Source: a virus. Taken from it: a DNA stretch of 64,000 bases. Position numbers and translations under genes: made by a program. The stretch is taken from IMG/VR virus record IMGVR_UViG_3300009157_000018, positions 1-64,000 of that record; one strand, written 5' to 3'. This document shows, piece after piece, positions 1 to 64,000 of this stretch. The number at the start of each line of letters is the position of its first letter. Position 1 is the first letter of the stretch. Under the pieces are notes generated by a model, which saw nothing but the letters and a program-made list of their open reading frames with translations, was not told the origin of the DNA and made no database searches.

Positions 1-927
1 ACGGGAGAAGAAGAAACTGTTGTGGAAGATGAGCAGCCAGCAGAGCCAACTATAGACTTGAGTGATATCAAGTATACGGGAGTGCCCTACTGGTATGAAA
101 GCGCAAAGGATACAGAGTTCCTAGAGGACTTTATCGATGCGCGTAAGACAGAACCTATCAATCTTCTGATCAAGGGACCAGCCGGTTCGGGGAAGACGCA
201 AGGAATCTACAAGCTGGCTGAACGATTGAACATTCCACTCTTTGTGATGAACTGTGCAGTCGTTACCAATATCGATCAGTGGGTTGGTTCTAAGGAAGTT
301 ACTCCAGAACGAGGAACATTCTTTCAGGGAAGTGAGCATTTGGCTCACTTGGAAGCCGATGGTGTTCCGCCTGGGATTATGTTGTACGATGAAATCAATC
401 GTATGACTCCCGATGTAGCAAACTTCTGGCTTCCATTGTTGGATGATCAGGCTGGTGTTTGGTCGCCGGTTGCTGGCCGAAAGGTAGCACTCCATCCCGA
501 TAATATCATCGTTGCTACGATGAATGAGGGCGCTGGATATACTGGAACCTATACACAAGACTGGGCACTCCGTGATCGTTTCGGATGGACATTGGAACGC
601 CAATTCCCGCCGGAACTGGAAGAAATCAGGATTCTCGTAACCCGTACAGGTATTGATCCTAACCTTGCTCAGCAAATCGTGAAGGTTTGTGACCAGTCAC
701 GAAACACTTGGGCTAGGGAAGAAATCGATACTCCAATCTCTACTCGCGCCGCAATCTTCTGGTCAATGGCCGTAGTAAGCGGTAAGGGTAGAACAGTCCG
801 TGAAGCAGCCGACTATAGTATTCTACCGCTTTACAATGGTAACGGTGGAACAGAGTCAGACCGATCTAAGATCATGATGATGTTGGATGGTAAGGTTGTA
901 GACGGAACCATCGGAGATAACTACTAA
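1..927 (+). CDS. MoxR/CobS-like AAA+ ATPase (5' end outside window)
   Basis: AAA+ ATPase of the MoxR/CobS type. Numbering from an in-frame GTG at base 22, the P-loop GPAGSGKT is at residues 52-59, a Walker B stretch MLYDEIN at about 120-126, and a sensor-1-like ATMNEG follows. The frame is open back to base 1 with an acidic, proline-containing stretch, so the true start is probably upstream of the window. MoxR ATPases work with VWA-domain partners to remodel or insert metals into client proteins; the VWA gene two positions downstream fits that pairing. The phage role is unknown. Its stop overlaps the next start by one base. Confidence 0.85.
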   Translation, partial: TGEEETVVEDEQPAEPTIDLSDIKYTGVPYWYESAKDTEFLEDFIDARKTEPINLLIKGPAGSGKTQGIYKLAERLNIPLFVMNCAVVTNIDQWVGSKEVTPERGTFFQGSEHLAHLEADGVPPGIMLYDEINRMTPDVANFWLPLLDDQAGVWSPVAGRKVALHPDNIIVATMNEGAGYTGTYTQDWALRDRFGWTLERQFPPELEEIRILVTRTGIDPNLAQQIVKVCDQSRNTWAREEIDTPISTRAAIFWSMAVVSGKGRTVREAADYSILPLYNGNGGTESDRSKIMMMLDGKVVDGTIGDNY

Positions 928-1229
928 TGGCTCAGAAGATCGCTTGCGATACGAATAACCGCACAGCAGTGAATTTCAACGCCCTACAGGTTGGTGATCT
1001 ATTTCACTGGGGCGGTGCAGCGTATGGTAAATGTTACGAGTATGTTGTTATGGAAAATAACAATGGTGTAAATCTGTTTGCGATGAGGCTACCGCGAAAC
1101 GGCAGTCTGGCTAGGATTCATCGAACAAGTTTCGCAGCCAACAGAGTTAATTGGATGCACCACGGAGAACAGTTGGATACATACTTTGCTAAGCAGACCA
1201 GGAAGAGTAGGAAACCTGCGGGACCGTAA
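927..1229 (+). CDS. hypothetical protein between MoxR and VWA genes
   Basis: A 100-residue protein starting at an ATG that shares a base with the preceding stop codon, so translation is probably coupled. It is soluble, rich in Asn, Arg and aromatic residues, with a basic C-terminus. No recognised domain. Its place between an AAA+ ATPase and its probable VWA partner suggests a link to that system, but this is context only. A terminator follows directly. Confidence 0.7.
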   Translation: MAQKIACDTNNRTAVNFNALQVGDLFHWGGAAYGKCYEYVVMENNNGVNLFAMRLPRNGSLARIHRTSFAANRVNWMHHGEQLDTYFAKQTRKSRKPAGP

Positions 1230-1234
1230 AAGTT

Positions 1235-1283
1235 CCGACGCCAGCGGGTAAGGGAAACTTTACCCGCTGTAGTCGGCGTTTTT
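1235..1283 (+). terminator. rho-independent terminator after the MoxR gene pair
   Basis: An inverted repeat with AGCGGGTAA paired to TTACCCGCT, extended by an outer CCGAC/GTCGG arm, is followed by a run of five T residues at 1279-1283. It probably reduces readthrough from the ATPase gene into the VWA gene. Confidence 0.75.
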
Positions 1284-1318
1284 GCCGAAATAAATCTCCT
1301 AAAGGAAAGGAGGAAACC

Positions 1319-3130
1319 TTGTCGAAGAATACTACTGCTGCTTACAGTTCTTATAGAACTAAGGAGTGGTGGGAATCAGACTGGGACAGATGGTCTGACT
1401 GGGAAGACGAAAGCCGATTGGTGCGGCGGGATAGTTCTGAATACAGTCCGGCAACATCTGGCAAGGGCATGACTGGTTCAGATATCAAACTAGCGGTTGC
1501 TTTGCGATCTGCTAGGGCTATGGTATCCGTTCTAGACACCAATCAGAAAGAGAAGATGTCTGTTGACTTTTTCTCTGAGGGTAGTGGTCAAATTGCGGCA
1601 ACTCTATTGAAGGCAGGGAAGATATTTATATCCGCCCAGCCTATTCTAGATTATCCCGACGATTTTACTACTGCCATTCGTTGTGTCAATGGAGAGACTG
1701 TACATGAAGTTGGTCACTCTGTTGGAACAAGGAAGCGATTAGAGAAAGGCTGTTTCCCAGCTGATACTGGTGACAAGCCCAGGGACACAGTTGTAAGGAC
1801 AATCACTAATGTTCTCGAAGATAATCTTATCGAAAGAGAACAGTTGTCGATCAATCCAGGGTTTAAGAAGCATCTTGATGCGACTTTCGAATGGATTGAG
1901 GAACAGGGATTGGCTGATAAGGACAATATTCAGCCTTGGGACGAAGCAAGTATAGAAGAAAGAACCGGCCACCTAACTCAACTCCTGAGATACAAGGATT
2001 CCACCGATAAGTGGAAGACAATTCCGAGCGATATTCAGGACACTCTCTTGGGTATCAATCAGAAGTATCTCAACTCTCGCGATTCAGAGAAGAAGGGACT
2101 TATCCTGGAGACTCTGGATATCCTAACTAAGGATGCTGAATACGAACCAACTCCTCCACCCGATGGGAATGGAGAAGAACCTGGTGAGGGACAGTCGGGA
2201 GAAGGAGAAGAAGGAAAAGAAGGTCAGGAAGGGAATGGCAAGGAGAAGAAGAATAGTCCTAGGATTATCAATGGCTTGCTTGGGCATCAGTGCCTAGGCA
2301 AAGGAACCACTGAGATTTCCAAGCAACAGGCAATTCGTATTGCTGAGTTGGTGGAACAAGAAGCTGAGTGGCATGATAAGTCTAAGACTCTTATTACTCG
2401 TCCCCCTGTAGAGACTCCCAAAGCGGCTAAGAGAACGCCAGAGGTCAATAAGTTGATCGGAGCAATCCGAGCTCGACCGACGAAGTTCACGAAACCGGCT
2501 AGTCTGCAAAAGTCAGGAACGGTAGATGCGAACAATCTCCATCGAATCTTCTACGATCCGGTGGACTTGCGAGTATTCCATCGCCCTACGATTGCGGGCA
2601 AGACTTGGGCAAGAATCTATCTGTTGGCTGATATGAGTTCTAGTATGAATACTGAACTCGAAACAGTCTACGATTGCGCTGTCATGATGATCTATGCTTT
2701 CAAGGATATGAAAGTAGCCACGAAAGTATACGGGTATACCGATCACAGTAGAATGAATCAAATCTACCGTCTTTGGGAACCCGGAGATAAGATGGAACGG
2801 CTCAATATCATCTTTGAGCAGTATCGCGGCGGCACGCCGACCGGTGATGCTCTGAACTGGGCCGTAGAAAACATCATGAAAGAGTCAGACGGACCAGAAG
2901 AAAAGAAACTGATTATTGTATTGACTGATGGTGCCCCGAACGACCGTGATCTAGTCAAGTCGGTAGTTATCGGCGCGAACAGACGCGGAATCTCCGTTCT
3001 AGAAATCGCAGTCAATACCTTTAGTGAAGAAATGCAGAAAGCGATGTTTGGTAAGAATGTGATTGCCTACCGGTATGGTGGTCCATCACAGACTTCCAAG
3101 CTTGCCAAGTGGCTATCGGAGAATATGTGA
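1319..3130 (+). CDS. CobT-like VWA protein with HEVGH metallopeptidase-like motif
   Basis: A 603-residue protein. The N-terminal half has HEVGH at residues 129-133, the zinc-binding arrangement of metallopeptidase-like domains. A Gly/Glu-rich linker lies at about 280-312. The C-terminal von Willebrand A domain has a complete MIDAS: DMSSSM, a later GGTPTGDAL threonine, and LTDGAP. This layout resembles CobT or DUF2201-type partners of MoxR/CobS ATPases, and a MoxR ATPase is encoded just upstream. Start is TTG at 1319 behind a strong AAGGAGG site. Whether the HEVGH site is catalytic cannot be told from sequence. Confidence 0.85.
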   Translation: MSKNTTAAYSSYRTKEWWESDWDRWSDWEDESRLVRRDSSEYSPATSGKGMTGSDIKLAVALRSARAMVSVLDTNQKEKMSVDFFSEGSGQIAATLLKAGKIFISAQPILDYPDDFTTAIRCVNGETVHEVGHSVGTRKRLEKGCFPADTGDKPRDTVVRTITNVLEDNLIEREQLSINPGFKKHLDATFEWIEEQGLADKDNIQPWDEASIEERTGHLTQLLRYKDSTDKWKTIPSDIQDTLLGINQKYLNSRDSEKKGLILETLDILTKDAEYEPTPPPDGNGEEPGEGQSGEGEEGKEGQEGNGKEKKNSPRIINGLLGHQCLGKGTTEISKQQAIRIAELVEQEAEWHDKSKTLITRPPVETPKAAKRTPEVNKLIGAIRARPTKFTKPASLQKSGTVDANNLHRIFYDPVDLRVFHRPTIAGKTWARIYLLADMSSSMNTELETVYDCAVMMIYAFKDMKVATKVYGYTDHSRMNQIYRLWEPGDKMERLNIIFEQYRGGTPTGDALNWAVENIMKESDGPEEKKLIIVLTDGAPNDRDLVKSVVIGANRRGISVLEIAVNTFSEEMQKAMFGKNVIAYRYGGPSQTSKLAKWLSENM

Positions 3131-3315
3131 AAGACATTACAAATGCTGAGATTCAAGACGGAGATATTCTAGTCTATGATGGCTGGAAGCTCTCTGCTTG
3201 GTCGAATGCTGAGAAATCTTCCGCTTTGCCAGGATTGGTTAGGGTAGAGTGTGCGTTTGGCACACTCTACCTTGATCCTGACGGGAAGGTAAGTATAGAA
3301 GAGCCAGAGAAATAG
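3127..3315 (+). CDS. small hypothetical protein
   Basis: A 62-residue acidic protein. I prefer the GTG at 3127, which overlaps the preceding TGA (GTGA) and has GGAG about six bases upstream; an in-frame GTG at 3109 is possible. No known domain. It is probably translationally coupled to the VWA gene. Confidence 0.6.
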   Translation: MKDITNAEIQDGDILVYDGWKLSAWSNAEKSSALPGLVRVECAFGTLYLDPDGKVSIEEPEK

Positions 3316-3329
3316 CGTTAAGGAGGCTA

Positions 3330-3599
3330 ATGTTTAGGAAGCACTGGTGGGGGGATATTCTCGGTGGCTTCGAAGAAGGAGAAGAAGAACATACAATCGG
3401 AAGGGTACACTATTCGTTGCCCTGGCCGGTGTTTATTGTAGACTGGGTGTTTGACCATCATCCCAACTGGGAATGGTGGAACAACTTTTGGGACAAGGTA
3501 TCGCCGTACTACGGCGATCCTTTGTGCTATATCTATTGCACCAAGGTCAGTCAATGGGCTTGGAAATACTCTATCGAACACGAAAGAATCGATTACTAA
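3330..3599 (+). CDS. tryptophan-rich hypothetical protein
   Basis: An 89-residue protein with AAGGAGG upstream of its ATG. It is unusually rich in Trp, Tyr, His and Phe (about ten Trp residues) with paired Trp and His motifs, and has an acidic patch near residue 15-22. There is no clear membrane segment or known fold. Confidence 0.65.
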   Translation: MFRKHWWGDILGGFEEGEEEHTIGRVHYSLPWPVFIVDWVFDHHPNWEWWNNFWDKVSPYYGDPLCYIYCTKVSQWAWKYSIEHERIDY

Positions 3600-3669
3600 T
3601 GGTCTGACTCCAGGGCCGAACGCAAGTTTGACCCTGGCGCTAGCCCACTAGGCTAGGAAAGGATGAAAC

Positions 3670-4029
3670 ATGACGAGAGAATTGCTGTTCTCCGTAACTA
3701 AGAAGGACTTGCGGATAGATACCTTCAAGTCTGGTGGCCCTGGAGGACAGAACCAGAATAAGCGAGATACGGGAGTTCGCATTACTCACAAAGCCTCTGG
3801 CGCAGTGGGTACAGCTCGCGAACACCGAACACAGGAACAGAATAAGAAAACCGCTTTTCGTCGAATGGCGGAAAGCAAGCAATTTAAGGCTTGGCATCGC
3901 GTAGAAACTGCTCGTCGATCCGGTTACTTAGCCGATATTGAGCAGAAGGTAGAGAAGCAGATGGCTCCTAGTAACCTACGGATAGAAGTCGTACAGGAAG
4001 GAAAGTGGGTAAAATGGCGACCAACGTAG
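3670..4029 (+). CDS. GGQ-domain peptide-release-factor-like protein (ArfB-type)
   Basis: A 119-residue protein made almost only of the RF-1 catalytic domain. GGPGGQNQNK at residues 22-31 carries the GGQ motif that triggers peptidyl-tRNA hydrolysis in the ribosomal peptidyl-transferase centre. Full release factors have about 350 residues with codon-recognition domains, which are absent here, so this resembles stalled-ribosome rescue hydrolases such as ArfB rather than RF1/RF2. The C-terminal tail is moderately basic but short. ATG with an AGGAAAGGA site. Phage homologues of this domain are known; the role here is inferred as ribosome rescue during heavy phage translation. Confidence 0.85.
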   Translation: MTRELLFSVTKKDLRIDTFKSGGPGGQNQNKRDTGVRITHKASGAVGTAREHRTQEQNKKTAFRRMAESKQFKAWHRVETARRSGYLADIEQKVEKQMAPSNLRIEVVQEGKWVKWRPT

Positions 4030-4367
4030 AGGAAGCATGGCGCTCTCTTGTCAACGCCGGAATCTCCGGCTACGACTGGGACGAAGACGAGCGGGCCGGG
4101 ATACGAGTCCTGACAGACCTGCTCGCAGACGAGCGGCAGGCCGGACGACAAGAAGCCATCGACTCGTTCACGGATCGATTGGACGGTCTACTGGCAAGCG
4201 AGCGGCGGGCCAATCCAAAGGTAATGGCCGAAGCACTACAGCAGTTGTGGCGAGTTCGCAATCTAGACGACTCATTCGTGTGGAACTTGCCAGTACCGCC
4301 AGACGAGAACACGGCGAAGGCGTTGTCTGCCGCTTACAACGCCATTCTCGACAGGAAGGGAGTTTAA
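4014..4367 (+). CDS. hypothetical helical protein
   Basis: About 117 residues, acidic and mostly helical by composition, with Arg/Glu-rich stretches. The ATG at 4014 overlaps the end of the GGQ gene by 16 bases; a GTG at 4005 is also in frame. It is visibly more GC-rich than the neighbours, which may mean a different origin. No domain recognised. Confidence 0.65.
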   Translation: MATNVEEAWRSLVNAGISGYDWDEDERAGIRVLTDLLADERQAGRQEAIDSFTDRLDGLLASERRANPKVMAEALQQLWRVRNLDDSFVWNLPVPPDENTAKALSAAYNAILDRKGV

Positions 4368-4368
4368 A

Positions 4369-4731
4369 TTGAATAGAAGTAGCGGGTCAACGGCAACTTT
4401 TATGAAAGAGTTTTATGCTCTTCGAATGAAAGCCTTGGCAATAGCCGAGGTGAAATGTAGAACGGAACCTAGGAACCTATATCCTGATACACAAATGGGA
4501 ATAGATGTTCGCCCCGAGGGCGTTGTCTTTTTCGATCTAGTACCTAGATCATATGATGATGGGGAAGAAGTCGCGGAGATCATCGTATCTTGGGAGGATA
4601 TCGAGGACTCTGGGACTGCCCTAAAGCGGTACAAGGCAACGATTGCTGAACGGGAGAAAGAACAAGAAGCCGAGAGAAAGAAATGGCGAGAAGATCAGTA
4701 CAATCGTCTGAAGAAAGAATTTGGTGATTGA
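4369..4731 (+). CDS. hypothetical protein with charged C-terminal helix
   Basis: 120 residues from a TTG at 4369 with AGGAAGGGA upstream. The central part looks like a small beta-rich domain. The last 35 residues are Lys/Glu/Arg-rich and likely a helix or coiled coil. Its end overlaps the start of the recombinase gene. No known family. Confidence 0.65.
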   Translation: MNRSSGSTATFMKEFYALRMKALAIAEVKCRTEPRNLYPDTQMGIDVRPEGVVFFDLVPRSYDDGEEVAEIIVSWEDIEDSGTALKRYKATIAEREKEQEAERKKWREDQYNRLKKEFGD

Positions 4732-5533
4732 TCAGTTCCTCGCTCAGTATTCCGAAAACACTCGGGATACCTATCGGATCGTGCTATCCGACTTCGGTAA
4801 GTTCCTTGGTCGTGGCCCTGAAACGGCCACTTCCGAGGAGCTTATCCGATACCAAATGAGCATATCCCACCAGGCTAATACAACTGTTGCGAAGAAGATC
4901 GCAGTTCTTTCTTCTTTTTTCCAGTTCGTTTTGTCGATGGGCATAAGGGGCGACAACCCCACTCTTCCTGTTCGTCGCAAGAAGGTGGATGTGTTCAAAA
5001 CAATTCGGTGGCTAGAAGACGATGAAGTTGATGCGTTGCTAGAAGTTGCCGAGGATACTGGGAAACGCGAGTTGGCCCTGGTTTGGCTGGCGCTGCACGG
5101 ACTCCGCGTAAGCGAGATTGTGGGGCTGAATGTCAATCAGTTCAAAACTGGCATTATCTGGAATCTTCTCGGTAAGGGCAATAAGACCAGGATTGTGCCG
5201 ATGACGCTTGCAGCTCAGAACGCAATTCGGGCTTACATTGGCAATAGGAAAAGCGGACCTCTGTTGGTTTCAAGCAGAAAGCAACGTCTTTCCAAGCGCC
5301 AAGCGCAGCGAGATATCTACAACCTGACTGAAAAGGCAGGAAAGAAGATCAACATTCACGGCTTGCGGCATACTTACGGGACTCGGGCCACGCGGCGCGG
5401 TGTTCCAACGGTAACGCTAGCCAAACTAATGGGCCACGCATCTGTGGCAACCACGCAAAAGTATGTTCACTTAGATTCTGGCGACCTACAGGAAGCCAAT
5501 GATCTAATCTATCCATCGGAGGTAGAAGTTTGA
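4721..5533 (+). CDS. tyrosine recombinase (XerC/D- or integrase-like)
   Basis: A 270-residue tyrosine recombinase with a SAM-like N-terminal core-binding domain (about 1-85) and a complete catalytic domain: Arg129 in HGLRVSEI, Lys at 152-155, His213-x-x-Arg216 in HGLRHT, His239 in MGHAS and nucleophile Tyr248. It could integrate the phage, resolve genome multimers or invert a segment. No repressor or excisionase is evident nearby, and no att core could be identified by eye. Start is TTG 4721 or GTG 4724, overlapping the previous gene. Confidence 0.9.
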   Translation: MVIDQFLAQYSENTRDTYRIVLSDFGKFLGRGPETATSEELIRYQMSISHQANTTVAKKIAVLSSFFQFVLSMGIRGDNPTLPVRRKKVDVFKTIRWLEDDEVDALLEVAEDTGKRELALVWLALHGLRVSEIVGLNVNQFKTGIIWNLLGKGNKTRIVPMTLAAQNAIRAYIGNRKSGPLLVSSRKQRLSKRQAQRDIYNLTEKAGKKINIHGLRHTYGTRATRRGVPTVTLAKLMGHASVATTQKYVHLDSGDLQEANDLIYPSEVEV

Positions 5534-5760
5534 TGTCAATTTCAAAATCAAGATTAACATGTGAATGTGGAATCCAGAGATCAGTAACAATATCATCACC
5601 AATTGGTGTTCAACTTTCAGATTTGGAAAAGCTCAATATAGCAGAAGCTTTGGCAGACGAAATTGAATATTTGGAGGAACAAGGTTTCGCAGGAAAGACT
5701 ATCAAGTGGGTAACTAATCTCAGAAGTAAATTCGTAGATGATGAAGGGAAACCAAAATGA
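5533..5760 (+). CDS. small hypothetical protein
   Basis: 75 residues. Its ATG overlaps the recombinase stop (TGATG), indicating coupled translation. It has CxC near the N-terminus and an otherwise helical acidic sequence. Codon use is more AT-rich than the next gene. Function unknown; an accessory role to the recombinase is possible from context only. Confidence 0.65.
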   Translation: MSISKSRLTCECGIQRSVTISSPIGVQLSDLEKLNIAEALADEIEYLEEQGFAGKTIKWVTNLRSKFVDDEGKPK

Positions 5761-5993
5761 CCCATAACATCGGCCACACTGAGCCGCACTACTGCGTGAC
5801 CGAAGCCGACCTGAAAGCCGAACGAGCCGACGAGCGCCGCGCCACGGTGGAGCGTATTCGGCCCTACTTTGAGACTCTGGCTGATTCCTTCGATCGAAGC
5901 CCCGCTAAACCGGGAGGCCGGTTCGCTGACGAGTTGCGCGAAAAGTGGCGAGAGATGCACGACGCCATCCTCGATACAAAGGCCGACGAATGA
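5757..5993 (+). CDS. hypothetical charged helical protein
   Basis: 78 residues starting in an ATGA overlap with the previous gene. It is dominated by Glu, Arg and Asp and predicted helical. No domain recognised. Distinctly GC-rich. Its stop overlaps the next ATG. Confidence 0.65.
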   Translation: MTHNIGHTEPHYCVTEADLKAERADERRATVERIRPYFETLADSFDRSPAKPGGRFADELREKWREMHDAILDTKADE

Positions 5994-6257
5994 AGAACTA
6001 CGCCGCAAACCAACTGCGTTACTACTTTCAATCGCACAACCTCAACGCCGTCTACCTAGAATACCTCGATGAAGCCTTAGCCGAAGCCGCCGCCCCCTAC
6101 CGCGAACTGGTCGATGGCATCGACCATGAGCGGACGCAGTACCGCGAGGCGCTGGAACGGCTGGTGGAGGGCTCAGGCTCCTCAGACCAAAGAACAGGAC
6201 TGGGAACTCGGCAAAGCACTGACCGAAGCCCGCGCCCTGCTGGAGAAGAAGCCATGA
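5990..6257 (+). CDS. hypothetical helical protein with apparent frameshift
   Basis: Starts at ATG 5990 in an ATGA overlap. The first ~60 codons encode a plausible Leu/Glu/Arg-rich helix. Near 6165-6180 the protein-like sequence moves to the +1 frame, where it continues with typical helical composition to a TGA at 6255-6257 that overlaps the next ATG. Read without a shift, the frame runs through a Ser/Gly/Arg-rich stretch into the downstream gene. A sequencing indel, a recent mutation or a programmed shift would each explain this. Confidence 0.45.
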
Positions 6258-6685
6258 TGACTGAAAAGGCTGAGTGGCTCGGAGAACTTCCCCAAGCTCT
6301 CCGAGACACCTATTCTGGTGAGTTTATCAAGTTATTTGGGAATCACAATGACGAACCACCAAACTGGAAAGAAATAAGACCAGACCAGTTTTGGAGTAAA
6401 TTCTCAAGTTATGGAACAGGCCAGGCTACATCTTTCCGTCAAATCAGTCCAGCCGACAGGAAGAAACCACTGCTGTCAGTCCATTTGTTCCATTACAGTG
6501 ATGGAACTGGGCTAGGAGTGCATGTTGACTGGAAATACCAGAATGACCCTGATTGGATTCCGACATTCTATTCGTTTGCCATTTGTGAACACAAGCGGGT
6601 ATCTACGCTAGATACCCTTCGTGGTTGGCACGAAGGCTATTGCGAAAAATGCGGAATGGGCATGAACTATGACTCCGGGGATTGA
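6254..6685 (+). CDS. hypothetical protein with C-terminal Cys/His cluster
   Basis: 143 residues if started at the ATGATG at 6254. It has aromatic-rich central beta-like sequence and a C-terminal region with CEH, a later His and CEKC spaced as a possible zinc site. In the uncorrected reading it is fused in frame to the gene upstream; the ATGA overlap argues for a separate start. No known family. Confidence 0.6.
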   Translation: MMTEKAEWLGELPQALRDTYSGEFIKLFGNHNDEPPNWKEIRPDQFWSKFSSYGTGQATSFRQISPADRKKPLLSVHLFHYSDGTGLGVHVDWKYQNDPDWIPTFYSFAICEHKRVSTLDTLRGWHEGYCEKCGMGMNYDSGD

Positions 6686-6755
6686 AAGTAAAAAACTGAA
6701 TGCAGTTTTATCCGTAATCGCTCTACTGATTGTCCTAACCATCAGAAGTATGTAA
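6669..6755 (+). CDS. tiny single-span membrane peptide
   Basis: A 28-codon frame from ATG 6669 that overlaps the previous gene by 17 bases. It encodes a short basic N-terminus (ESKKLN) and one hydrophobic span of about 16 residues, ending just before the terminator. Size and hydropathy fit a small membrane peptide; there is no other support. Confidence 0.4.
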   Translation: MTPGIESKKLNAVLSVIALLIVLTIRSM

Positions 6756-6760
6756 AGCAA

Positions 6761-6796
6761 ACCCCCGGCTCCACGCTCGGAGCCGGGGGTTTTTTT
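6761..6796. terminator. bidirectional terminator between converging operons
   Basis: A perfect 12-bp stem ACCCCCGGCTCC/GGAGCCGGGGGT with loop ACGCTC and seven Ts on the plus side. It lies between the plus-strand early genes and the end of the minus-strand Rad50 gene, so it probably stops transcription from the left and, less strongly, from the right. Confidence 0.9.
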
Positions 6797-6801
6797 ATGC
6801 G

Positions 6802-8646
6802 CTAAAGCGAAATCTGGCTTGGAGCTCGATCACGGAATTTCTCTACATGCGTCACTACGAGAATCTGCTGGTATCGCTTGGTTAACTTCTCAAACGCGGT
6901 CCATGCCATCTCTTGCCGGTCGTCATCGAGGGATTCTAGAACCTCGTCAAGGAACAGCACACCCACGGAATCGGACTGCAACTCTGCGATTGCCAGCCGT
7001 AAGGCTAGCGCGAACACATCTTGCTCGCCGCCCGACAGGTGGGCAAACCCTTTGAGTTCCCCCGAGGGCGACCGATACTGAATCTCGTAGTTCGGGGTCA
7101 GGGCCAGTTCGTCGTACTGTCCATCGGTCAGTTCGGATACAAGTTCCGAGGCGATGGCTTCCAGCGATGGAATCGCTTCCTCCACCAACTTCGCCTTGAG
7201 CACGATTAGTTCTGAGACGGTCACATCGAGGGTCGTTACGGCCTTTTCAGCCTCCTGGACATCAGCTGCGACCTGGTTGCCGCTCGCTAAGTCGGTTTCC
7301 ACGCGTTTGCGCTCGTGCTCGTCTGCCTTCATTTTGGCCGAGAGGTAGGCTGTTCGCTCACGAATCTCTGCCAATCGTTCGCGGTGAGTCTCTACAATTT
7401 CATTGGCGGTAGAGATATCGGGCTCTTCTGCAACTTTGAGTAGGTTGCGCTCAACTGATGCATTGCGGTATTCATCTTGGGCACCCCAAATTACTCGACG
7501 GGTCTGCAGTCGGAGATTTAGGTAACGGTCAACTAAATCGGCCTTTTCTTGCCATTCCTCGGCGGCCTTCTCCAACTCACGAAGTTCTTCCAGGCGGCTG
7601 TTTAGCTTTACATTCTTGCTATCGAGGGCCGCTAACTCCTTTTCGATCTCCAGCATGTGCTCTTCCATCTCGTCGAAAGGCCGACCACAATGAGGACAAA
7701 CCCCGTCCTTGTGGGCTTTCTGGAGTTCCAAGGTGCGCTCGGTCGTCATCCGCTGTTCGGTTAGTAGGTCAATGATCTGCTCGCGATCCACCATCTCTGG
7801 CTGCGGACCCGGATTGGGCGGTAAGCGCAGGGTACCAAGGGCTGCCAAAGCGTCCTGAACCGCCTTAGAAGCCCGATTTATCCTGACGATTAATGCGTCG
7901 TCGGCCTGCTTGTACTGGTCAAAAGCACGCATCTCCGCGCGTTGCGCGGCTACCACATCCTCGGCTGCTTTGAGTTCATCAGTGACGGATGCCCGTTCGC
8001 GGGCGAGCGCATCGCGCTGCCCTGTGCTTGAAAGGATTTCGTCATCCAGTTCCCTTAGGCGCTTTTGCGCCAGACGAACGTCGGTCGAGCTGCGGCGCAG
8101 GATTTCCAGTTCGCGTTTCGCTAGGCGCGTTTCATCCCGTACTCGGTCGATGGCTGACGAGACGATATCCACCCCAAGAAGCCTTAGGACCGTCTTGACT
8201 CGGTTTCCGGGAGTCAACGAAGAGAGACCGGCTAATTCCTCCTGCCGGGAGAAGACGGACACAAGGAACCCAACCCGGTCCATGCCCAAGACCTTGCCGA
8301 CCTCCACGGTCGTCGGGTCGAGGCCGTTGGCGATCCCCTCGCCGTCGCGGTCGAGACTGGCCCCGGAAGTGCCGTTGACCCGCTGCCAGCGCGTCACCTG
8401 ATAGGCGCCAGAGGGCGTCTGAAACCAAAGTGCCACCTCGGCCTTTTCCGCGCCCCAAGTGACCACATCGGCCTTCCCAGTCGGTAGCACATCAGGACCG
8501 TACAGCGCCCATGCGATGGCGTTGGCGACGGTGCTTTTGCCAACCCCGTTATTGCCGACTAAAGCGGAGATTCCTCCTGGCAGTTCCCAGTCATGCACGC
8601 CATTAAGGACACGAAAGTTCTCAGTTCGTAGGCGAGATATCTGCAC
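6802..8646 (-). CDS. Rad50/SbcC-like recombination ATPase
   Basis: A 614-residue SMC-like ATPase. Walker A GNNGVGKST at 31-39, long coiled-coil arms, a zinc hook CPHC at 317-320, and near the C-terminus the signature LSGGEQ and Walker B LFLDEVLESLD. It should pair with the Mre11-like nuclease encoded just upstream to form the phage exonuclease complex that processes DNA ends (gp46/gp47 in T4). GTG start at 8646, 26 bases inside the preceding zinc-ribbon gene. It is the last gene of the operon before the terminator. Confidence 0.92.
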   Translation of the reverse strand: MQISRLRTENFRVLNGVHDWELPGGISALVGNNGVGKSTVANAIAWALYGPDVLPTGKADVVTWGAEKAEVALWFQTPSGAYQVTRWQRVNGTSGASLDRDGEGIANGLDPTTVEVGKVLGMDRVGFLVSVFSRQEELAGLSSLTPGNRVKTVLRLLGVDIVSSAIDRVRDETRLAKRELEILRRSSTDVRLAQKRLRELDDEILSSTGQRDALARERASVTDELKAAEDVVAAQRAEMRAFDQYKQADDALIVRINRASKAVQDALAALGTLRLPPNPGPQPEMVDREQIIDLLTEQRMTTERTLELQKAHKDGVCPHCGRPFDEMEEHMLEIEKELAALDSKNVKLNSRLEELRELEKAAEEWQEKADLVDRYLNLRLQTRRVIWGAQDEYRNASVERNLLKVAEEPDISTANEIVETHRERLAEIRERTAYLSAKMKADEHERKRVETDLASGNQVAADVQEAEKAVTTLDVTVSELIVLKAKLVEEAIPSLEAIASELVSELTDGQYDELALTPNYEIQYRSPSGELKGFAHLSGGEQDVFALALRLAIAELQSDSVGVLFLDEVLESLDDDRQEMAWTAFEKLTKRYQQILVVTHVEKFRDRAPSQISL

Positions 8647-8788
8647 GCTTGATCCATTCGTCCACTGTCATATTGCACTCGTCGCAATAGGTAGCCACTT
8701 TCCGGCCATTGATATCAATATATACCCACTTGTGGCATCTCCAACAAGCGTTAGGATTGTGAGAGGGCTTCGAGACCCCTTGTTTCAA
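8621..8788 (-). CDS. zinc-ribbon microprotein between Mre11 and Rad50
   Basis: A 55-codon frame from a TTG at 8788. It has two Cys pairs, CWRC and CDEC, about 20 residues apart, a classic zinc ribbon, followed by a short helix. It overlaps the 3' end of the Mre11 gene by 38 bases and the start of the Rad50 gene by 26 bases. The conserved Cys spacing makes it credible despite a weak ribosome site. It could regulate or bind the nuclease complex. Confidence 0.55.
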   Translation of the reverse strand: MKQGVSKPSHNPNACWRCHKWVYIDINGRKVATYCDECNMTVDEWIKRADISPTN

Positions 8789-9782
8789 CATCTTTTCTCT
8801 TGACGCCTCTGGGTATCTTGGCAGTCTTGATATGTTCTTTCCAGTTTTCTTCTATGGAGAAGACTTGACTAAGTGCTTGAGATTCCTCTTGTTCGTCTGT
8901 GGTCCCAAGGTCAGTTCGACGTATTTGGTATTCAAGGGATGGAGAGAGTTCCTTTCGTACTGATACCAAGTCCAAGGACTGGTATTGCTCCGATGTGCTC
9001 TCAATACTGAGTCGAACGATAGCATTCTCGATTTCATGATCTCGTACCACCTCTAGGTAGTTATCTGAATTGGCTATGAGATTGACCCATTCCCGTGTTT
9101 GGTGGTCAATAAACCGAACCTTGCCATCCTCAAAGACCGCCGCACCGGTCGGGTTGTTCCATTCGCCCCACGCGAACCTATCTGTCGATCCGACATAGAT
9201 CGGAAGCAAAGGTGGACGCCGCGCACCTGCTGCTCCGGCGGATCGACGATGATAATGGCCCAATAAGACCGGTTTTTCCCTGGGGAGCTCGCCCACCGGA
9301 ACGTGATCCCCTGGATACGGCACGTCAGAACAAGCCCAATGGCCTGCGATAAACGAAAAACCGTCCGCCAACTGCAGGTGAGAGACAACCTCGTCTTTGT
9401 CGCCGTAAGGAATCATGTACCCGCCCAGCGCCTCACCCGGCTTAGTGAATCCGTGGAATTTTGGGCACTGAGACTCTAATAGTTCGTATAGGTGAATATC
9501 GGACTGTGACCGTACAAGGGTGTGGTTGCCATTGACTGAATAGAAGGGTAGGTCAATTTCATTGATGGTACGGATCAAAGCGCCGATGGCCCTCTTGCGG
9601 GGACTCGGCGTGTTGGCGAGGTCGCCCAAGTCCAAAATGGCCTCAACGCCCTCGTTTGCGAGGTTTTCCAGGCTCGCCTGGAAGCTGCGAATAACATCAC
9701 TTTCGCGGATATTGACCCCGTTTGCCGCTCGGTTGCCGTGGAAGTACCCCACATGCGCGTCAGCCAAAACCCCGATCTTCAT
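8751..9782 (-). CDS. Mre11/SbcD-like nuclease
   Basis: A 343-residue metallophosphoesterase with all motifs in order: DAHVG (Asp8, His10), GDLAN, GNH, GHW and GHYH. These bind two metal ions in Mre11/SbcD nucleases. The C-terminal part is the capping/Rad50-binding region. It works with the Rad50-like ATPase downstream in double-strand-end processing. ATG overlaps the previous stop. Confidence 0.92.
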   Translation of the reverse strand: MKIGVLADAHVGYFHGNRAANGVNIRESDVIRSFQASLENLANEGVEAILDLGDLANTPSPRKRAIGALIRTINEIDLPFYSVNGNHTLVRSQSDIHLYELLESQCPKFHGFTKPGEALGGYMIPYGDKDEVVSHLQLADGFSFIAGHWACSDVPYPGDHVPVGELPREKPVLLGHYHRRSAGAAGARRPPLLPIYVGSTDRFAWGEWNNPTGAAVFEDGKVRFIDHQTREWVNLIANSDNYLEVVRDHEIENAIVRLSIESTSEQYQSLDLVSVRKELSPSLEYQIRRTDLGTTDEQEESQALSQVFSIEENWKEHIKTAKIPRGVKRKDVETRGLEALSQS

Positions 9783-9934
9783 TCCATCATCTCTTGAAGT
9801 CGCTTTTTCTTCAATCGTTCCCGGTAACGCTTTTGCACTTCAGCCGGGGTCAGCCTGCGAGGCGGGTTGAATCCGCCGTAAGCACGGCGCTTGTCAGGAA
9901 AGTTCGAGCGGCGTCTCCCGGTGGACTCGCTCAT
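9779..9934 (-). CDS. small basic protein upstream of Mre11
   Basis: A 51-residue, strongly basic protein rich in Arg and Lys. The N-terminus looks disordered and the C-terminal half forms a charged helix. It ends in an ATGA overlap with the Mre11 gene. Nucleic-acid binding is likely from charge. No domain recognised. Confidence 0.6.
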   Translation of the reverse strand: MSESTGRRRSNFPDKRRAYGGFNPPRRLTPAEVQKRYRERLKKKRLQEMME

Positions 9935-9937
9935 GTG

Positions 9938-10411
9938 TTATCCATAAGACTGGTCGCTGGCCGCCTCGGAGGCGGTTTCTGGTAAGAGTCTCATCAACTC
10001 TTCCACCGCCGTGCGATAACGAAACTCAGCGCTGGAATCACCGTTCGCAAAATCTACCAAGGCTTGCTTAATTTCCTCGGCTTCACTTTCCATGCAACAC
10101 TCGCCACAGTAGTCAGCCTTAGGATGCCTAGGTTTTCCGAGTTCACAGTTATCCCCCTTGTTGAGATCACAGTTGCAAACACCATGCTCACACATGGCAT
10201 CTCTGACCTTCAATCCAATGAATGGATTGAGGTAATCGCAGTGAGATAACCAACTATCTTGATTCTTCTTTTTGCGTTCCCCAGCAACAAACTTGCCCTT
10301 AGCTTTCGCCTGGTTGTCTGCTTCAATACATTCAACTATGCAGCTTATCTCTGGTGGCTCGTAATCATAGTAGCGGGTGATTTCGGGAGTTTGCACCCAA
10401 TAGTGCTTCAT
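9938..10411 (-). CDS. cysteine-rich hypothetical protein
   Basis: 157 residues with a central cluster of about ten cysteines (CEHGVCNCD, CELG, CGECC) that could bind zinc or an iron-sulphur cluster, and an acidic helical C-terminal third. It starts within an ATGA-type overlap with the VWA gene upstream. Family unknown. Confidence 0.7.
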   Translation of the reverse strand: MKHYWVQTPEITRYYDYEPPEISCIVECIEADNQAKAKGKFVAGERKKKNQDSWLSHCDYLNPFIGLKVRDAMCEHGVCNCDLNKGDNCELGKPRHPKADYCGECCMESEAEEIKQALVDFANGDSSAEFRYRTAVEELMRLLPETASEAASDQSYG

Positions 10412-11049
10412 GGCGTGGTTGACACAACCTTGCCTGTTTTGGTTTCATGGACGGCCTTCTTCACGTTGACAGGAGTGCTTGGACTGTTCGTCCAAGACGA
10501 TGTGATATTCGAAGCAACAGCCGTCGCTCCAGAATATCCAGCAGATGTACCCTTGTAGGTTGCTACATTATTAGCACCAATGCCAATGACTTTAGCCGAT
10601 AGAATAGCATCTTGATTAGCACCAAGAAATACGAATTGATGACCTGCCTTCTCAGCCTTCTTGATAATCTTCTTCACCATAGCTGCAGAAGTGTATTCCT
10701 TGCTAGCATTTTCAAGGCCATCTGTCAGGATCACAAACAGATTTGCACCAATCGGAGCATTTTGTACAGTCTTTCCAATGGCATCATACAAGGCCGTCAT
10801 GCCACGCGGTAGATAATCCGCTTTAGTAAGTTTGCGTACTGTCTTAAGTTCCTCGTCCTCCAACACGGATTCATATTGATCATCAAACCGAATCACATTA
10901 ATACGTGCTGTAGGTGATGTTTTCTTAACTTCTGCGATATACTTGTTGGCCGAACCAATCACCTCTTCTTGTCCAATTGCATCCATTGATCCTGACATGT
11001 CTAGGATCAAGTTTATGTTAGTTTGCTGCTGGGTTACCACTTTTACCAT
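10408..11049 (-). CDS. VWA-domain protein
   Basis: A 213-residue von Willebrand A domain with an intact MIDAS: DMSGSMD near residue 17-23, Thr in RGMTALYDAI and Asp in LTDGLEN. The rest is Ser/Thr/Ala-rich and possibly flexible. Such phage proteins are thought to bind partners through a metal ion; a second VWA protein is encoded at the left end. It overlaps the phosphoesterase gene by seven bases, so the two may act together. Confidence 0.85.
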   Translation of the reverse strand: MVKVVTQQQTNINLILDMSGSMDAIGQEEVIGSANKYIAEVKKTSPTARINVIRFDDQYESVLEDEELKTVRKLTKADYLPRGMTALYDAIGKTVQNAPIGANLFVILTDGLENASKEYTSAAMVKKIIKKAEKAGHQFVFLGANQDAILSAKVIGIGANNVATYKGTSAGYSGATAVASNITSSWTNSPSTPVNVKKAVHETKTGKVVSTTP

Positions 11050-12221
11050 CCTTCTGACTTTCTATCTTGAACTAGGACAGGCGCCGCAATCGTAGGCCCG
11101 TGTTCGGGACTCGTAATCCAAAACGCCTGCTGTGCTTCCTCGGGTCGGAGCCGCTTACCGTAAGCGTACTCGTCGTATCCCTTCATTGAACCCCCCATGA
11201 CCAATCCTTGGCTCGGTGGCTGGTACTGATGAAAGTGACCTACCACCATGAAATCCATAGGCTTGTCAGTTGCCATCTGCCGAACACTGGTGCGATGCAC
11301 ACCTAACGAAAGTGGAGCGCGAGCTCCCTGGATACCACTGCCACCCTTGAATTCGTCACCGTGAGTTATCAGGTATCGGGTATCGTATAACTGTACGATA
11401 TGATCGATGGAATCTGACACTTCGAAGGTGACGCGATCATCTTTGGCAAACTCGCGGGCCAAAACCCGCCACATCAACCACTCGATGTTCGACTGGGCTC
11501 GGTTCTTGTAAACCGGCTTATGACTGTTCCTACCGTGATTTCCGACTACGGCCGCTAGGTGAACCTTGCCAAATTCGTCCGCTAGGACGCTGATGGCTTG
11601 GTACAGTTCGCCGGTCCAGAACACCGCGCCCTCGTACAATGTCGATTCGTTCGACTCTTTCAGCTCGGCATGAATGTCGCCAGACAGAATGTCACCCGTC
11701 GCAAAGACTGCCACACCCTCTATGTCGATCCCGCTGATGTAGTCGCGGGCAAGGACGACTGACCGCTCTACCCACCGCCGAAGCCTCTGCTGGGCGATGG
11801 TGCGGTTGTAGGCGTTGATGTACGACACCTGTTCGGGCCGCACGATCTCGTCAAAGTGCGTATCTGACAATTGGAGCGTCACGATCCCAGTATGTCCACG
11901 CTTGGCGGGAGTCTTAATCGTCCACTTCGGCGGCTTTACGATGGTTGCGTCGATCGTCTCCAACACGCCAAGGAGCCGTCTTAACTCGTCGTTCTCCTTG
12001 GTTTTGGTCTCCAGAGCCCTGGACATTTGCCGTAACTCGCCCTCAAAACTCGTTTCTAGGGCAGTGTCAGCCTCCGCACGTGCTTGGTCGAGGTGCGCTT
12101 GGATACCCAACCGCTTGCGCTTCAACCGCACGGCGTCGGGGGTTCGGTGCGCCAGTTCGGCTATCTGTTCGTCTGTGTGATCTGCAAATAGATGTTCGTA
12201 GATTCGCCATCCGCCACTCAA
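11043..12221 (-). CDS. metallophosphoesterase with N-terminal DNA-binding-like region
   Basis: A 392-residue protein. Residues 1-45 resemble a helix-turn-helix, then a coiled-coil, then a calcineurin-like core with SDTHFDE, GDILSGDIH, GNHGR, HGDEF and GHFH. It differs from the Mre11-like protein in length and in lacking a Rad50 neighbour. It may be a DNA or RNA phosphodiesterase; the precise substrate is unknown. Confidence 0.85.
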   Translation of the reverse strand: MSGGWRIYEHLFADHTDEQIAELAHRTPDAVRLKRKRLGIQAHLDQARAEADTALETSFEGELRQMSRALETKTKENDELRRLLGVLETIDATIVKPPKWTIKTPAKRGHTGIVTLQLSDTHFDEIVRPEQVSYINAYNRTIAQQRLRRWVERSVVLARDYISGIDIEGVAVFATGDILSGDIHAELKESNESTLYEGAVFWTGELYQAISVLADEFGKVHLAAVVGNHGRNSHKPVYKNRAQSNIEWLMWRVLAREFAKDDRVTFEVSDSIDHIVQLYDTRYLITHGDEFKGGSGIQGARAPLSLGVHRTSVRQMATDKPMDFMVVGHFHQYQPPSQGLVMGGSMKGYDEYAYGKRLRPEEAQQAFWITSPEHGPTIAAPVLVQDRKSEGW

Positions 12222-12234
12222 GGCAGTTACCTCG

Positions 12235-12462
12235 TTAAGAATTTAGACGAGTCTCTTGGTAAAGCTTGGCTTTTGTGCCACAGCCTCGGCAATAGATATT
12301 GCTTACCTCGATACTCTGCTCGTCGCTAGTTGCATAGTCTAGGAGTGCATCCACTCCATCGTAACTCCAAATCCTTTTGCACTTCGGGTTAGGACATTGT
12401 GCCAAGGCATCTATCTTGGAAATATCTCTGAAGGGATTATTACTAATGGGGACCACCACCAT
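12235..12462 (-). CDS. zinc-ribbon hypothetical protein
   Basis: 75 residues with CPNPKC and CRGC about 30 residues apart, a probable zinc ribbon. It overlaps the preceding gene by 20 bases. Function unknown; one of several small zinc proteins in this operon. Confidence 0.65.
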   Translation of the reverse strand: MVVVPISNNPFRDISKIDALAQCPNPKCKRIWSYDGVDALLDYATSDEQSIEVSNIYCRGCGTKAKLYQETRLNS

Positions 12463-12754
12463 TCGGCATCAACATACCGTTCAACTGAATGGCAGGAACG
12501 AAAGTTACTTCCCCATTCTCATCGATATCAATATCAAGGCCGCCCATAAAGACGCCAGATAGCAGTGCCTTGTTAATCATCGATGTACTGGCCCACTCTG
12601 TAACCTTGACCATTTCTTCTGGCTTAGGTTCTTCTCCATGGAGCATGATCCTGGACCTGTTGAGTGACTCCATCAGGTATTGAGCCTGATCTGGACTCAA
12701 CAGGTTAAAACCACTCTTCTTCCAAGGAGGTTCATTTTTCTTACGTCTGGGCAT
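12443..12754 (-). CDS. hypothetical protein
   Basis: 103 residues from ATG 12754, chosen because AGGAG lies seven bases upstream; an in-frame start at 12784 would overlap the previous gene. The N-terminus is very basic and the rest is mixed helix and strand. No known family. Confidence 0.65.
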   Translation of the reverse strand: MPRRKKNEPPWKKSGFNLLSPDQAQYLMESLNRSRIMLHGEEPKPEEMVKVTEWASTSMINKALLSGVFMGGLDIDIDENGEVTFVPAIQLNGMLMPNGGGPH

Positions 12755-12764
12755 CTTTAAGCTC

Positions 12765-13202
12765 CTAGAACTGGGCTTCGCCATGTACCTTCCGTACTGA
12801 TTGCGCCCAACGAACTCGATCTTTCATGCTGAACACATACGAATCGAGAAGGTCACGGACGAACCGGTATTGTCCTAGCAATGCTTCTTGCGCGGCATGG
12901 CGGTCGGCCTCGGTTGATAAGGGTTTGCCGTCCGCTGCACGCGATTTGGCAGGCAGTTTTTCCAGTTTGGCCTGTGATAGGTAGTATTCTGCGACGACGG
13001 CGAGAGCAGCCACGCGGGGAAGCCAGCCGTCAATCTGTCTCGTCACCATCTGATCCAACTGCAACGGATCATCTGGCAGTGGGCTTGAAAGAGTCTTAGC
13101 CACTGGCTTTAGTTCGATTTGCACCGCCTCAGCCCAGTCGGCAAAGTCTTCGTCGAGCTCGGTAGCCCGGATGAAACTCGGCCAACGGTAGATATCGCTC
13201 AC
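12765..13202 (-). CDS. hypothetical helical protein
   Basis: 145 residues, mainly helical. It starts in an ATGA-type overlap with the nuclease gene. The position beside a PD-(D/E)XK nuclease in a recombination and replication operon suggests DNA metabolism; no motif confirms it. Confidence 0.65.
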   Translation of the reverse strand: MSDIYRWPSFIRATELDEDFADWAEAVQIELKPVAKTLSSPLPDDPLQLDQMVTRQIDGWLPRVAALAVVAEYYLSQAKLEKLPAKSRAADGKPLSTEADRHAAQEALLGQYRFVRDLLDSYVFSMKDRVRWAQSVRKVHGEAQF

Positions 13203-13687
13203 TTATTCCTCAGTTCCTCGTTCTCTAGCGTCAAGGCTAGGATGGTATTTTCCCAATGAGTGACCAAATCGTGGAGCCATTCGTATTCTATGACCGCCCA
13301 CTCATTTGATGCACCTTTGACATGATACAGGAAAATCGGTTCCCGCATGAGTAATCGTGCCTCTGCTGAAATTTTGTCCAGCAGTGCAACGGGGAAGGTC
13401 ACGGTTTTCTCGCCACGCCCGTCAATTTGGTCCCATGACTTGGTTTCAATTAGCAACTTGAGCGTCCCAATATCGGCTACCACATCGCCAGCGAGCGTTG
13501 GGTCTTCGGCAGCAAAGGCACCGGACCCCACCTGGCGGTGGTAGTCGTATTTCTTGGCAAAGCGGCTTTCGTAGGCCCTGCCTGCCTCTTTGGGCTTGCG
13601 TCCCCCTCGGGACATGGGCTTAGGGCCTTTCTTCTCGCGCTTTCTGGGCTTCGGAATGGGACCGTTGGACGGTCTGATACTAGCCAT
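13199..13687 (-). CDS. PD-(D/E)XK nuclease, Holliday-junction-resolvase-like
   Basis: 162 residues. A very basic N-terminal tail (1-35) precedes a nuclease core with Glu40, Asp68 after a Gly, and Glu81-Thr-Lys83 (IETKSW), the E...D...ExK pattern of Hjc/RecU-like resolvases and related endonucleases. It probably cuts branched DNA made during replication and recombination. Exact family not certain. Confidence 0.7.
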   Translation of the reverse strand: MASIRPSNGPIPKPRKREKKGPKPMSRGGRKPKEAGRAYESRFAKKYDYHRQVGSGAFAAEDPTLAGDVVADIGTLKLLIETKSWDQIDGRGEKTVTFPVALLDKISAEARLLMREPIFLYHVKGASNEWAVIEYEWLHDLVTHWENTILALTLENEELRNK

Positions 13688-13930
13688 TTAGAACGGAGCC
13701 CTGCCCTCGATGTAGTAGTTCACTCTGATGATTCCTTCGATTGGGACCTTGTTGAACCTACCGTTCTTATCTTCCAAGAGAAGAGTGCCATCCTCATGCC
13801 CGGAGTACTTACCGGTTACGGTACGCTTGATTTTCGGACCCTGATAAGTGACGACATACACAGTGTCGTCCTTCTCCATCTTGGAGACTGCTTCAACAGC
13901 ACTTGTTACGCGATTCGGACTGAACGGCAT
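13688..13930 (-). CDS. hypothetical beta-rich protein
   Basis: 80 residues with alternating hydrophobic strands, suggesting a small beta-barrel (SH3- or OB-like). It abuts the nuclease gene downstream and the glycosyltransferase upstream. No family recognised. Confidence 0.65.
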   Translation of the reverse strand: MPFSPNRVTSAVEAVSKMEKDDTVYVVTYQGPKIKRTVTGKYSGHEDGTLLLEDKNGRFNKVPIEGIIRVNYYIEGRAPF

Positions 13931-14683
13931 CTACAGCCACCCTCGATCAAACGGCGTGCGGAACATCTTCTCGGTCAGGAATGGATCGGCTGCCGTTGCT
14001 GGCTTATCGCCCCACTTACGGATAAAGTACTTGTTGTTGGCGTCGTGCGTGATGTGGTTGGCCTTCTCCAGCTCAGGGTCGGACTTGATAGTACGGCTGC
14101 CGTAATGGAAAAACCGCGCCCCTTCGAAGCCGACGGCACGCTTGCCCGCGAGGACGATCCGCCAATGCATGTCCAAATCCTCGTTATAGGCAGGCGCAAA
14201 GGTCTCATCGAAAGGCCCTACTTCCAGGAAGAGGTGGGAATTCACCATAAAGCACGAGAAGTGCGGGGTTTCCGGGGCTTCCGTGGTTTCGGCGGCTTCT
14301 TCCAAGGTTGGGAGGTCGTTCCAAGGAAGGGCTGTCCAAAGGATGATATCGGGAGAAGACTGTTCGGCAAATCGGACAAGGTTATCGACCAGTGTGGAGC
14401 GGAATACGATATCCAAGTTAGGAACAATGACATAATCACACCCTTGTTTCAGTAAGAACTCTATAGCACGATTCCACGCCATTGATACACAGTTGTCTGG
14501 ATTCTCCAAGACAGTCCCCTTGGATTGTAGGTACTGTCGGTACTCAGGCTTAGAAATGAAGTTTTCTACCCCACAGAACACAATCTCGTGGTCTTCACTC
14601 TTAACTGAATCCAATGTTTCCTTCGCGTACTTAAAGTGCTCTTCGTTAGAAATGTACGCTGGGTATCCTATTCCTACCTTCAT
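13931..14683 (-). CDS. GT2-type glycosyltransferase
   Basis: A 250-residue GT-A fold glycosyltransferase. The N-terminus has the GIGYPAY nucleotide-binding strand, a NLD motif follows the central strand (metal and nucleotide-sugar binding), and a later Asn-Glu-Asp-Leu-Asp segment fits the acceptor/base region. It should transfer a sugar from the nucleotide-sugar pathway encoded upstream. The acceptor could be DNA, virion protein or host surface. Confidence 0.8.
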   Translation of the reverse strand: MKVGIGYPAYISNEEHFKYAKETLDSVKSEDHEIVFCGVENFISKPEYRQYLQSKGTVLENPDNCVSMAWNRAIEFLLKQGCDYVIVPNLDIVFRSTLVDNLVRFAEQSSPDIILWTALPWNDLPTLEEAAETTEAPETPHFSCFMVNSHLFLEVGPFDETFAPAYNEDLDMHWRIVLAGKRAVGFEGARFFHYGSRTIKSDPELEKANHITHDANNKYFIRKWGDKPATAADPFLTEKMFRTPFDRGWL

Positions 14684-14901
14684 CTCTTCTCCCGGAAAGA
14701 GATACTCATAATACTAGACCCAGGGTAAACCGTGGCCGGTTTTCCACATACAAACTCATCTATCCATCCAATAGCACCATCAAACGTATAACTTATTCTC
14801 CAATCATTAAACATACAGATATCGGAGCCATCTGCCTGATGTATTACCAGACCATGAGTTGTATTGTCTGGAAACTGAGTCCTATATAATGGGAAGTTCA
14901 T
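14680..14901 (-). CDS. hypothetical protein in sugar cluster
   Basis: 73 residues, beta-rich and aromatic, overlapping both neighbours by four bases. It is embedded between an acetyltransferase and a glycosyltransferase, so probably part of the sugar-modification cluster. No family recognised. Confidence 0.65.
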   Translation of the reverse strand: MNFPLYRTQFPDNTTHGLVIHQADGSDICMFNDWRISYTFDGAIGWIDEFVCGKPATVYPGSSIMSISFREKR

Positions 14902-15407
14902 TCTCTGGCCAACTTCATGGTGATGATTCCATCCTTGTGTTCTACTTCCTTGTATCCGATGCTCTTGTACAGATTAATAGCTGGTTCGTTCGTATCTAAT
15001 ACATCCAACCAAACATCCCCATTGATCGAGGATAGGAACCGGAAGATGATCCTTCCGAAACCAAACCCCCGCATATTGGGGACCACGCCACCTGTTACCA
15101 CCCAGCGCTTCTCACCTAACAAATGCCGTCTGGCCAAGATGCCAAAGCCTAGTAGCATGGCATCCTGCTCAACATATCTATCTCTTAGAGTTTCGAATGG
15201 TATCTCCAGTAGATACGCATTCAGTTCGCTCTTCTTGTGTAATGGCTTATATGTACCATAATACCACATAATCTGCCGCCATACACTAATGTTCGACCGA
15301 TCGTGCGTCATAAATTCACGCATACCATTGCGGAGTTGGCGCAGTTTCATGGCGTCACGAAGACTGCCAATGGGCCTGATGTTATACGCGGTAGATCGAG
15401 TAGTCAT
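14898..15407 (-). CDS. GNAT-family N-acetyltransferase
   Basis: 169 residues. The acetyl-CoA motif is PNMRGFGFGRII and the C-terminal strand-helix is the typical DTNEPAINLYKSIGYKEV region (written in two parts). In this cluster it may N-acetylate the amino sugar made by the DegT-type aminotransferase. It overlaps the glycosyltransferase gene by 26 bases. Confidence 0.85.
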   Translation of the reverse strand: MTTRSTAYNIRPIGSLRDAMKLRQLRNGMREFMTHDRSNISVWRQIMWYYGTYKPLHKKSELNAYLLEIPFETLRDRYVEQDAMLLGFGILARRHLLGEKRWVVTGGVVPNMRGFGFGRIIFRFLSSINGDVWLDVLDTNEPAINLYKSIGYKEVEHKDGIITMKLARE

Positions 15408-16218
15408 TGTTCACCTTTATCGGCATCAGGTTTTTCTGATCGCGGTACTCTGTCAACCACTGTCGTTCAGCCTCTAGATAGACGGCCATCCCTGCGTTCT
15501 GGCCGGGGTCGAGGCCCCACTTGTTGCACCACACACGCATGTCTGCCTCAAACCTAGGTTCAGCCACTAAGGTCGTTCCGCCGAGGTGATCGATATCAAT
15601 TCCCAGGACAGCTACCCGGTAATCGGCCTCTACGGCACGCATAGGCAGGATTTTGTCCCAAAAATGCGCCGGCGGCACACTATCCGGGATGTCAAGCTTA
15701 GGAATAACGCCCTTACGGAAGGCCATAAACATGGAATCGAGGATCAAAGCTGATTGAAGGTCCCTGATGCGCTTACCCGTGTGCTCTTGGAGTTGGCCGC
15801 GTGATCCATTAAAGTTGCACATTGTCCCGCCGCCGCGCCCACCCATGATATCCACCTCATTGGACCCGCAGAATCCAACAACGCCTAACTTGGGGTCATC
15901 TTCGAAGAAGAACCGCAGACGCTCGTCCCAGCCGTACTCGTAGACAAACACGTCGTTGTGCATGATTGCGATGATTTCAGCATTCGCCCAGCGTGCCTGG
16001 AGCTGGGTGATTGGGAAGTAAAAGCCTTTGTTATCCTCGTTTCGAAGAACACTCGCACTGAAGGGCAAGTCATCGGGTAGGACATACGGTTCGTCAGAGG
16101 CATTGTCAATGACGACAAGATGAAAGTCGGCGGCGCCCTGAACAGACTTCACCAAGAAGTCAATGCATTCGTTGGTAATCTCTGGCCTGTTAAGGACTGG
16201 GATGCCCAGAACAATCAT
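15382..16218 (-). CDS. GT2-type glycosyltransferase
   Basis: A 278-residue GT2 enzyme: N-terminal GIPVLNRPE strand, DNAS after the second strand, and a H-N-D motif in the DxD position. I chose ATG 16218 because it overlaps the stop of the small membrane gene (ATGA); an ATG at 16230 is also in frame. It likely acts with the second GT2 and the dehydratase/aminotransferase pair. Confidence 0.8.
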   Translation of the reverse strand: MIVLGIPVLNRPEITNECIDFLVKSVQGAADFHLVVIDNASDEPYVLPDDLPFSASVLRNEDNKGFYFPITQLQARWANAEIIAIMHNDVFVYEYGWDERLRFFFEDDPKLGVVGFCGSNEVDIMGGRGGGTMCNFNGSRGQLQEHTGKRIRDLQSALILDSMFMAFRKGVIPKLDIPDSVPPAHFWDKILPMRAVEADYRVAVLGIDIDHLGGTTLVAEPRFEADMRVWCNKWGLDPGQNAGMAVYLEAERQWLTEYRDQKNLMPIKVNNDYSIYRV

Positions 16219-16352
16219 TGACAACACCATCTGATGAATGCATCAGCCAGTTCACCGCCATGAGATATAAGGAAGACCAGTAGAGCACCTAGTAAAATCC
16301 ATACTAGACATCCGAGTGAATCTACTTTTATTGTAGTCCCGTCATCACTCAT
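16215..16352 (-). CDS. small single-span membrane protein
   Basis: 45 residues from ATG 16352: a short acidic N-terminus, a hydrophobic span of about 19 residues, then a polar tail with paired cysteines. The ATGA overlap with the downstream glycosyltransferase and tight spacing to the gene upstream support it as real. It may anchor the sugar-transfer machinery to the membrane. Confidence 0.6.
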   Translation of the reverse strand: MSDDGTTIKVDSLGCLVWILLGALLVFLISHGGELADAFIRWCCQ

Positions 16353-16355
16353 GGA

Positions 16356-16604
16356 TCACACCAATGCTCCCCATAGGTGGACGGCCCACATCGGGATGCA
16401 CGCACAATAGAGTGGATCGGCGTGGCATCGACGGCAAACTTCATAACCGGCGTCCCAATCGAACACCCGACCATATCCGCACCGACAGCCGCCGCTAGAA
16501 GGCACGGACCCGGCCAGATTCGGAGTCAATAGACGCGGCAAGAGAACACCGCGTCGGTGGTAGCCATACATCTGGCATCGGTGGCAGCGGTAGTGCCTAA
16601 TCAT
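16356..16604 (-). CDS. cysteine-rich zinc-binding-like protein
   Basis: 82 residues with CHRC, CRC, CRRC and CAC clusters plus histidines, arranged like two zinc knuckles. It starts in an ATGA overlap with the aminotransferase gene. Function unknown. Confidence 0.6.
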   Translation of the reverse strand: MIRHYRCHRCQMYGYHRRGVLLPRLLTPNLAGSVPSSGGCRCGYGRVFDWDAGYEVCRRCHADPLYCACIPMWAVHLWGALV

Positions 16605-17719
16605 ACGAAATCATTAGCAGCATCAATCACTTGTGCTGTCTCTTCTTCGGTTAGCGCACTGTGAACAGGTATGTTCATCATCCGTTCGGTGTAGTAGTCC
16701 ACTCCGGTTAGCCGATCAGCACGTGCGGCGCTGAAAAACTTCTTGAACACTGATAGCCGGTCGTTGCGCCAATGCACCTGTGAAACCTCAACCCCCCGCT
16801 CGGCCATGTGCTGGCGGAACGCGTCTTGCATCCCGGCTCGGGGCAGGATCAGGGTGTAAAGCCAGTTTGCCGACTGGGCTCCGTAGGGAACTTCCCGATC
16901 GCGGCGGTACGCCTCGTCGAGGTGTGCGTCGTAACGGGCCGCGTTAAGGCGTTGCGCTTCGAGGACCTCCTCAAGATACTTCAGCTGCACGAGTCCTATG
17001 GCTGCGTTAAGGTCATTCATGTGGAACTTATAGCCCCAGTCAGCAACATCGAGGGAGCCCCTGAAGTCGGTGGTGTTCTCGCGATCCACGCCAAACCACC
17101 GCAAAAGCTTGCCCTTGCGGTAATCACTCAAGTATTTGTAGGCCAGAGCACCTCCGTCCACCGTCGTAATCGACTTAATGGCTTGGAAACTGAAGGCTGT
17201 AAAGTCGGCAAGGTCGGCATTCCCGACCGGTACCTTCTCGTACTTGGCTCCGAACGAATGGGCAGCGTCAGAGATAAACCGAATCTCCTTCGCCAAGGTC
17301 AGGTCGCTTAGCATGGTGTAATCCACCGGCAAACCACCCCAATCCACGGTCAGGATTGCCTTGGTCTTCTCGGTAATCTTCTCTGCGACGCTGTTAATGT
17401 CGATTAGGCCAGTGATCGGGTGAACGTCGGCCCAGACGATCTTGGCACCGAAAGCCATGATCGGGACATTAGACGCTACACATGTCATCGGTGTGGCAAT
17501 AACCTCATCACCAGGCTTAACATGTGCCAGTCGAAGTGCAAGCGTGATGGCCGAAGTACCAGAGTTGAGGGATGTAACCTGATTGTTACCAAGTATCCTG
17601 CTCAGTTCCCATTCAAACTCGTCAACCTTTGGTCCCTGCGTAACATACCCGCTATGGAGAACATCGAGTACTGCGTCGTCCACCTCAGGTGGCATCAGTA
17701 CCCTAAATAGTTTTATCAT
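16601..17719 (-). CDS. DegT/DnrJ/EryC1-type sugar aminotransferase
   Basis: A 372-residue PLP enzyme. The N-terminal NSGTSA cofactor-phosphate site, DAAHS at 151-155 and the Schiff-base Lys182 in FQAIKS are typical of sugar aminotransferases that convert 4-keto or 3-keto nucleotide sugars to amino sugars using glutamate. The 4,6-dehydratase encoded upstream would supply a 4-keto substrate. Full length for the family. Confidence 0.9.
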   Translation of the reverse strand: MIKLFRVLMPPEVDDAVLDVLHSGYVTQGPKVDEFEWELSRILGNNQVTSLNSGTSAITLALRLAHVKPGDEVIATPMTCVASNVPIMAFGAKIVWADVHPITGLIDINSVAEKITEKTKAILTVDWGGLPVDYTMLSDLTLAKEIRFISDAAHSFGAKYEKVPVGNADLADFTAFSFQAIKSITTVDGGALAYKYLSDYRKGKLLRWFGVDRENTTDFRGSLDVADWGYKFHMNDLNAAIGLVQLKYLEEVLEAQRLNAARYDAHLDEAYRRDREVPYGAQSANWLYTLILPRAGMQDAFRQHMAERGVEVSQVHWRNDRLSVFKKFFSAARADRLTGVDYYTERMMNIPVHSALTEEETAQVIDAANDFV

Positions 17720-17856
17720 TCTGGTTTATCTTCTACATGCTCCCCATTGCGACAGCCCTCGCACCGTATCAGGTCTGAGATAACTACCTTCTCAGCACAC
17801 AAACACTCTGGGCACAAACATTCTATGATTACCTTGCCGTCTACTATCTCAGCCAT
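17716..17856 (-). CDS. zinc-ribbon microprotein
   Basis: 46 residues from ATG 17856. CLCPECLC and CEGC pairs about 18 residues apart look like a zinc ribbon. The stop overlaps the aminotransferase start (ATGA). It overlaps the end of the LAGLIDADG gene by eight bases. Confidence 0.6.
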   Translation of the reverse strand: MAEIVDGKVIIECLCPECLCAEKVVISDLIRCEGCRNGEHVEDKPE

Positions 17857-18361
17857 TCAGGGTGCCTCGAATTAGCAGATCATCAATTCTTCTGCCACTT
17901 ACCCCACGAACCTGCCCGTTATACAGTAAGTACTTTAGTGTTCTCAGGTTTCGTCCAGTATATTGCGACACCTCTACGAGAGACATCGCCAGATCATCTC
18001 GTAGCCTTCTGATAAACAATAATTCTTCTCTTGGTATATGGGTGCGATAACCAAGTTTTGAATCTAACAGAGCCAAGGCCGTGGTAGCCTTATCGCGATT
18101 GACTATTAGATACGGCATCATTCCATTTATCATATCTATACAATCCTTAGTTCTTCCAACCCGGAGTCTAGAGGCAGCATCCACATTGTCATATATGCTA
18201 GACCTAATGCCATTAGCGCTTAGAAAGAACTGTATATCCTCAAGGACTTTCCTACTCTTCTTCTGCGATATGTCTAATCTAACACTAGTATCTTGATAGG
18301 TGTAAACACAGCCCTCTCCGTCGAAGAACCCAGCGATGTATTCCCAGTTCATCTCATCCAC
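17849..18361 (-). CDS. LAGLIDADG-type homing endonuclease
   Basis: 170 residues. YIAGFFDGEG at 8-17 is the LAGLIDADG helix with its catalytic acidic residues; only one copy is seen, so it should act as a dimer. The C-terminal region has a helix-turn-helix-like segment. No intron or intein is visible around it, so it is free-standing and may be a mobile insertion in the sugar cluster. It overlaps the dehydratase gene by 13 bases. Confidence 0.8.
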   Translation of the reverse strand: MDEMNWEYIAGFFDGEGCVYTYQDTSVRLDISQKKSRKVLEDIQFFLSANGIRSSIYDNVDAASRLRVGRTKDCIDMINGMMPYLIVNRDKATTALALLDSKLGYRTHIPREELLFIRRLRDDLAMSLVEVSQYTGRNLRTLKYLLYNGQVRGVSGRRIDDLLIRGTLNG

Positions 18362-19350
18362 TCAACGTGGCGAAGGGTCCAGTCGATAGTCTTTTCTAGC
18401 GACTCATAGAGGGGAATGGGAGGAGCCCACCCTTGACCTCGTAACAGGGTGTCATCTAATGCATACCTGGGATCGTGTCCAGGCCGCTGCTGATGAAAGT
18501 CCTCTAACTGGTACCGTAGTTCCTTTCCCATGATCTCAGCGATCATCTCTGCCAGCTCCAAGTTATCTATCTCCCGTTCCCCCCTGACATTCCAACGATC
18601 CGGGCGATCTACTACGCCACGGTCAAACATGGAAGGAGCCATGGTCTTCGTGAGATAGAGCAAGGCATCCGCGTGGTTCCGAGCATGGAGATAGAAGCGC
18701 GAACCAATATCCCCAGGCTTACCGTGAACCGTAACTGACTGTCCGTGAAAGATACGAGAAATGCACATCGGCACGAACTTCTCCGGGTCTTGGCGCTCGC
18801 CAATCATGTTCATCGTGTTAGTGATGACCAGAGGAACACCGTAAGTTCGCCAGTACGATATGGCTATGGCTTCCTGAGCCGCCTTGGAACCGGAATACGG
18901 ATTGGATGGGATGATCGTTGACCACTCGACAAAGTTCTCGTCGTGAGGTGCTGGTCCGTACACTTCATCGGTAGAAACTTGGATAAAGACGCTGGGCTTG
19001 ACAGCTCTGGCGTACTCCAACATCGTAATGACCGACGACACATTGTTCTCGATAAACGGTCTAGGGTCTTCGATGGAGCGGTCTACATGCGAGTCCGACG
19101 CGAGGTTCCACACATAGTCGATGGGTCCGATCTTCTCGACAAGTCGAGGGCTTATGTCGCTTCGAAGGTCGCAGTACTCGACAGTGACCCGCTTGGGGTC
19201 CCACACGTCGAGATCGAGCCGCAGCGAATCTCCCTTATGCCGGAAGGTTGCAAGGCCCACGATCTCCCAGTCGGTGTTCGATAGCACATGCTCCAAGGCG
19301 TGGCTGCCCGCAAACCCAGCTATGCCTGTCAACAAGAGCCGTTTACTCAT
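18349..19350 (-). CDS. nucleotide-sugar 4,6-dehydratase (RmlB-like)
   Basis: 333 residues of the extended SDR family. The NAD site GxxGxxG is Gly9-Gly12-Gly15. The active site has Thr127-Asp128-Glu129 (TDEVYG) and Tyr152-x3-Lys156 (YSGSK), as in dTDP-glucose or GDP-mannose 4,6-dehydratases. It would make a 4-keto-6-deoxy sugar nucleotide for the aminotransferase downstream. Start ATG 19350, eight bases inside the DnaB gene end; a longer frame upstream lies within DnaB and is a shadow. Confidence 0.88.
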   Translation of the reverse strand: MSKRLLLTGIAGFAGSHALEHVLSNTDWEIVGLATFRHKGDSLRLDLDVWDPKRVTVEYCDLRSDISPRLVEKIGPIDYVWNLASDSHVDRSIEDPRPFIENNVSSVITMLEYARAVKPSVFIQVSTDEVYGPAPHDENFVEWSTIIPSNPYSGSKAAQEAIAISYWRTYGVPLVITNTMNMIGERQDPEKFVPMCISRIFHGQSVTVHGKPGDIGSRFYLHARNHADALLYLTKTMAPSMFDRGVVDRPDRWNVRGEREIDNLELAEMIAEIMGKELRYQLEDFHQQRPGHDPRYALDDTLLRGQGWAPPIPLYESLEKTIDWTLRHVEWMR

Positions 19351-20686
19351 AGTGCTTATCCAGATTTGGCGATTCTTGGCCAGGCTCGGGAACCGTGGTA
19401 TGGCGTTCCACAAACTTGAAACTGGGGGCGTGGAACGCCAGAGGCAAGCGGCCCGTGGCACCCTGACGGTTCTTCTCGATCTTGCCGTGCGTCTGGTTGC
19501 TCAGCGAATCAGCCTTATCTATCCTCCAGAGCATGATGACCACATCTGAATCTTCCTCAATCCTTCCTGACTCTCTCAGGTCTGACAACTGCGGCTCGCC
19601 GCCGCGCATCTCGATCTGACGGTTCAACTGTGACAATAATAGCATAGGTACATGAAATTCGCGAGCCATCATTTTCAGGGTACTGGTGATGGCACCGATA
19701 TTCAGACGCTCTTCCTCTCTCGTCCGGTCTTTGAGCAATTGCAGATAATCAATGACGACAAGCGATAGTGGACCCTCTTGCATCTGCATACGACTCATCG
19801 CAGCTCTAACTGTGGTTGTCGTGGAGGAGGGCGCATCCAGAAGGTGGAACGGTAATGCTGCTCTCGACAATGCGAGGTTATCCAAGGCCGTGCTGTCCGC
19901 ACCATCCTCGACGCCAAATTCCAAGGCTGCTTTCGACAAGGCACCAGACCTGACGGCGTAGCGATACAGCATTTGCTCCGGGGTCATCTCGATACTCACG
20001 AAGAGAACCAAACCACCGTTATGCGAAACATACTCGGCAATATTCTCCGCGAATGTGGACTTGCCTATCGTGGTTCTAGCGGCTAGCGTTACCAGGTCTC
20101 CTCGACGGAGACCTCCTCCCATCAGGTTATCCATGGTCGCAAACCCAGTAGGCACCACCGATAGATCGGTTTGATTCTTCTCAGTGAAGTACTTCTTCAA
20201 GATGGCGGCTTGAGCTGCCGGGGTAACAAGGTTATCTCCGGTATCTGCGGAGCCGATGGCATCCAGCAGAATCTCCTTGGCCTTGCTCTCGACCAGTGTG
20301 GCGTCCCGCTCTTCATAGACGGATGACACGATCTGACGGCCAGCCTTTAAGATAGATCGTCTCCGGGCTTCCGCTTTAATTTGTGTTGCGTGACTCTCTA
20401 TCGACATGGAATGAGGGGTTTCCATCAGCAAGCCCGCCAGATATGACGAACTCTGGTCCTCATTGACCATAAACGGGGAAAGAGAGGAGATATCAATGGG
20501 TTTGCCCTGTTGGAACAACTCCAACATTGCTTTCCATATCGCTTCATGCTTCGGGGACCAGAAGTCCTCGGGCTTGAGAATCGTTGCCACGCTGGCTATC
20601 TTGGCCGGGTCGAGCAGGACCGATCCGAGCAGGAGTTTTTCCGCAGCAGAGTTATGCGGGGTCTTCTGATTGAGTAATTGAGCCAT
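19343..20686 (-). CDS. dnaB: DnaB-type replicative DNA helicase
   Basis: 447 residues with the DnaB N-terminal domain (to about 105), a linker, and a RecA-like core: Walker A ARTTIGKST at 203-211, Walker B VVIDYLQ near 319 and a C-terminal arginine-finger region. It unwinds DNA at the phage fork. I start at ATG 20686 because this gives the normal N-terminus; no Shine-Dalgarno is visible and a -10 element lies 8 bases upstream, so the transcript may be leaderless. It is the first gene of the long minus operon. Confidence 0.92.
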   Translation of the reverse strand: MAQLLNQKTPHNSAAEKLLLGSVLLDPAKIASVATILKPEDFWSPKHEAIWKAMLELFQQGKPIDISSLSPFMVNEDQSSSYLAGLLMETPHSMSIESHATQIKAEARRRSILKAGRQIVSSVYEERDATLVESKAKEILLDAIGSADTGDNLVTPAAQAAILKKYFTEKNQTDLSVVPTGFATMDNLMGGGLRRGDLVTLAARTTIGKSTFAENIAEYVSHNGGLVLFVSIEMTPEQMLYRYAVRSGALSKAALEFGVEDGADSTALDNLALSRAALPFHLLDAPSSTTTTVRAAMSRMQMQEGPLSLVVIDYLQLLKDRTREEERLNIGAITSTLKMMAREFHVPMLLLSQLNRQIEMRGGEPQLSDLRESGRIEEDSDVVIMLWRIDKADSLSNQTHGKIEKNRQGATGRLPLAFHAPSFKFVERHTTVPEPGQESPNLDKHYE

Positions 20687-20693
20687 TGGGTTT

Positions 20694-20702
20694 ATTCTAG
20701 CA
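20694..20702 (-). promoter_or_regulatory. extended -10 promoter for the DnaB operon
   Basis: TGC-TAGAAT on the minus strand, 8 bases before the DnaB ATG. No good -35 at 17 bases. The implied start site is within 1-2 bases of the ATG, suggesting a leaderless message. Confidence 0.5.
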
Positions 20703-20757
20703 CACCGTAATTTTCCTGGCAGAGCCCTTGGATTTCCTCTCTTCTCTGTCAAAGAAA

Positions 20758-20844
20758 ATTCCACGGCTCTCGCGCGCGCGCGGTTTCCTAGGCTTTCCTA
20801 GGCTAATAGCCATGGACACCGTGGAAACATTAGGGATTCCACGA
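20758..20844. repeat. repeated TTCCACG boxes and tandem repeats in divergent control region
   Basis: TTCCACGG at 20759-20766, its inverse CCGTGGAA at 20819-20826 and TTCCACGA at 20837-20844. Between them lie an alternating CG tract (about 20769-20782) and two adjacent copies of TTTCCTAGGC (20784-20803). The arrangement beside the helicase gene suggests an operator or replication origin; neither is proven. Confidence 0.6.
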
Positions 20845-20898
20845 AGGGGGGTGATTTGAAAAGAGGGGGGCCACCGCGTCTCACGCGACCCGAAAATA

Positions 20899-20909
20899 TG
20901 TGGTATAGT
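20899..20909 (+). promoter_or_regulatory. extended -10 promoter for plus-strand pair
   Basis: TGTGGTATAGT on the plus strand, about 45 bases upstream of the GTG start at 20954. It matches the phage's recurrent extended -10 element; no consensus -35 is seen. Confidence 0.65.
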
Positions 20910-20953
20910 AGGCACTACACCGCCAAGCGGGCGGGCAAAACAAGAGGTAGATT

Positions 20954-21583
20954 GTGACGGAAACAATCCGTGTCCGGTATAACCGGAGATTCTCCCAGAA
21001 GCTGGGGGATGACTTTGATACAACAGAAATCGGCGGGGAGTGGGAGTTTGAAACCCCTGTCGTAGAGAATTTTGATGACGAGTACAGCAAGGCTTACTTC
21101 ATCGTCACCAAGACCATTGATCGCCTGTTTGACGGCGTGAGCGAGCGCATAGAGACCGAGAAGGTCAGTAAGCCAGCGGTTAGCGAGGAACGACCCCGCG
21201 CAGTCGCCAGCCGCCAGGAGTATGATCCCGACGAAAACCAAGATACCGGTGAATATCGCACATTTGAGCGCGGGGAAGGCGAGGATGACATTGTTGATCG
21301 TCAGCCTGTGCATATTCCGAGAGCTCGTGTCTGGGATGTAAAGTCCGGTGAGACCAAGAATAAGAAGCCCTATGTTGCTGTCCGAGTAGGTAACTTGGAC
21401 CACATCCCCACCAGGAATGGGTATGCTCGCGTGAAGAGTTACAACGCAGCTATGATTCGTAAACTAGAAGCTCTAACTCCTGAGCGTCCTGACTATGTGG
21501 ACCTCTGGGGCCACTATGAAAGTTGGCAGGGCAACGAAGGTACTATGTGGGACTTCGTACCTGAGAGAGTTGAGAAGCTGTGA
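20954..21583 (+). CDS. hypothetical protein, possibly OB-fold
   Basis: 209 residues from GTG 20954 with AGAGGT upstream. An N-terminal globular region is followed by an acidic disordered linker (about 75-120) and a C-terminal domain with WDVKSGETKNKKPYVAVRVG, reminiscent of an OB-type strand pair. Divergent from DnaB, so a replication or regulatory role is possible. Family not recognised. Confidence 0.7.
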   Translation: MTETIRVRYNRRFSQKLGDDFDTTEIGGEWEFETPVVENFDDEYSKAYFIVTKTIDRLFDGVSERIETEKVSKPAVSEERPRAVASRQEYDPDENQDTGEYRTFERGEGEDDIVDRQPVHIPRARVWDVKSGETKNKKPYVAVRVGNLDHIPTRNGYARVKSYNAAMIRKLEALTPERPDYVDLWGHYESWQGNEGTMWDFVPERVEKL

Positions 21584-21804
21584 CAGATAAAAATAGGCCG
21601 ACGACATTCGGACAATTCGATGTCGTAGCCTATGACTGGATAGATCAAGAGGAGAATCCTCTCATCAAGTTAGTCGAAGACGAGGACGACATGAAGTTGT
21701 TAGAAATCGTCGTCGGTGGTGGAGTCATCCTATTGTGGCCTGCCCAAGAGATAGCAAGACAGATTCAAGAACTAGTTTCCCCTGAGCCTGCCCCTACAAC
21801 ATAA
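21580..21804 (+). CDS. small acidic hypothetical protein
   Basis: 74 residues, GTG start overlapping the previous TGA. Strongly acidic with one moderately hydrophobic stretch near residue 43-53 and a Pro/Thr tail. It converges on the minus-strand membrane gene with an 11-base overlap. Confidence 0.65.
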   Translation: MTDKNRPTTFGQFDVVAYDWIDQEENPLIKLVEDEDDMKLLEIVVGGGVILLWPAQEIARQIQELVSPEPAPTT

Positions 21805-22090
21805 AGGCTACGCCGTTTATCAGAAAGCCTGCCATTCCTGCCAGAGCCATAGCGAGGGCGCCCGTGAGAGCGACGCCCTCGTTTCTTTTATGCAACCAGA
21901 TCAATGCAAGTGTGACTATCGCAACTCCAACAGCCTTCGGTGCCAGGACCAGGGCCAACCCACCTAACTCATAGAGATACACGGATACCGGGTTGAGCTC
22001 ACCGGTGATCCCGTAACGCTGGTGGGCGAGTAGGAAGGTAATGGCATCCAAGAACTGGAACAAAACCGCAAAGGCCAATAGCCAATACAT
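21794..22090 (-). CDS. integral membrane protein (DUF5658-like)
   Basis: 98 residues with three predicted transmembrane segments (about 2-18, 45-63, 75-95) and a conserved-looking ELNP motif between the first two, a feature of DUF5658-type proteins. It is the last gene of the tail operon. A holin role cannot be excluded, but a better candidate lies beside the endolysin. Confidence 0.65.
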   Translation of the reverse strand: MYWLLAFAVLFQFLDAITFLLAHQRYGITGELNPVSVYLYELGGLALVLAPKAVGVAIVTLALIWLHKRNEGVALTGALAMALAGMAGFLINGVAFML

Positions 22091-22091
22091 G

Positions 22092-23861
22092 CTATCTAGC
22101 GAACTCTAAGATGTACCAGTAAGCATCAATATGTAACAGTCGTGCGGTCGATCCCGCTGATTTGTCGATCTTGCCTGGAGACAGGCCCAAGCCAGCGGAG
22201 GGCACATTTGATCCCGAAGTGCCCACGCTCACGCCATCGATAAAGAACTCGACGCTCGTAATCGCCGCGTTGACCTCTGCCTCAAAGGTATGCCAGTTGG
22301 TATCGGCAGCAACATTGGTATCTACTGTTGTTTCGGTAGATGCTTGCCGAGTAACACCCTCCCATTCCCCGCTATTAACCGAGTGCGTGTAGCGGAAGAA
22401 TACTCCGTTGGTATGTTCGCCCGCGTGGAGGTCGCCCAGCCCGATACGGACACTGTACGTCTGCGTCCCATCCGACAAAGTTTCTAGTCGGGCAACTACA
22501 CCATAGCGGACCTTTCCGCCACCGAGAATCACCCGGTTGCCGGGGTTAGCCAGCGCGCAGCGACCCGTCGTGGTCGTTCCCGTGGAGAGCGTAACTACAC
22601 CGGGATGATTGTTCGCCACCCCGACGAATGAACTAGCGGCTCCGGCACCCGATGGGAAGGCGGAGACCCCGCCTTCGTACACGTCGGTGGTCGCAACCCA
22701 AAAGAGATCGTCAGCAATGACCGTGTGACCACGGCCCATTCGGATCGTGCCGACTGGGAATCCTCGCTCATCAGCAGCCGAGACGTCGTATCCGGCTACA
22801 TAGTCTGTGACGCCTTGAAGGACGCGTTCAGTCGTAAGGCTTGAAAGATCAAGCCCTGCAGCCCCAGAGCCCGATATAACTAAGAGTTCATTCCCTGCAT
22901 CGTTATACTCATAGAGCTGAACATTACCCGTGCCTGATAGTTTCTGGTATAGGTAATTGGGAGTCGTGTCGTTGCTAGTGACCATAGACTTATAAGCATC
23001 AGCCGCAAGATCAAGAGACCATACCTCCATTACAGCCGGAGCGCTGGAATTGGCTTTCATATTCGCTGTGCCTGAAGAAGTAGCCCAAGACCACTTGTAC
23101 GTGTGACTACCAGGGGATACGCCAGTAAGCACAAAGGCTATTGATGCAGCCCTCCACTCAGGAGTAGTAGCCGCCGCTGCCCTCGCTACAATGGATTCTC
23201 CAGCGGCACCAGCAATATCTGTTGTAGACTCACGCAAACCGAAACTGATAAATGAACCAGCAGTCTGTTGAGGTTGAACTACAGAGGTGAGCCGGACGAG
23301 CACTGCACCAGAAACAGGAGCATCAAAGGTTACAGCTGCATTGGTAGCGTCAACATCGGCAAGACTAGAACCAGATGTAGCCTCATCACCCGCCGTATGA
23401 GACTTGTATCCTAGGAGCGATCCAAGATTAGAGCCACCTCCGCCGCCGCCACTGTTAACAGTAACCAGAGCAATGCCACCACCCAAGTCCTGTACAGTTC
23501 CACCAGATAATCGAATAGTGCTTACTGATGAAACAGATGGAGAGCCATCGAATTCTTCAACAGCTAGACTACTTCCGCCACCGCTGTTGACGGTGATTGT
23601 ACCTACTCCGCTGGGACTTACGGTCGAAACAACATTACTCCCAACAAAGTTCAGAGTATAAACGCGTCCTCTCGTGGTTCCTTCATCTTGGAGACGAATA
23701 GGCCAATCTACTGCCCATGTCGAAGCAGCGCCAACGCCACTCACATAGGTCATTACTTGCCCAGTGTGAGTACCAGAAGGCAGGGAGCCAAACGGCAATT
23801 CTCCGTAGTGTCCTTGTTCGAAATCGTGCTGTGGGAGTGTTGGATCGCGAGTAACTGGCAT
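22092..23861 (-). CDS. tail fibre/receptor-binding protein
   Basis: 589 residues. The N-terminal ~60 residues likely attach to the tail. Two related beta repeats ending ITVNSGGG and VTVNSGGG follow, then Ser/Thr/Gly-rich beta sequence. The C-terminal ~150 residues look like a jelly-roll lectin (LamG-type), with a WHTFEAEVN strand. This is consistent with a host-binding fibre at the end of the tail module. Confidence 0.75.
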   Translation of the reverse strand: MPVTRDPTLPQHDFEQGHYGELPFGSLPSGTHTGQVMTYVSGVGAASTWAVDWPIRLQDEGTTRGRVYTLNFVGSNVVSTVSPSGVGTITVNSGGGSSLAVEEFDGSPSVSSVSTIRLSGGTVQDLGGGIALVTVNSGGGGGGSNLGSLLGYKSHTAGDEATSGSSLADVDATNAAVTFDAPVSGAVLVRLTSVVQPQQTAGSFISFGLRESTTDIAGAAGESIVARAAAATTPEWRAASIAFVLTGVSPGSHTYKWSWATSSGTANMKANSSAPAVMEVWSLDLAADAYKSMVTSNDTTPNYLYQKLSGTGNVQLYEYNDAGNELLVISGSGAAGLDLSSLTTERVLQGVTDYVAGYDVSAADERGFPVGTIRMGRGHTVIADDLFWVATTDVYEGGVSAFPSGAGAASSFVGVANNHPGVVTLSTGTTTTGRCALANPGNRVILGGGKVRYGVVARLETLSDGTQTYSVRIGLGDLHAGEHTNGVFFRYTHSVNSGEWEGVTRQASTETTVDTNVAADTNWHTFEAEVNAAITSVEFFIDGVSVGTSGSNVPSAGLGLSPGKIDKSAGSTARLLHIDAYWYILEFAR

Positions 23862-24355
23862 TAAGCAGCCTTTACATACTGAGCCGTAACGATTGTTCCG
23901 TCGATAAGAACGGTGTGTGGAATGACATTGCCGGTAGGGCCAACATCATAGTGGGTCGGATCATACGCTTCCAGGCCATCAAACCATACAGCGCGGTAAA
24001 ACAAGACAGGCAGAGACGGGTCGAACTCATTTCCAACTCTATCCAACTCCTCGTAGATTGTCTGGTTAGCGGGATAAGAGTCAGTGGTGGGAGCCGGGTT
24101 GTTTGGATTGTCCAAGATAATGATGTATTCAGGGGTATCGCAAGTCGCCGGAATAACAACTTGCATGTCCCCTGCATCGGGAATCGGCCCATTGTTACCG
24201 GATAGGTCGCCAAGGTTATCGCCAAATCCCTCTAGCCCCCAAGCCGTATCATCAAACCTCTTTTGGTCTAACTTGGTCCTGGTCTTTGCGAAATCAGACA
24301 TGGGAGCATGTCTTCTAACTGTTTGAATGTTTATTCCTACACGTTTATTTGTCAT
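23861..24355 (-). CDS. tail-associated structural protein
   Basis: 164 residues from ATG 24355, chosen for its ATGA overlap with the upstream gene. The N-terminus is basic and the rest is beta-rich with many Asp, Pro and Asn. Located between tail and fibre genes, so probably a minor tail or fibre-attachment component. No known family. Confidence 0.65.
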   Translation of the reverse strand: MTNKRVGINIQTVRRHAPMSDFAKTRTKLDQKRFDDTAWGLEGFGDNLGDLSGNNGPIPDAGDMQVVIPATCDTPEYIIILDNPNNPAPTTDSYPANQTIYEELDRVGNEFDPSLPVLFYRAVWFDGLEAYDPTHYDVGPTGNVIPHTVLIDGTIVTAQYVKAA

Positions 24356-24789
24356 GCTACATATCGTACCCAGACATAAGAGGTGTCTATCAAGTCCGCT
24401 GTGAATTCGATAGTACGTGGTGGGATAAATGTCCACCCGCTTGTATCCATATACAAGAAATCCACACTGACTGTTCTCACATACTTCGCGTTGGTAGGAA
24501 GTAAGTACAGTCTAGCCGTGGACCTGGCAGCCTGAGCACCCACGGCAACTGAGGTATTGGTTCCAGTAGGATTAACTTCGAAACCATCTAAGGTGGCGTA
24601 AATGATTACTTGGTCAGGATCAGTAATTGTTTCCCCCACGATGATACCATCTATGCATGCCCAGCAACCCAACGCACGATCAGGCGGTTCGTCGCGAGCT
24701 TCCCTGGCAATATCTTCATCAGCCTGATGGAACTCACTCTTGAGTGGTGGTCTTTTATTCAGGACTCCGAGCATGACGGTCTTAGGCAT
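24352..24789 (-). CDS. minor tail protein
   Basis: 145 residues from ATG 24789, which overlaps the stop of the larger tail gene (TAATG). Beta-rich C-terminus and a short Cys-containing CWAC loop. Frames extending further upstream are within the neighbour. Context indicates a tail component. Confidence 0.65.
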   Translation of the reverse strand: MPKTVMLGVLNKRPPLKSEFHQADEDIAREARDEPPDRALGCWACIDGIIVGETITDPDQVIIYATLDGFEVNPTGTNTSVAVGAQAARSTARLYLLPTNAKYVRTVSVDFLYMDTSGWTFIPPRTIEFTADLIDTSYVWVRYVA

Positions 24790-26660
24790 TATGTAGTCCC
24801 ACCAAGCGAAAGGTACTCGGCTGTTACTTGAGTTCCCACAGGTAGCGTATGAGTAAATATAACTAAACGGGGAGGTGTAAAGGTATAGTGGAGATTTGGT
24901 TCCGCATGAACTCCGTTGACCCACAGATTTTGGATTTGGTCCGCGTCACTTGGAAGAACATATCTAGATTCTGATATTCTGGAAAGATTAGCACTTAGAA
25001 GTGCATCCTGATTTGCTTCTTCCCATTCTCCCAATGGGTCCCATATAGGATACCCAAACTCATCCAAGGTAATCATAAGATTACCTTCACTATCGGTAAC
25101 CCGATTACAGTCAAGTACTGCTATGCCATCAGCGAACATAGAAATAAACTTAACCACAGATCGCTTCTCAACACCACCAAGTTGGCCGGATTCGGCGGTA
25201 ATACTTATCCCACCTTCCTTAGCAGTAGCTACGCTCCATGTCAAGGTTGGAGTTAGTGGTTCAGTTTCAGACTCATCCCACAGCCAAACTTGTTGAGTTG
25301 TGGCAGAAGTTATAATACGACAACTGTATATAACATTTGCTGTCCAAGAAACATTGGCGGAGATAACCCCTCCATTGATACTTATTTTACCGGGACTACT
25401 TGAAAATGGCGGCTCGAACTGCACTTCTCTATATGGTGTAGTCCCCCAAGGATCAATTGGACTGATCTTCCATCCTACATCCGCATAAGCACCGTTACCT
25501 ACTTCTAGCCAAACAAATTGAAAATATAACTCAGGTGGGAAAGAGGGCTTAAAGTCTAATCGTCTTATATGACAACCAGAGTACCACAATTCAGCACCTA
25601 CATTGAATTGAGGATTGGATGGGTCGTTACTTTGCTGAATAAACCCAGCAAACGCGTTCCTTGACTTAAATGCAGGAACAGTAATAGGTACTGTATTGTC
25701 ATCATAGTGATTCCAATTAAACCAACCACTTGTTCCTGGAAATTGAACAGGAATTTGTCCAAAACCCGGATGATCAGCCTGAGTTCCAATAGTCATGGTA
25801 TAACCATTTCGGAAATCCAGACTATTGGAGTAATCAGTAGTATCCACTACTCCAATATCAAGAGCATACATTCTAACCATCTGGTCGCCCAAGTCTGGTT
25901 GGGCTATTTCGTAATCCATCGGTCGAAAAACTTGGCCAACTGCAGCGGAATCGACACCCTGCATTTCGAATCTTAGCCATGGAGTAGTAGGCTGAGCAGA
26001 TATCGTAAGAGTAGTACCCTGATCATCAAATTTAGCGGTACCTGTTCCTCTGTTCTCTTGAACAGTCATATTAAATTCCATGGTACCAGCGTACTGTCCG
26101 TCGGTCCAGTGGGACAAATCGGTATCACAATCAGTGTATAGGCTCGGATCATCTGGGAGATTGATAAAAACATCCACTAAAACTTGATCTGGCAGGTTTG
26201 TGGACCATCTTCCCTTAGCAGCTAGTTGATAGCCATCGTATACATCATCGAATGCATTAAGGGTTCCCACCCATTTAAAATAATGCGGCTCGACATTATG
26301 GTTTGAACTTCCGCATTCGTTAGTGCTACCCCCAGGACCGTTTCTGCCGGTGATTAATGAGCTAGCGCCGGTAAGGAACAACTTATTAGTGAATGTACAA
26401 TATGTTAGGGAATATGCCTCAGAAAGAACAAAATCATCTATCTGCTCGGTAATAGCGATTCTAGTTTGAGGAGGACAAGGATTGTCTAGACCACCGGGGC
26501 CTCCTGGTGTGTAGCAATCAAAGTTTAAGCCCCCACTGATAAGAGAGGACCCACCAGAGTCAACAAACTGGGAGACTTCCTTGGCTGTCTTTCCTATCTC
26601 GGCACTGACACGGCGATGGCGGAAAGACTCAATGAAAATCTCCTGTTTCTTCTTAACCAT
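24789..26660 (-). CDS. large minor tail protein
   Basis: 623 residues, beta-rich, with several Cys and Asn/Gly-rich loops and a central region that resembles a carbohydrate-binding jelly-roll (long Trp/Phe strands near 300-480). The C-terminus has alternating strand repeats similar to that of the next gene. It likely forms part of the tail tip or a receptor-binding spike. More AT-rich than its neighbours. Confidence 0.7.
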   Translation of the reverse strand: MVKKKQEIFIESFRHRRVSAEIGKTAKEVSQFVDSGGSSLISGGLNFDCYTPGGPGGLDNPCPPQTRIAITEQIDDFVLSEAYSLTYCTFTNKLFLTGASSLITGRNGPGGSTNECGSSNHNVEPHYFKWVGTLNAFDDVYDGYQLAAKGRWSTNLPDQVLVDVFINLPDDPSLYTDCDTDLSHWTDGQYAGTMEFNMTVQENRGTGTAKFDDQGTTLTISAQPTTPWLRFEMQGVDSAAVGQVFRPMDYEIAQPDLGDQMVRMYALDIGVVDTTDYSNSLDFRNGYTMTIGTQADHPGFGQIPVQFPGTSGWFNWNHYDDNTVPITVPAFKSRNAFAGFIQQSNDPSNPQFNVGAELWYSGCHIRRLDFKPSFPPELYFQFVWLEVGNGAYADVGWKISPIDPWGTTPYREVQFEPPFSSSPGKISINGGVISANVSWTANVIYSCRIITSATTQQVWLWDESETEPLTPTLTWSVATAKEGGISITAESGQLGGVEKRSVVKFISMFADGIAVLDCNRVTDSEGNLMITLDEFGYPIWDPLGEWEEANQDALLSANLSRISESRYVLPSDADQIQNLWVNGVHAEPNLHYTFTPPRLVIFTHTLPVGTQVTAEYLSLGGTT

Positions 26661-28788
26661 TGCTATATTCCGTCACAATCCTCCCGATCCGCATGCGCTC
26701 ACCTGAAGTAAGCGATAGACGAGGAGAATGAAGGATGGTAGATTCACCGACCAAGAGTGGACCACCAATCTCGTCTGGCTTAAACGAGACGTTGTAACGC
26801 TTTACTGGGTCCTTGTGCTCCTGGAGCTCGGTCCAAGCTTGGCGAGTCAGGAGATAAGCATCGTTTGCATCAGCGTTCTCGGCTTTGCGAATCTTCACGC
26901 CCATGCGTGCCACCGCGTTCATGTCGATGACGAACGCCTTGATTGGCACATCCCCAAACCCGGTTACCAGCGCCAAGACAGCGCTGCATGTTTCGGAGTA
27001 GTCGAGTTCAGCGTCGGCATTGATGATCGTCCCACCCTCGTTCTCTCCCTCGCGGATGATTGTGTTGGAATACGAACCCACCACACCAAGCAAGTCAATG
27101 GAACCGTCGTGATTGAATCTCAACCACGAGTTGGTTATCTCACTTAGCCTGGTAATCATTCGGAGGTTGGTTTCATAGAATGAACGCTGGTACAAGATAT
27201 GTGAGAAGCTGCCTTCAAGACCGTCAATGTCAACATAATAGGCAGTGGCCGAAGCATTCTTAGCACCGCTTAGGGTGGCACGAATGTCGTGCGCTCCAAA
27301 GTTTCCCGACCAAGTGTAGACATTCTGCTGGAACTGATAGGTAGAGTTATACAGGTCAACAGCCGTTGGTCCAGCTCCATCAACATACACATGCATGATG
27401 CCGAAGGTCGGTCCCTTGCTGCTGATGATCGAAACCTTATCGCCCTTGAAGTCATACATCATGGCACTGCCCGATATTGTGGCTCTCTGGGTTGTGAAGT
27501 TCCGATAGTATGTTCCCTCGGCTTTCACCCAACTCCCGGTGTACCCAATTGATGGGTCATTATCCTTGATAGGACGGTATGAAGTTCGGTACTCCCCGGT
27601 GAAATAGTCAATCTGCGGGGTACCACTAACCTGTTCTACCTTCAGGGCATGAACATCAGAAGTTAAGCCGGTAACCTCAAATCCTTTGACTTGATAGGTT
27701 CCGCTGGGGATAAAGGCTGTGCCCTGATCCACATTGTCAACATAAAACCGTGCTACGGCATCGCCGCCGCTCGTGCCCTGTGTAAAGTAAACGCTGTTAC
27801 TGACGCCACGGAATCGGTGGATAGAAAATCCTACCGACGGCGTGCCTGAAAGCCTGGTAACGAGCGAGTTACCCAGAACTCCATCGCCATTGAACGCACC
27901 CTGCTCTCCAACAGAAGCCCAGGTTCCTCCTCGGATAACATTGCCGCTATCGTCATTCTCGATCCATGGTATGTCGTAGGTTGTGTCTGGCCCAATCTCA
28001 GCTGCCTTGTTATAGACAAGGACGGACGCTAAGCGGGCGATCTGGTCAGTGGAGTCCGAGACGATAACTCGGACAAACCGGGCATTGCCGCTGAAAACAT
28101 AAATGTCTCCCTTGTCAGACTGAGGAAGAGTGTCGGTCTTGGAACCGCGACTGGTATACGACACATCATCGGTCGAGGTTTCCACGGTGTATTTGTACCA
28201 GCGCTGGTCCCACCAGGGCGGAACTACCCGAATCGCGTTAAGGGCTTGGGTTGACCCCAAATCGATGGTCACATAGTTCGAGCCGCTCAAGAAGGCCGCC
28301 CAATAGTTGTTCTCTAGCGGGTCGCCGGTAATAGCGTTTACCGCAGGGTGCATTGGATGGGTGTCGCTCGCCCGAATGACTGCAAGCGGAGCCTTGCCGA
28401 TGTTGTCGTAGAGGAACTCTTGGTACAGGTCGTCAATGGGCCAGCCATCAAAGTCTCGCCGTCCCACATTCTTGGTGCTAAGAAGGATTCCGCGCTGCGC
28501 GCCACCGAAACTGTAGGTGTTATCGGTGTTGATGGTCCTGGTCGTTTGGTCTACTACCCCAGCGAAAATGAGCTCATTGCCGTCGTAAAGGCGAAACCGA
28601 CCTTCATTGGACCGATCGCTATTGGCGTCGGGAATGTACAAGATGGCCTCATCGTCCATCGGGATCGTTACATCGGCATCCCCTACAGTCCCAAGTTCGT
28701 CGGTGATCCGGGCTGAGATGACATTTGGAGAGGCGAAGAGTTTATTGAAGTTATAGTCACAAATCTCAAGGATTAGGTCTTGGTCCAT
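26653..28788 (-). CDS. tail tip protein with discoidin-like domain (Gp37-like)
   Basis: 711 residues. The first ~120 residues resemble the tail-hub domain of siphovirus Gp37-like proteins. About residues 135-260 resemble an F5/8 type C (discoidin) carbohydrate-binding domain (AVNAITGDPLENNYWAAFLS, then a VTIDLGS strand). Further jelly-roll-like sequence follows and the C-terminus returns to the hub fold. It likely joins the tail tube to receptor-binding proteins. Confidence 0.8.
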   Translation of the reverse strand: MDQDLILEICDYNFNKLFASPNVISARITDELGTVGDADVTIPMDDEAILYIPDANSDRSNEGRFRLYDGNELIFAGVVDQTTRTINTDNTYSFGGAQRGILLSTKNVGRRDFDGWPIDDLYQEFLYDNIGKAPLAVIRASDTHPMHPAVNAITGDPLENNYWAAFLSGSNYVTIDLGSTQALNAIRVVPPWWDQRWYKYTVETSTDDVSYTSRGSKTDTLPQSDKGDIYVFSGNARFVRVIVSDSTDQIARLASVLVYNKAAEIGPDTTYDIPWIENDDSGNVIRGGTWASVGEQGAFNGDGVLGNSLVTRLSGTPSVGFSIHRFRGVSNSVYFTQGTSGGDAVARFYVDNVDQGTAFIPSGTYQVKGFEVTGLTSDVHALKVEQVSGTPQIDYFTGEYRTSYRPIKDNDPSIGYTGSWVKAEGTYYRNFTTQRATISGSAMMYDFKGDKVSIISSKGPTFGIMHVYVDGAGPTAVDLYNSTYQFQQNVYTWSGNFGAHDIRATLSGAKNASATAYYVDIDGLEGSFSHILYQRSFYETNLRMITRLSEITNSWLRFNHDGSIDLLGVVGSYSNTIIREGENEGGTIINADAELDYSETCSAVLALVTGFGDVPIKAFVIDMNAVARMGVKIRKAENADANDAYLLTRQAWTELQEHKDPVKRYNVSFKPDEIGGPLLVGESTILHSPRLSLTSGERMRIGRIVTEYSNG

Positions 28789-29567
28789 TAGCGTTCCAAT
28801 CTAGGATTCATGTACACTCGGACATTACCTGTTCCTGTGACTTGAGAAATATTAGCGGTAAAGGACCCGCTGCCAACATGGTATATACCAAAGTCTGGAC
28901 CACTCGTAAGCATGCTAAGATAGTTTGCGCCTGCGGTATCCTTGATGGTCAGGTTCGAACAATTCACTGTGATCGTGTTGGCGTGTGATCCATTAAGTTG
29001 GAACACCTTGCCGCTGTTCGAATGTGAAACGCGAATGCCAGTAATGCCTGGTGGTATCTCGAAACTGGGATAGGTCTTTCTGGTATCAGGCATATTCAAA
29101 ACGATGGTATCGTCCCCGCTGATAGCGTCGGTGGTTGTTACCTCGGGTCCCAAGAACCAAGGAAAGGCGTTGAATACCATGTTGAACGCAATGCGCCGGT
29201 GATCGGGTGCTATGAGAGGGTTAGAAGCTGTTCTGAACTTGGCCAACATCCAATGATCAGAAGGACCAAAGAACAATGTCGATGCGCTCGCAACTCGGGC
29301 CACCATTCTGAGTGAATCACGATACTGATCTAAGCAATCTCCAAGATGCGCTAAGCCAGTGACATGATCTAAGCGAGACAACACGATGAACGAGAGGTTA
29401 ACTTCTCGGAAGCCCGCACCCTGATCGTTCATAAATCCACCATCTCTACCGATCACATCTGTTTGGGCTATTCGCATAAGGAACGGGTTGTCTTCGGATT
29501 GGAGATACCCTGGAAGATTTTGCCCGTCATATTTCACACGGTACTTGGGGGTGGGGTTAACAGGCAT
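28788..29567 (-). CDS. distal tail protein (Dit-like)
   Basis: 259 residues, directly downstream of the tape measure gene as expected for Dit. The N-terminal half has the split-barrel pattern of phage tail component proteins, and the C-terminal half is a beta sandwich. It should cap the tail tube and hold the hub. Confidence 0.78.
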   Translation of the reverse strand: MPVNPTPKYRVKYDGQNLPGYLQSEDNPFLMRIAQTDVIGRDGGFMNDQGAGFREVNLSFIVLSRLDHVTGLAHLGDCLDQYRDSLRMVARVASASTLFFGPSDHWMLAKFRTASNPLIAPDHRRIAFNMVFNAFPWFLGPEVTTTDAISGDDTIVLNMPDTRKTYPSFEIPPGITGIRVSHSNSGKVFQLNGSHANTITVNCSNLTIKDTAGANYLSMLTSGPDFGIYHVGSGSFTANISQVTGTGNVRVYMNPRLER

Positions 29568-29569
29568 GG

Positions 29570-32500
29570 CTACACTCTCAACGCATCTCTGATGGCTTGA
29601 CTGATAATGTTATAGATCATTTGTTGTAGTAGAGCAGGCTCCAAACCATTAAGTTCTACCGGAACATTGATGACGAAGTTACCTTGAGTTGGATCAAAGT
29701 TCAGACCACTTCCACTGGATAATTGGCCACCTAATCCGAACAGCGTTGGCTGAGATATCAAGGCTGAGAGTGGCCCAGCATTGACTACCAAGTTGCTGAG
29801 TAAGGCTTCCTGTTGCAGTCTGGCAGCCTCAAGACGGTTCGCCTCATCCATCTGTTGGGTAAGTTCTTCGATGGCGATCCTCAGAAGATTCTCGTCAAGA
29901 CCACGAACTTCTCTCAGGAATGCGGCGTCTTTGATGATCGTGATAATGTCATCTGAAGCTTCTTTTGTCGCGCCTGGAATCTTGCTTTGGAGTTGTAGGG
30001 CTATTTGAATTGCTTGTTGCAATTGGGCACTAGACAAGTCCCCGATGTCTAGGATAGACTGGTCAGGCCCATTCGCGGCGCCAGTAGGCGTGCTACTAAC
30101 TCCACCACCACCAGTAAAGGTCCCACCTATATTTGGGGTGCGGAATGCAGAAAGTAGTCGGCTAAACAGTGCTTGAATTTGCGCGCTAAGGTTGGTCATG
30201 ACTGATCCAACATTGCTTGTCGTGAAATTCCTTGCTCTCTGGGTGGATGATTCAGGGTCGTCTCCCTCGAAGAATCCTCCTCGAAGGTCTCGCCGTTCAG
30301 TAGTAATGATTGTCCGTATGATAATCGGATTCGCAGCGACAGTGGCGGCAACGCCCGCTTGGGCACCCGCCAGCGTTACTAGGGCAGCAATCAATGTGCC
30401 CACAGCTCCAGAACTGGTACCAGATTGCAGAATAACGCCCAGCAGCGTTTCAGCCAAGGCAACATTTCCCTGTCCAGCCGAAGCCAGTTCGGGAATCAGC
30501 GTTCGCAATTGATCACCGTAAGCCGCCACGAGTTGAGATGCTTGGCCAGCAGCCTCAGTAATACGAGCCTCACCAGCGGTGAACTCATCCATTGAGATTG
30601 CGCCTTCCTTCATTCTGTCGAACAGTTTAATCAACTGGTCGCCCTGTTCTTCAGCAAGTCCATCAAGAATCAATGTTGCGTCGGCCGCTATTCGTTGTGC
30701 AGCAGTAAGTTGTTGAGTAGCATCAGTTGCACCCAAGAGTTGTGCCATGAGTTCTTCGGCAGATAACGCTTCTCCATCCATACCCTCAGTAACTTCTATT
30801 ACAGATGCAAACAATTCATCTGAGCTTCTTCCGACTGCTGATATGGCACCATTACTAGCAGTCATCTCATCAACCAAAACTCCGAAGGTTTCTTCCGTAA
30901 GAAGATTGGCCTCTCCTAGCATTTTGATGGTTTCTACCATGGCTCGAAGATTATCTAACTGAGTTTCGTTTTCGGTACCGGTAATTCTGATTCCAATACT
31001 CGACAAATCAGGAAGTTCAATACCGCTCCCAATGCCTGGGATTTCAATTAGTCCTTTTGCTTGAATGTTCCGAAGTCGCCCCTCAACATGAACAATGGTT
31101 TCAGCTATATCATTTGTAACACCAGCTTGTTCTTTCAATGAGGTAATAGCACTAGCCTGATCCGCAAGCTGAGTGCCAAGTTCGATGGCGGCGAAGGCAA
31201 TAAGCAAAGGAAGGAATCGAGCCATGAGCGCCACGGCTCCAGCCAAGGCAGTTCTTAAGCCACCAACAACACCGGCCATGACTCCTAGGCTCCTGCTTGC
31301 AACTAGTGCTTGCGCCGACAAAGTTGTCATTCCCAACCCAGCTGCCCTTGTAGATACTGCTAAGAAGTGAGTTGATCGGGCAGCTAAGGTAGCTTCAACT
31401 GTAAAGAGTTTTAGGCTGGCTGATCCACTAATGAGCAAAGAGGTTCTAAAGGCCGCGAAACTAGTGCTAAGTCCCAATAATCCAGCACCGAACCGCTCCA
31501 ATATGGCAATGGCTACTAAGGCACCACCAGTGAAAGCCAGGAATCGTGCAGAGAATGAAGTAAATTCTGGGCCAGCAGATTCCAAGAAGCCAAGGATCGA
31601 GTTTCCGAAATTCAGGAATCCCTTGGCTGCTGTTTCCATATCTTCATCAAGACCCAGCAGCAGAGTTTGTATGCGAGTGGTAAACGACTGGAATCTTCCC
31701 GGCAATGTATTGGCGATAATCAAACTGGCCGCCGATAGTTCCCCAGTGCCATCGGAAGCATCACGAGCCATCTCTTGCAGGGCAGCTCCGATAGATGCAA
31801 TAAGTTGATTGTTGAATCCAACAGCTCCAGGGTTCAACGGAGGGATAAGTTCTTGGAGGGCCAGCCGACCCTGTTCGGCGGTGACTGCACCTGATTGAAC
31901 TGCTTGGAATAACTGAATAAGGATAGCGTCGGCATCCTTCAGATTGCCAACAGCATCCCGAGTCTCCACTGCACCTTCAACGATCTTCTCGAAACCCGCA
32001 AGTACCTCTGGGTCTGACAATTTAGAAAGGCTGGTCCGCAATAGAGTACCGATTTCTCGACCAGACTGACCGGTACGGAAGATTAATTGGTCCATGATGG
32101 CGGTCAAGAAACGAAGATCGAAACCGGATACTTGTGCGTTCAATCCAGCTTCAGTCAGACCGTCTGCTAATTGGGTAATCTCAAAAGCAGAGCGATGGCC
32201 CAAGCTCACTACACTGTCTAGGAATGATCTGAATCGTTCCAAAGGAGTAAGATTGCCAAGACTATCAATCTGTGCCAGGCCATCAGCCGTGATTCTAAAT
32301 AACGATGTCAATTGGGCAGCGGCTTGCTGGGTATTTGTCCCAGGTCCAAGAACATTGGTAAACTCACCAATGATTTGTTGGAATCCCTCTACATCACCTA
32401 GCAGTGCATCGGTGTCTAAAGTTCCAGTGCCTCCATCAGTTTGGATACTTCGTAGAGCACCGGCCACAAGGTCTGTGACAGCCAAGAGTTCTCGGAAGTC

Positions 32501-33709
32501 AGTAGCAGTTTCTATAGCAATATCTCCCAAGCTTCGCAGGAAACCATCGGCTTGGGTATCGGATAATCCTCCGAGTACCAACCCCAGTCTGGCGGTATCT
32601 CGATCAATGTCTCCGATAAGTTGGAATCCAGCACCAATGCCCTCTATGGCGCGGCTAAACGCGTTATAGATGACCAAGCCTTCAGCGATTCGCAAAGCAT
32701 GGTGGCTAAAGGTCCTGGTTGCGGTGTCCCACTGAAGCGCATATTGCTTCTGCAGATTCGTTAGCCGGGTCATTTCGGCGTTCAGTCGTCTGACTCCGGG
32801 AGCACCAGCATCGATCTGCCGTTGTACATTTACGATTTGGGCAGCGACATTGCTTTGCTGTGGTATCTGCCCAGCCACTCCACGCCGCTGCTCACTTGCA
32901 AAGAGTCGCTCTTTCTCTTGGATGAGTTTCTGGACGGTGGGGGAAATCGTGGCTTCGAAGCGCTTTAGGGCAAACCCAGCATTCTGGAACTGGATTTCCA
33001 ATTGCTTGATCTGAGTGGCTGCACCTGAGAATCGAAGATTCGGGATGGTGCGAGATAGTTCTTGAAGTTGTTTGTTGACATTAATCAGGTCTTGGATAGT
33101 CTTCTGACTACCAAAGCCCCCACCAACACCTAGTTTTTGTTGTGTCGCAAGTTGCCGCTCAAGATTTCTACGCTGAAGTAGAAGGTCACGACTAGTTTGT
33201 AACTGTTGCTGTTTTATCCCCGCAGCGATGCCAGCCAGGAGTGGTTGCAATGCTGCTTTCAGCCCAGCAGCACTTCCAAACTCTGTCTGCCCCATTAATC
33301 CTCGTTGAGCGAGAGTGGTAGAAGCCAGTTGAAGTTGCTTAATCTGAGCTGCTGTTGGAGCGAGTCCCGCCGCAGCTGATGTGAATACCGGACCTTTTCT
33401 GCTTACAATGTCGAACAACTTCTGAAGTTGTGCGAGTTCTCGGTTAAGAGACTTTACCGCATCTCGGGCACCGTAAATTTGCTGCCGTCTTGCATTCCAA
33501 GCAGCAAGGGACTCATTCTTATCACGAGAAGCACTCAAGTTGCCAACTTGATTTAGTGCATCAATGTCAGCTTGGATTTTGGCTGGAGTCCGGGTAGCAC
33601 GCTGCGCTCTCTGCTCAGCCTGCTGAACTACGCGGAGAAGACTATTGATTTCGCGTTTGGCTTGGTCAGAGTTAACGCGAACATTTATGAGAATGTCGTC
33701 TCGGGGCAT
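29570..33709 (-). CDS. tail tape measure protein
   Basis: 1379 residues, the longest gene here. The N-terminal ~300 residues are Gln/Arg-rich coiled coil. A TP901-type core lies around 500-600 (TGQSGREIGTLLRTSLSKL). Hydrophobic segments at about 710-850 could insert in the host membrane. Ser/Gly-rich C-terminus. Its length sets the tail length. It starts at the end of the chaperone frameshift frame. Confidence 0.92.
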   Translation of the reverse strand: MPRDDILINVRVNSDQAKREINSLLRVVQQAEQRAQRATRTPAKIQADIDALNQVGNLSASRDKNESLAAWNARRQQIYGARDAVKSLNRELAQLQKLFDIVSRKGPVFTSAAAGLAPTAAQIKQLQLASTTLAQRGLMGQTEFGSAAGLKAALQPLLAGIAAGIKQQQLQTSRDLLLQRRNLERQLATQQKLGVGGGFGSQKTIQDLINVNKQLQELSRTIPNLRFSGAATQIKQLEIQFQNAGFALKRFEATISPTVQKLIQEKERLFASEQRRGVAGQIPQQSNVAAQIVNVQRQIDAGAPGVRRLNAEMTRLTNLQKQYALQWDTATRTFSHHALRIAEGLVIYNAFSRAIEGIGAGFQLIGDIDRDTARLGLVLGGLSDTQADGFLRSLGDIAIETATDFRELLAVTDLVAGALRSIQTDGGTGTLDTDALLGDVEGFQQIIGEFTNVLGPGTNTQQAAAQLTSLFRITADGLAQIDSLGNLTPLERFRSFLDSVVSLGHRSAFEITQLADGLTEAGLNAQVSGFDLRFLTAIMDQLIFRTGQSGREIGTLLRTSLSKLSDPEVLAGFEKIVEGAVETRDAVGNLKDADAILIQLFQAVQSGAVTAEQGRLALQELIPPLNPGAVGFNNQLIASIGAALQEMARDASDGTGELSAASLIIANTLPGRFQSFTTRIQTLLLGLDEDMETAAKGFLNFGNSILGFLESAGPEFTSFSARFLAFTGGALVAIAILERFGAGLLGLSTSFAAFRTSLLISGSASLKLFTVEATLAARSTHFLAVSTRAAGLGMTTLSAQALVASRSLGVMAGVVGGLRTALAGAVALMARFLPLLIAFAAIELGTQLADQASAITSLKEQAGVTNDIAETIVHVEGRLRNIQAKGLIEIPGIGSGIELPDLSSIGIRITGTENETQLDNLRAMVETIKMLGEANLLTEETFGVLVDEMTASNGAISAVGRSSDELFASVIEVTEGMDGEALSAEELMAQLLGATDATQQLTAAQRIAADATLILDGLAEEQGDQLIKLFDRMKEGAISMDEFTAGEARITEAAGQASQLVAAYGDQLRTLIPELASAGQGNVALAETLLGVILQSGTSSGAVGTLIAALVTLAGAQAGVAATVAANPIIIRTIITTERRDLRGGFFEGDDPESSTQRARNFTTSNVGSVMTNLSAQIQALFSRLLSAFRTPNIGGTFTGGGGVSSTPTGAANGPDQSILDIGDLSSAQLQQAIQIALQLQSKIPGATKEASDDIITIIKDAAFLREVRGLDENLLRIAIEELTQQMDEANRLEAARLQQEALLSNLVVNAGPLSALISQPTLFGLGGQLSSGSGLNFDPTQGNFVINVPVELNGLEPALLQQMIYNIISQAIRDALRV

Positions 33710-34005
33710 TAAGTGCCTTCTATTTCGGAGTCACTGAACTCCAACATCATGGGTCGTTCGCCGGCGCCGGTCACGTCCATTGCTTTGCGAACAAAGTCAG
33801 CACACTTATCCGATGAGTGCCAAATAGCCTTGGGCGGCTGTGCCTTAGTAGGCAACTTGAAAAATTCCAGGATTCTCCGCGCCTCAGACACTACGATAGA
33901 TAGAGTCCAAGGCCATTCCGTGGGGGATCGATATTCAGGGAAGAGGGGCTGATTAGTATGATCGGCGGTCTGGACCAGCACCAAAACTTCCGGCCGCCGA
34001 CCTAG
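33709..34005 (-). CDS. tail assembly chaperone C-terminal part (made by -1 frameshift)
   Basis: This frame has no good start of its own. It is entered from the upstream chaperone gene by a -1 slip on AAAAAAC at 34005-34011, just before that gene's TAG. The fused product would be the GT-type chaperone that binds both tail tube and tape measure, as in lambda gpG/gpGT. It encodes about 98 residues and its stop overlaps the tape measure start. Confidence 0.8.
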   Translation of the reverse strand, partial: LGRRPEVLVLVQTADHTNQPLFPEYRSPTEWPWTLSIVVSEARRILEFFKLPTKAQPPKAIWHSSDKCADFVRKAMDVTGAGERPMMLEFSDSEIEGT

Positions 34006-34769
34006 TTTTTTAGGGCCTCCGGTTCGACCATTAAGCCGTAATGGCTCGACGCCAATAAATCGAGCACAACCGAGCGCAGCTCGTTCACCTCGGAACTGGT
34101 CTTAAAGGCAGGCTTAGTACACTTTTCGTCCAAGAAAGTACCGCGACTGATCATCTGGCAGTTGAATTCCCTCATCCAAATGCCAGCTAGAATGTTTTCG
34201 ATCAGGGCGGGTTCAGCCTCGACTCGGAGGTCTTCCAAGGAAATCTCCTTAACCTCTTCGTCCAGTTCCTTCTTGGCGCTCTTCACCGTAGCCCTTACGG
34301 ATTCCTCGCGTTGCTCCTCGATCTCCTCAACTTCGAGCTCGTGCTGCTCAAGGTCAGCGTTCGTTATATCAGGGCCTTCAGGATCAGGAACAAAGGTTTG
34401 GTCCCGGTTCTCCAGGGATTCACGCTTAATCGCGGTTGTTCGTTCTGCCAATCGGTTATTAATCCACAATACCGATAACTGGTCCCGGTTATATTCTTCT
34501 AGTTCTTCCATAACAAGAAGTTGCCGTTCGTTAGAATCCGGGTCCAAGAGCTTCTTTCGAAGTTCTCTAGAGACACGGCGTGCATAGGCTTGGCACATGT
34601 CCCGGTCGATTGGGTTCATGGACTTGATCCAAACCGTCATCTCGTTCTCAGTGTCTTTGTCTAAGACGACGGGCACAGGCTTTAAGAATAGTGTATCGAG
34701 TGTAGGTGTTTTCATAGTTCCTTCCAACAAGAAGGGGTGGGTCCCTGAGCGGGGGACCCACCCCTTCAT
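34002..34769 (-). CDS. tail assembly chaperone (gpG-like)
   Basis: 255 residues from ATG 34769, which has AGGAGG seven bases upstream; the protein may alternatively start at ATG 34715 (AAGGA upstream), after a long hairpin. Acidic, helical, with a Glu-rich central part (about 140-185). Lies before the frameshift site and the tape measure gene, as tail chaperones do. Confidence 0.78.
   Translation of the reverse strand: MKGWVPRSGTHPFLLEGTMKTPTLDTLFLKPVPVVLDKDTENEMTVWIKSMNPIDRDMCQAYARRVSRELRKKLLDPDSNERQLLVMEELEEYNRDQLSVLWINNRLAERTTAIKRESLENRDQTFVPDPEGPDITNADLEQHELEVEEIEEQREESVRATVKSAKKELDEEVKEISLEDLRVEAEPALIENILAGIWMREFNCQMISRGTFLDEKCTKPAFKTSSEVNELRSVVLDLLASSHYGLMVEPEALKN
34005..34011 (-). promoter_or_regulatory. 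-1 ribosomal frameshift slippery site AAAAAAC
   Basis: The minus strand reads CTA AAA AAC TAG in the zero frame, that is A-AAA-AAC, a canonical X-XXY-YYZ heptamer directly followed by the stop. Slipping back one base joins the chaperone to the downstream open frame. Confidence 0.85.
34731..34766 (-). promoter_or_regulatory. long hairpin at the start of the chaperone gene
   Basis: GAAGGGGTGGGTCCC pairs perfectly with GGGACCCACCCCTTC, a 15-bp stem with a six-base loop, within the first codons after ATG 34769 and before the alternative ATG 34715. It could act as an attenuator, protect the mRNA 5' end or choose between the two starts. Confidence 0.7.
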
Positions 34770-34791
34770 TTAACGGCCTCCTAAGTGGCCA

Positions 34792-34824
34792 TCATTTATC
34801 CGGTGGAGTAGATTGCATAGGCAT
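34792..34824 (-). CDS. short leader peptide upstream of the tail operon
   Basis: A ten-codon frame, ATG 34824 to TGA, with a near-perfect ribosome site (GGAGGTGAT) upstream. Its stop overlaps another ATG (TGATG). It lies between the promoter and the chaperone gene and may control its translation. Confidence 0.45.
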   Translation of the reverse strand: MPMQSTPPDK

Positions 34825-34848
34825 CACCTCCCCTATTGGTTTGTTTCC

Positions 34849-34859
34849 ATTATACCATA
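34849..34859 (-). promoter_or_regulatory. extended -10 promoter of the tail operon
   Basis: TATGGTATAAT on the minus strand, matching the phage's extended -10 element. It sits just after the terminator of the tRNA region and before the leader peptide and chaperone gene. Confidence 0.65.
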
Positions 34860-34863
34860 ACAC

Positions 34864-34904
34864 AAAAACACCGGGGTGGAGCCATTCATGCTCACACCCC
34901 GGTG
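34864..34904 (-). terminator. terminator at the end of the tRNA region
   Basis: On the minus strand a perfect 10-bp stem CACCGGGGTG/CACCCCGGTG with a 16-base loop is followed by five T residues. It ends the transcript carrying the last tRNA (Thr-TGT). Confidence 0.85.
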
Positions 34905-34933
34905 AATGTGTTTTCCATCCTAGGTTATAGGTT

Positions 34934-35007
34934 TGGAGCCGCAGCGAGGAATTGAACCCCGATTCACCGCTTACAAGGCGGGTTTCTTGCCGTTAGAAGA
35001 CGGCGGC
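34934..35007 (-). tRNA. tRNA-Thr (TGT)
   Basis: Cloverleaf with T-arm GGGGTTCAATTCC, anticodon loop CTTGTAA and encoded CCA. One C-T mismatch in the acceptor (6-67). Confidence 0.85.
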
Positions 35008-35020
35008 TCGCGTGTTAGAA

Positions 35021-35308
35021 CTAGGGCGCGGGCTCAGGCTCGGGCTCTGGCTCTGGCTCAGGTGCGGGAGCCGGGGAAACGGCTTCCGTGATCGCGTCAA
35101 TGTCCGCGTCAGCCTCTTCGGCTGTGACAAGTAGAGCGTCGATCTGCTCCTGGGTGACGGCGCCTGCCATCAGTTCGTCAAGTTGTGCCTGTAGTTCGGC
35201 CAACTTTGCGCTTGCGTCGGCTGATGCAGCCATAACTGCATCAAATGCTGCCTGTGAGCTTGTCTTAAGGTCTTCTAGCTCTGCTGATAGTGCTGTAATA
35301 TCTGCCAT
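35021..35308 (-). CDS. coiled-coil protein with Pro-Glu repeat tail
   Basis: 95 residues from ATG 35308 (GGAG upstream). An Ala/Leu/Asp-rich coiled coil is followed by a tail of about eight Pro-Glu dipeptides. Extended forms starting further upstream cross the promoter and are less likely. Small structural or fibre-associated role possible; unknown. Confidence 0.65.
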   Translation of the reverse strand: MADITALSAELEDLKTSSQAAFDAVMAASADASAKLAELQAQLDELMAGAVTQEQIDALLVTAEEADADIDAITEAVSPAPAPEPEPEPEPEPAP

Positions 35309-35480
35309 TATTGTCTCCGTGTTTTCAAGGATTTGTAACTGTAATCGGTTTTTCTGGGAATTCCGTTTCCCACCCCACAATGAGTCCCAGAAATTCTCTG
35401 GTTGCCCACCACGGTCTTTATTTCTATCTACTTTACTCGTATCGGTCCCCCTTTCTCTGGAGGATAACTGCTCCTATAAC

Positions 35481-35508
35481 AGTATACCACATACCTCCAT
35501 CCTGTCAA
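35481..35508 (-). promoter_or_regulatory. sigma70-type promoter with extended -10
   Basis: Minus strand TTGACA (35503-35508), 16-base spacer, TATACT (35481-35486) preceded by TGTGG. A near-consensus promoter just after tRNA-Thr(CGT), driving the coiled-coil gene and tRNA-Thr(TGT). Confidence 0.85.
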
Positions 35509-35514
35509 TAGATT

Positions 35515-35589
35515 TGGAGGACCAGTTGGGGGTCGAACCCAAGTCGTCGGTTTACGAAACCGGCATCCTAGCCACTAGACGACTGATCC
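35515..35589 (-). tRNA. tRNA-Thr (CGT)
   Basis: Anticodon loop TTCGTAA, seven-pair acceptor GGATCAG/CTGGTCC, encoded CCA. Its 5' 15 bases overlap the end of the nucleotidase gene, including its TAG stop. Confidence 0.9.
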
Positions 35590-36129
35590 CCTGATAATTT
35601 TTCGCACCTGAGGCCATGAGGAGGCCCTAGGAAGCCCGCTAAGGTCCGTAGTGAGGTTGTGCGCCCTAGCAAATAAAATTGCCTTCCTGTCGGATTCCAG
35701 GAACTCTAGGCAATTTTGAGGCTTGTCATCAACAAGCAATTCTGCGTCAGTAAAATCGATCTTCCGATCTTTAGGCCCGACGATGGTGACTCTCTGGAAT
35801 TGAGGGCGCCATTTGCCGAGCCACTTCCAAGTGTTGTACTCGGCCCATTGGGGCTTGGAGGTAACGCATTCTAGATAATGACCTTCCCGCCGTAATCGAT
35901 CTAAGGTTCCGATTGCTCCGTCTACGGCAGGGAAGGTATGCCATAACCATTCTCGTTCTCGTAGCCATGTCCACCAGTTCTGTCCAATGATAGGATCAAG
36001 GATAGGATGTAGGTCCCACTGATAGATATCTTCTTCGGAAAGAACTACACCGTACTCCTTCTTAACAGAGTCGCGGAGTCCCCCCACAAAATCTAGAACA
36101 GTATCGTCTAGATCGATTGCCAAATGCAT
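35575..36129 (-). CDS. 5'(3')-deoxyribonucleotidase-like HAD hydrolase
   Basis: 184 residues. The HAD nucleophile motif DLDDT (Asp6, Asp8) is at the N-terminus, then a small cap and a later LLVDDKPQN motif IV. Such enzymes dephosphorylate dNMPs and adjust nucleotide pools. Its last codons and TAG stop are inside tRNA-Thr(CGT). Confidence 0.85.
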   Translation of the reverse strand: MHLAIDLDDTVLDFVGGLRDSVKKEYGVVLSEEDIYQWDLHPILDPIIGQNWWTWLREREWLWHTFPAVDGAIGTLDRLRREGHYLECVTSKPQWAEYNTWKWLGKWRPQFQRVTIVGPKDRKIDFTDAELLVDDKPQNCLEFLESDRKAILFARAHNLTTDLSGLPRASSWPQVRKIIRGSVV

Positions 36130-36311
36130 TACTTCGACTTGATTTCGACTATTTCAACGGCTTCTGTAGGATTGAAGTCCCAGATCGAAACATCATCTAA
36201 TCCAAGTCCTGTTCCATTTTTCTCAATCAATTCCTTGAGCACGAGGGCTTCAATGCCTCCGTGGACCGCGATCTCGTAAGAGATCGTAGCCTTGACAACG
36301 GAATCTACCAC
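36129..36311 (-). CDS. small hypothetical protein
   Basis: 60 acidic residues, strand-rich, with stop overlapping the nucleotidase start. Tight spacing suggests it belongs with the nucleotide-metabolism genes around it. No domain recognised. Confidence 0.6.
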   Translation of the reverse strand: MVDSVVKATISYEIAVHGGIEALVLKELIEKNGTGLGLDDVSIWDFNPTEAVEIVEIKSK

Positions 36312-36677
36312 TTACTTTCCTTCCTCTTCATCGTGAAGAATCTTCGAAGCCACGAATTCCCCAGCCATGATATTGAACATCACGGCAGCCGCGTGGTCTT
36401 CGTCTGTTTCCCCCGTCGCCCATTGTATCAGATGCCGCAAAGCCGACGAGCGATAGCGTGCTAGTTCTTCTTCTCCTCTCGCCATCTCCCAATTGCGAGC
36501 GTCGTATTTCTCAGCTCCCCTGGTCATCAGGTCTGCAAATCGCGTTAGCATCTGCTCATGATACGGAACGCCGAGCGGAAATAAGAGATCGAATCTGGCT
36601 TTCCCATCCTCGGTATCGCGTACCATTCCGCTCTCGTACTCGCTACGCTTGCCAGAATCCTTGGTAATCCTTGTCAT
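36312..36677 (-). CDS. dATP/dGTP diphosphohydrolase-like protein (DUF5664-type)
   Basis: 121 residues from ATG 36677 with GGGAAGGT upstream. The sequence GAEKYDARNWEMARG and the helix carrying H-L-I-Q-W...D-E-D-H-A are hallmarks of DUF5664 proteins, relatives of the MazG-like dNTP pyrophosphohydrolase fold. Likely a nucleotide-pool enzyme beside the nucleotidase. Confidence 0.75.
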   Translation of the reverse strand: MTRITKDSGKRSEYESGMVRDTEDGKARFDLLFPLGVPYHEQMLTRFADLMTRGAEKYDARNWEMARGEEELARYRSSALRHLIQWATGETDEDHAAAVMFNIMAGEFVASKILHDEEEGK

Positions 36678-36840
36678 ACCTTCCCTTATCATCGTAGAAC
36701 TGTGGTTGCTGGTAATCCTTGTGGGTGTGACGATCCTTGGTGTTGTTGGTTCTAGAGCGAGAAGCATCACAGCATTTAATCCCACCAGGACAAGAGGGGA
36801 ACATATAAGTCTTGGGCTTATGCCTCTTGAAATTAGCCAT
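36643..36840 (-). CDS. hypothetical protein with Cys cluster
   Basis: 65 residues from ATG 36840 (AAGGTGAG upstream), very polar, with CPGGIKCC and many Asp, Lys and Tyr residues. It overlaps the DUF5664 gene by 35 bases. Function unknown. Confidence 0.6.
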   Translation of the reverse strand: MANFKRHKPKTYMFPSCPGGIKCCDASRSRTNNTKDRHTHKDYQQPQFYDDKGRYDKDYQGFWQA

Positions 36841-36857
36841 CAACTCACCTTTAGTAT

Positions 36858-36933
36858 TGGTACCGCCCCAGAGAATCGAACTCTGCTGCATCTATATGTA
36901 ACATAGAGGCCCCCACCAGAAGGCAAGGGCGGT
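36858..36933 (-). tRNA. tRNA-Val (TAC)
   Basis: Acceptor ACCGCCC/GGGCGGT, anticodon loop GTTACAT, T-arm with TTCGATT and encoded CCA. Confidence 0.9.
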
Positions 36934-36935
36934 AT

Positions 36936-37009
36936 TGGAGCCGGAGCTGGGAGTCGAACCCAAACTGAATCCTTACCAAGGATTTAGTCTACCGTTAACT
37001 TACACCGAC
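36936..37009 (-). tRNA. tRNA-Thr (GGT)
   Basis: Anticodon loop TTGGTAA, T-arm TTCGACT, encoded CCA. Third Thr isoacceptor. Bases T8-A9-A10 form the stop codon of the upstream small gene. Confidence 0.9.
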
Positions 37010-37188
37010 TTGTTGTTTTCTTCTTCCCTCTTTAGAATACGAAGACAGGATTCGCACGACTTCTCGTCGGCAGGCAGTTCCGCTGCAGTCTTCGAATCCA
37101 TATATCCCCACTTACCACAATATGCTTTCGGAAGACCAATGCGGCTCTGAAACCGCTCGACATGCCAACTCTTAATAAGGAACCACAT
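37000..37188 (-). CDS. small zinc-binding-like protein
   Basis: 62 residues with HVER, a lone CGK and CESC, a spacing seen in small phage zinc-binding proteins. It ends 10 bases inside tRNA-Thr(GGT), using the tRNA's T8-A9-A10 as stop codon. Confidence 0.65.
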   Translation of the reverse strand: MWFLIKSWHVERFQSRIGLPKAYCGKWGYMDSKTAAELPADEKSCESCLRILKREEENNKSV

Positions 37189-37190
37189 CT

Positions 37191-37370
37191 TTATTGAATC
37201 CCTGACTTACAATTCTTAGCTGCCGCGTGGCTGTTCTGGAACGCTCGTTCCTCGGAGTCACCATTCGCAATCGTCTTGTTGAAGACGCGCATGAATACTT
37301 GCTGACAACGAGTAGTGGTATATTCCTTTTTTACAGCCTCGGGAAGCTCCTCTGTCTTAGAATATGGCAC
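37191..37370 (-). CDS. ChaB-family protein
   Basis: 59 residues from GTG 37370. The start PYSKTEELPEAVKK, the following Q-Q-V-F-x-R-V-F-N and the EERAFQNSHAAAKN helix match the ChaB family fold. ChaB proteins accompany cation-transport regulators in bacteria and occur in many phages with unknown function. It is directly after the stop of the gene upstream and before the small zinc protein. Confidence 0.75.
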   Translation of the reverse strand: MPYSKTEELPEAVKKEYTTTRCQQVFMRVFNKTIANGDSEERAFQNSHAAAKNCKSGIQ

Positions 37371-37565
37371 TTACTTTACCTTCCTGAAAGAATCTTCATA
37401 ATTCGATCTCCATTTCCGTACCTCGCTAGGGCTTGGAAGTCCTGGTATATGCACAATCTCGCCAAAAGGTTCAGCGTAAGGATCGTAGTCTTCCTCTTCG
37501 CGCTTGCGTTCCCAAGCAAGTAGTCTCAGAAGAAACCACCGACCTATGCCTTTTATATCGCGCAT
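37371..37565 (-). CDS. small hypothetical basic protein
   Basis: 64 residues from ATG 37565 with AGGAGG upstream. Trp- and Arg-rich N-terminal helix, then Pro/Tyr/Glu segment. The stop is followed immediately by the ChaB start. Confidence 0.65.
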   Translation of the reverse strand: MRDIKGIGRWFLLRLLAWERKREEEDYDPYAEPFGEIVHIPGLPSPSEVRKWRSNYEDSFRKVK

Positions 37566-37575
37566 GTCCTGCCTC

Positions 37576-37917
37576 CTAGGGTATTTGGGTCTTTTTATTA
37601 GTGTAGCCTCTAGTGTGTGTTCTGATGCGGTGACAGTTGGAGCAGACCACATCGCACTTGACTATCTCCAATTGTAGGCGCTCAATAGACATAGAGGAGG
37701 CTCTGACTGACCCTATCGCGAATTCCTTGTCGCCCCTATGGTCGAAGTCCATGACATATGGTGGGTAACTTTCCCCGCAGTCGGCACATGGCTTGCTTTT
37801 CGCTGCATCGATATAAGCTCTAGTGCGTGCCCGTGCGCGAAGGTTGGAGTCAATGTATTTCTCCTTGTTCGCCTCATAATGAGCACGATAAGATTCCTGT
37901 GATGCCCAACCGCTCAT
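37576..37917 (-). CDS. HNH endonuclease
   Basis: 113 residues. The CADC pair, FDHRGDK (HNH histidine) and CSNCH pair give a zinc-bound HNH nuclease of the homing type, with a basic helical N-terminus. It lies at the edge of the tRNA cluster and may be a mobile nuclease. Confidence 0.85.
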   Translation of the reverse strand: MSGWASQESYRAHYEANKEKYIDSNLRARARTRAYIDAAKSKPCADCGESYPPYVMDFDHRGDKEFAIGSVRASSMSIERLQLEIVKCDVVCSNCHRIRTHTRGYTNKKTQIP

Positions 37918-37935
37918 GGTCGCCTTCTATAAAGT

Positions 37936-38012
37936 TGGTCTGGGAGGCTGGGATCGAACCAGCGACCTTCTGCTCCCAAAGCAGACGCGCTACCTGGCTG
38001 CGCTACACCCAG
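37936..38012 (-). tRNA. tRNA-Pro (TGG)
   Basis: Anticodon loop TTTGGGA with stem TCTGC/GCAGA, T-arm GCTGG/CCAGC, encoded CCA. Preceded by TTAGCGT. Confidence 0.9.
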
Positions 38013-38020
38013 ACGCTAAT

Positions 38021-38092
38021 TGGAGAGAGGGGGCACGATCCCCTGACGAGGGGCTATCACCCTCGCTTGGTCCCAACCAACATGGCTCTCCA
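38021..38092 (-). ncRNA. tRNA-like cloverleaf lacking tRNA consensus bases
   Basis: Four good stems: TGGAGAG/CTCTCCA acceptor, TTGG/CCAA D-stem, GAGGG/CCCTC and AGGGG/CCCCT. Base 8 is C, base 33 is G, and the T-loop is ATCGTGC, so the universal tRNA signals are missing, although D-loop GG and T-loop TC remain. No CCA is encoded. Could be a tRNA pseudogene or a tRNA-mimic RNA. Confidence 0.5.
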
Positions 38093-38228
38093 TTGAAATC
38101 CCGGCTACACGGCATTACGCCTTACCACTGCCCCAAACGAAGGAGCACCCACCTTCCTTACCGGGTGCGCGTAGCAGCGGCCTCACGGCTCACACTCCAC
38201 GCTACCGTGGGAGTCACCCACGAATTAT
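38093..38228 (-). ncRNA. hairpin-rich non-coding segment
   Basis: No convincing frame. The minus strand folds into local hairpins: CGTGGG/CCCACG, GTAGC/GCTAC, GCACCC/GGGTGC and a GGC/GCC stem. Possibly a processed RNA or tRNA remnant between tRNA-Phe and the cloverleaf. Confidence 0.4.
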
Positions 38229-38304
38229 TGGTGCTACCGGACGGGATCGAACCGCCGACGCTCTGCTCTTCAAGCAGACGCTCTACCTACTGAGCTACAG
38301 TAGC
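38229..38304 (-). tRNA. tRNA-Phe (GAA)
   Basis: Anticodon loop TTGAAGA, stem TCTGC/GCAGA, D-arm GCTC/GAGC, T-arm TTCGATC, encoded CCA. Confidence 0.92.
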
Positions 38305-38306
38305 AC

Positions 38307-38390
38307 TGGTGGTACTCCAGGGATTCGAACCCCGATAGCCAAGACGACTGCTTTACACGCAGTTGATTTCACCCACTTACCATGAGTACC
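38307..38390 (-). tRNA. tRNA-Tyr (GTA)
   Basis: Anticodon loop GTGTAAA, long variable arm, acceptor GGTACTC/GAGTACC, encoded CCA. Confidence 0.92.
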
Positions 38391-38392
38391 AT

Positions 38393-38464
38393 TGGCGCCG
38401 CCAGAAGGACTCGAACCCTCAATAAAAGCTTAGAACACTTCGACCCATCCAATGGGATGGCGGC
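38393..38464 (-). tRNA. tRNA-Arg (TCT)
   Basis: Anticodon loop GTTCTAA, acceptor GCCGCCA/TGGCGGC, T-arm TTCGAGT, encoded CCA. Anticodon stem has two G-U pairs. Confidence 0.85.
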
Positions 38465-38472
38465 GTATTTTG

Positions 38473-38625
38473 TTACGGAGTGAGTGCGCTCAGTGCTAGA
38501 GCAACCAGCACTAGCCCAACCCATCCTAGTTTGATGGTGCTAGTTCCCAACTTGAAATCGATAGCCTCTAGTCCAAATAGGATTGCGGCTATGATATACA
38601 TAATTAGATCAGGAGTAACGTCCAT
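38473..38625 (-). CDS. small membrane protein
   Basis: 50 residues from ATG 38625, with GAGGG upstream. Two hydrophobic segments (about 9-20 and 34-47). It starts MDVTP, sharing its first residues with the adjacent peptide, and starts one base after that gene's stop. Possibly a holin-like or membrane-modifying protein; unknown. Confidence 0.6.
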   Translation of the reverse strand: MDVTPDLIMYIIAAILFGLEAIDFKLGTSTIKLGWVGLVLVALALSALTP

Positions 38626-38697
38626 TTATACCCTCTTTGCGAAGAAGATGATCGCTAAGATCACCAATATGATAATCAGAATTGTTACTACGTCCAT
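38626..38697 (-). CDS. 23-residue transmembrane peptide
   Basis: ATG 38697 with AGAGGTGAG upstream. Sequence is MDVV followed by an almost pure Ile/Leu/Val/Phe span and a basic AKRV end. The strong ribosome site and coupling to the next gene support it. Confidence 0.5.
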   Translation of the reverse strand: MDVVTILIIILVILAIIFFAKRV

Positions 38698-38704
38698 TTT
38701 CTCA

Positions 38705-38858
38705 CCTCTGTTGTGCCGGTAACGAGACTTCCGGCTCGGAACCTACCGCCAGAGCGATGCCGACGAGGGCCTTCCCGAGATGGCTTCTGGCTTATACCTC
38801 GGTACACATGACCCAACCGCTTACGGGGACCACGTGGTAGTCCTTGGGAGCGGGGTTA
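38705..38858 (-). ncRNA. hairpin-rich non-coding segment
   Basis: No frame found. Minus-strand hairpins include GCCGG/CCGGC (38715-38735), CCGAG/CTCGG (38775-38802), CCG-TAAG-CGG and a CCACGTGG palindrome. Lies between tRNA-Ser and the small membrane genes. Confidence 0.4.
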
Positions 38859-38860
38859 AT

Positions 38861-38948
38861 TGGCGGAAGGCCAAGGAATCGAACCTTGGCTGGTGTTACC
38901 CAGGCTACTGTTCAGCAAACAGACACATTACCGCTCTGTCAACCTTCC
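38861..38948 (-). tRNA. tRNA-Ser (GCT)
   Basis: Anticodon loop TTGCTGA, long variable arm, acceptor GGAAGGT/GCCTTCC, G73, encoded CCA. Confidence 0.9.
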
Positions 38949-38950
38949 GT

Positions 38951-39026
38951 TGGTGAGTCCGGCAGGGCTCGAACCTGCATACGCGGAGTTTAAAAGACTC
39001 CCGTTCATCCGTTGAACTACGGACCC
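38951..39026 (-). tRNA. tRNA-Lys (TTT)
   Basis: Anticodon loop CTTTTAA, stem GGAGT/ACTCC, T-arm TTCGAGC, encoded CCA. Confidence 0.92.
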
Positions 39027-39029
39027 ATT

Positions 39030-39103
39030 TGGAGGACTCTGCCAGATTCGAACTGGCGTAAGCGGGTTTGCAATCCGCCCCCTCGCCGCTCGGGCAAGAG
39101 TCC
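39030..39103 (-). tRNA. tRNA-Cys (GCA)
   Basis: Anticodon loop TTGCAAA, acceptor GGACTCT/AGAGTCC, T-arm TTCGAAT, T73 and encoded CCA. One A-C mismatch closes the anticodon loop. Confidence 0.88.
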
Positions 39104-39110
39104 TTGTTAA

Positions 39111-39234
39111 CCTCTGGCGACTGCGGTGACCACAAACACACCCTACTTACGCTGGGGCCTACGATGATCGCAAGCGATCTTGGGCGCCTGGGCAGTCCGC
39201 CGATCAGACGCGCATGTGGTCTCTTCCTCAGAGG
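39111..39234 (-). ncRNA. closed hairpin element between tRNAs
   Basis: Ends pair as CCTCTG/CAGAGG (39229-39234 with 39111-39116) and then GACCACA/TGTGGTC (39215-39221 with 39128-39134), with an inner GATCGC-TT-GCGATC hairpin. No frame. A self-contained structured RNA is likely. Confidence 0.5.
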
Positions 39235-39244
39235 CTAATTATTG

Positions 39245-39355
39245 GAAGAAAGGCTTACACACCGCGCATTTATTTCTGATTCACGCGGCCCTTATCTAGT
39301 CCGGCTAAGCAGTACAGAAACACTGCTTTCGCCCCCCACTCCTGGGCCTTCCTTC
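39245..39355 (-). ncRNA. closed hairpin element next to tRNA-Val
   Basis: A ten-pair closing helix (GAAGGAAGGC with GCCTTTCTTC, one G-U) joins 39346-39355 to 39245-39254. Inside are AGCAGT/ACTGCT and CCGCG/CGCGG hairpins. No coding frame. Confidence 0.5.
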
Positions 39356-39363
39356 GCATCTAT

Positions 39364-39439
39364 TGGTGGGCAGCATAGGGATCGAACCTATGACCTACTG
39401 TATGTCATACAGACGCTCTTACCGCTGAGCTAGCCGCCC
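39364..39439 (-). tRNA. tRNA-Val (GAC)
   Basis: Anticodon loop ATGACAT, D-arm GCTC/GAGC, acceptor GGGCGGC/GCTGCCC, encoded CCA. Its T8-A9-G10 is the stop codon of the gene upstream. Confidence 0.92.
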
Positions 39440-39612
39440 GCTTGTTCTTTTGCTCGTTCTAATATCGACTTGCGCTCTTCCTCAGGGTCTACTAAAACTA
39501 CTCTGGGAGAAGGTGATAAAGGAACAACTTCTTCTTCCTTATCCTCCTTCGGTCGGTCCGGCATACGCTCCTCGGGTCGGAACTGCGTATAAGTTCGCTT
39601 TCGTTTAGCCAT
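39430..39612 (-). CDS. small charged hypothetical protein
   Basis: 60 residues, very polar: basic start, then Lys/Glu/Pro-rich and a helical end. Ends 10 bases inside tRNA-Val(GAC), with TAG formed by the tRNA. No family. Confidence 0.6.
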   Translation of the reverse strand: MAKRKRTYTQFRPEERMPDRPKEDKEEEVVPLSPSPRVVLVDPEEERKSILERAKEQAGG

Positions 39613-39790
39613 GATTCACCCCATCGTCTTCGATAGTAATGTTGGATTCTTTGAAGGGGACTGCTCCACCTTCATTCTCCCAATCGGATGCTGGCTGATC
39701 TTCTACTGATTCGTAGATGCGCCGCAATCGATCCGATTCGGTCCTGCCTCCAAAGGCAGGTTGGCGAGTAATTATTCCTATATCGTTCAT
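39605..39790 (-). CDS. small hypothetical protein
   Basis: 61 residues from ATG 39790, which overlaps the preceding TGA (ATGA) and has AGGAG just upstream; an ATG at 39817 is also in frame. Acidic, no domain. Confidence 0.6.
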   Translation of the reverse strand: MNDIGIITRQPAFGGRTESDRLRRIYESVEDQPASDWENEGGAVPFKESNITIEDDGVNHG

Positions 39791-39951
39791 ATTCTCCTTA
39801 GATCGTAGTTTCGCCATCTGTCCCTATATACTCCATCATCATCGGGGACTTGCATGGCCGATCCGACCACCAAGTGCCAATCATTGATCGTAATGTGGAG
39901 TCGTATACCTTCAAGACCACAACTCCATCGTGTGCATAGATGTATTTTCAT
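39787..39951 (-). CDS. small hypothetical protein
   Basis: 54 residues from ATG 39951, two Cys near the N-terminus, then strand-like and an acidic/basic end. Its stop overlaps the next start. Upstream is tRNA-Leu(CAA), whose 3' end is six bases away, so no room for a strong ribosome site; less certain. Confidence 0.45.
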   Translation of the reverse strand: MKIHLCTRWSCGLEGIRLHITINDWHLVVGSAMQVPDDDGVYRDRWRNYDLRRI

Positions 39952-39956
39952 AGTTT

Positions 39957-40032
39957 TGGTAGCCCCCCTGAGATTCGAACTCAGACTGGAACGCTTTTGA
40001 GACGTTTGCCTCTGCCGTTGGGCTAGAGGGCC
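39957..40032 (-). tRNA. tRNA-Leu (CAA), short variable loop
   Basis: Anticodon loop CTCAAAA, T-arm CTGAG/CTCAG, encoded ACCA. The variable loop is only CCAGT, whereas bacterial Leu tRNAs have a long arm. First pair is G1-U72. Confidence 0.82.
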
Positions 40033-40034
40033 AT

Positions 40035-40110
40035 TGGTACCCTCGGTCAGATTCGAACTGACACTGGACCGGGCTTAAACCGGACGCCTCTGCCGTTGGG
40101 CTACGAGGGC
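40035..40110 (-). tRNA. tRNA-Leu (TAA), short variable loop
   Basis: Anticodon loop TTTAAGC, variable loop CCAGT, G1-U72 first pair, T-arm GTCAG/CTGAC, encoded CCA. Its T8-A9-G10 is the stop codon of the AAA+ gene upstream. Confidence 0.82.
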
Positions 40111-41342
40111 TCTCTTAGCCGGAACCCGGCCTGTACCTGTTCGGGTTCGGCACGAATAGCCGACCCCTTAGATTGATCAAACAACTCTGCTATTGTATGC
40201 GATCTTTTCTCAATTGTCAAGTCATGCTCGGCAGCCCATTGTGCGGACTCAGTTGCATTTAACTCACTGAATCGGATGCTGGCTGAAATTCGACCAGGAC
40301 GAGCCACCGCTGGATGGAATCTACCGATATCTTCATTGGTAGTAATCAGTACAAGGATGCGAAGCCCTTGACCAATCAATCCATCTACGAGGTTCAGTAG
40401 ACGACTTAAACCCTGGCCTGATCGCTCTTTAGCATCTGCGCTTAAGAGCTCGCCTGTATCTTCGAAGATCAGGGTGCGCCAGCGTTTGTCTGGCTCACTC
40501 TCGCCCTCGTCATCATCAAGCGGAGAATATCTCTCACTACCGATGATAACATTCATCAGATAGGATGCTTCTGCACCGAAGAATTTCTCAGGGTCAACGA
40601 CATACTCGAAATCACACCAATCTCGCCATTCGTTAGCCAGTGCCCGAATTGCATAGGTTTTCCCGGTTCCTGGAGGGCCATACCACAAGAGCAATTGTCC
40701 TGTGACTAAAGATTCGGGCCGGAAATCCTTGGCCAACATCTTCGATAGACCTGTGTAGGTCTCATAAGAATAGTTGGGTGCGATTTCGTCCCATTTTGGA
40801 ACTGCAATCTTCCGACGAATCAGATTCGGGCCGTTGGATGCCAGCGACCAGAAGTGCAGATCAATGATGTGTTCGTCGCCTTCGGCTGTGATCGGCTTAT
40901 ACACATCATGTAGGCCGATCAGCCACTTCACACCTATGTCATAGTCATCTGTGTAACAAGTGAAGGTAGAAGCTCCGGCATCGCGAGATACAATGTCAAT
41001 GATAATCTCGTCATTGATCCAAGTAAAACGCTCCCAGCGCTTGCTGCTATTCTTGAAAGTTTTGGGGTCCATGTAGCTGCGCCGATAAAACAACGGCACG
41101 CCCATGTCCGCAAGGTGAGACTCTTCTACGACTACATCCGTCTCCCAATTGGCAGACACACAATAACGAAGACCTCGGGCCGCGATCTCGCGCATCGCGA
41201 TATCGTGTCCCAGACTGTCATCGCTGGTTTCCAAGGCCAATCCAATTTGCTTCGCATCAGTCTCGACTAATACCCCTGTACTTGCCGGTAGACCAATTTC
41301 AGCCCTGGAGAAATCCTTGCCCTTGTCGTATGATCTTCCCAT
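40101..41342 (-). CDS. AAA+ ATPase with N-terminal DUF5925-like domain
   Basis: 413 residues. About 1-200 is an actinophage-type N-terminal domain; the AAA core has Walker A GPPGTGKT at 222-229, Walker B LIFEDTGE, sensor LITTNE and the Bcs1/FtsH-like arginine finger region HPAVARPGRI. It may remodel protein or nucleic-acid complexes. It ends inside tRNA-Leu(TAA) by ten bases. Confidence 0.85.
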   Translation of the reverse strand: MGRSYDKGKDFSRAEIGLPASTGVLVETDAKQIGLALETSDDSLGHDIAMREIAARGLRYCVSANWETDVVVEESHLADMGVPLFYRRSYMDPKTFKNSSKRWERFTWINDEIIIDIVSRDAGASTFTCYTDDYDIGVKWLIGLHDVYKPITAEGDEHIIDLHFWSLASNGPNLIRRKIAVPKWDEIAPNYSYETYTGLSKMLAKDFRPESLVTGQLLLWYGPPGTGKTYAIRALANEWRDWCDFEYVVDPEKFFGAEASYLMNVIIGSERYSPLDDDEGESEPDKRWRTLIFEDTGELLSADAKERSGQGLSRLLNLVDGLIGQGLRILVLITTNEDIGRFHPAVARPGRISASIRFSELNATESAQWAAEHDLTIEKRSHTIAELFDQSKGSAIRAEPEQVQAGFRLREPS

Positions 41343-41359
41343 GTTCCTCCCGAAATATT

Positions 41360-41436
41360 TGGGGTGACCGCAGAGGCTCGAACTCTGTTACCTCGGTCCA
41401 CAACCGAGTGCCTCAGCCGGTTTGGCTTCGGCCACC
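41360..41436 (-). tRNA. tRNA-His (GTG)
   Basis: Anticodon loop TTGTGGA. An extra 5' G (-1) faces C73, the His identity element. Encoded CCA. Confidence 0.92.
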
Positions 41437-41441
41437 ATGGT

Positions 41442-41513
41442 TGGCGGGAACGGTAGGAATCGAACCCACTGCGTTCTGCTTTGGAGGCAGTCGCCTTACC
41501 TTAAGTCGAACCC
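41442..41513 (-). tRNA. tRNA-Trp (CCA)
   Basis: Anticodon loop CTCCAAA, stem ACTGC/GCAGA region, T-arm TTCGATT, G73, encoded CCA. Two T-T mismatches in the acceptor. TTAGCGC precedes it. Confidence 0.85.
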
Positions 41514-41573
41514 GCGCTAATGGGAGTGCCAGGCCAAACGCTCAACTCGACCCCTGTTGCTCCCTTGTCGGGG

Positions 41574-41603
41574 ATTCTACTACACCCCGATAGCGCTTGT
41601 CAA
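41574..41603 (-). promoter_or_regulatory. sigma70-type promoter for tRNA-Trp/His and AAA+ gene
   Basis: Minus-strand TTGACA (41598-41603), 18-base spacer and TAGAAT (41574-41579). The transcript would begin with a GGGAG/CTCCC-closed leader hairpin (about 41521-41564) before tRNA-Trp. Confidence 0.82.
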
Positions 41604-41605
41604 GT

Positions 41606-41896
41606 TTATCCTTGAGGCTGTTCGCCTGAAGGCGGATCGCCCAGAGCAGCGCTTCCAGAAGAAGCCGCCTCAGCAACGAGGGCCTTGGTGGTCTTCGCTG
41701 AGAAGACGAGCTGACGGATAATTTCTGTAGCGATGGCAGCGGCAGCAAGGCCAACAGCCACAACAAACTCAGACGAGAACTCTAGCCCTAACTGGCCAGC
41801 AATAAACAGCGTAGCAGCAGTAGCAGCGGCAGAAGAGTAAGCGACAATACGAGCAGCTTCTCGTTCTAGTAAACCTTTAATCCAATCTGGTAGCAT
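41606..41896 (-). CDS. holin-like membrane protein
   Basis: 96 residues. Two hydrophobic segments (about 15-34 and 43-63), a charged N-terminus and a polar C-terminal tail, directly downstream of the endolysin. Size, topology and position fit a holin; not proven. Confidence 0.65.
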   Translation of the reverse strand: MLPDWIKGLLEREAARIVAYSSAAATAATLFIAGQLGLEFSSEFVVAVGLAAAAIATEIIRQLVFSAKTTKALVAEAASSGSAALGDPPSGEQPQG

Positions 41897-41920
41897 ATCT
41901 AAATTCCTTACTATATAGTA

Positions 41921-42826
41921 TTATCCCAACGCGACCTTCGCGTTGTTAATCTTCTGGTTCTGCGCCGTGAGAATCACGGTCATGTCATCCAGTTGAGTCT
42001 TTAGAGGGGCAGTAGCAGCAGCAATCTCTGCGGCGCAATCCGATGGAGTAGAAACAGTCTCAGCAGAAATAAGAGGCGTTAGTGTAGAGATATGGAAATA
42101 TCCGCGCTCTTGCTTGCTTCCTGTCCACAAAGCACCCGTATACCATGCGCTTGATCCATTGATGTTGGCTCCACCGACTTGAAAATCTGGATAAAAGATA
42201 GTACCAGCCGGGAATTGAGCAAGAGCTGCGTTTGCAGTACTTGGATCACGCCGGAAGTTCGTGCCAGCATTTTTGGTTGATGCCTGCTTATTGATTAGCC
42301 GCTGAGGATTGCTTCCAAGTACCACTTCTGATGCTCCTGCCGTAAGAATGGTTTGATCTAACAGGGGCCACAAATCCTTGGCCACACCATTAGGAAATTG
42401 ACTAGTGTGCTGTTTACAATCTGCATGTAGATGTGGGCCACTGATTCCGTAACCAGTTGCACCCAGGACACCAATCTGTTGCCCTTTAGACACGGTTGTA
42501 TTCACAGCCACACTAAATGACTGAAGATGGGCGTATCCTGTAGACCAATACCCACCTGAGTCTAAGCGACCAGCATGTGTCACTCGCATGATCAGGGCTC
42601 CATGACCAACCTGGCCCGGTGTATTTTGAATATACCGACTGGTTACCTTACCAGAGGCCATTGCATACACGGGAGCCCCCTGTCGTGCATTGCCAATGTC
42701 AAGAGCACATCCAACACCGGACCTTACATGCGCGGCACATCCACGAGTTACGACGAAATCAAGATTACCAGCTGGCCTAACCCAACCTTCTGGGTGGAGA
42801 TAGCCAGGAACTGGAGTTGCAAACAT
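41921..42826 (-). CDS. M23-type peptidase endolysin with SH3-like binding domain
   Basis: 301 residues. The N-terminal domain has the lysostaphin-like LDIGN segment (Asp43), YAHL (His100) and GPHLHAD (His132, His134). The usual first histidine (four residues before the Asp) is Gly39 here. Residues about 175-255 look like an SH3-type cell-wall binding domain; the C-terminus is helical. It would cleave peptidoglycan cross-links at lysis. Confidence 0.85.
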   Translation of the reverse strand: MFATPVPGYLHPEGWVRPAGNLDFVVTRGCAAHVRSGVGCALDIGNARQGAPVYAMASGKVTSRYIQNTPGQVGHGALIMRVTHAGRLDSGGYWSTGYAHLQSFSVAVNTTVSKGQQIGVLGATGYGISGPHLHADCKQHTSQFPNGVAKDLWPLLDQTILTAGASEVVLGSNPQRLINKQASTKNAGTNFRRDPSTANAALAQFPAGTIFYPDFQVGGANINGSSAWYTGALWTGSKQERGYFHISTLTPLISAETVSTPSDCAAEIAAATAPLKTQLDDMTVILTAQNQKINNAKVALG

Positions 42827-42837
42827 ACCTTCTGTCC

Positions 42838-42862
42838 TTCCGGGCGCTAAAAAGCGCCCTTA
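42838..42862 (-). promoter_or_regulatory. hairpin in the endolysin leader
   Basis: GGGCGC-TTTTTA-GCGCCC stem on the minus strand between tRNA-Leu(TAG) and the endolysin start. It may separate the tRNA from the mRNA or act as a weak terminator. Confidence 0.45.
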
Positions 42863-42877
42863 GGAGGCGCTTAAGTT

Positions 42878-42960
42878 TGGTACTGACCGAGAGATTCGAA
42901 CTCTCACCCCGAAGGACTTGTTCCTAAGACAAGCGCGTAAACCAATTCCGCCAGGCCAGC
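42878..42960 (-). tRNA. tRNA-Leu (TAG)
   Basis: Anticodon loop CTTAGGA, long variable arm with TTCG, Leu-type D-arm (GCGGAATTGG...), G1-U72, encoded CCA. Confidence 0.9.
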
Positions 42961-43061
42961 ACACGATTAGTGCCGGTTACCGGGTCCGGCGCTGTTTCAG
43001 ACGGGATACATTTTACAAGCCCCAAATTGGCTAACCGATTACCTCTCACAGCGGTAAGTAA

Positions 43062-43139
43062 TGGTGGAGGCGCGGAGAATCGAACTCCGATCTTTCGGGT
43101 GCAAACCGACTGTGTAGACGCCACTAGCACTACACCCCC
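43062..43139 (-). tRNA. tRNA-Ala (TGC)
   Basis: Anticodon loop TTTGCAC, acceptor GGGGGTG/CGCCTCC with the G3-U70 Ala identity pair, A73, encoded CCA. Larger D-loop than usual. Confidence 0.9.
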
Positions 43140-43147
43140 ACGACCAT

Positions 43148-43158
43148 ATTGTACCACA
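43148..43158 (-). promoter_or_regulatory. extended -10 promoter of tRNA-Ala
   Basis: Minus-strand TGTGGTACAAT nine bases before the tRNA-Ala 5' end. No good -35. The transcript would start almost at the mature tRNA end. Confidence 0.55.
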
Positions 43159-43162
43159 GTTA

Positions 43163-43648
43163 TTATGAAGACGCCAGACGAATGATGAGATTGATCGCCA
43201 GAGAACCGACCGTAGCCGCGATCCCGACGAGAAGACCGACCTTCCATTGGTTGCTTCGTAGACGGTCGTTTTGGTCTTCACGATCTCTAGCCATCTGCTC
43301 CTTTGAAAGACGTTCGGTTTCAACCCGCTTGATTTCGGCAGTCTTCAGTTCTGCTAGCGTCATAGAAATGGTCGCAATGTCAGCCTTCGTAGCAAAATTG
43401 CGCTCTCGGTCATTCATGGTCTCACGCCACTCATTGGCGTCAGCCTTGTTTTCTTTCGCTAGCAGGGCGGCAGTGTCGATCGCCGCCTGAGAGAATTGGT
43501 GTTCCCTAGCGTGAGCGGCTTCGTGTTGTAAATGTTCCCGTTCATGATTGGCCCAAATTAGGTCCAAACGGTCACGGAGGGCAACAAGTTCGCCATGAAT
43601 GGTTGCATTTGTCGCCCGAGTTGAATTTTCAGTGTTGTCCTCAGGCAT
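43163..43648 (-). CDS. coiled-coil protein with C-terminal membrane anchor
   Basis: 161 residues. Long charged helical region (about 15-130, many His, Glu and Arg) followed by one transmembrane segment (about 138-157). Placed near endolysin and holin-like genes, so it may be a lysis accessory or second holin; unknown. Confidence 0.65.
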   Translation of the reverse strand: MPEDNTENSTRATNATIHGELVALRDRLDLIWANHEREHLQHEAAHAREHQFSQAAIDTAALLAKENKADANEWRETMNDRERNFATKADIATISMTLAELKTAEIKRVETERLSKEQMARDREDQNDRLRSNQWKVGLLVGIAATVGSLAINLIIRLASS

Positions 43649-43686
43649 TACCCCTCCCCCTGTGCCACTAGCACATGGTATGCATG

Positions 43687-43905
43687 TTATACTTCAGGTT
43701 GATCGATAATTTCAGTTGCCTCTGGCATTTTCATGCCATCAGCATTGAAGTTCTTGGCTGCTTCCTTAGCAATAGCCTCGGCTGCTGGATCACGCATCGG
43801 CGTGAGCTTAGGAGGAAGAAGTAGTTCATCCTTCATAGCCTTAACGCGCTTCTCAGCCTCCTTGTCATCCTTGTATCTGCGACTATTACGCAAGTTCTTT
43901 AACAC
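43687..43905 (-). CDS. small charged hypothetical protein
   Basis: 72 residues from GTG 43905 with GAGGG upstream. Basic N-terminal helix, proline-containing middle, acidic end. A longer frame upstream would run through tRNA-Asp and is rejected. Confidence 0.6.
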   Translation of the reverse strand: MLKNLRNSRRYKDDKEAEKRVKAMKDELLLPPKLTPMRDPAAEAIAKEAAKNFNADGMKMPEATEIIDQPEV

Positions 43906-43917
43906 TCTACCCTCGTT

Positions 43918-43993
43918 TGGCGGCGCCCAAGAGACTCGAACTCTCTGACTTCTGGTTGACAACCAGATACCGATACCCTTTGGCTTCGGCGCC
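43918..43993 (-). tRNA. tRNA-Asp (GTC)
   Basis: Anticodon loop TTGTCAA, stem TCTGG/CCAGA, G73, encoded CCA. TTAGCGT precedes it. One acceptor mismatch (7-66). Confidence 0.88.
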
Positions 43994-44002
43994 ACGCTAA
44001 TT

Positions 44003-44076
44003 TGGAGCGGCTACCCAGGATCGAACTGGGACTAACAGCTTGGAAGGCTGTTGTACTGCCGTTATACGACAGCCGC
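44003..44076 (-). tRNA. tRNA-Gly (TCC)
   Basis: Anticodon loop CTTCCAA, stem ACAGC/GCTGT, acceptor GCGGCTG/TAGCCGC, encoded CCA. Its first base is the last base of the CAP gene's stop. Confidence 0.92.
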
Positions 44077-44693
44077 TAGTTCAATTGTTGATGCTGTCCT
44101 GACCGCCTACCCCATAGCCAACTACCGATCATCAACAGAAGCACAACACCTACTACGCTAATCCCACCAGGAATTTCCGGTGTGGCTGTGTCCGTTAAGG
44201 GTCCAGGTAGAGATGGATACTCACCGCCGGTGCCAGGACCAGGTAGTGGAGGTGCAGGCGCTCCGGGTGAAACATCACACGGTCTACTGAAAAGGCTGAC
44301 GAAGTATGTTCGTCCAGTAGAAGGCTGGAAATATGCAGCGGAACCGATTTCAGCCCAATTGCCAGTCATTACGGCAAGGTGAGACGGACTGCCGATCCAT
44401 CCGATTACCGCCTGCGCCAAAGGATCAGCGTAACCCTTATTCCACGCAATGATCTCGCCCCACGACCAACAACCTAACCGTTGGGTTAGATCGGTGTGTG
44501 CAAACTCTCCCGTCACTGTGATTTCTATTACTCGTTCTAGTGCAACTCTGGTTAGCAGTGCAGAGGTTGGTAGGTCCGATTCTCCTACCGACACACGATA
44601 CGCATTAACGGCGTCATCGACTGGTGTGGCTGCGTAAACTGGAGTTGTAATCCCAAATACAAGTGCAAGAATGATAATAATTAACCTTCGCAT
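44076..44693 (-). CDS. secreted CAP-domain protein with C-terminal membrane anchor
   Basis: 205 residues from ATG 44693. An N-terminal signal peptide (MRRLIIIILALVFG, ending near Ala-Ala) is followed by a CAP/SCP-like domain (EFAHTDLTQR, WGEIIA, IGSPSHLAVM) and, after a Pro/Gly linker, a transmembrane segment and basic tail. CAP proteins are secreted in bacteria, with mixed roles. The anchor suggests display on the host cell; function unknown. Confidence 0.75.
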   Translation of the reverse strand: MRRLIIIILALVFGITTPVYAATPVDDAVNAYRVSVGESDLPTSALLTRVALERVIEITVTGEFAHTDLTQRLGCWSWGEIIAWNKGYADPLAQAVIGWIGSPSHLAVMTGNWAEIGSAAYFQPSTGRTYFVSLFSRPCDVSPGAPAPPLPGPGTGGEYPSLPGPLTDTATPEIPGGISVVGVVLLLMIGSWLWGRRSGQHQQLN

Positions 44694-44763
44694 CAGGTCC
44701 CCCCCCAACATCATATAGTGCCAAATAGGTAGCTATCCGACCAGCCACACTATTTATATGTGT

Positions 44764-44839
44764 TGGAGCCCCTGACAGGAATCGAACCCGCATACGCTCT
44801 GCTTCGAAGGCAGACGTTCATCCGTTGAACTACAGAGGC
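44764..44839 (-). tRNA. tRNA-Arg (TCG)
   Basis: Anticodon loop CTTCGAA, stem TCTGC/GCAGA, D-arm GTTC/GAAC, encoded CCA. Confidence 0.92.
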
Positions 44840-44841
44840 CC

Positions 44842-44915
44842 TGGTAGCGACTGCGGGACTCGAACCCGCTTCTCCGACTTGAAAGGCCGGATGCTCAGCC
44901 CTATGCTCAGCCGCC
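44842..44915 (-). tRNA. tRNA-Glu (TTC)
   Basis: Anticodon loop CTTTCAA, T-arm GCGGG/CCCGC, G1-U72, encoded CCA. Confidence 0.9.
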
Positions 44916-44924
44916 GTGATAAAT

Positions 44925-45000
44925 TGGTACGGCCTACCAGATTCGAACTGGTGATCTTCTGATTGAGAATCAGATGCCTTGTCCGCTTGGCCAAGGCCGC
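44925..45000 (-). tRNA. tRNA-Glu (CTC)
   Basis: Anticodon loop TTCTCAA, stem TCTGA/TCAGA, G1-U72, T-arm ACCAG/CTGGT, encoded CCA. Confidence 0.9.
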
Positions 45001-45007
45001 ATAAGTA

Positions 45008-45082
45008 GCCCATCTCACCCCGTGACCGCAGCACTTGTTGGGACAGTTACTAGCGACACCCCAAGTGGGTCGAGAGATAGGC
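45008..45082 (-). ncRNA. rod-like structured RNA between tRNA-Lys and tRNA-Glu
   Basis: Nested helices on the minus strand: GCCTATCTC/GAGATGGGC, then GACC/GGTC, then CACTTG/CAAGTG. No frame. About 75 nt, the size of a small RNA. Confidence 0.5.
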
Positions 45083-45089
45083 GTGTAAT

Positions 45090-45165
45090 TGGCGAGCCCC
45101 CCGAGATTCGAACTCGGAACCTTATGGGTAAGAACCATCTGCACCAGCCGTTGTGCTAGAGGCCC
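45090..45165 (-). tRNA. tRNA-Lys (CTT)
   Basis: Anticodon loop TTCTTAC, D-arm GCAC/GTGC, T-arm CCGAG/CTCGG, G73, encoded CCA. One G-A mismatch at the top of the anticodon stem. Confidence 0.87.
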
Positions 45166-45238
45166 GCTGATATTGCCGTGTAGGAGATACGGCGACGACC
45201 ACCCCGCTCCCTACGAAGCGACGGGCTCTGACCCCCCT
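45166..45238 (-). ncRNA. short hairpin-containing spacer
   Basis: Contains a GCCGT/ACGGC hairpin and a CCCG/CGGG pairing. No coding frame. Little else can be said. Confidence 0.3.
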
Positions 45239-45312
45239 TGGCTGGCTCGCTAGGATTCGAACCTAGATAGTGAGGACCAAAATCTCACGTCCTGCCGTTA
45301 GACGACAAGCCA
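45239..45312 (-). tRNA. tRNA-Gln (TTG)
   Basis: Anticodon loop TTTTGGT, T1-A72 weak first pair typical of Gln, T-arm CTAGG/CCTAG, G73, encoded CCA. Preceded by ATAGCGT. Confidence 0.87.
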
Positions 45313-45486
45313 ACGCTATTGTGGCGGTAGTACTCCCCAGGCTATGGTGGGCCAAGGACCGCCGAATAAATGCGCTTACTAGCCTTGCGTCCAAGGCCAC
45401 CCCGCCTCCAGGCTTTCTACTAAAGTGCCTATTCCCTCAGCGCGTAGTCCAAGGAGCAGAGGCCCGAAGGCATGCTCCCGGTTAAA
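45313..45486 (-). ncRNA. hairpin-rich non-coding segment
   Basis: Minus-strand helices: GGCGGT/ACCGCC (45358-45363 with 45323-45328), a GGAGCA/TGCTCC hairpin capped by GCC-TTCG-GGC (45453-45478), and GCCTTG/CAAGGC. No frame. Probably a stable RNA. Confidence 0.45.
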
Positions 45487-45571
45487 ATAAGGTCAGGATG
45501 GATCACTGCAGGTCTCATCAACGCACCGGTATCTACTTGCCGGAGGCTCTCTCTTGGCCTACTGACCTTAT
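45487..45571 (-). ncRNA. structured element closed by a 10-bp helix
   Basis: ATAAGGTCAG/CTGACCTTAT joins 45562-45571 to 45487-45496, with inner GGC/GCC and CCGG/CCGG stems, a multi-branch fold followed by TTTT. It immediately follows the tmRNA-like gene and may be its terminator or a partner RNA. Confidence 0.5.
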
Positions 45572-45574
45572 AAA

Positions 45575-45659
45575 TGGTGGAGGCGCCGACGAGTTGCACA
45601 TCGGGTCCGAAACCGTTCTCTTGCGAGGCTTACAGCTTCGTCGAACCTATCTCACCCCC
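45575..45659 (-). ncRNA. tmRNA-like tRNA domain without tag reading frame
   Basis: 85 nt on the minus strand. The acceptor GGGGGTG/CGCCTCC (with G3-U70 and A73-CCA) is identical to that of tRNA-Ala here. After it comes GATAGGTTCGACG, the tmRNA 5' hallmark, then CGAAGC pairing with GTTTCG (helix-2-like), an internal hairpin CTC-GCAA-GAG, and a T-arm CCGATG/CGTCGG with loop TGCAACT next to TTTCGGAC, as in tmRNA 3' ends. No tag frame or pseudoknots. It would be an Ala-chargeable SmpB-type tRNA-like RNA. Confidence 0.65.
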
Positions 45660-45663
45660 AGGT

Positions 45664-45738
45664 TGGCTGGCACGGAAGGGATCGAACCTTCGAATACACG
45701 GTTAACAGCCGCGCTCTTTACCGCTCAGACACATGCCA
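45664..45738 (-). tRNA. tRNA-Asn (GTT)
   Basis: Anticodon loop CTGTTAA, T1-A72, T-arm GAAGG/CCTTC, G73, encoded CCA. TTAGCGT precedes it. Confidence 0.88.
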
Positions 45739-45746
45739 ACGCTAAT

Positions 45747-46608
45747 GGCGAACACGATCAATGTTTCGGTGCGGTCCATATCACGATAGTACCTCAGGTG
45801 ATCGACCCTTCGCTACGTTGAACCCTATCCTAGTTCGCCTAAGCCAGCGTTTGAACAGGGGCGACCCGTCAACCTCTGGCTGTATAAATGATGCTGCTAG
45901 ATTATCTGGACCTAGGAATCGACCGTCGCCTTAGAGGTCGTCTAATGTCCCTAACCTGAAATGCATTAAGCCTAGCCTTCGGATTGAATAATCCGATCTT
46001 AGGCTTATAAGAACGGGGAACTCTAAAAAATTTCCCAGGCATAATATCCCCTAATCTGTTGGTCAGCGTCATCCTCATATCTGACCTGTCAGCCCCTCTA
46101 TACTCCATTCCGAGTGCCCTAGCACTTTAGGTATAGAACCTTGTGGCCGTTGCCACGCTGCTGACTTCCCGTCGTGGATTCTCCCAAGTCTGTGTCCTTT
46201 AATTTCCAGACTATATCCAGCTCGCGGGAAGCGATAATGGATAGTTGTGAAAGCCACAACAAGAGTCACCACTATAAAATACCTTTGGGGAGTTTATGGG
46301 AAGGTGTACACCACTACTCTTGCTCTTGCAAGTCCTGCTCCCCAAAGGCAGTTAAATTGGCTTCGCGGGTTTCTAGTAAGACCCCAAGCCAGTTACCTTC
46401 TGCCACAACTAGAACACGGCGGTAACGAATAAATGAGGTAAGGCTTGCCTGGATACGCTACCCATGACCAAGGCGTCCGTCCAGGGCGATGGAATCCAAG
46501 CCATCGCCGTGCGTGGGGAGGAGGTACCCCACACCGTATTCGCCAATTGTTAAAGTTGCTGTGACCCCGGCCGGGTTCTCCCTTGGTTCGCTACCAGAGC
46601 CACAGCAA
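45747..46608 (-). ncRNA. large ornate structured non-coding RNA locus
   Basis: About 860 nt with no convincing gene. Minus-strand helices include TTGCTGTG/CACAGCAA (46601-46608 with 46556-46563), GTGGGG/CCCCAC (46513-46532), GGCGATGG/CCATCGCC (46485-46508), CCTGGA/TCCAGG, GTTACC/GGTAAC, an 11-bp CTCCCCAAAGG/CCTTTGGGGAG (46338-46348 with 46282-46292), GTTGTG/CACAAC, a two-tier TAAGCCTA/CGGATT hairpin (45967-46007), and a final GGCGAAC/GTTCGCC (45833-45839 with 45747-45753). Resembles GOLLD/ROOL-like phage RNAs in size and tRNA neighbourhood; class not proven. Confidence 0.6.
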
Positions 46609-46632
46609 ATAATTGGTACGTCCTACAGGAAA

Positions 46633-46709
46633 TGGTAGGGACCCCGAGAGTCGAACTCGGCTAAACTACCTTATCAGAGTAGCGCTCACGACCGGCCTGC
46701 CCGATCCCT
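46633..46709 (-). tRNA. tRNA-Ile (GAT)
   Basis: Anticodon loop CTGATAA, acceptor AGGGATC/GGTCCCT, T-arm CCGAG/CTCGG, encoded CCA. Confidence 0.9.
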
Positions 46710-46710
46710 A

Positions 46711-46788
46711 TGGTAGCCTCTCATGGAATCGAACCATGCTCTGAGCCGCTTATAAGACGGATTCCCTCTACCAGAGAGAACAGAGGCC
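46711..46788 (-). tRNA. tRNA-Ile (TAT)
   Basis: Anticodon loop CTTATAA, T-arm CATGG/CCATG, G1-U72, encoded CCA. Reads ATA directly without needing lysidine. Confidence 0.88.
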
Positions 46789-46796
46789 ATTCTGAT

Positions 46797-46870
46797 TGGT
46801 TGCGGGTACGAGAATCGAACTCGTTATCCACAGGTTATGAGCCTGGGCAACCCACCAGGGTCTACCCGCG
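46797..46870 (-). tRNA. initiator tRNA-fMet (CAT)
   Basis: Anticodon loop CTCATAA and a C1-A72 mismatch in CGCGGGT/ACCCGCA, the hallmark of initiator tRNA. Encoded CCA. Confidence 0.88.
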
Positions 46871-46878
46871 AAGATCAT

Positions 46879-46952
46879 TGGAGCAGATAGCCGGGTTCGA
46901 ACCGACGATTCCTGCATGGCACGCAAGCGTGTTACCACTATACCATATCTGC
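46879..46952 (-). tRNA. tRNA-Gly (GCC)
   Basis: Anticodon loop GTGCCAT, acceptor GCAGATA/TATCTGC, T-arm with TTCGAAC, encoded CCA. Confidence 0.92.
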
Positions 46953-46953
46953 T

Positions 46954-47028
46954 TGGCTGCGTCTCTTCGATTCGAACGAAGGGTACACGGGTTCAGAGCC
47001 CGCCGCCTTACCGCTTGGCTAAGACGCA
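46954..47028 (-). tRNA. tRNA-Gln (CTG)
   Basis: Anticodon loop CTCTGAA, T1-A72, acceptor TGCGTCT/AGACGCA, T-arm CTTCG/CGAAG, encoded CCA. Confidence 0.92.
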
Positions 47029-47035
47029 AAGATGT

Positions 47036-47134
47036 GTACGGTCTTAAGGCAAGGAGACCATCACAGGAGGTTTACCGCTCTGGCATTGCTGCCCTCTCGG
47101 TCTAACTCAGCACAGCTAGTACACAGACCCGTAC
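47036..47134 (-). ncRNA. closed hairpin element between tRNA-Ser and tRNA-Gln
   Basis: GTACGGGTCT (47125-47134) pairs with AGACCGTAC (47036-47044) with one bulged G, closing about 100 nt with no frame. Confidence 0.45.
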
Positions 47135-47139
47135 TTAAT

Positions 47140-47226
47140 TGGCGGAAGTTGTAGGACTCGAACCCACACGGGCTTTCACACCCATCACTCTTTTCAGGAG
47201 AGCTAAGTACACCAATACGAACTTCC
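47140..47226 (-). tRNA. tRNA-Ser (TGA) with C33
   Basis: Class II tRNA with a long variable arm, acceptor GGAAGTT/AACTTCC, G73 and encoded CCA. Anticodon loop is CCTGAAA, with C instead of the near-universal T at base 33. Confidence 0.82.
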
Positions 47227-47334
47227 GCGTTTGTTAATTTTGACCCCGGTTACCTGACCACCGAAGTGACCAACCAACCAATCCACCGACTCGCCGGGGG
47301 TCGTTCCAAGGCTGCACCAAGGAGGACAGTGCTA

Positions 47335-47363
47335 ACTGTAACACAGCTCTTTGGGCTTGTCAA
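47335..47363 (-). promoter_or_regulatory. sigma70-type promoter of the tRNA array
   Basis: Minus-strand TTGACA (47358-47363), 17-base spacer, TACAGT (47335-47340). It lies before tRNA-Ser(TGA), the first of the array, with a ~100-nt leader containing a GACCCC/GGGGTC-closed fold (about 47240-47300). Confidence 0.85.
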
Positions 47364-47418
47364 GTGCGAATCGGCGCGAGGGACGCCCGGACTAAGCCGA
47401 GCGCCCCCCGCAGGCCAT

Positions 47419-48654
47419 CTAGACATGCTTAGTGATGTACCAAGTGAAGTTCTGCGAGTTGGTGAAGGTATATTGCTTCCCAACCTGAGCATCCACTGCT
47501 ACATCTTTCACATCTCCTGTAATCGTCACACCAGACAACACATCGGTTCGAAGAACCTGGTGGGTGTCGGGATGCTTGAATTCCAACTTGATGGCAATGT
47601 CATTTCGGAATGCATCGACGGGGAAATCAGTATCAGTTGTAGCGGTGCTACCACCAATCATGATCTTCTCTAGATCGAAGTCTTCCGCGAAGACAGTGAA
47701 GTTACCCGTTACATCGGCTGGAGTCTGACGCCATGATCCAACCTTTTGGCTACCCATTCCTTCTTCGCTCTGGGCGTTGAAGTTCATGGTTGCGTCAACG
47801 CTCTGCATACCTCTCACTTGCATGCCATTAGGGGCGTTTGCAGTGATGGTAACAGGGATATGATAGTAACCACGAATAGCTGCAGGACTTACGGTGTCCT
47901 TGGCTTGGAACGGATCAGGAGTCGTGCCACCAGTACGCTGGTAAGACCACGCGAACTGAGTGCCGTTAGCGATCTGGGCAAGGATCGTCGCGTTGGTAAT
48001 CGAAACAACCGTACCGCTACATACAAAGTCGTCATTTTCCAGAAGATAAGTGGTAGAACCTGATGGCTGAGCCATCTGGGCGCTAATCAAGAAGTTTCCA
48101 GAAGCCTGCCCACGCGTTAGCGCAATAGCAGTATTCGACAATGTATAGACGGCCTGGCTAGCACCTGATGCTGTCTGATTATCAACTTGAACAAATCGCT
48201 CAAATGCGGTCTTGTTGTCCGCAGTCAGATCGAAGGTCTCCGTTGCCGATGCATTGGTAGCCGCTTGAATACGGTAACTACCGACTGTTGCCTGCCGAAC
48301 GTAAACGCTCTGCAACCATGCAGTACGAGCAGTGTTTCTCTGCATCATTAGAACGTCAACATCAGCGTTGCCAAGCATATCCTGAACAGTCTTATTTGAC
48401 CAGGTATGCGAAGGATCGAAGTTCGCAAACATCGAAATCAATCGAGCATTGACTAAGTTGGCGTCAATAGGTAGCGTGACATCAGGAGAATCGAAGCTGA
48501 TACCTACAACGGTTTCGTTTCCGATTTCCTTTTCCACGGTATTTGGCCGCTGAGCATTCGTGTTAGCAGACTGTACACGGCGAGCCTGTGAACTAGCTGC
48601 TGGAGTGACAATAAACGGCGCTAAGTTTGCTGGGTCTTGTGATAGACGGCCCAT
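47419..48654 (-). CDS. major tail (tube) protein
   Basis: 411 residues, Thr/Asn/Ala-rich and beta-dominated, with an immunoglobulin-like C-terminal region. It follows the tail terminator/completion genes and precedes the tRNA block. Its likely role is the tail tube subunit; identification rests on size, composition and position. Confidence 0.7.
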   Translation of the reverse strand: MGRLSQDPANLAPFIVTPAASSQARRVQSANTNAQRPNTVEKEIGNETVVGISFDSPDVTLPIDANLVNARLISMFANFDPSHTWSNKTVQDMLGNADVDVLMMQRNTARTAWLQSVYVRQATVGSYRIQAATNASATETFDLTADNKTAFERFVQVDNQTASGASQAVYTLSNTAIALTRGQASGNFLISAQMAQPSGSTTYLLENDDFVCSGTVVSITNATILAQIANGTQFAWSYQRTGGTTPDPFQAKDTVSPAAIRGYYHIPVTITANAPNGMQVRGMQSVDATMNFNAQSEEGMGSQKVGSWRQTPADVTGNFTVFAEDFDLEKIMIGGSTATTDTDFPVDAFRNDIAIKLEFKHPDTHQVLRTDVLSGVTITGDVKDVAVDAQVGKQYTFTNSQNFTWYITKHV

Positions 48655-48675
48655 AGAAATATTCCTCCGATGGAA

Positions 48676-49158
48676 TTACGCCTCCACAACTCTACGAAGA
48701 GTTGAGAAGACTTGAGCTCTGAATCTTGACTTTTCTGGCAAGATTGACAGAGTAGGAATCTTTTCCCACCCAACATCATCGGTCACGAAGTAGTCATTAA
48801 TCGTAGGACTAGTCTCGTTCCCGGTGGTGAAGTTGTAGATTGGAATGATGTCACGAATCATGTTCTCAATCGTTTCAGCCAACCGGACTCTCTGTGCATC
48901 ATTCGCCCCATAAATGTGACAAAAGATGATTCGCTCTTTCGCGTGATTTCCGAGCTCATACCCCGTAGGCGTACTACTTCGAAGTTCGATGTAGACGCTG
49001 GGCACAGAGATTTCCTCATATACCGGCCAACCATCACGCACCTGAGATACTGTTACAGTATCCCAGCCTAAAGCGCTCAGGCCACTCTGGATAAAATAGG
49101 TTGCGGAGTACTGGTCAATCTCAGCATCCGACAATGTAGTAGGTGTTGGGTTCGGCAT
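48676..49158 (-). CDS. tail terminator/completion protein
   Basis: 160 residues. Sequence and position between the connector genes and the tube gene match the small tail-terminator fold that caps the tube. Strand-helix pattern with IYIELRSSTP-like segment. Family assignment by context. Confidence 0.65.
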   Translation of the reverse strand: MPNPTPTTLSDAEIDQYSATYFIQSGLSALGWDTVTVSQVRDGWPVYEEISVPSVYIELRSSTPTGYELGNHAKERIIFCHIYGANDAQRVRLAETIENMIRDIIPIYNFTTGNETSPTINDYFVTDDVGWEKIPTLSILPEKSRFRAQVFSTLRRVVEA

Positions 49159-49161
49159 CGC

Positions 49162-49845
49162 TTAGTTACCAAACGGAGTCTTGCGATAGTTCCTTGAAGC
49201 AGGACGCTTGGCAAAGCGACCATCTGGAGAGCGGAACACACTCTGCATGTTTTCTTGCACTCTGTTTCTAACTGTATCCCTTGCAACATGAGTAGCTTTC
49301 GCAATAAAGTTACTCGGCGTGCTTTCGACAACGAACGAAGTTGGTTCAACGCCTGCTATTGAAGGCATATCGCCCAAGACAGCTGAGAACCCGGCGTTAA
49401 GAAATACCCATTGAGGAGTCTTCTCGCCCCAATAGTCCAGCCGACCTTCTGTAACTTGTTCTCGACGTGCTGCACTAGCGAGGACTCTGGCTCTAAAGAG
49501 ATCGAAGCGGCCAGTTCCTCCGTGCCATAAACCAGGAACACCGAATATTTCCTCGATATCCCCTTCGTCACCTACGATATCAGTATCAAAGATACCGAAG
49601 GCATGTCTTCCCCCTGTTCGGAAAGTCCGGCTGATATTCTCAGCAAACTGTCTAATGCTAAAACCAACTTGTGCATATGTTTCCGGGTTGGCTGCAACAG
49701 AATTGATGATTGTATCTTTAGCCTTATCTAATCCGAATCTAATCCCATCATCAATTGCCCCGCTATCGTTCTCGATAGCGTCAACTATATTGGTGATGCG
49801 TTGTGTGAAATTTTTAGAGTCAATTAGTACCGGCACGGGATTCAA
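49162..49845 (-). CDS. head-tail joining protein (HK97 gp10-like)
   Basis: 227 residues: N-terminal helix, a middle region with G-R-F-D-L-F-R-A-R and a basic C-terminal tail. Size and order match HK97 gp10-like joining proteins. Tail neighbours on both sides support it. Confidence 0.6.
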   Translation of the reverse strand: MNPVPVLIDSKNFTQRITNIVDAIENDSGAIDDGIRFGLDKAKDTIINSVAANPETYAQVGFSIRQFAENISRTFRTGGRHAFGIFDTDIVGDEGDIEEIFGVPGLWHGGTGRFDLFRARVLASAARREQVTEGRLDYWGEKTPQWVFLNAGFSAVLGDMPSIAGVEPTSFVVESTPSNFIAKATHVARDTVRNRVQENMQSVFRSPDGRFAKRPASRNYRKTPFGN

Positions 49846-50041
49846 CCTCGGTGTTGGTGATTCGCGTATACATGATCCGCTTGGACGCGTTCATCGTATC
49901 TTTCACGATACGACTGATCCGCTCGTCCTTACCACCAAGATGAGCTTCGATATCCGATAGCAGCGCCGCAATACCACGATTGGTGTGCTGTTGAAGCGCT
50001 TCTGCAATAAACTGTTCAGTGACTAAATCCAGTTTTGCCAT
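49820..50041 (-). CDS. small helical hypothetical protein
   Basis: 73 residues, helical, charged. Overlaps the joining gene by 26 bases. Connector-region accessory; no family. Confidence 0.6.
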   Translation of the reverse strand: MAKLDLVTEQFIAEALQQHTNRGIAALLSDIEAHLGGKDERISRIVKDTMNASKRIMYTRITNTEVESRAGTN

Positions 50042-50042
50042 C

Positions 50043-50450
50043 CTAATCCTTCCGTGTCAATGCTAATATCAATCGCGACTGGCCCATCGCTTCTCCTGGG
50101 TCCTCGTTAAAGAGGAAATTCCATTGAACCCCATCCATCTCAACATAGTCACAGTTGTTCAAGGTGCTTCGGTAGCGGGCATCCACCTTGACAGAACACT
50201 GTCCCAAGAAGGTAAGGCCACCAGCCACCGGGTTCCATCGCTTCACTGCACCAGGCTGGTAATAACTTGTTATGTAGATTGGAGTCCACTTATTGTCATA
50301 GCCTGTCCCATCGCAATGATCACACTCAATGTTGACAGCTACATTGCCGAGGGCGTTGAGGCCGCCGCAGACCGCGCAGAAGACGAGTTCCTCTTCCGGG
50401 GTTCTTGCATAGGCGATGATTGTTTTTGGTCGCTTAAAACTGGTTGGCAT
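50043..50450 (-). CDS. head-tail connector-region protein with zinc-ribbon-like cysteines
   Basis: 135 residues from ATG 50450 (GAGGCGAC upstream). CAVC and CDHC pairs suggest a zinc ribbon in the N-terminal half; beta-rich C-terminus. It overlaps the end of the glycosyltransferase gene by 112 bases. Position suggests a head completion (stopper-like) role. Confidence 0.65.
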   Translation of the reverse strand: MPTSFKRPKTIIAYARTPEEELVFCAVCGGLNALGNVAVNIECDHCDGTGYDNKWTPIYITSYYQPGAVKRWNPVAGGLTFLGQCSVKVDARYRSTLNNCDYVEMDGVQWNFLFNEDPGEAMGQSRLILALTRKD

Positions 50451-51688
50451 GTCGCCTCGATGATCTTCTGTAATTCCTGAGCTTTGGATTCCCATGTATG
50501 CGGAATAGCCCACTTGTGTGCCCGCTCAACCGTTTCGGCTACATGCTCAGGATGCGTATACACAAATTCCAGTTGCTCTGCTAGCGAGCGCCAAGAAGGC
50601 TTCGCGAAGAAGGAATACGCTGCCATGTTGCCAGGTTCATAATCCTGTACATCAATGAAATACCCTCGCCCGCGTTCGTGGAGCTCAACCTGAGGCCCAA
50701 ATTTAGTCGCGATCACTGGCGTCTTGGTAATCATGGCTTCTAGGCTTGGAAGGCCGAAGCCTTCGCCACGTGTTGGGAAAGCCAACACATCAGCCGCGTT
50801 ATAGAAGATGTTCATCTCTTCGTCGGTAAAGATGTTGGCGTTCTGCATCAGAACCGCATCAACCAACCCGTAAATGTCCCGGAGGTTAAATAGCGACCAC
50901 CCACCGTGGGTCGGACTCATCGGATTAGCCGAAGTATGAGGGATAAGGAACATTTCCTTATCAGGATGGAGTTTTCGAAACTCCATATAGCCCTTAAACA
51001 GAGTAGGAATGTCCTTACGCCATTGATTCGTGCCAACGAAGTAAACTAGGAACTTGTCTCTGAAATCAGGGATTACTGATCCCCGATTGTACTTACGGAA
51101 CACATCGCTGAGTTCCTTCTTGGCCTGTTCCTTAGGAATCGGGAAGTAAACTTTCGGATCGTATCCGTGATACAGGACCGGCATCTTCTCGAAGTCCGGG
51201 GAAGTCCGGGCCATCATTGCCTTTTGCCAGTAGGAATACGAAATCACTTCATCGAAGTTGGCCGCGATATCAGCGAACGCTGGAGGAAATGGCTCCGAAT
51301 CCATAGGCGAGTAAATGATCTTCTTAGCCCGATGCTTACCCAGAGGAGTAAGTTCTTTCGTTTCCCGGTCGCCCAAATAACGCATTACCACAGGGAAGTC
51401 GTTATTGATAAAGATTACATCTGGATCAAAGGTGCGAACCCACGCATTGGACTTGGTGTAACCAAACGGGTCCATCGCGTTATACATACCTGTCGGATCG
51501 GGAGAATAGAATCCAGCTGGGACCAACTTCCACGGAGTAGTTACCGGCTCCAGGTCATTGTAGTTAATGCCCAAGTGCAGAATCTCGTATTTCCCTGTCT
51601 TATACAGGTTTGTAAGTAAGCCCTTGGCAACTATGCCAAACCCAGTGCGTCCATGGTCACCGATGTACATCAATTTCAGTTTTTCCAA
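50339..51688 (-). CDS. GT4-type glycosyltransferase
   Basis: 449 residues, GT-B fold. The donor-binding motif GEGFGLPSLEAM is near residue 318, and an EX7E-like pattern is seen. The last ~37 residues are Ser/Arg-rich and lie over the next gene. It sits among connector genes with its own promoter, so it may glycosylate virion proteins. Confidence 0.85.
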   Translation of the reverse strand: MEKLKLMYIGDHGRTGFGIVAKGLLTNLYKTGKYEILHLGINYNDLEPVTTPWKLVPAGFYSPDPTGMYNAMDPFGYTKSNAWVRTFDPDVIFINNDFPVVMRYLGDRETKELTPLGKHRAKKIIYSPMDSEPFPPAFADIAANFDEVISYSYWQKAMMARTSPDFEKMPVLYHGYDPKVYFPIPKEQAKKELSDVFRKYNRGSVIPDFRDKFLVYFVGTNQWRKDIPTLFKGYMEFRKLHPDKEMFLIPHTSANPMSPTHGGWSLFNLRDIYGLVDAVLMQNANIFTDEEMNIFYNAADVLAFPTRGEGFGLPSLEAMITKTPVIATKFGPQVELHERGRGYFIDVQDYEPGNMAAYSFFAKPSWRSLAEQLEFVYTHPEHVAETVERAHKWAIPHTWESKAQELQKIIEATCQPVLSDQKQSSPMQEPRKRNSSSARSAAASTPSAM

Positions 51689-51744
51689 CCGTCCATCCTC
51701 TTAGTAGTTCAGCAGTTAGTTCAGCAGTTCCGTAGCCTATATAA

Positions 51745-51755
51745 ATTATACCACA
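51745..51755 (-). promoter_or_regulatory. extended -10 promoter of the glycosyltransferase gene
   Basis: Minus-strand TGTGGTATAAT, about 60 bases before the glycosyltransferase ATG. No consensus -35. The same element recurs elsewhere. Confidence 0.7.
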
Positions 51756-51756
51756 C

Positions 51757-52539
51757 TTATACAGGTATTTCGGTAATGGGTTCTGGATCACCTGAGTCTC
51801 TGTGCCAATATGTAGCCGAGTCCCATTTGATTCCAGGATAATATACCTTGTCACGGTTGTACATTGTGCCGTCTCCGGCTGTGTCAAACCACTCCTCAGC
51901 ACTCTTATCAGCAATGAAGTCATCCAGCGATTTCCACTCCATCTCGAATGGGGTGCCGTTGAATGACATTTCAGCATCATGCCAGTTACCTTTGCCTGCC
52001 CACCATGCGCTACGCGCCATGAGCGAGGCTACATTGGCGATAAACTCCATGTCAGCTGCCGTTGCAGTGGGCGTAACAGCTCCAAGCACGCTGGTATATC
52101 CAAAGTCAGGTAGGCGTCTCGAAATCCATGCTGTGGCCTGATCAATCCACTCCCGAGCTGCGTCATCATCTACATGGTCATCGTCAATTGACGAGTCGAT
52201 AACCTTAGCCCGCCACCGCTCCAAGATCAAATACGAAGTCTTGTTGAAGACGTTGTAATAGACCTCCTCGGTCTGCAAGTTGCCGGTCTCGATCAAAACA
52301 CTGATGTATCCAACATAACGACCCGCATTTGTTGTTGCTGGAGAGGACTGCGGGATCACATACGAAGCGAGTCCAGACTGAACGAAGCAAGTACCGTCAT
52401 CAACGATCAGGGTACCTGTATCCATGTTGATAATGTCGATGGTCGCGGAGACTGGTAGCACAGGAGTGACTCCATCCGCAGCGAATACATCGACACTCAG
52501 CGGGCCACCGTAATCTCCAATGTAGAATTTCTGAGCCAT
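51757..52539 (-). CDS. head-tail connector protein
   Basis: 260 residues. An N-terminal beta domain (1-100) and a C-terminal helical region with D-D-A-A-R-E-W-I-D-Q-A-T-A-W, which resembles the helical connector (gp6/gp15) fold. Lies downstream of the head fibre gene. Likely the adaptor on the portal. Confidence 0.65.
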   Translation of the reverse strand: MAQKFYIGDYGGPLSVDVFAADGVTPVLPVSATIDIINMDTGTLIVDDGTCFVQSGLASYVIPQSSPATTNAGRYVGYISVLIETGNLQTEEVYYNVFNKTSYLILERWRAKVIDSSIDDDHVDDDAAREWIDQATAWISRRLPDFGYTSVLGAVTPTATAADMEFIANVASLMARSAWWAGKGNWHDAEMSFNGTPFEMEWKSLDDFIADKSAEEWFDTAGDGTMYNRDKVYYPGIKWDSATYWHRDSGDPEPITEIPV

Positions 52540-52547
52540 AATCGCCT

Positions 52548-55500
52548 CTATCTTCTTCTTCGTCCAGTTATTGCCGTCCGAAGTCGATTGCCAGTTTGAC
52601 TTCCACGCAACCTAGCTATTCCATCGCCCACGACCCGAGAGCGACTTACCGAAGTTTCCAAGATTGATCCCAGCGTAGTGATGTTCTCACCAGATCGGAA
52701 TACCAATCTGAGCACCGTATCCGTAATAGAAAACGATTCAAGGGTTTCTCTAAACAGAGAAACCTGGCGCTCTGCACTTTCCACAAACGCAAGGGTCTCG
52801 GTCGCAAATCTCTGGATCGCAAGAGGGAAGCCCTCAACGAATTCACTGAACGAGATAGCGTCTACGGCATCTCGGGCAAAGCCCGCGAATCGCACTATTG
52901 AATCTGTTAGGCCGAGCGCATCCGTAGTTGAGCGTACCAAAGTAGAAACACGTTCGGCAGTGTCAGCCAGGCTGAGTGAATCCGAAATGGCTCTAAGCAG
53001 AGTCACTGATCGAGAAACAGTATCGCTAAGCCCCAGGGCATCTGATACAGATCGGAGAATAACCCGGAAACCATCGACCGATTCTGAGAAGGAGATAGAA
53101 TCGACCGTCGTTCTCATAGCGGTCAATGCTCTGGCAACGATATCTACAAGAGACACCGTATCAGTCGTAGTTCTGACCAGACTCACAAGCCGAGTTACCG
53201 AATCAGCCAAGGCCAAAGCATCGGTCGCGAATCTCTGAACAACAGCGAGTGCTGCTTCGACTACTTCAGAGAAGGAGATAGCATCAGATACATCCCTAAA
53301 GAATGATCCCACTCTGGTTGCTGCATCAGCGAATGAAAGACTGTCAATCGTTGAGCGTACCGAAGTCAGAACTCTGACAGACATATCAGCCAAAGTCAGC
53401 GAATCTGTGGTTATTCGGAACAGTGAGGCTATTCTGGTCGAAACATCAGCCAAGCCAAGAGCGTCGGCTACTGTTCTCACAGCCGTCTTAATCTGTGTTG
53501 CTACATCGGCCAGTGACAGTGTGTCGATTGTAGATCGAACAAAGTTGCTTACTCTGGTCGCAGTATCGGTCAGGTTGAGAGCATCAACGGTAGACCGCAA
53601 AATAACCCGGAGACCTATCGCAACATCCGCAAATGTAATCGAGTCAGCTACAGTACGGAATAGGCTAACAGTTCGCGTAACTACATCTGCAAGTCCAAGC
53701 GCGTCCGAAGCACTCCGCAGGAAGGTACCCGTTCGCGTGACCACATCGGCCAAAGTCAGCGCGTCAGTAATGCTGCGGATAAATGTGCCTGTTCGGGTTG
53801 CTGTATCCGAGAAGGTTATGGAGTCAATCGCCGCTCGAACTTTAGCCTCGATATCCGAGACAACTTCCGAGAAGGTAAGTTGATCGGAAATATCACGAAG
53901 GAAGGTACCCGTCCTGGTAGCAGCGTCAATTGAGCTCAGTGCATCAGCAGCAGATCGCAAGATAGCTCGAATAGCCTCTGCCGTATCTGCCAGTGAGAGT
54001 GAATCAGTGGTCGTTCGAATTGCTGTAAGAACTCGCACTGCTGCATCGGAAAGCGTAAGACTGTCCGCAACACTTCTTATAAAGGTGCCAACTCTGGTTG
54101 CTGCATCAGTGAGCGTAAGGGAAGCTACTGTCGTCCGTACAACACTTTTGATTCGATTGGCAACATCTGCCAGCGTCAGGCTGTCAGACACAGCTCTCAG
54201 GAAAGTACCTGTTCGAGTAACAACATCCGAGAATGACAATGCGTCGGTGGTTGTTCGAACTGCTGCCTTGATCCTGGTAACTGCGTCCGCTAAAGTCAGC
54301 GAATCTGTGGTTGCCCTGATAAATGTTCCTACTCTAGCCGCAGCGTCAGAAAGAAACAAGGCATCAACCGTTGATCTGATAAGAATCCGAGTTCCAGTTG
54401 CAACATCGGCCAGATTCAAGGAATCTGAAACAGCCCGAATAAAGGTGCCGGTTCTAGTAACAGCATCGGCTAGTGCAATGGCATCAATCGCGGTTCTCAC
54501 CGCACTCCTGATCCGAGTTGCTACATCCGTCAGAGTTAGTCCATCGGCTATTGATCGAAGGAATGTCCCAGTTCGCGTAACAGTATCATTAAGTGATAAT
54601 GCGTCAGTGACAGAGCGAACTGCGCCTTTCGAGCGAGTGGCCACATCGGCTAGGGTAAGTCCCTGTGTAATACTTCGTAAGAATGTACCGGTGCGGCTGG
54701 CCACATCGCTCAGAGTCAGAGCATCAGTGACTATTCGGGCTAAAATCTTTGTACTCGTCGCAGCGTCGCCCAAGGTCAACCCTTGTGCGATTGCCCGGAT
54801 AAAGGTGCCAACACGCGCTGCGACTTCAGCCAGATTAAGCGTATCAGTAATACTACGAACAAACCCGCCGGAACGGGATGCCCCAGCAGATGGACCTGTG
54901 AAGCCTGTGTTGTAATGTTCTAGTATCTGGGTCGGGGTCAGGACGGTATCGTAGATCGCTATTTCATCGAGAGAGCCGGGGAACCACGAGGTTCCACCGG
55001 TCCCCGTGTTGCCGATAGCGAGTTGGGCACCCGCAGCGTCGGCAAGCGTCTGGTCCCCGATGTAGGCTGTGACGTCGGTACCGTCTTTGTAGATCAGCGT
55101 ATTGCCGCTGCCAGTTCCGTTGTAAGTGGCAACAAAGTGGTGCCAGTTTCCGGTATCGGTGGTCGTGCCCGATTCGGTGGCGATCTGGGCCACGCCCGCC
55201 TTGGCGAAGAAGAACTTGTCGCCAGTCCCGAAGCCGACCGCGTAGGCGTTGGTGCCCCGGTAAAGGATAAACCGGAGGGCGGCGGTGTCTGCAGAGAGGT
55301 TGGCCCAGCACTCAACGCTCAACGGCCCGTTGCCGAAGTCCATCGAAGCGTGGCCGGTAATTCGGAACTGCTCCGTCGATCCGTCGAATGCGATGGCCGT
55401 GTCCGCGTCGCCCGCTAAAGCTCCAGTCTGACTATAGGTGGGCGTCCCATCCGTGAACGCCGCGTGGTTGGTGCCCGCCGAGTCCTGGGGAAGCCCGGAT

Positions 55501-55691
55501 GCTTCGCCCATGCGCCAGTAGGAGACGGGTGAGTCGGCTATAACCACAGCACTATATGAACCACTTGCCCCATCATTGAGCGTGAGGGCATCAATAGCCG
55601 TGCGGATAATTGCCTCAACACCATTGGCGGCAGGATAAACAGAGGGCCGACGCTGTTGCGGTTGTGGAGGTCTACGAAATAGGCCAGGCAT
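52548..55691 (-). CDS. giant repeat fibre with N-terminal LamG domain
   Basis: 1047 residues. After a short Pro/Arg start come a lone repeat and a LamG-type lectin domain (about 45-260: SYWRMGEASG, VECWANLS, NWHHFVATYNG). Then about 28 copies of a ~26-residue repeat, patterned T-D-x-L-x-L-A-D-V-A-T-R-x-G-T-F-x-R, fill most of the rest (52.69-54.88 kb). The C-terminus is basic. It probably forms a long head or neck fibre binding glycans. Confidence 0.75.
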   Translation of the reverse strand: MPGLFRRPPQPQQRRPSVYPAANGVEAIIRTAIDALTLNDGASGSYSAVVIADSPVSYWRMGEASGLPQDSAGTNHAAFTDGTPTYSQTGALAGDADTAIAFDGSTEQFRITGHASMDFGNGPLSVECWANLSADTAALRFILYRGTNAYAVGFGTGDKFFFAKAGVAQIATESGTTTDTGNWHHFVATYNGTGSGNTLIYKDGTDVTAYIGDQTLADAAGAQLAIGNTGTGGTSWFPGSLDEIAIYDTVLTPTQILEHYNTGFTGPSAGASRSGGFVRSITDTLNLAEVAARVGTFIRAIAQGLTLGDAATSTKILARIVTDALTLSDVASRTGTFLRSITQGLTLADVATRSKGAVRSVTDALSLNDTVTRTGTFLRSIADGLTLTDVATRIRSAVRTAIDAIALADAVTRTGTFIRAVSDSLNLADVATGTRILIRSTVDALFLSDAAARVGTFIRATTDSLTLADAVTRIKAAVRTTTDALSFSDVVTRTGTFLRAVSDSLTLADVANRIKSVVRTTVASLTLTDAATRVGTFIRSVADSLTLSDAAVRVLTAIRTTTDSLSLADTAEAIRAILRSAADALSSIDAATRTGTFLRDISDQLTFSEVVSDIEAKVRAAIDSITFSDTATRTGTFIRSITDALTLADVVTRTGTFLRSASDALGLADVVTRTVSLFRTVADSITFADVAIGLRVILRSTVDALNLTDTATRVSNFVRSTIDTLSLADVATQIKTAVRTVADALGLADVSTRIASLFRITTDSLTLADMSVRVLTSVRSTIDSLSFADAATRVGSFFRDVSDAISFSEVVEAALAVVQRFATDALALADSVTRLVSLVRTTTDTVSLVDIVARALTAMRTTVDSISFSESVDGFRVILRSVSDALGLSDTVSRSVTLLRAISDSLSLADTAERVSTLVRSTTDALGLTDSIVRFAGFARDAVDAISFSEFVEGFPLAIQRFATETLAFVESAERQVSLFRETLESFSITDTVLRLVFRSGENITTLGSILETSVSRSRVVGDGIARLRGSQTGNRLRTAITGRRRR
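52690..54880 (-). repeat. tandem ~78-bp coding repeats
   Basis: About 28 diverged tandem units of 78 bp in the fibre gene. Divergence between copies suggests old duplication rather than recent expansion. The opposite strand has long false frames caused by this periodicity. Confidence 0.8.
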
Positions 55692-55702
55692 GACCTAGCC
55701 TC

Positions 55703-56188
55703 TTAGTTCAGTTCGTGGTAGGTGATCCCAGCGGACCAGTTGGCCAACGCAGCTGGCGTACCGACGATTTTTAGAACGATGGCTGTATCTGCCGGAAGGC
55801 GGATTCGTTCCTCCGGGGTAGGCACCCACAGCCAACCGTTCAGGTTATTAAAACCATCATAAATAATTGGAGTGACAGCACCGGCACCTTCTGCCGAAGC
55901 ATCTGTACCAGCCGTACCTTCAGCACCAGCCGTACCACCGACAATACCGGAAGCACGGCCACCAAGGAAGTGTCCGACCGGGGTCGTGCTGGTATAGGTC
56001 CCAAACGCGGTCACTTTGGTCCCGAGGATGATGCCAAGTTGATCACTGGTCACACTATCCTGTTGGCCGACCCATGCGCGTAGAATCTCGATGTTCGACC
56101 CGCCCGTGGCCAGCGTGGAATCGGTATGGATGATAACCAAGGTAGCATCCGCGACAATTGTTTGGTTTTGCATTGTAACTGAGTACAT
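55703..56188 (-). CDS. structural (decoration or fibre) protein
   Basis: 161 residues, Gly/Ala/Thr-rich, beta-type, with a GGTAGAEGTAG-type loop. Located between the capsid and connector genes. Probably virion-associated; no family recognised. Confidence 0.6.
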   Translation of the reverse strand: MYSVTMQNQTIVADATLVIIHTDSTLATGGSNIEILRAWVGQQDSVTSDQLGIILGTKVTAFGTYTSTTPVGHFLGGRASGIVGGTAGAEGTAGTDASAEGAGAVTPIIYDGFNNLNGWLWVPTPEERIRLPADTAIVLKIVGTPAALANWSAGITYHELN

Positions 56189-56197
56189 TAACGACTC

Positions 56198-56875
56198 CTA
56201 GTGGGCGAGGATTTGGGGATAGAGCGAGAAGCGTGGTACGCGTTCTGAGGCGACGACCACCGGAAGTACGGCCACCGTATATGCTCGCCATGCCAACGAC
56301 TGATCGGTGTTGAACGCATCAGGGTCCGAGGAGAACACTCCCGTTCGATTCGCCGCAGCCACCGAACTGTTGGTTGCGGGGGTCCCTCCGATTCCAGTCG
56401 TCTTTTGGACTAAGCCGCTGTATCCGCTGGGTGCAGCGTTGCACCAGGTGTCGTCATCGGCCTCCTCGCCAGCCTGATAGAATGTCGAGAAAAACCTACA
56501 CTCCGATCCCCCAGCAGAAGGAACCAGATTCCCCGAATCAGGACCCGTGGATGTACCCGTTGTGACGGTGGCGAACTCGGGCGGGGTAGAAAAGTCTTGG
56601 AGGTTGTAGGCGATCGCACACGCCTTGGAAGACGTGATCGTTATAGCGACATTCCCACCCTCGGACCCAACTAGCTCCTTGTAGAGGATGTGGAAGTTGG
56701 CGTTGATGTTTGTCAAGTTAACGAAGCTGTCACCGGGCGAGATTGTGCCAGCCACCGATAGCGATAGGAAGATGAGGACCAGATCGCCCGTGGTCTGGGT
56801 GAACGTCGGGGTGGCCGTTGTTCCCGCCGTGGTCAGGGCGTATTCCGTGGTGGCCACGATAGACGGGGCAGCCAT
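56198..56875 (-). CDS. structural beta-sandwich protein
   Basis: 225 residues, Thr/Ser/Val-rich with a regular beta pattern, like phage head-fibre or decoration domains. Overlaps nothing and abuts the secreted protein gene. Role by context. Confidence 0.6.
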   Translation of the reverse strand: MAAPSIVATTEYALTTAGTTATPTFTQTTGDLVLIFLSLSVAGTISPGDSFVNLTNINANFHILYKELVGSEGGNVAITITSSKACAIAYNLQDFSTPPEFATVTTGTSTGPDSGNLVPSAGGSECRFFSTFYQAGEEADDDTWCNAAPSGYSGLVQKTTGIGGTPATNSSVAAANRTGVFSSDPDAFNTDQSLAWRAYTVAVLPVVVASERVPRFSLYPQILAH

Positions 56876-57433
56876 CTACATCGTCCAGTCTTGCGGTGGG
56901 CACACTCCCTGAATCCAGGACGGTGATCCCGCACCATGCACGTCCACGCTGAACGCCACATCTCGCGCATCGCGCCCAGTGTTGGTCAGCGTCACCGTCC
57001 ATGTTCCGCTAGTTAAAATACCAGGAGCGTAGAGGCTTAATGGACGAAGAGCGCAGCGCCAGAATAGATCACGGCCCTGCCGATCCATTCGGAAGTAGGC
57101 TGGATATACTGTCCCGGCTGGTGAAGTTGCCGTCAGGAGCAGTGGGCCGCCTCGGTAGGCATCGCTGTATAGGAAGCCTCCGGTACCCGGCGATCGTCCG
57201 TCAAGAGCGAGATCGCACCAGCGCAACATGACGCTGAACGATTCGCCAGGTGCTAGAGAACCCTTCCACGTTCGATCGTGAATCCAGTCCTCGTGGTAAC
57301 AGGTAGATAACCCACCGATGGGCTGAATCTTATGTTCATCGACAAGGAATAGGCCAGACTGGGGCTTGCCCGCCGCTACCGGGGCAGCCACAAGCAGGCC
57401 GACCAGCAGAGCCAAGATCAAGCGCTTAATCAT
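56876..57433 (-). CDS. secreted protein in the structural operon
   Basis: 185 residues from ATG 57433, chosen because it begins a clear signal peptide (MIKRLILALLVGLLVAAPVAA). The mature part is beta-rich with paired Cys and a T-W-T-V-T-L-T-N-T strand, immunoglobulin-like. Upstream frames cross a hairpin. Export from the host cell is unusual in a virion operon. Confidence 0.65.
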   Translation of the reverse strand: MIKRLILALLVGLLVAAPVAAGKPQSGLFLVDEHKIQPIGGLSTCYHEDWIHDRTWKGSLAPGESFSVMLRWCDLALDGRSPGTGGFLYSDAYRGGPLLLTATSPAGTVYPAYFRMDRQGRDLFWRCALRPLSLYAPGILTSGTWTVTLTNTGRDARDVAFSVDVHGAGSPSWIQGVCPPQDWTM

Positions 57434-57455
57434 TTCATATATCTCCATTGTGGTG

Positions 57456-57475
57456 TTGGGGGGATAAATCCCCCC
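57456..57475. promoter_or_regulatory. GGGGGGATTTATCCCCCC hairpin in intergenic region
   Basis: A short self-complementary GC hairpin between the fibre-like gene and the secreted-protein gene, without a T-run. Possibly mRNA processing or attenuation. Confidence 0.5.
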
Positions 57476-57495
57476 ATTCACCACTTAGGCTACCC

Positions 57496-58299
57496 TTATG
57501 ACAGGGTTACGGTGTCGGTTACCTGGAGAGTATCGCCGTTGATCACATTGGCGTCAGCGTTCAGCACGGTCTCGAAGACCATGATGCCCGTTGCGGTCAG
57601 CGTGCTCGCGGTGAACAGTCCCATCTTGTGGATGGCCGGGAAGGTAGCCGTAATTGAGTACGACTTCTGCAATGTAAAGGTCGCAGTACCCGGCGTATGG
57701 GCATAGGTAGCTAACTGTCGGTTCGCACCGCCAGTCGTAATCTCGCCCGTAAGTGCCGTATCCGTAGCGGATGCTGCACCAGCGTTTTCAGTCAGCGCCA
57801 TGTAACGAGGACGAACGGTCGGATAGATCGCGTAGTTCGCGGTCGCACCCGGAGTCGTTCCAGCTGAGTCGTCAGCATTCTTCCAAGCATCAATGGTCAG
57901 AACCGTACCAGTGTTCGACCCAATGTTGCCATAGACCGGTGTGTTCGTAGTCTCTTCAGCAATGACTGTCCAGCCCTTGAAGCGATCAGTCGTCCAAGCT
58001 TCGCCAGTATCGGTAAGGCTGGTTGCAGATGAACCGGTTGCCACATTAGCACCGTTGTTCACACCTGCTGCCCCTAGGCCGTCCGCAACGAGGTCGCGAC
58101 CGGTATTGGTAAGTAGGTTGTGGCTAATTCCCAAGTCGGTAAAGGTGTCATCAGCATGAAAGATGATGGCACTGACTTCATTGGGTCCTAACCGAAATGA
58201 TTGTTCGACAGTTCGACCGCGAACAATAGAAAGCATAGCCGAATCCGACAGAGTTACCACCTCTAGTTGAGGCTTCGGCCGTGGCTTAAGAAAATTCAT
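57496..58299 (-). CDS. virion-associated protein
   Basis: 267 residues, Thr/Ala/Gly-rich. It has a linker-like start and strand-repeat body (TGSSATSLTDTG, SNTGTVLTID), typical of phage head-fibre or tail-fibre proteins. Directly downstream of the capsid terminator. AAGGAT ribosome site. Confidence 0.65.
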   Translation of the reverse strand: MNFLKPRPKPQLEVVTLSDSAMLSIVRGRTVEQSFRLGPNEVSAIIFHADDTFTDLGISHNLLTNTGRDLVADGLGAAGVNNGANVATGSSATSLTDTGEAWTTDRFKGWTVIAEETTNTPVYGNIGSNTGTVLTIDAWKNADDSAGTTPGATANYAIYPTVRPRYMALTENAGAASATDTALTGEITTGGANRQLATYAHTPGTATFTLQKSYSITATFPAIHKMGLFTASTLTATGIMVFETVLNADANVINGDTLQVTDTVTLS

Positions 58300-58344
58300 A
58301 TCCTTTTTTCTCCTGTACCATCACCAAAGGATGGACTCTGTAGA

Positions 58345-58389
58345 AACAAAATAGAGGGGCCGACCCCGGAAGATCGGGACCGGCCCCTC
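58345..58389 (-). terminator. terminator after the major capsid gene
   Basis: Minus-strand GAGGGGCCGGTCCCG/CGGGGTCGGCCCCTC-type stem followed by TATTTTGTTT. It would limit readthrough from the strongly expressed capsid gene into the fibre genes. Confidence 0.85.
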
Positions 58390-58415
58390 GGGGTAATCGC
58401 TAAGTCCTAATTGGT

Positions 58416-59444
58416 TTATGCAACCGTTAGGACAAACGACCAGTCTGGGTGGAAGATGCGAGGCAGAACAGCACAGGCAACTCGGATGTACTCGCGAGTT
58501 GGGTCTGGCATTGTCCAGTTCTCAGCACCAATTCCCTCAACTACTGTGCCGTCAGCAAGCAAGTGAGGAACAAAGGCCATCTCACCGTACTTCTCCCCGC
58601 CATCGGTAGCACCGACAACGAACAACACCTTGTTGTTCGGCAAGAAGTACTGGAAGGTCCCTGCCCAGTTCACGTCTTCCTTGTAACCCTCGTCATAATT
58701 AACAATACGAATATTGCTGATGACAGAGGTAACGTGCTCAGACTTGACTAGATCGTTCGCGCCTTCAACATATCGGAACTCCTGTCTTAGGAGATCGTGA
58801 GCATCAAGGAGATTGTGCGTATTGCTATTCATATACGCAACCTTGATTCGACGCCCAGTGTCTTCACGAACCTTCTTCAAGGCATTCGCGAAGTCAGCGC
58901 GAGCTGTAGCCGTAGTTGGAGCATCCCACTTTGCTGTGCTTGTAAGCGTTACAAACTGGGTAACTGGCACTCCGAAACTGATCTTGAAGGTCAAAAGCTG
59001 GCCATCAATAGTGTCAGAGTAGTTGATTTCACCGGTCAAGGCAGCATCCCACCGCATCTTTTCAAGACGCGTTTCAACATTGCCGCGCATGCGGGCTAGT
59101 TGACGAGTGATGCCAGCTCGGCCAATTCGGGCCTCTCGCTCGCCAGGCTGGCGAAGGAAGAGGATATCGGCCTCCGAAATAGCGTACTTCTGTCGGATAT
59201 CGACAGCCTCGGCGCTCAGTCGATCAATCCCAGGATGCTTAACAAGCGGGGACTGAGCGTCATAAGCAACGAGCGGTGCGATATTTCGGCCACCAAGCTC
59301 AACTTCCCACTGCACTTCGCGAGTAGGAGAAGAACCGTTTGGCAGAAGCTGATCACCAACCAAATCGCCAGTTGGGCGAAGGTTGCTAACCAGATCGGTT
59401 AGAACGACGCTTCGGAGGAAGGGGATTTCGTTATATAGACCCAT
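58416..59444 (-). CDS. major capsid protein (lambda gpE-type)
   Basis: 342 residues with the E-family pattern: N-terminal N-E-I-P-F-L-R, a long helix with R-M-R-G-N-V-E-T-R-L-E-K-M-R-W, and a C-terminal TREYIRVACAVLPRIFHPD segment. It builds the capsid shell together with the decoration protein encoded upstream. A terminator follows. Confidence 0.9.
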   Translation of the reverse strand: MGLYNEIPFLRSVVLTDLVSNLRPTGDLVGDQLLPNGSSPTREVQWEVELGGRNIAPLVAYDAQSPLVKHPGIDRLSAEAVDIRQKYAISEADILFLRQPGEREARIGRAGITRQLARMRGNVETRLEKMRWDAALTGEINYSDTIDGQLLTFKISFGVPVTQFVTLTSTAKWDAPTTATARADFANALKKVREDTGRRIKVAYMNSNTHNLLDAHDLLRQEFRYVEGANDLVKSEHVTSVISNIRIVNYDEGYKEDVNWAGTFQYFLPNNKVLFVVGATDGGEKYGEMAFVPHLLADGTVVEGIGAENWTMPDPTREYIRVACAVLPRIFHPDWSFVLTVA

Positions 59445-59459
59445 TTCTCATTCCTCCGA

Positions 59460-59810
59460 CTAAACGATCACGAAGTGTTCAGAAAGTTCCACTCGTGCAG
59501 CATCGTCGATGCCGATAAGTGAACCAGACCGTACCACTCCCATGACCTGCATTGATCCCAGATGATCGCCATCTGAAGCATCAACGCGCTCAAATAGAAT
59601 TCCTTTTGCCGTCTCAGTTCCGTCGCTAGCGCCACCGGCATAGATAGTGTACTTACCTGAGGCAGTTACCTTACCTAGAACAGTACCACCAGAAAGGACA
59701 GTGCTTGAGCTCACGATAGTTACCGAGAACAGCGAGTCCAATCCATGGTCGTTGACATAGTACGGAAGCGCGGGACGAGCGGAATCTTCTAATGCAGCAT
59801 TAATAGGCAT
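59460..59810 (-). CDS. head decoration protein (gpD-like)
   Basis: 116 residues, placed between the scaffold and capsid genes like lambda gpD. Beta-rich, with a K-G-I-L-F-E-R-V-D segment common in this family. It would bind and stabilise the shell. Confidence 0.8.
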   Translation of the reverse strand: MPINAALEDSARPALPYYVNDHGLDSLFSVTIVSSSTVLSGGTVLGKVTASGKYTIYAGGASDGTETAKGILFERVDASDGDHLGSMQVMGVVRSGSLIGIDDAARVELSEHFVIV

Positions 59811-59813
59811 AGA

Positions 59814-60242
59814 TTATTCCTTCTTGTCTACTGGTGGCGGAAATGCTTCCAAGGCTTCCTGCCGCCATTTTGGAAGATTGTCACGAACGACCGCCTCGTC
59901 CACATCAATTTCGTCTTCCGTTGGCTCCACCTCGGCATCAGAAGCGATTCCCTGTGCAGGGGTAACTGCGGAAAGGAGAATTTGCTTCATCGCCTGGTAT
60001 GCATCATCATCGAGGTTGGACAGCATCTTGGTGTAAGCCTCGCGCTGGGTCTCGGTGGTTGGTGCAATTTTTTCTAGTTCCGAAAGTCGCTCGGAAACAC
60101 GCTTATCTGATTCTAGTTGTGCTTTTTCAGCAGCAACCTGGGCAGAAAGCTCCTCGTACATCGCCTTCCAGTCTTCCTGGCTGTCAGCGGGTTGCTTATC
60201 AGAAGCCTCTTCCGCAGACTCGGCAACAATTGGTATCGGCAT
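59814..60242 (-). CDS. nested scaffold protein (Nu3-like)
   Basis: An in-frame ATG at 60242 within the protease gene has GGGGAGG five bases upstream, the best ribosome site in that gene. It would make a 142-residue, highly charged helical scaffold as in lambda C/Nu3. Confidence 0.6.
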   Translation of the reverse strand: MPIPIVAESAEEASDKQPADSQEDWKAMYEELSAQVAAEKAQLESDKRVSERLSELEKIAPTTETQREAYTKMLSNLDDDAYQAMKQILLSAVTPAQGIASDAEVEPTEDEIDVDEAVVRDNLPKWRQEALEAFPPPVDKKE

Positions 60243-60968
60243 ATTTGCCTCCCCGTTGTCAGTATCATTCCGCGATACATCGGCTTCCGATGAACTCTCA
60301 AATGAGTTCCACAATAAACTATCACTTACAGTGCCATTAGTACTATCAGTAGTAGTTGTAATGACAAAGTTTGTGACTGCATCGTTCGTCGTAGCCACGG
60401 TCATCGGCTGTATAGACGGCATGGCCGCGAGTGTTGCCACATCTTCGTCATACGCCTCTGCCAACGCGAGTACTCGATTGCGAGGATCAGCCCCCTTGGA
60501 CACGATGCCCAATCCAGAAAACACACCATCCTTTGGAGTGATATGAACCCCTTCTTCGGACTCCTCTTCATCGAAGTCATCAATCATGAGTTCGACAGAG
60601 GTTTCAAGGGCTCCATCACCGAACAGTTCGACAACTTTGCGAACAGCCTCGGGATAGTAATGTCTCCACAATGCAGCGGTAGTCTGAATCTTCTCGGTTA
60701 ATGGATCGAAATTGGCTGAAGTAATCGACCCAATCACATTTTTACTGTGACCAGAAGCTTTCCCATCCAATAGCAAGATGTTGACTGGTTTCCCAATCAA
60801 CTCCTTTACATGCTTCGCCAAATATTCATTGGTGAAGTGGAGGATGTGACCCGTTGCTGTTTTATTGGTAACCCCGACACTCACCACATCAGCGACCATC
60901 GTGACCTCGGAAGGGTCCTTTGGATTCGCTAACGAGGCTTCGACGGGGAGGTTAAATCTTGTGTTCAC
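59814..60968 (-). CDS. capsid maturation protease fused to scaffold
   Basis: 384 residues. The N-terminal ~165 residues resemble a prohead protease (GHILHFTNEY, then ETSVEL with a candidate nucleophile serine). An Asp/Ser/Thr-rich linker follows, and the C-terminal ~140 residues are a Glu/Ala-rich coiled coil, the scaffold part. Like lambda gpC, a nested gene may give free scaffold. Confidence 0.78.
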   Translation of the reverse strand: MNTRFNLPVEASLANPKDPSEVTMVADVVSVGVTNKTATGHILHFTNEYLAKHVKELIGKPVNILLLDGKASGHSKNVIGSITSANFDPLTEKIQTTAALWRHYYPEAVRKVVELFGDGALETSVELMIDDFDEEESEEGVHITPKDGVFSGLGIVSKGADPRNRVLALAEAYDEDVATLAAMPSIQPMTVATTNDAVTNFVITTTTDSTNGTVSDSLLWNSFESSSEADVSRNDTDNGEANMPIPIVAESAEEASDKQPADSQEDWKAMYEELSAQVAAEKAQLESDKRVSERLSELEKIAPTTETQREAYTKMLSNLDDDAYQAMKQILLSAVTPAQGIASDAEVEPTEDEIDVDEAVVRDNLPKWRQEALEAFPPPVDKKE

Positions 60969-62656
60969 GATTGCTTCACCTTGGATTCTCGAATTTGACC
61001 GCCCCGTGAAGATCGGGACTTATCCTTTTGAGTATCAGGTCCCGTCCCAGACGACTTAGGCTTTTCAGCCCCAGCAGGAGGTCTTCCATCACCTGGCGTC
61101 CCCACTGTCTGTGAGAACGACGGTCGGATGGCAAAGACTTCCTCCAAACCGTCCTTCTTCTCGCGCTTGCGTCGAGAAAGTTCTCGTTCCGTGCTGGTGT
61201 TTGCCAGATCATGGAGAGTCTCGACCGAGAGAACACCACGATCGTACAAGCCCTGAGCGAAGGTTCGGAAGTTCGCGTCATCGTCAAGATCACGAGTCTG
61301 GAACAATGCGTACACATCGAAGTCCCAGCCATTTTCTTCAGCGATTCTTCTAAACCAGAAATTATTCTGGTCTTCGACTATATCGCGCCAGTAACCAAGT
61401 CGAGCTCGGTTGGCTGATACATCGAGCGAGCCAGAGTCCAAGTCTCCGGCACCACGGCTCTTGCTGTTAAGCGGGAATCCGAAGTGACCATAGATTTCAC
61501 TAACTGGCTGCCAGAATTTCTCAGACGAGTTCAGGATATCGGTCGGTGGAGTTACCACCTGAACCTTCACGCCGTCAGGAACAGCGTGGCTCTGGACTCG
61601 GCCACCTTCCATAAACTTCTGGACAATGGACCGCGACTTGCCTGGTGAGGTTCCTGGTGGGAATGTCCACACCAAGAGCAAATTCACCATGCCGTCTGCC
61701 ACCGACCAGTCAGCCAAGGACAACTTTCGCTTCATCGCGATGGCCGAGAAGATCGGCACTAAGGTTGGTGTTGGCCAACGCTTATTCTGGCGTAGCCGTA
61801 AGCTCGCGATATACGCGTCTTCTTGCGGCAGCTCGATTGCGAAACTACTCTGCAAGCGAGGAGCGGCCTCGAATTGGTTATCCGTCATAGACGATGACAG
61901 GAAGCTCAGATCAGTGACCAATCGCTTCCGAACATCAGGAATGATTTCGGTAATCCCATTCTTCCGGCGCTTGGTTATCGCCTCGGCTTGCTTGGCAGAT
62001 AATAAGTAATAATACTTTCGTTGCCCAGAAAACGGGTCAATGTAGGGAATAATCGCCTTTTGGTTCAGATTAACCAGGACGCGAGGCATCCGATACACTT
62101 TCCCATCGCACAAAACTGGTCCCCAGTTGGGAAGGGTATATGCAAAGCTGGTAAGAACCAAGTCCAACATCAATGAGCGATCATATTCTTGGAGACCACC
62201 AAAGATGCCGATAGATCGATTAACCTCGGTAACCCATTTATCTATCGCTTCGCGCTCAGAGACGCTCTCCTCTGGCATCTGAATCTCTTGAGCCGTGATC
62301 GATTGCTCGATATCGCGGTTGATAAGGGAGTGAACGAGCGGCTCCTGCTCGTAGTAGTCCTCAGACCACTCGACCCTGGTGTAATAGTCCGAAGGGACTG
62401 TGAGTCTAGGAGTTCGGTATCCCTCGGGTAGCGCCGAAGGCGTGACAAGTTTTCCATCTTTCCAACCTGCTACGGTAAGCAGGGCGTTAAGGCCCGGAGC
62501 AACTGCATCCCACTCGGACAACAGGTCCTTGACCTTTTCTTTATTCCCATTAAGATGCTCTGGAACTTGACTTGTAACCTGTACAGTTCCGTCATCCCCA
62601 AGGGTCGTAATAAGTTGTGCGCTCGTAACGTCGTCTTCCACGGCACCTATGCTCAC
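60965..62656 (-). CDS. portal protein
   Basis: 563 residues, GTG start at 62656. Central region with helical repeats and W-T-F-P-P-G-T, then D-L-D-S-G-S-L-D-V and R-A-R-L-G-Y-W segments, and a disordered Lys/Ser/Gly tail. Size and position before the protease match the dodecameric portal. Overlaps both neighbours. Confidence 0.85.
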   Translation of the reverse strand: MSIGAVEDDVTSAQLITTLGDDGTVQVTSQVPEHLNGNKEKVKDLLSEWDAVAPGLNALLTVAGWKDGKLVTPSALPEGYRTPRLTVPSDYYTRVEWSEDYYEQEPLVHSLINRDIEQSITAQEIQMPEESVSEREAIDKWVTEVNRSIGIFGGLQEYDRSLMLDLVLTSFAYTLPNWGPVLCDGKVYRMPRVLVNLNQKAIIPYIDPFSGQRKYYYLLSAKQAEAITKRRKNGITEIIPDVRKRLVTDLSFLSSSMTDNQFEAAPRLQSSFAIELPQEDAYIASLRLRQNKRWPTPTLVPIFSAIAMKRKLSLADWSVADGMVNLLLVWTFPPGTSPGKSRSIVQKFMEGGRVQSHAVPDGVKVQVVTPPTDILNSSEKFWQPVSEIYGHFGFPLNSKSRGAGDLDSGSLDVSANRARLGYWRDIVEDQNNFWFRRIAEENGWDFDVYALFQTRDLDDDANFRTFAQGLYDRGVLSVETLHDLANTSTERELSRRKREKKDGLEEVFAIRPSFSQTVGTPGDGRPPAGAEKPKSSGTGPDTQKDKSRSSRGGQIRESKVKQS

Positions 62657-62817
62657 TAATCGTTATGCCGGATATAGTAACAATCCGGGCAGTATAGATG
62701 CCGGTCGGTCCCAATCATCAATCTCTGATGGTCAACAGGGCATCGAGGCTGTAGTTCCAAGAAGATGCCCACAAACAACAACACAAATGCTGCTGCTGTA
62801 AATATGATCATTTCCAT
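62656..62817 (-). CDS. small membrane protein with zinc-ribbon tail
   Basis: 53 residues from ATG 62817: one hydrophobic N-terminal span (about 3-19), then C-P-x-x-H and C-P-D-C, a zinc-ribbon arrangement. It overlaps the preceding gene by 10 bases and the portal GTG by one base. Confidence 0.65.
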   Translation of the reverse strand: MEMIIFTAAAFVLLFVGIFLELQPRCPVDHQRLMIGTDRHLYCPDCYYIRHND

Positions 62818-63044
62818 GGAAGGAACAACTGAACTGGAAGACACAGCACGCCGAACTTGATATCCCACACATACGCCATTTCTTGGTCTTGGTCAATATG
62901 CTTTAACTGAATGGGATATCCAGACGGAAGTCTCACACCAGATAAGTCTCGAAAGGCGCTTGCTTCATCAAGCTCTATCGGTCCTGCTGTCAACACAAAT
63001 CTTCCCACATTGGAAAGAGTCGGCCATAGACTAGATGCTGCCAT
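62808..63044 (-). CDS. small hypothetical protein
   Basis: 78 residues, mixed hydrophobic. Lies before the membrane/zinc protein with a 10-base overlap. No family. Confidence 0.6.
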   Translation of the reverse strand: MAASSLWPTLSNVGRFVLTAGPIELDEASAFRDLSGVRLPSGYPIQLKHIDQDQEMAYVWDIKFGVLCLPVQLFLPWK

Positions 63045-63054
63045 TATTCTCGGC

Positions 63055-63363
63055 TCACATAGCTTCGTCGGCTAATTTCTTAGCGTAATAGTAGTCTTCG
63101 TACCAGTCAGAAAGGTATTTATCCTTTGCTTTTCGATACTCTTTCCACTCTTCTTGGGTGAACTTCCTCTTCTTGTTCTTTGGAACTCCACCAGACAAAC
63201 CATCTCGGTCGCGTTTTCTCTTAGGAGGTTCCCCAATGCGATATCGCAACTCATCGTATTTCGAGTTGACCGGATACCGATCTTCTAGTTCGCCCCAATA
63301 TTCAGGATTTTCATCTGCGGCAGCTTCGAAAAAGTCGTCAGCCGTCTGTCTTTTCTCAGGCAA
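63055..63363 (-). CDS. charged hypothetical protein
   Basis: 102 residues: acidic N-terminus, basic central K-N-K-K-R-K stretch and a Tyr/Asp-rich end. DNA or protein binding possible from charge only. Confidence 0.6.
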   Translation of the reverse strand: MPEKRQTADDFFEAAADENPEYWGELEDRYPVNSKYDELRYRIGEPPKRKRDRDGLSGGVPKNKKRKFTQEEWKEYRKAKDKYLSDWYEDYYYAKKLADEAM

Positions 63364-63391
63364 GGAGATACCCTACATGATTACTCTTCAC

Positions 63392-63811
63392 TTATCTCAA
63401 CGACTTTCCATCGACATTTTTTGCGTTTTCCCGGATTATTTTGTCCCTTCGACGTTTAATTGTCGATCCGTGGCCCATTCCACGCCAATAAGCGACTTGT
63501 TCTAGCGACGATCCCTTGACCCAATCCAAGGCTTCTCGACTCGTGTTCCCGTTCTGTTTCAATAGCCATTTATCAAGGTCGATAATGTCTGCGTGGGCCG
63601 ATCCTCCGATCGCCAAAGTCCCATGATTATTGTCTTCATAACATCTCCCAGGAACCAATAATCGACTCCTAAAATAGGCATAAGCACTGATAATGTACCT
63701 TGTATAGTCCGACGGATTCACTTCAATCTGGCCGGTCATTTGAGCCACATAGTTGTCGTATTCCCGACGGTCATCGATAGGAATACGGTGATCCGGTTTT
63801 CTACCAGCCAA
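63392..63811 (-). CDS. hypothetical protein, possible DNA-binding terminase accessory
   Basis: 139 residues from TTG 63811. Helix-rich with an HTH-like segment (SREALDWVKGSSLEQVAYW) and a basic R-R-R-D-K end. Upstream of the portal one expects terminase subunits; this could be a small-terminase-like protein, but evidence is weak. Confidence 0.55.
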   Translation of the reverse strand: MAGRKPDHRIPIDDRREYDNYVAQMTGQIEVNPSDYTRYIISAYAYFRSRLLVPGRCYEDNNHGTLAIGGSAHADIIDLDKWLLKQNGNTSREALDWVKGSSLEQVAYWRGMGHGSTIKRRRDKIIRENAKNVDGKSLR

Positions 63812-64000
63812 CGTCGTACTCCTCTATCCACATATCAGGCTCTTCTTGGGCGACTGTTGCCTCAGCCTGGCTCAGCAACATGGCTCCAAAAGTTTCGAAT
63901 GAAGACAGATCGTGGTTGTAATGCGGATTCCCGTCGTGGCTGTAATCCGTTTCATAGATGCGATATTTCCCCGTCTTGTCTTCGTGATCGATAGTCGAAC
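63801..64000 (-). CDS. partial hypothetical protein at window edge
   Basis: The C-terminal 65 residues of a gene that begins beyond the window, ending at TAG 63801-63803 with an 11-base overlap with the next gene. His/Tyr/Asp-rich then acidic. Too partial to identify. Confidence 0.55.
   Translation of the reverse strand, partial: STIDHEDKTGKYRIYETDYSHDGNPHYNHDLSSFETFGAMLLSQAEATVAQEEPDMWIEEYDVGW

Follow-up and report, generated by a model that had tools for sequence, protein, structure and literature searches.

Phage genes for sugar enzymes raise two questions: which sugar would be made, and onto what would it be transferred? Both arise from the window examined here, positions 1 to 64,000 of the 91,461-base record IMGVR_UViG_3300009157_000018 of an uncultured phage, in which a group of such genes lies downstream of dnaB. 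We infer the nucleotide, the regiochemistry, the substrate of the acetyltransferase, the order of transfer and the acceptor.

Gene content of the locus

The cassette genes all lie on the minus strand. In order after dnaB they are an RmlB-like SDR, a putative NDP-glucose 4,6-dehydratase (333 aa; 18349..19350; PF16363, 9e-43), a free-standing LAGLIDADG ORF (17849..18361; PF14528, 8e-9), a DegT-family PLP aminotransferase (372 aa; 16601..17719; PF01041, 5e-78), an 82-aa Cys-rich ORF (16356..16604), the GT2 glycosyltransferase GT2b (282 aa; 15382..16230; PF00535, 7e-8), a GNAT (169 aa; 14898..15407) recognised by its AF2 fold and by a PF13508 match below the Pfam cut-off (2e-4), a 73-aa ORF (14680..14901) and the GT2-like glycosyltransferase GT2a (250 aa; 13931..14683; phrog_29879 “galactosyl transferase”, 7e-22; PF10111, 3e-5). 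The start codon (ATG) of the SDR lies within the 3' end of dnaB, and the operon genes mostly overlap one another. Family searches gave no match for the 82-aa and 73-aa ORFs, and the LAGLIDADG ORF is probably a homing endonuclease outside the sugar pathway. The initial annotation, which placed an RmlB-like dehydratase, DegT, GNAT and two GT2 genes in one operon, is borne out by strand and family matches; the LAGLIDADG, 82-aa and 73-aa ORFs and the overlap of the SDR with dnaB are additions to it. It also placed a GT4 glycosyltransferase in the head region. This gene is present (449 aa; 50339..51688, minus strand; PF00534, 3e-11; phrog_2170, 1e-34) in the virion-gene region, 31 kb from the rest of the cassette; “head region” is approximate, as the major capsid gene (59444-58416) is 6.7 kb away. 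The operon itself is followed by a resolvase-like gene and belongs to the replication module, not adjoining head genes.

Recurrence in other viral contigs

Six further viral contigs (L073, L197-L200 and L207), four of which are close kin, carry homologues of all six genes (SDR, DegT, GT2b, GNAT, GT2a and GT4) together at a single locus, and the gene set is therefore not a chance neighbourhood. Relatives of GT4 adjoin the SDR in L197-L200, and GT2a homologues are found in other viral cassettes. Partial sets occur in L037, L205 and L206. Every cassette whose surroundings were tested has terminase, portal or capsid genes close by: it is near the major capsid gene in L073, lies between GroEL and TerS-TerL-portal in L207, follows TerL-portal in L205 and L206, and precedes TerL in L037/L202 and, weakly, in L200. 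L037 is without the RmlB-type SDR and has a different SDR and a UGDH-like gene in its cassette, and its record holds an RmlA-like gene (228 bits against a cut-off of 361). Together with the position of our operon in a replication module, these genes of L037 count against the pathway proposed here. It is a tentative proposal, somewhat short of even odds, that a compact cassette converting host dTDP-glucose into a rare 4-acetamido-4,6-dideoxy sugar on the phages' own virions is common to several phage lineages and inherited as a unit.

The dehydratase and its substrate

The best NCBIfam profile for the SDR is TIGR01181, dTDP-glucose 4,6-dehydratase, at 218 bits, where the equivalog cut-off of 365 is not reached. 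Scores on the LegB (85 bits), CDP-glucose (58) and GDP-mannose (42) profiles are lower and the closest solved chains are dTDP-glucose dehydratases, for which reasons dTDP-glucose is the likeliest host substrate as judged from sequence. The phage protein carries STDEVYG, NPYSGSK and RPGHDPRYA. We take TDE and YxxxK to be the catalytic motifs and RPGHDxRYA to be a signature of dTDP-glucose 4,6-dehydratase; all three are present in 8/8 cassette SDRs read as full ORFs, and an earlier count over 40 SDR loci with partly cut translations gave 28/40 for TDE and 17/40 for RPGHDxRY. In a tree, the SDRs of phages group separately from bacterial RmlB in a clade of their own, within which the cassette SDRs lie among other phage SDRs and do not form one resolved clade. 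The phage family is broader than the cassette, since in none of 36 SDR loci does a DegT score more than 250 bits against the cassette profile. The enzyme is classed as “RmlB-like” only, because the TIGR01181 cut-off is missed and the phage clade is separate, and given that clade and the missed equivalog cut-offs its specificity may have shifted from dTDP-glucose. On the preferred reading, the SDR would convert a host NDP-glucose, most likely dTDP-glucose, to NDP-4-keto-6-deoxyglucose.

The aminotransferase and the position of the amine

DegT matches PF01041 at 263 bits against a curated cut-off of 19.8, and the PLP residues, the Asp of (S/E/V)D(A/S)AH and the Schiff-base Lys of (F/L)QAIK, are kept in 10/10 cassette DegTs. 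Its best-scoring profiles are the C-4 enzymes PseC (233 bits; cut-off 423.5), ArnB (170; 631), LegC and WecE (141.5; 375), all below their cut-offs. The closest solved chains are 4zwv/4xau, presumably AtmS13, and CalS13 (4zas). Among bacterial relatives, DegT sits in the orders rmlA-DegT-rmlB (L110), rmlC-rmlD-rmlB-GT-DegT (L115) and rmlD-rmlC-GNAT-DegT (L130). Profiles, solved chains and these rml-gene neighbourhoods suggest that DegT is probably an NDP-4-keto-6-deoxyhexose C-4 aminotransferase, which would aminate C-4 of NDP-4-keto-6-deoxyglucose.

A different nucleotide sugar would be made if the SDR had drifted and the substrate of DegT were some other 4-keto sugar, such as a UDP- or TDP-4-keto-pentose. 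In favour are the resemblance to ArnB, the distance of the phage SDR clade from bacterial RmlB, the UGDH-like gene of the L037 cassette and the closest solved chains, since a review gives C-4 amination of a TDP-4-keto-pentose as the postulated role of AtmS13. Even so, this reading is unlikely. The SDR of this phage keeps TDE and RPGHDxRYA and prefers the dTDP-glucose profile. UGDH-type matches are also absent within 6 kb of the 22 bacterial loci closest in DegT identity (at least 42%), against 5 of 58 others; one of the 22, L121, has such a match about 7 kb away. The DegT tree covers 75 sequences, the best of 141 distinct ones.

The position of the amine had first been left as 3 or 4. The 4-acetamido sugar is favoured and the 3-acetamido sugar is less likely, because DegT scores best on C-4 profiles and no FdtA-type ketoisomerase was found: a search with PF05523 gave no match in this phage's record, and the 3-acetamido route was set aside. 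Across 10 records, PF05523 matched in Streptomyces phage Zuko and weakly in the record of L037, there far from the cassette.

Acetylation and the source of the nucleotide sugar

The AF2 model of the GNAT has a confident GNAT fold, although by sequence the protein is weak and scores 15 bits on the PseH equivalog, whose cut-off is 93. Against PseH (4ri1) the model gives Z 15.5 (rmsd 2.9, 142 aligned), and the matches listed run from Z 17.4 to 15.0 with SpeG-type enzymes first; these matches tie, so the fold names no substrate. Within 1.5 kb of DegT, a GNAT is found in 51/78 viral loci, with two GNAT matches elsewhere in those loci; only 9/80 bacterial DegT relatives have one within 300 bases; a first GNAT scan had returned only the contig of L037. 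Sequence, model and the GNATs near related DegTs together suggest that the GNAT is probably a sugar 4-N-acetyltransferase, which would yield dTDP-4-acetamido-4,6-dideoxyhexose of the Qui4NAc (viosamine) or Fuc4NAc type.

No nucleotidyltransferase was found, in line with the initial annotation, which had the phage take a nucleotide sugar from its host. PF00483 found none in the 91,461-base record, in a genome family search that is not strict (its PF00535 search missed GT2b, which hmmscan finds), and a local three-sequence profile found none when run over 602 ORFs with a minimum length of 60 aa. An enzyme of the phage's own was thus rejected as a candidate. Another 7 cassette records, 5-38 kb long, also gave none; among 10 records searched, matches came from the record of L037 and from cyanophage S-SM2.

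The proposal that the phage makes and transfers such a sugar thus survives, with the enzyme families, the catalytic motifs, the recurring cassette, the DegT-GNAT pairing in viral loci and the lack of a nucleotidyltransferase match in its favour. Against it stand the missed SDR, PseC-type and PseH-type equivalog cut-offs, the weak GNAT sequence, the breadth of the SDR family and the few GNATs near bacterial DegT relatives. On balance, conversion of host dTDP-glucose to dTDP-4-acetamido-4,6-dideoxyhexose is probable.

Transfer and its target

GT2b passes PF00535 (33.0 bits; cut-off 23.3) and GT2a misses PF10111 (24.3; cut-off 27.3). Against the sequences of solved structures, GT2a gave no match and GT2b gave chance-like matches only. 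The AF2 model of GT2b is middling (pLDDT 77.5; five models 46-77). Polypeptide GalNAc-transferases come first among its fold matches (Z 17.2, rmsd 3.6, 236 aligned), and over the top 50 matches listed, which include polysaccharide synthases and others, Z falls only to 15.0; because the list is flat and the model middling, this likeness is a hint only. The GT2 and GT4 enzymes would build a short glycan with the dTDP-sugar, most likely on a virion protein in the host cytoplasm. What points to the virion is gene position in the relatives, near head and packaging genes. As target, the virion has about an even chance; the proposed chemistry with the virion named as “most likely” target is a reading towards which we lean.

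The same kind of sugar could instead be placed by the glycosyltransferases on bases of phage DNA, protecting the genome from restriction. The operon does lie between dnaB and the resolvase-like gene, the record has a C5 cytosine methylase gene at another place, and DNA glycosylation by phage glycosyltransferases is known (PMC12619734). This target is nonetheless improbable: the cassettes of relatives adjoin head genes, C5 methylase matches occur in only 2/8 cassette records, and searches that were not strict found neither a thymidylate synthase/hydroxymethylase-type gene (PF00303) in this record nor, with a weak control, Tet_JBP (PF12851) in 7 records. We give equally little credence to the host surface, where the sugar would alter receptors or keep other phages out, much as serotype conversion does. 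A temperate life is allowed by an integrase gene (4721-5533; PF00589, 2e-32), and serotype changes brought about by temperate-phage glycosyltransferases are known (PMC12619734); yet hydropathy windows of the cassette proteins are all at most 1.6, with no membrane-like stretch, and the cassettes of relatives adjoin packaging genes.

Comparison with known systems

In the open-access literature searched, no paper could be identified as an account of such a gene set from a phage. Bacterial routes to dTDP-Qui4NAc and dTDP-Fuc4NAc use RmlB, then a VioA- or WecE-type aminotransferase, then an acetyltransferase. These are the three steps proposed here, and bacterial DegT relatives adjoin rml genes and GNATs; the phage enzymes differ in scoring below the equivalog cut-offs, and searches of this phage turned up no rmlA.

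Two cultured phages offer partial parallels. Flavobacterium phage vB_FspM_immuto (NC_055915) has a cluster with a “pilin glycosylation protein”, an epimerase, glycosyltransferases and two genes for WecE-type aminotransferases, and its DegT is 37% identical to that of this phage; its gene order and content differ, the cluster is looser, and in the stretch compared the proteins in common are DegT and a partial GT2a alone. In Streptomyces phage Zuko (NC_070829) a glycosyltransferase gene comes after that of an RmlB-like SDR (47%), two genes ahead of TerL, and this pair is annotated as nucleotide-sugar epimerase and glycosyltransferase. Unlike our phage, Zuko has no DegT match and carries an FdtA-like gene elsewhere, and its sugar is therefore probably different. 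In mycobacteriophages, glycosyltransferases have been connected with glycans carried by capsid and tail tube proteins (PMC12619734 and PMC13313380, both citing Freeman 2023); the passages concerned name glycosyltransferases and a methyltransferase and no dedicated amino-sugar pathway. Such glycans are thought to shield virions from recognition. With a dedicated, recurring cassette, some phages would select their own sugar, beyond using host-made ones, and could pick a glycan not necessarily produced by the host. It also offers a small testable enzyme set and a genetic marker by which probably glycosylated virions could be sought in metagenomes.

Among known viral pathways, the nearest is the mimivirus one for UDP-viosamine (UDP-D-viosamine; R141/L136/L142; PMC4691112). 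There, a virus-encoded 4,6-dehydratase, a PLP sugar aminotransferase and a 4-N-acetyltransferase are clustered with glycosyltransferases, and the virus comes to bear a 4-amino-4,6-dideoxy sugar in acetylated form. Mimivirus differs in being a eukaryotic giant virus with a UDP-linked sugar and a eukaryotic-type dehydratase (PMC4691112). Dehydratase, aminotransferase and acetyltransferase likewise occur together in this phage, as families, and if the proposed pathway is correct, the cassette would be the phage equivalent of the viosamine pathway of the giant virus.

Gene content and arrangement

The operon lies on the minus strand with dnaB (20764-19343) directly ahead of it. An RmlB-like NDP-glucose 4,6-dehydratase gene (SDR; 19350-18349) is followed by a free-standing LAGLIDADG ORF (18361-17849), the gene for the PLP aminotransferase DegT (17719-16601), an 82-aa ORF (16604-16356), the glycosyltransferase gene GT2b (16230-15382), the acetyltransferase gene GNAT (15407-14898), a 73-aa ORF (14901-14680) and a second glycosyltransferase gene, GT2a (14683-13931); an 80-aa ORF and then a resolvase-like gene lie downstream. 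From dnaB to GT2a, six of eight junctions overlap by 4-26 bases and the remaining two leave gaps of 129 and 125 bases. A further glycosyltransferase gene, GT4 (51688-50339), is found in the virion-gene region, 31 kb from the operon. The initial annotation had correctly listed the dehydratase, DegT, GNAT, two GT2s and GT4, all being present, and had omitted the LAGLIDADG gene between the dehydratase and aminotransferase genes.

The virus record is 91,461 bases long, and the window covers its bases 1-64000. The record also holds a MoxR/CbbQ-like AAA ATPase gene (22-927) followed by a von Willebrand A domain gene (1319-3130), a nearly full set of tRNA genes mixed with protein genes at 34934-47226 (29 by ARAGORN, 25 by Rfam), and a ThyX-type thymidylate synthase gene (record 66762-68273; 3763-5274 of fetched locus L071) in which intein-splicing and HNH domains are matched mid-gene.

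Recurrence in other viruses

A scan with three DegTs gave 221 viral relatives, the best 80 of which were taken on, and cassette content per locus was read from profiles run across these loci and from pairwise comparison with the window's own proteins. Homologues of all six genes occur within one locus in the fetched viral loci L073, L197, L198, L199, L200 and L207, with L197-L200 being close kin that count as about one lineage. L037 carries five of the six, without an RmlB-type SDR, L206 carries DegT, GT2b, GT2a and GT4, and the 5.4-kb contig L205 carries SDR, DegT and the start of GT2b. Gene order is DegT-GT2b-GNAT-GT2a-SDR-GT4 in L197-L200 and L207, and GT4-SDR-GT2a-DegT-GT2b-GNAT in L073. 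Identity to the window proteins is 54-64% for SDR, 45-52% for DegT, 34-48% for GT2b, 30-35% for GNAT, 27-42% for GT2a and 26-29% for GT4, the L073 GT4 match spanning 45 residues only.

The carrier phages differ, since the window's terminase-like and capsid proteins have no match in the records of L037 or L073 and the best PHROGs of the TerL near the sets are phrog_675 (L202, the contig of L037), phrog_38 (L205, L206) and phrog_3717 (L207); L200 TerL has a weak best match, phrog_7579. Judged by sequence comparison, the gene set is more than a chance neighbourhood and recurs across differing phages. The SDRs of the window and L205 are paired in their tree (100/92), and in the DegT tree the two are joined by L206 (99/93), as would be expected of co-inherited genes. 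Nine of ten cassette rows fall in an all-phage DegT group whose support is modest (91/78), in a tree with long branches that was rooted at the midpoint; the L037 DegT lies just outside this group. The SDR family is broader than the cassette, with 36 loci found by SDR alone carrying at best more distant DegTs. In many further viral contigs (L208-L276) the DegT is less closely related (about 37-41% identity) and often has a nearby GNAT and, upstream, two GT4s; these are probably other sugar cassettes.

Enzymes and predicted sugar

Against the dTDP-glucose 4,6-dehydratase profile the window SDR reaches 218 bits, below the cut-off of 365, and on the LegB, CDP-glucose dehydratase and GDP-mannose dehydratase profiles it has 85, 58 and 42 bits. 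Among solved structures it is closest to dTDP-glucose dehydratases (161-163 bits), and STDEVYG, NPYxxSK and RPGHDxRYA are found in all eight cassette SDRs. It is named RmlB-like because, in a tree of 45 rows, 36 phage SDRs form one group (100/100), separate from eight RmlB-type rows of bacteria and a single other viral row. The PLP residues expected in a DegT are present and common to 10/10 cassette DegTs; the top profiles of the window DegT are PseC (233 bits), ArnB (170), LegC (156) and WecE-type (141), all under cut-off. The nearest solved chains are CalS13 (4zas) and two labelled 'putative aminotransferase' (4zwv, 4xau), which we take to be AtmS13. The GNAT combines a weak sequence match with a confident GNAT fold in a predicted model (pLDDT 91.3); this fold does not settle the choice of substrate.

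Neighbours of DegT relatives bear on the product. Rml genes named by NCBIfam were confirmed for three bacterial loci only: DegT lies between rmlA and an rmlB cut by the stretch end in L110, after rmlC-rmlD-rmlB in L115 and after rmlD-rmlC-GNAT in L130. Among 22 bacterial loci with DegT of at least 42% identity, a GNAT starts within 2.3 kb in seven, an Rml-type match above 100 bits lies within 6 kb in five (in L129, one of these five, it is an SDR at 107 bits that is possibly something else) and a UGDH-type match in none; the remaining 58, L130 among them, give 4, 11 and 5 at the same distances. Measured between stop-to-stop ORFs, a same-strand GNAT lies within 300 bases of DegT in 38 and within 1.5 kb in 51 of 78 viral loci (9 and 11 of 80 bacterial loci), with two GNAT matches elsewhere in each set. 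These rml and GNAT neighbours, and the lack of a match to FdtA, a ketoisomerase of the 3-amino route, in the window phage's record, point to dTDP-4-acetamido-4,6-dideoxyhexose as the putative product. No nucleotidyltransferase was found in the window phage, L073's record or seven further cassette records, several being short fragments, and the input is therefore likely to be host dTDP-glucose. The phage of L037 carries genes resembling RmlA and UGDH as well as a second DegT and a different SDR, and its sugar may therefore differ.

Acceptor of the sugar

Hydropathy windows stay at or below 1.6 in every cassette protein, which fits cytoplasmic work. In the relatives, the set is flanked by the major capsid gene and later tail genes in L073, follows TerL and portal in L205 and L206, precedes TerL in L037/L202 and a weakly matched TerL in L200, and in L207 has GroEL upstream and TerS-TerL-portal downstream; these are positions where virion-modifying genes are expected. 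The phage GroEL gene is directly upstream of the cassette at L198:2922-4544 and L207:6674-8260 (phrog_5725), and in L197, L199 and L200 the start of the preceding ORF resembles it. Against a virion acceptor, the window cassette is placed within the replication module and the phage encodes a C5 methylase, which makes DNA a possible alternative; genes of the thymidylate-synthase and TET types gave no match in a search that was not strict and had a weak TET control. The C5 cytosine methylase matches (L071:9893-11187; record about 72.9-74.2 kb) are split over two overlapping reading frames, either by a frameshift or by an unusual arrangement of the gene. A change of the host surface is kept in play by the integrase gene of the window phage.

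Relation to known systems

The mimivirus R141-L136-L142 pathway, which yields UDP-4-N-acetyl-viosamine, is the closest viral counterpart of the phage cassette (PMC4691112). Virion glycosylation has been reported in mycobacteriophages, as cited in PMC12619734 and PMC13313380. Among cultured phages, Flavobacterium phage immuto and cyanophage S-SM2 have sugar clusters looser than the window cassette. Streptomyces phage Zuko (L068, L192), likewise cultured and with a looser cluster, encodes an RmlB-like SDR and a glycosyltransferase that lie two genes ahead of TerL; it has an FdtA-like gene at another place and no DegT match, and perhaps makes another virion sugar. No account of this set of genes in a phage turned up in the open-access literature searched.
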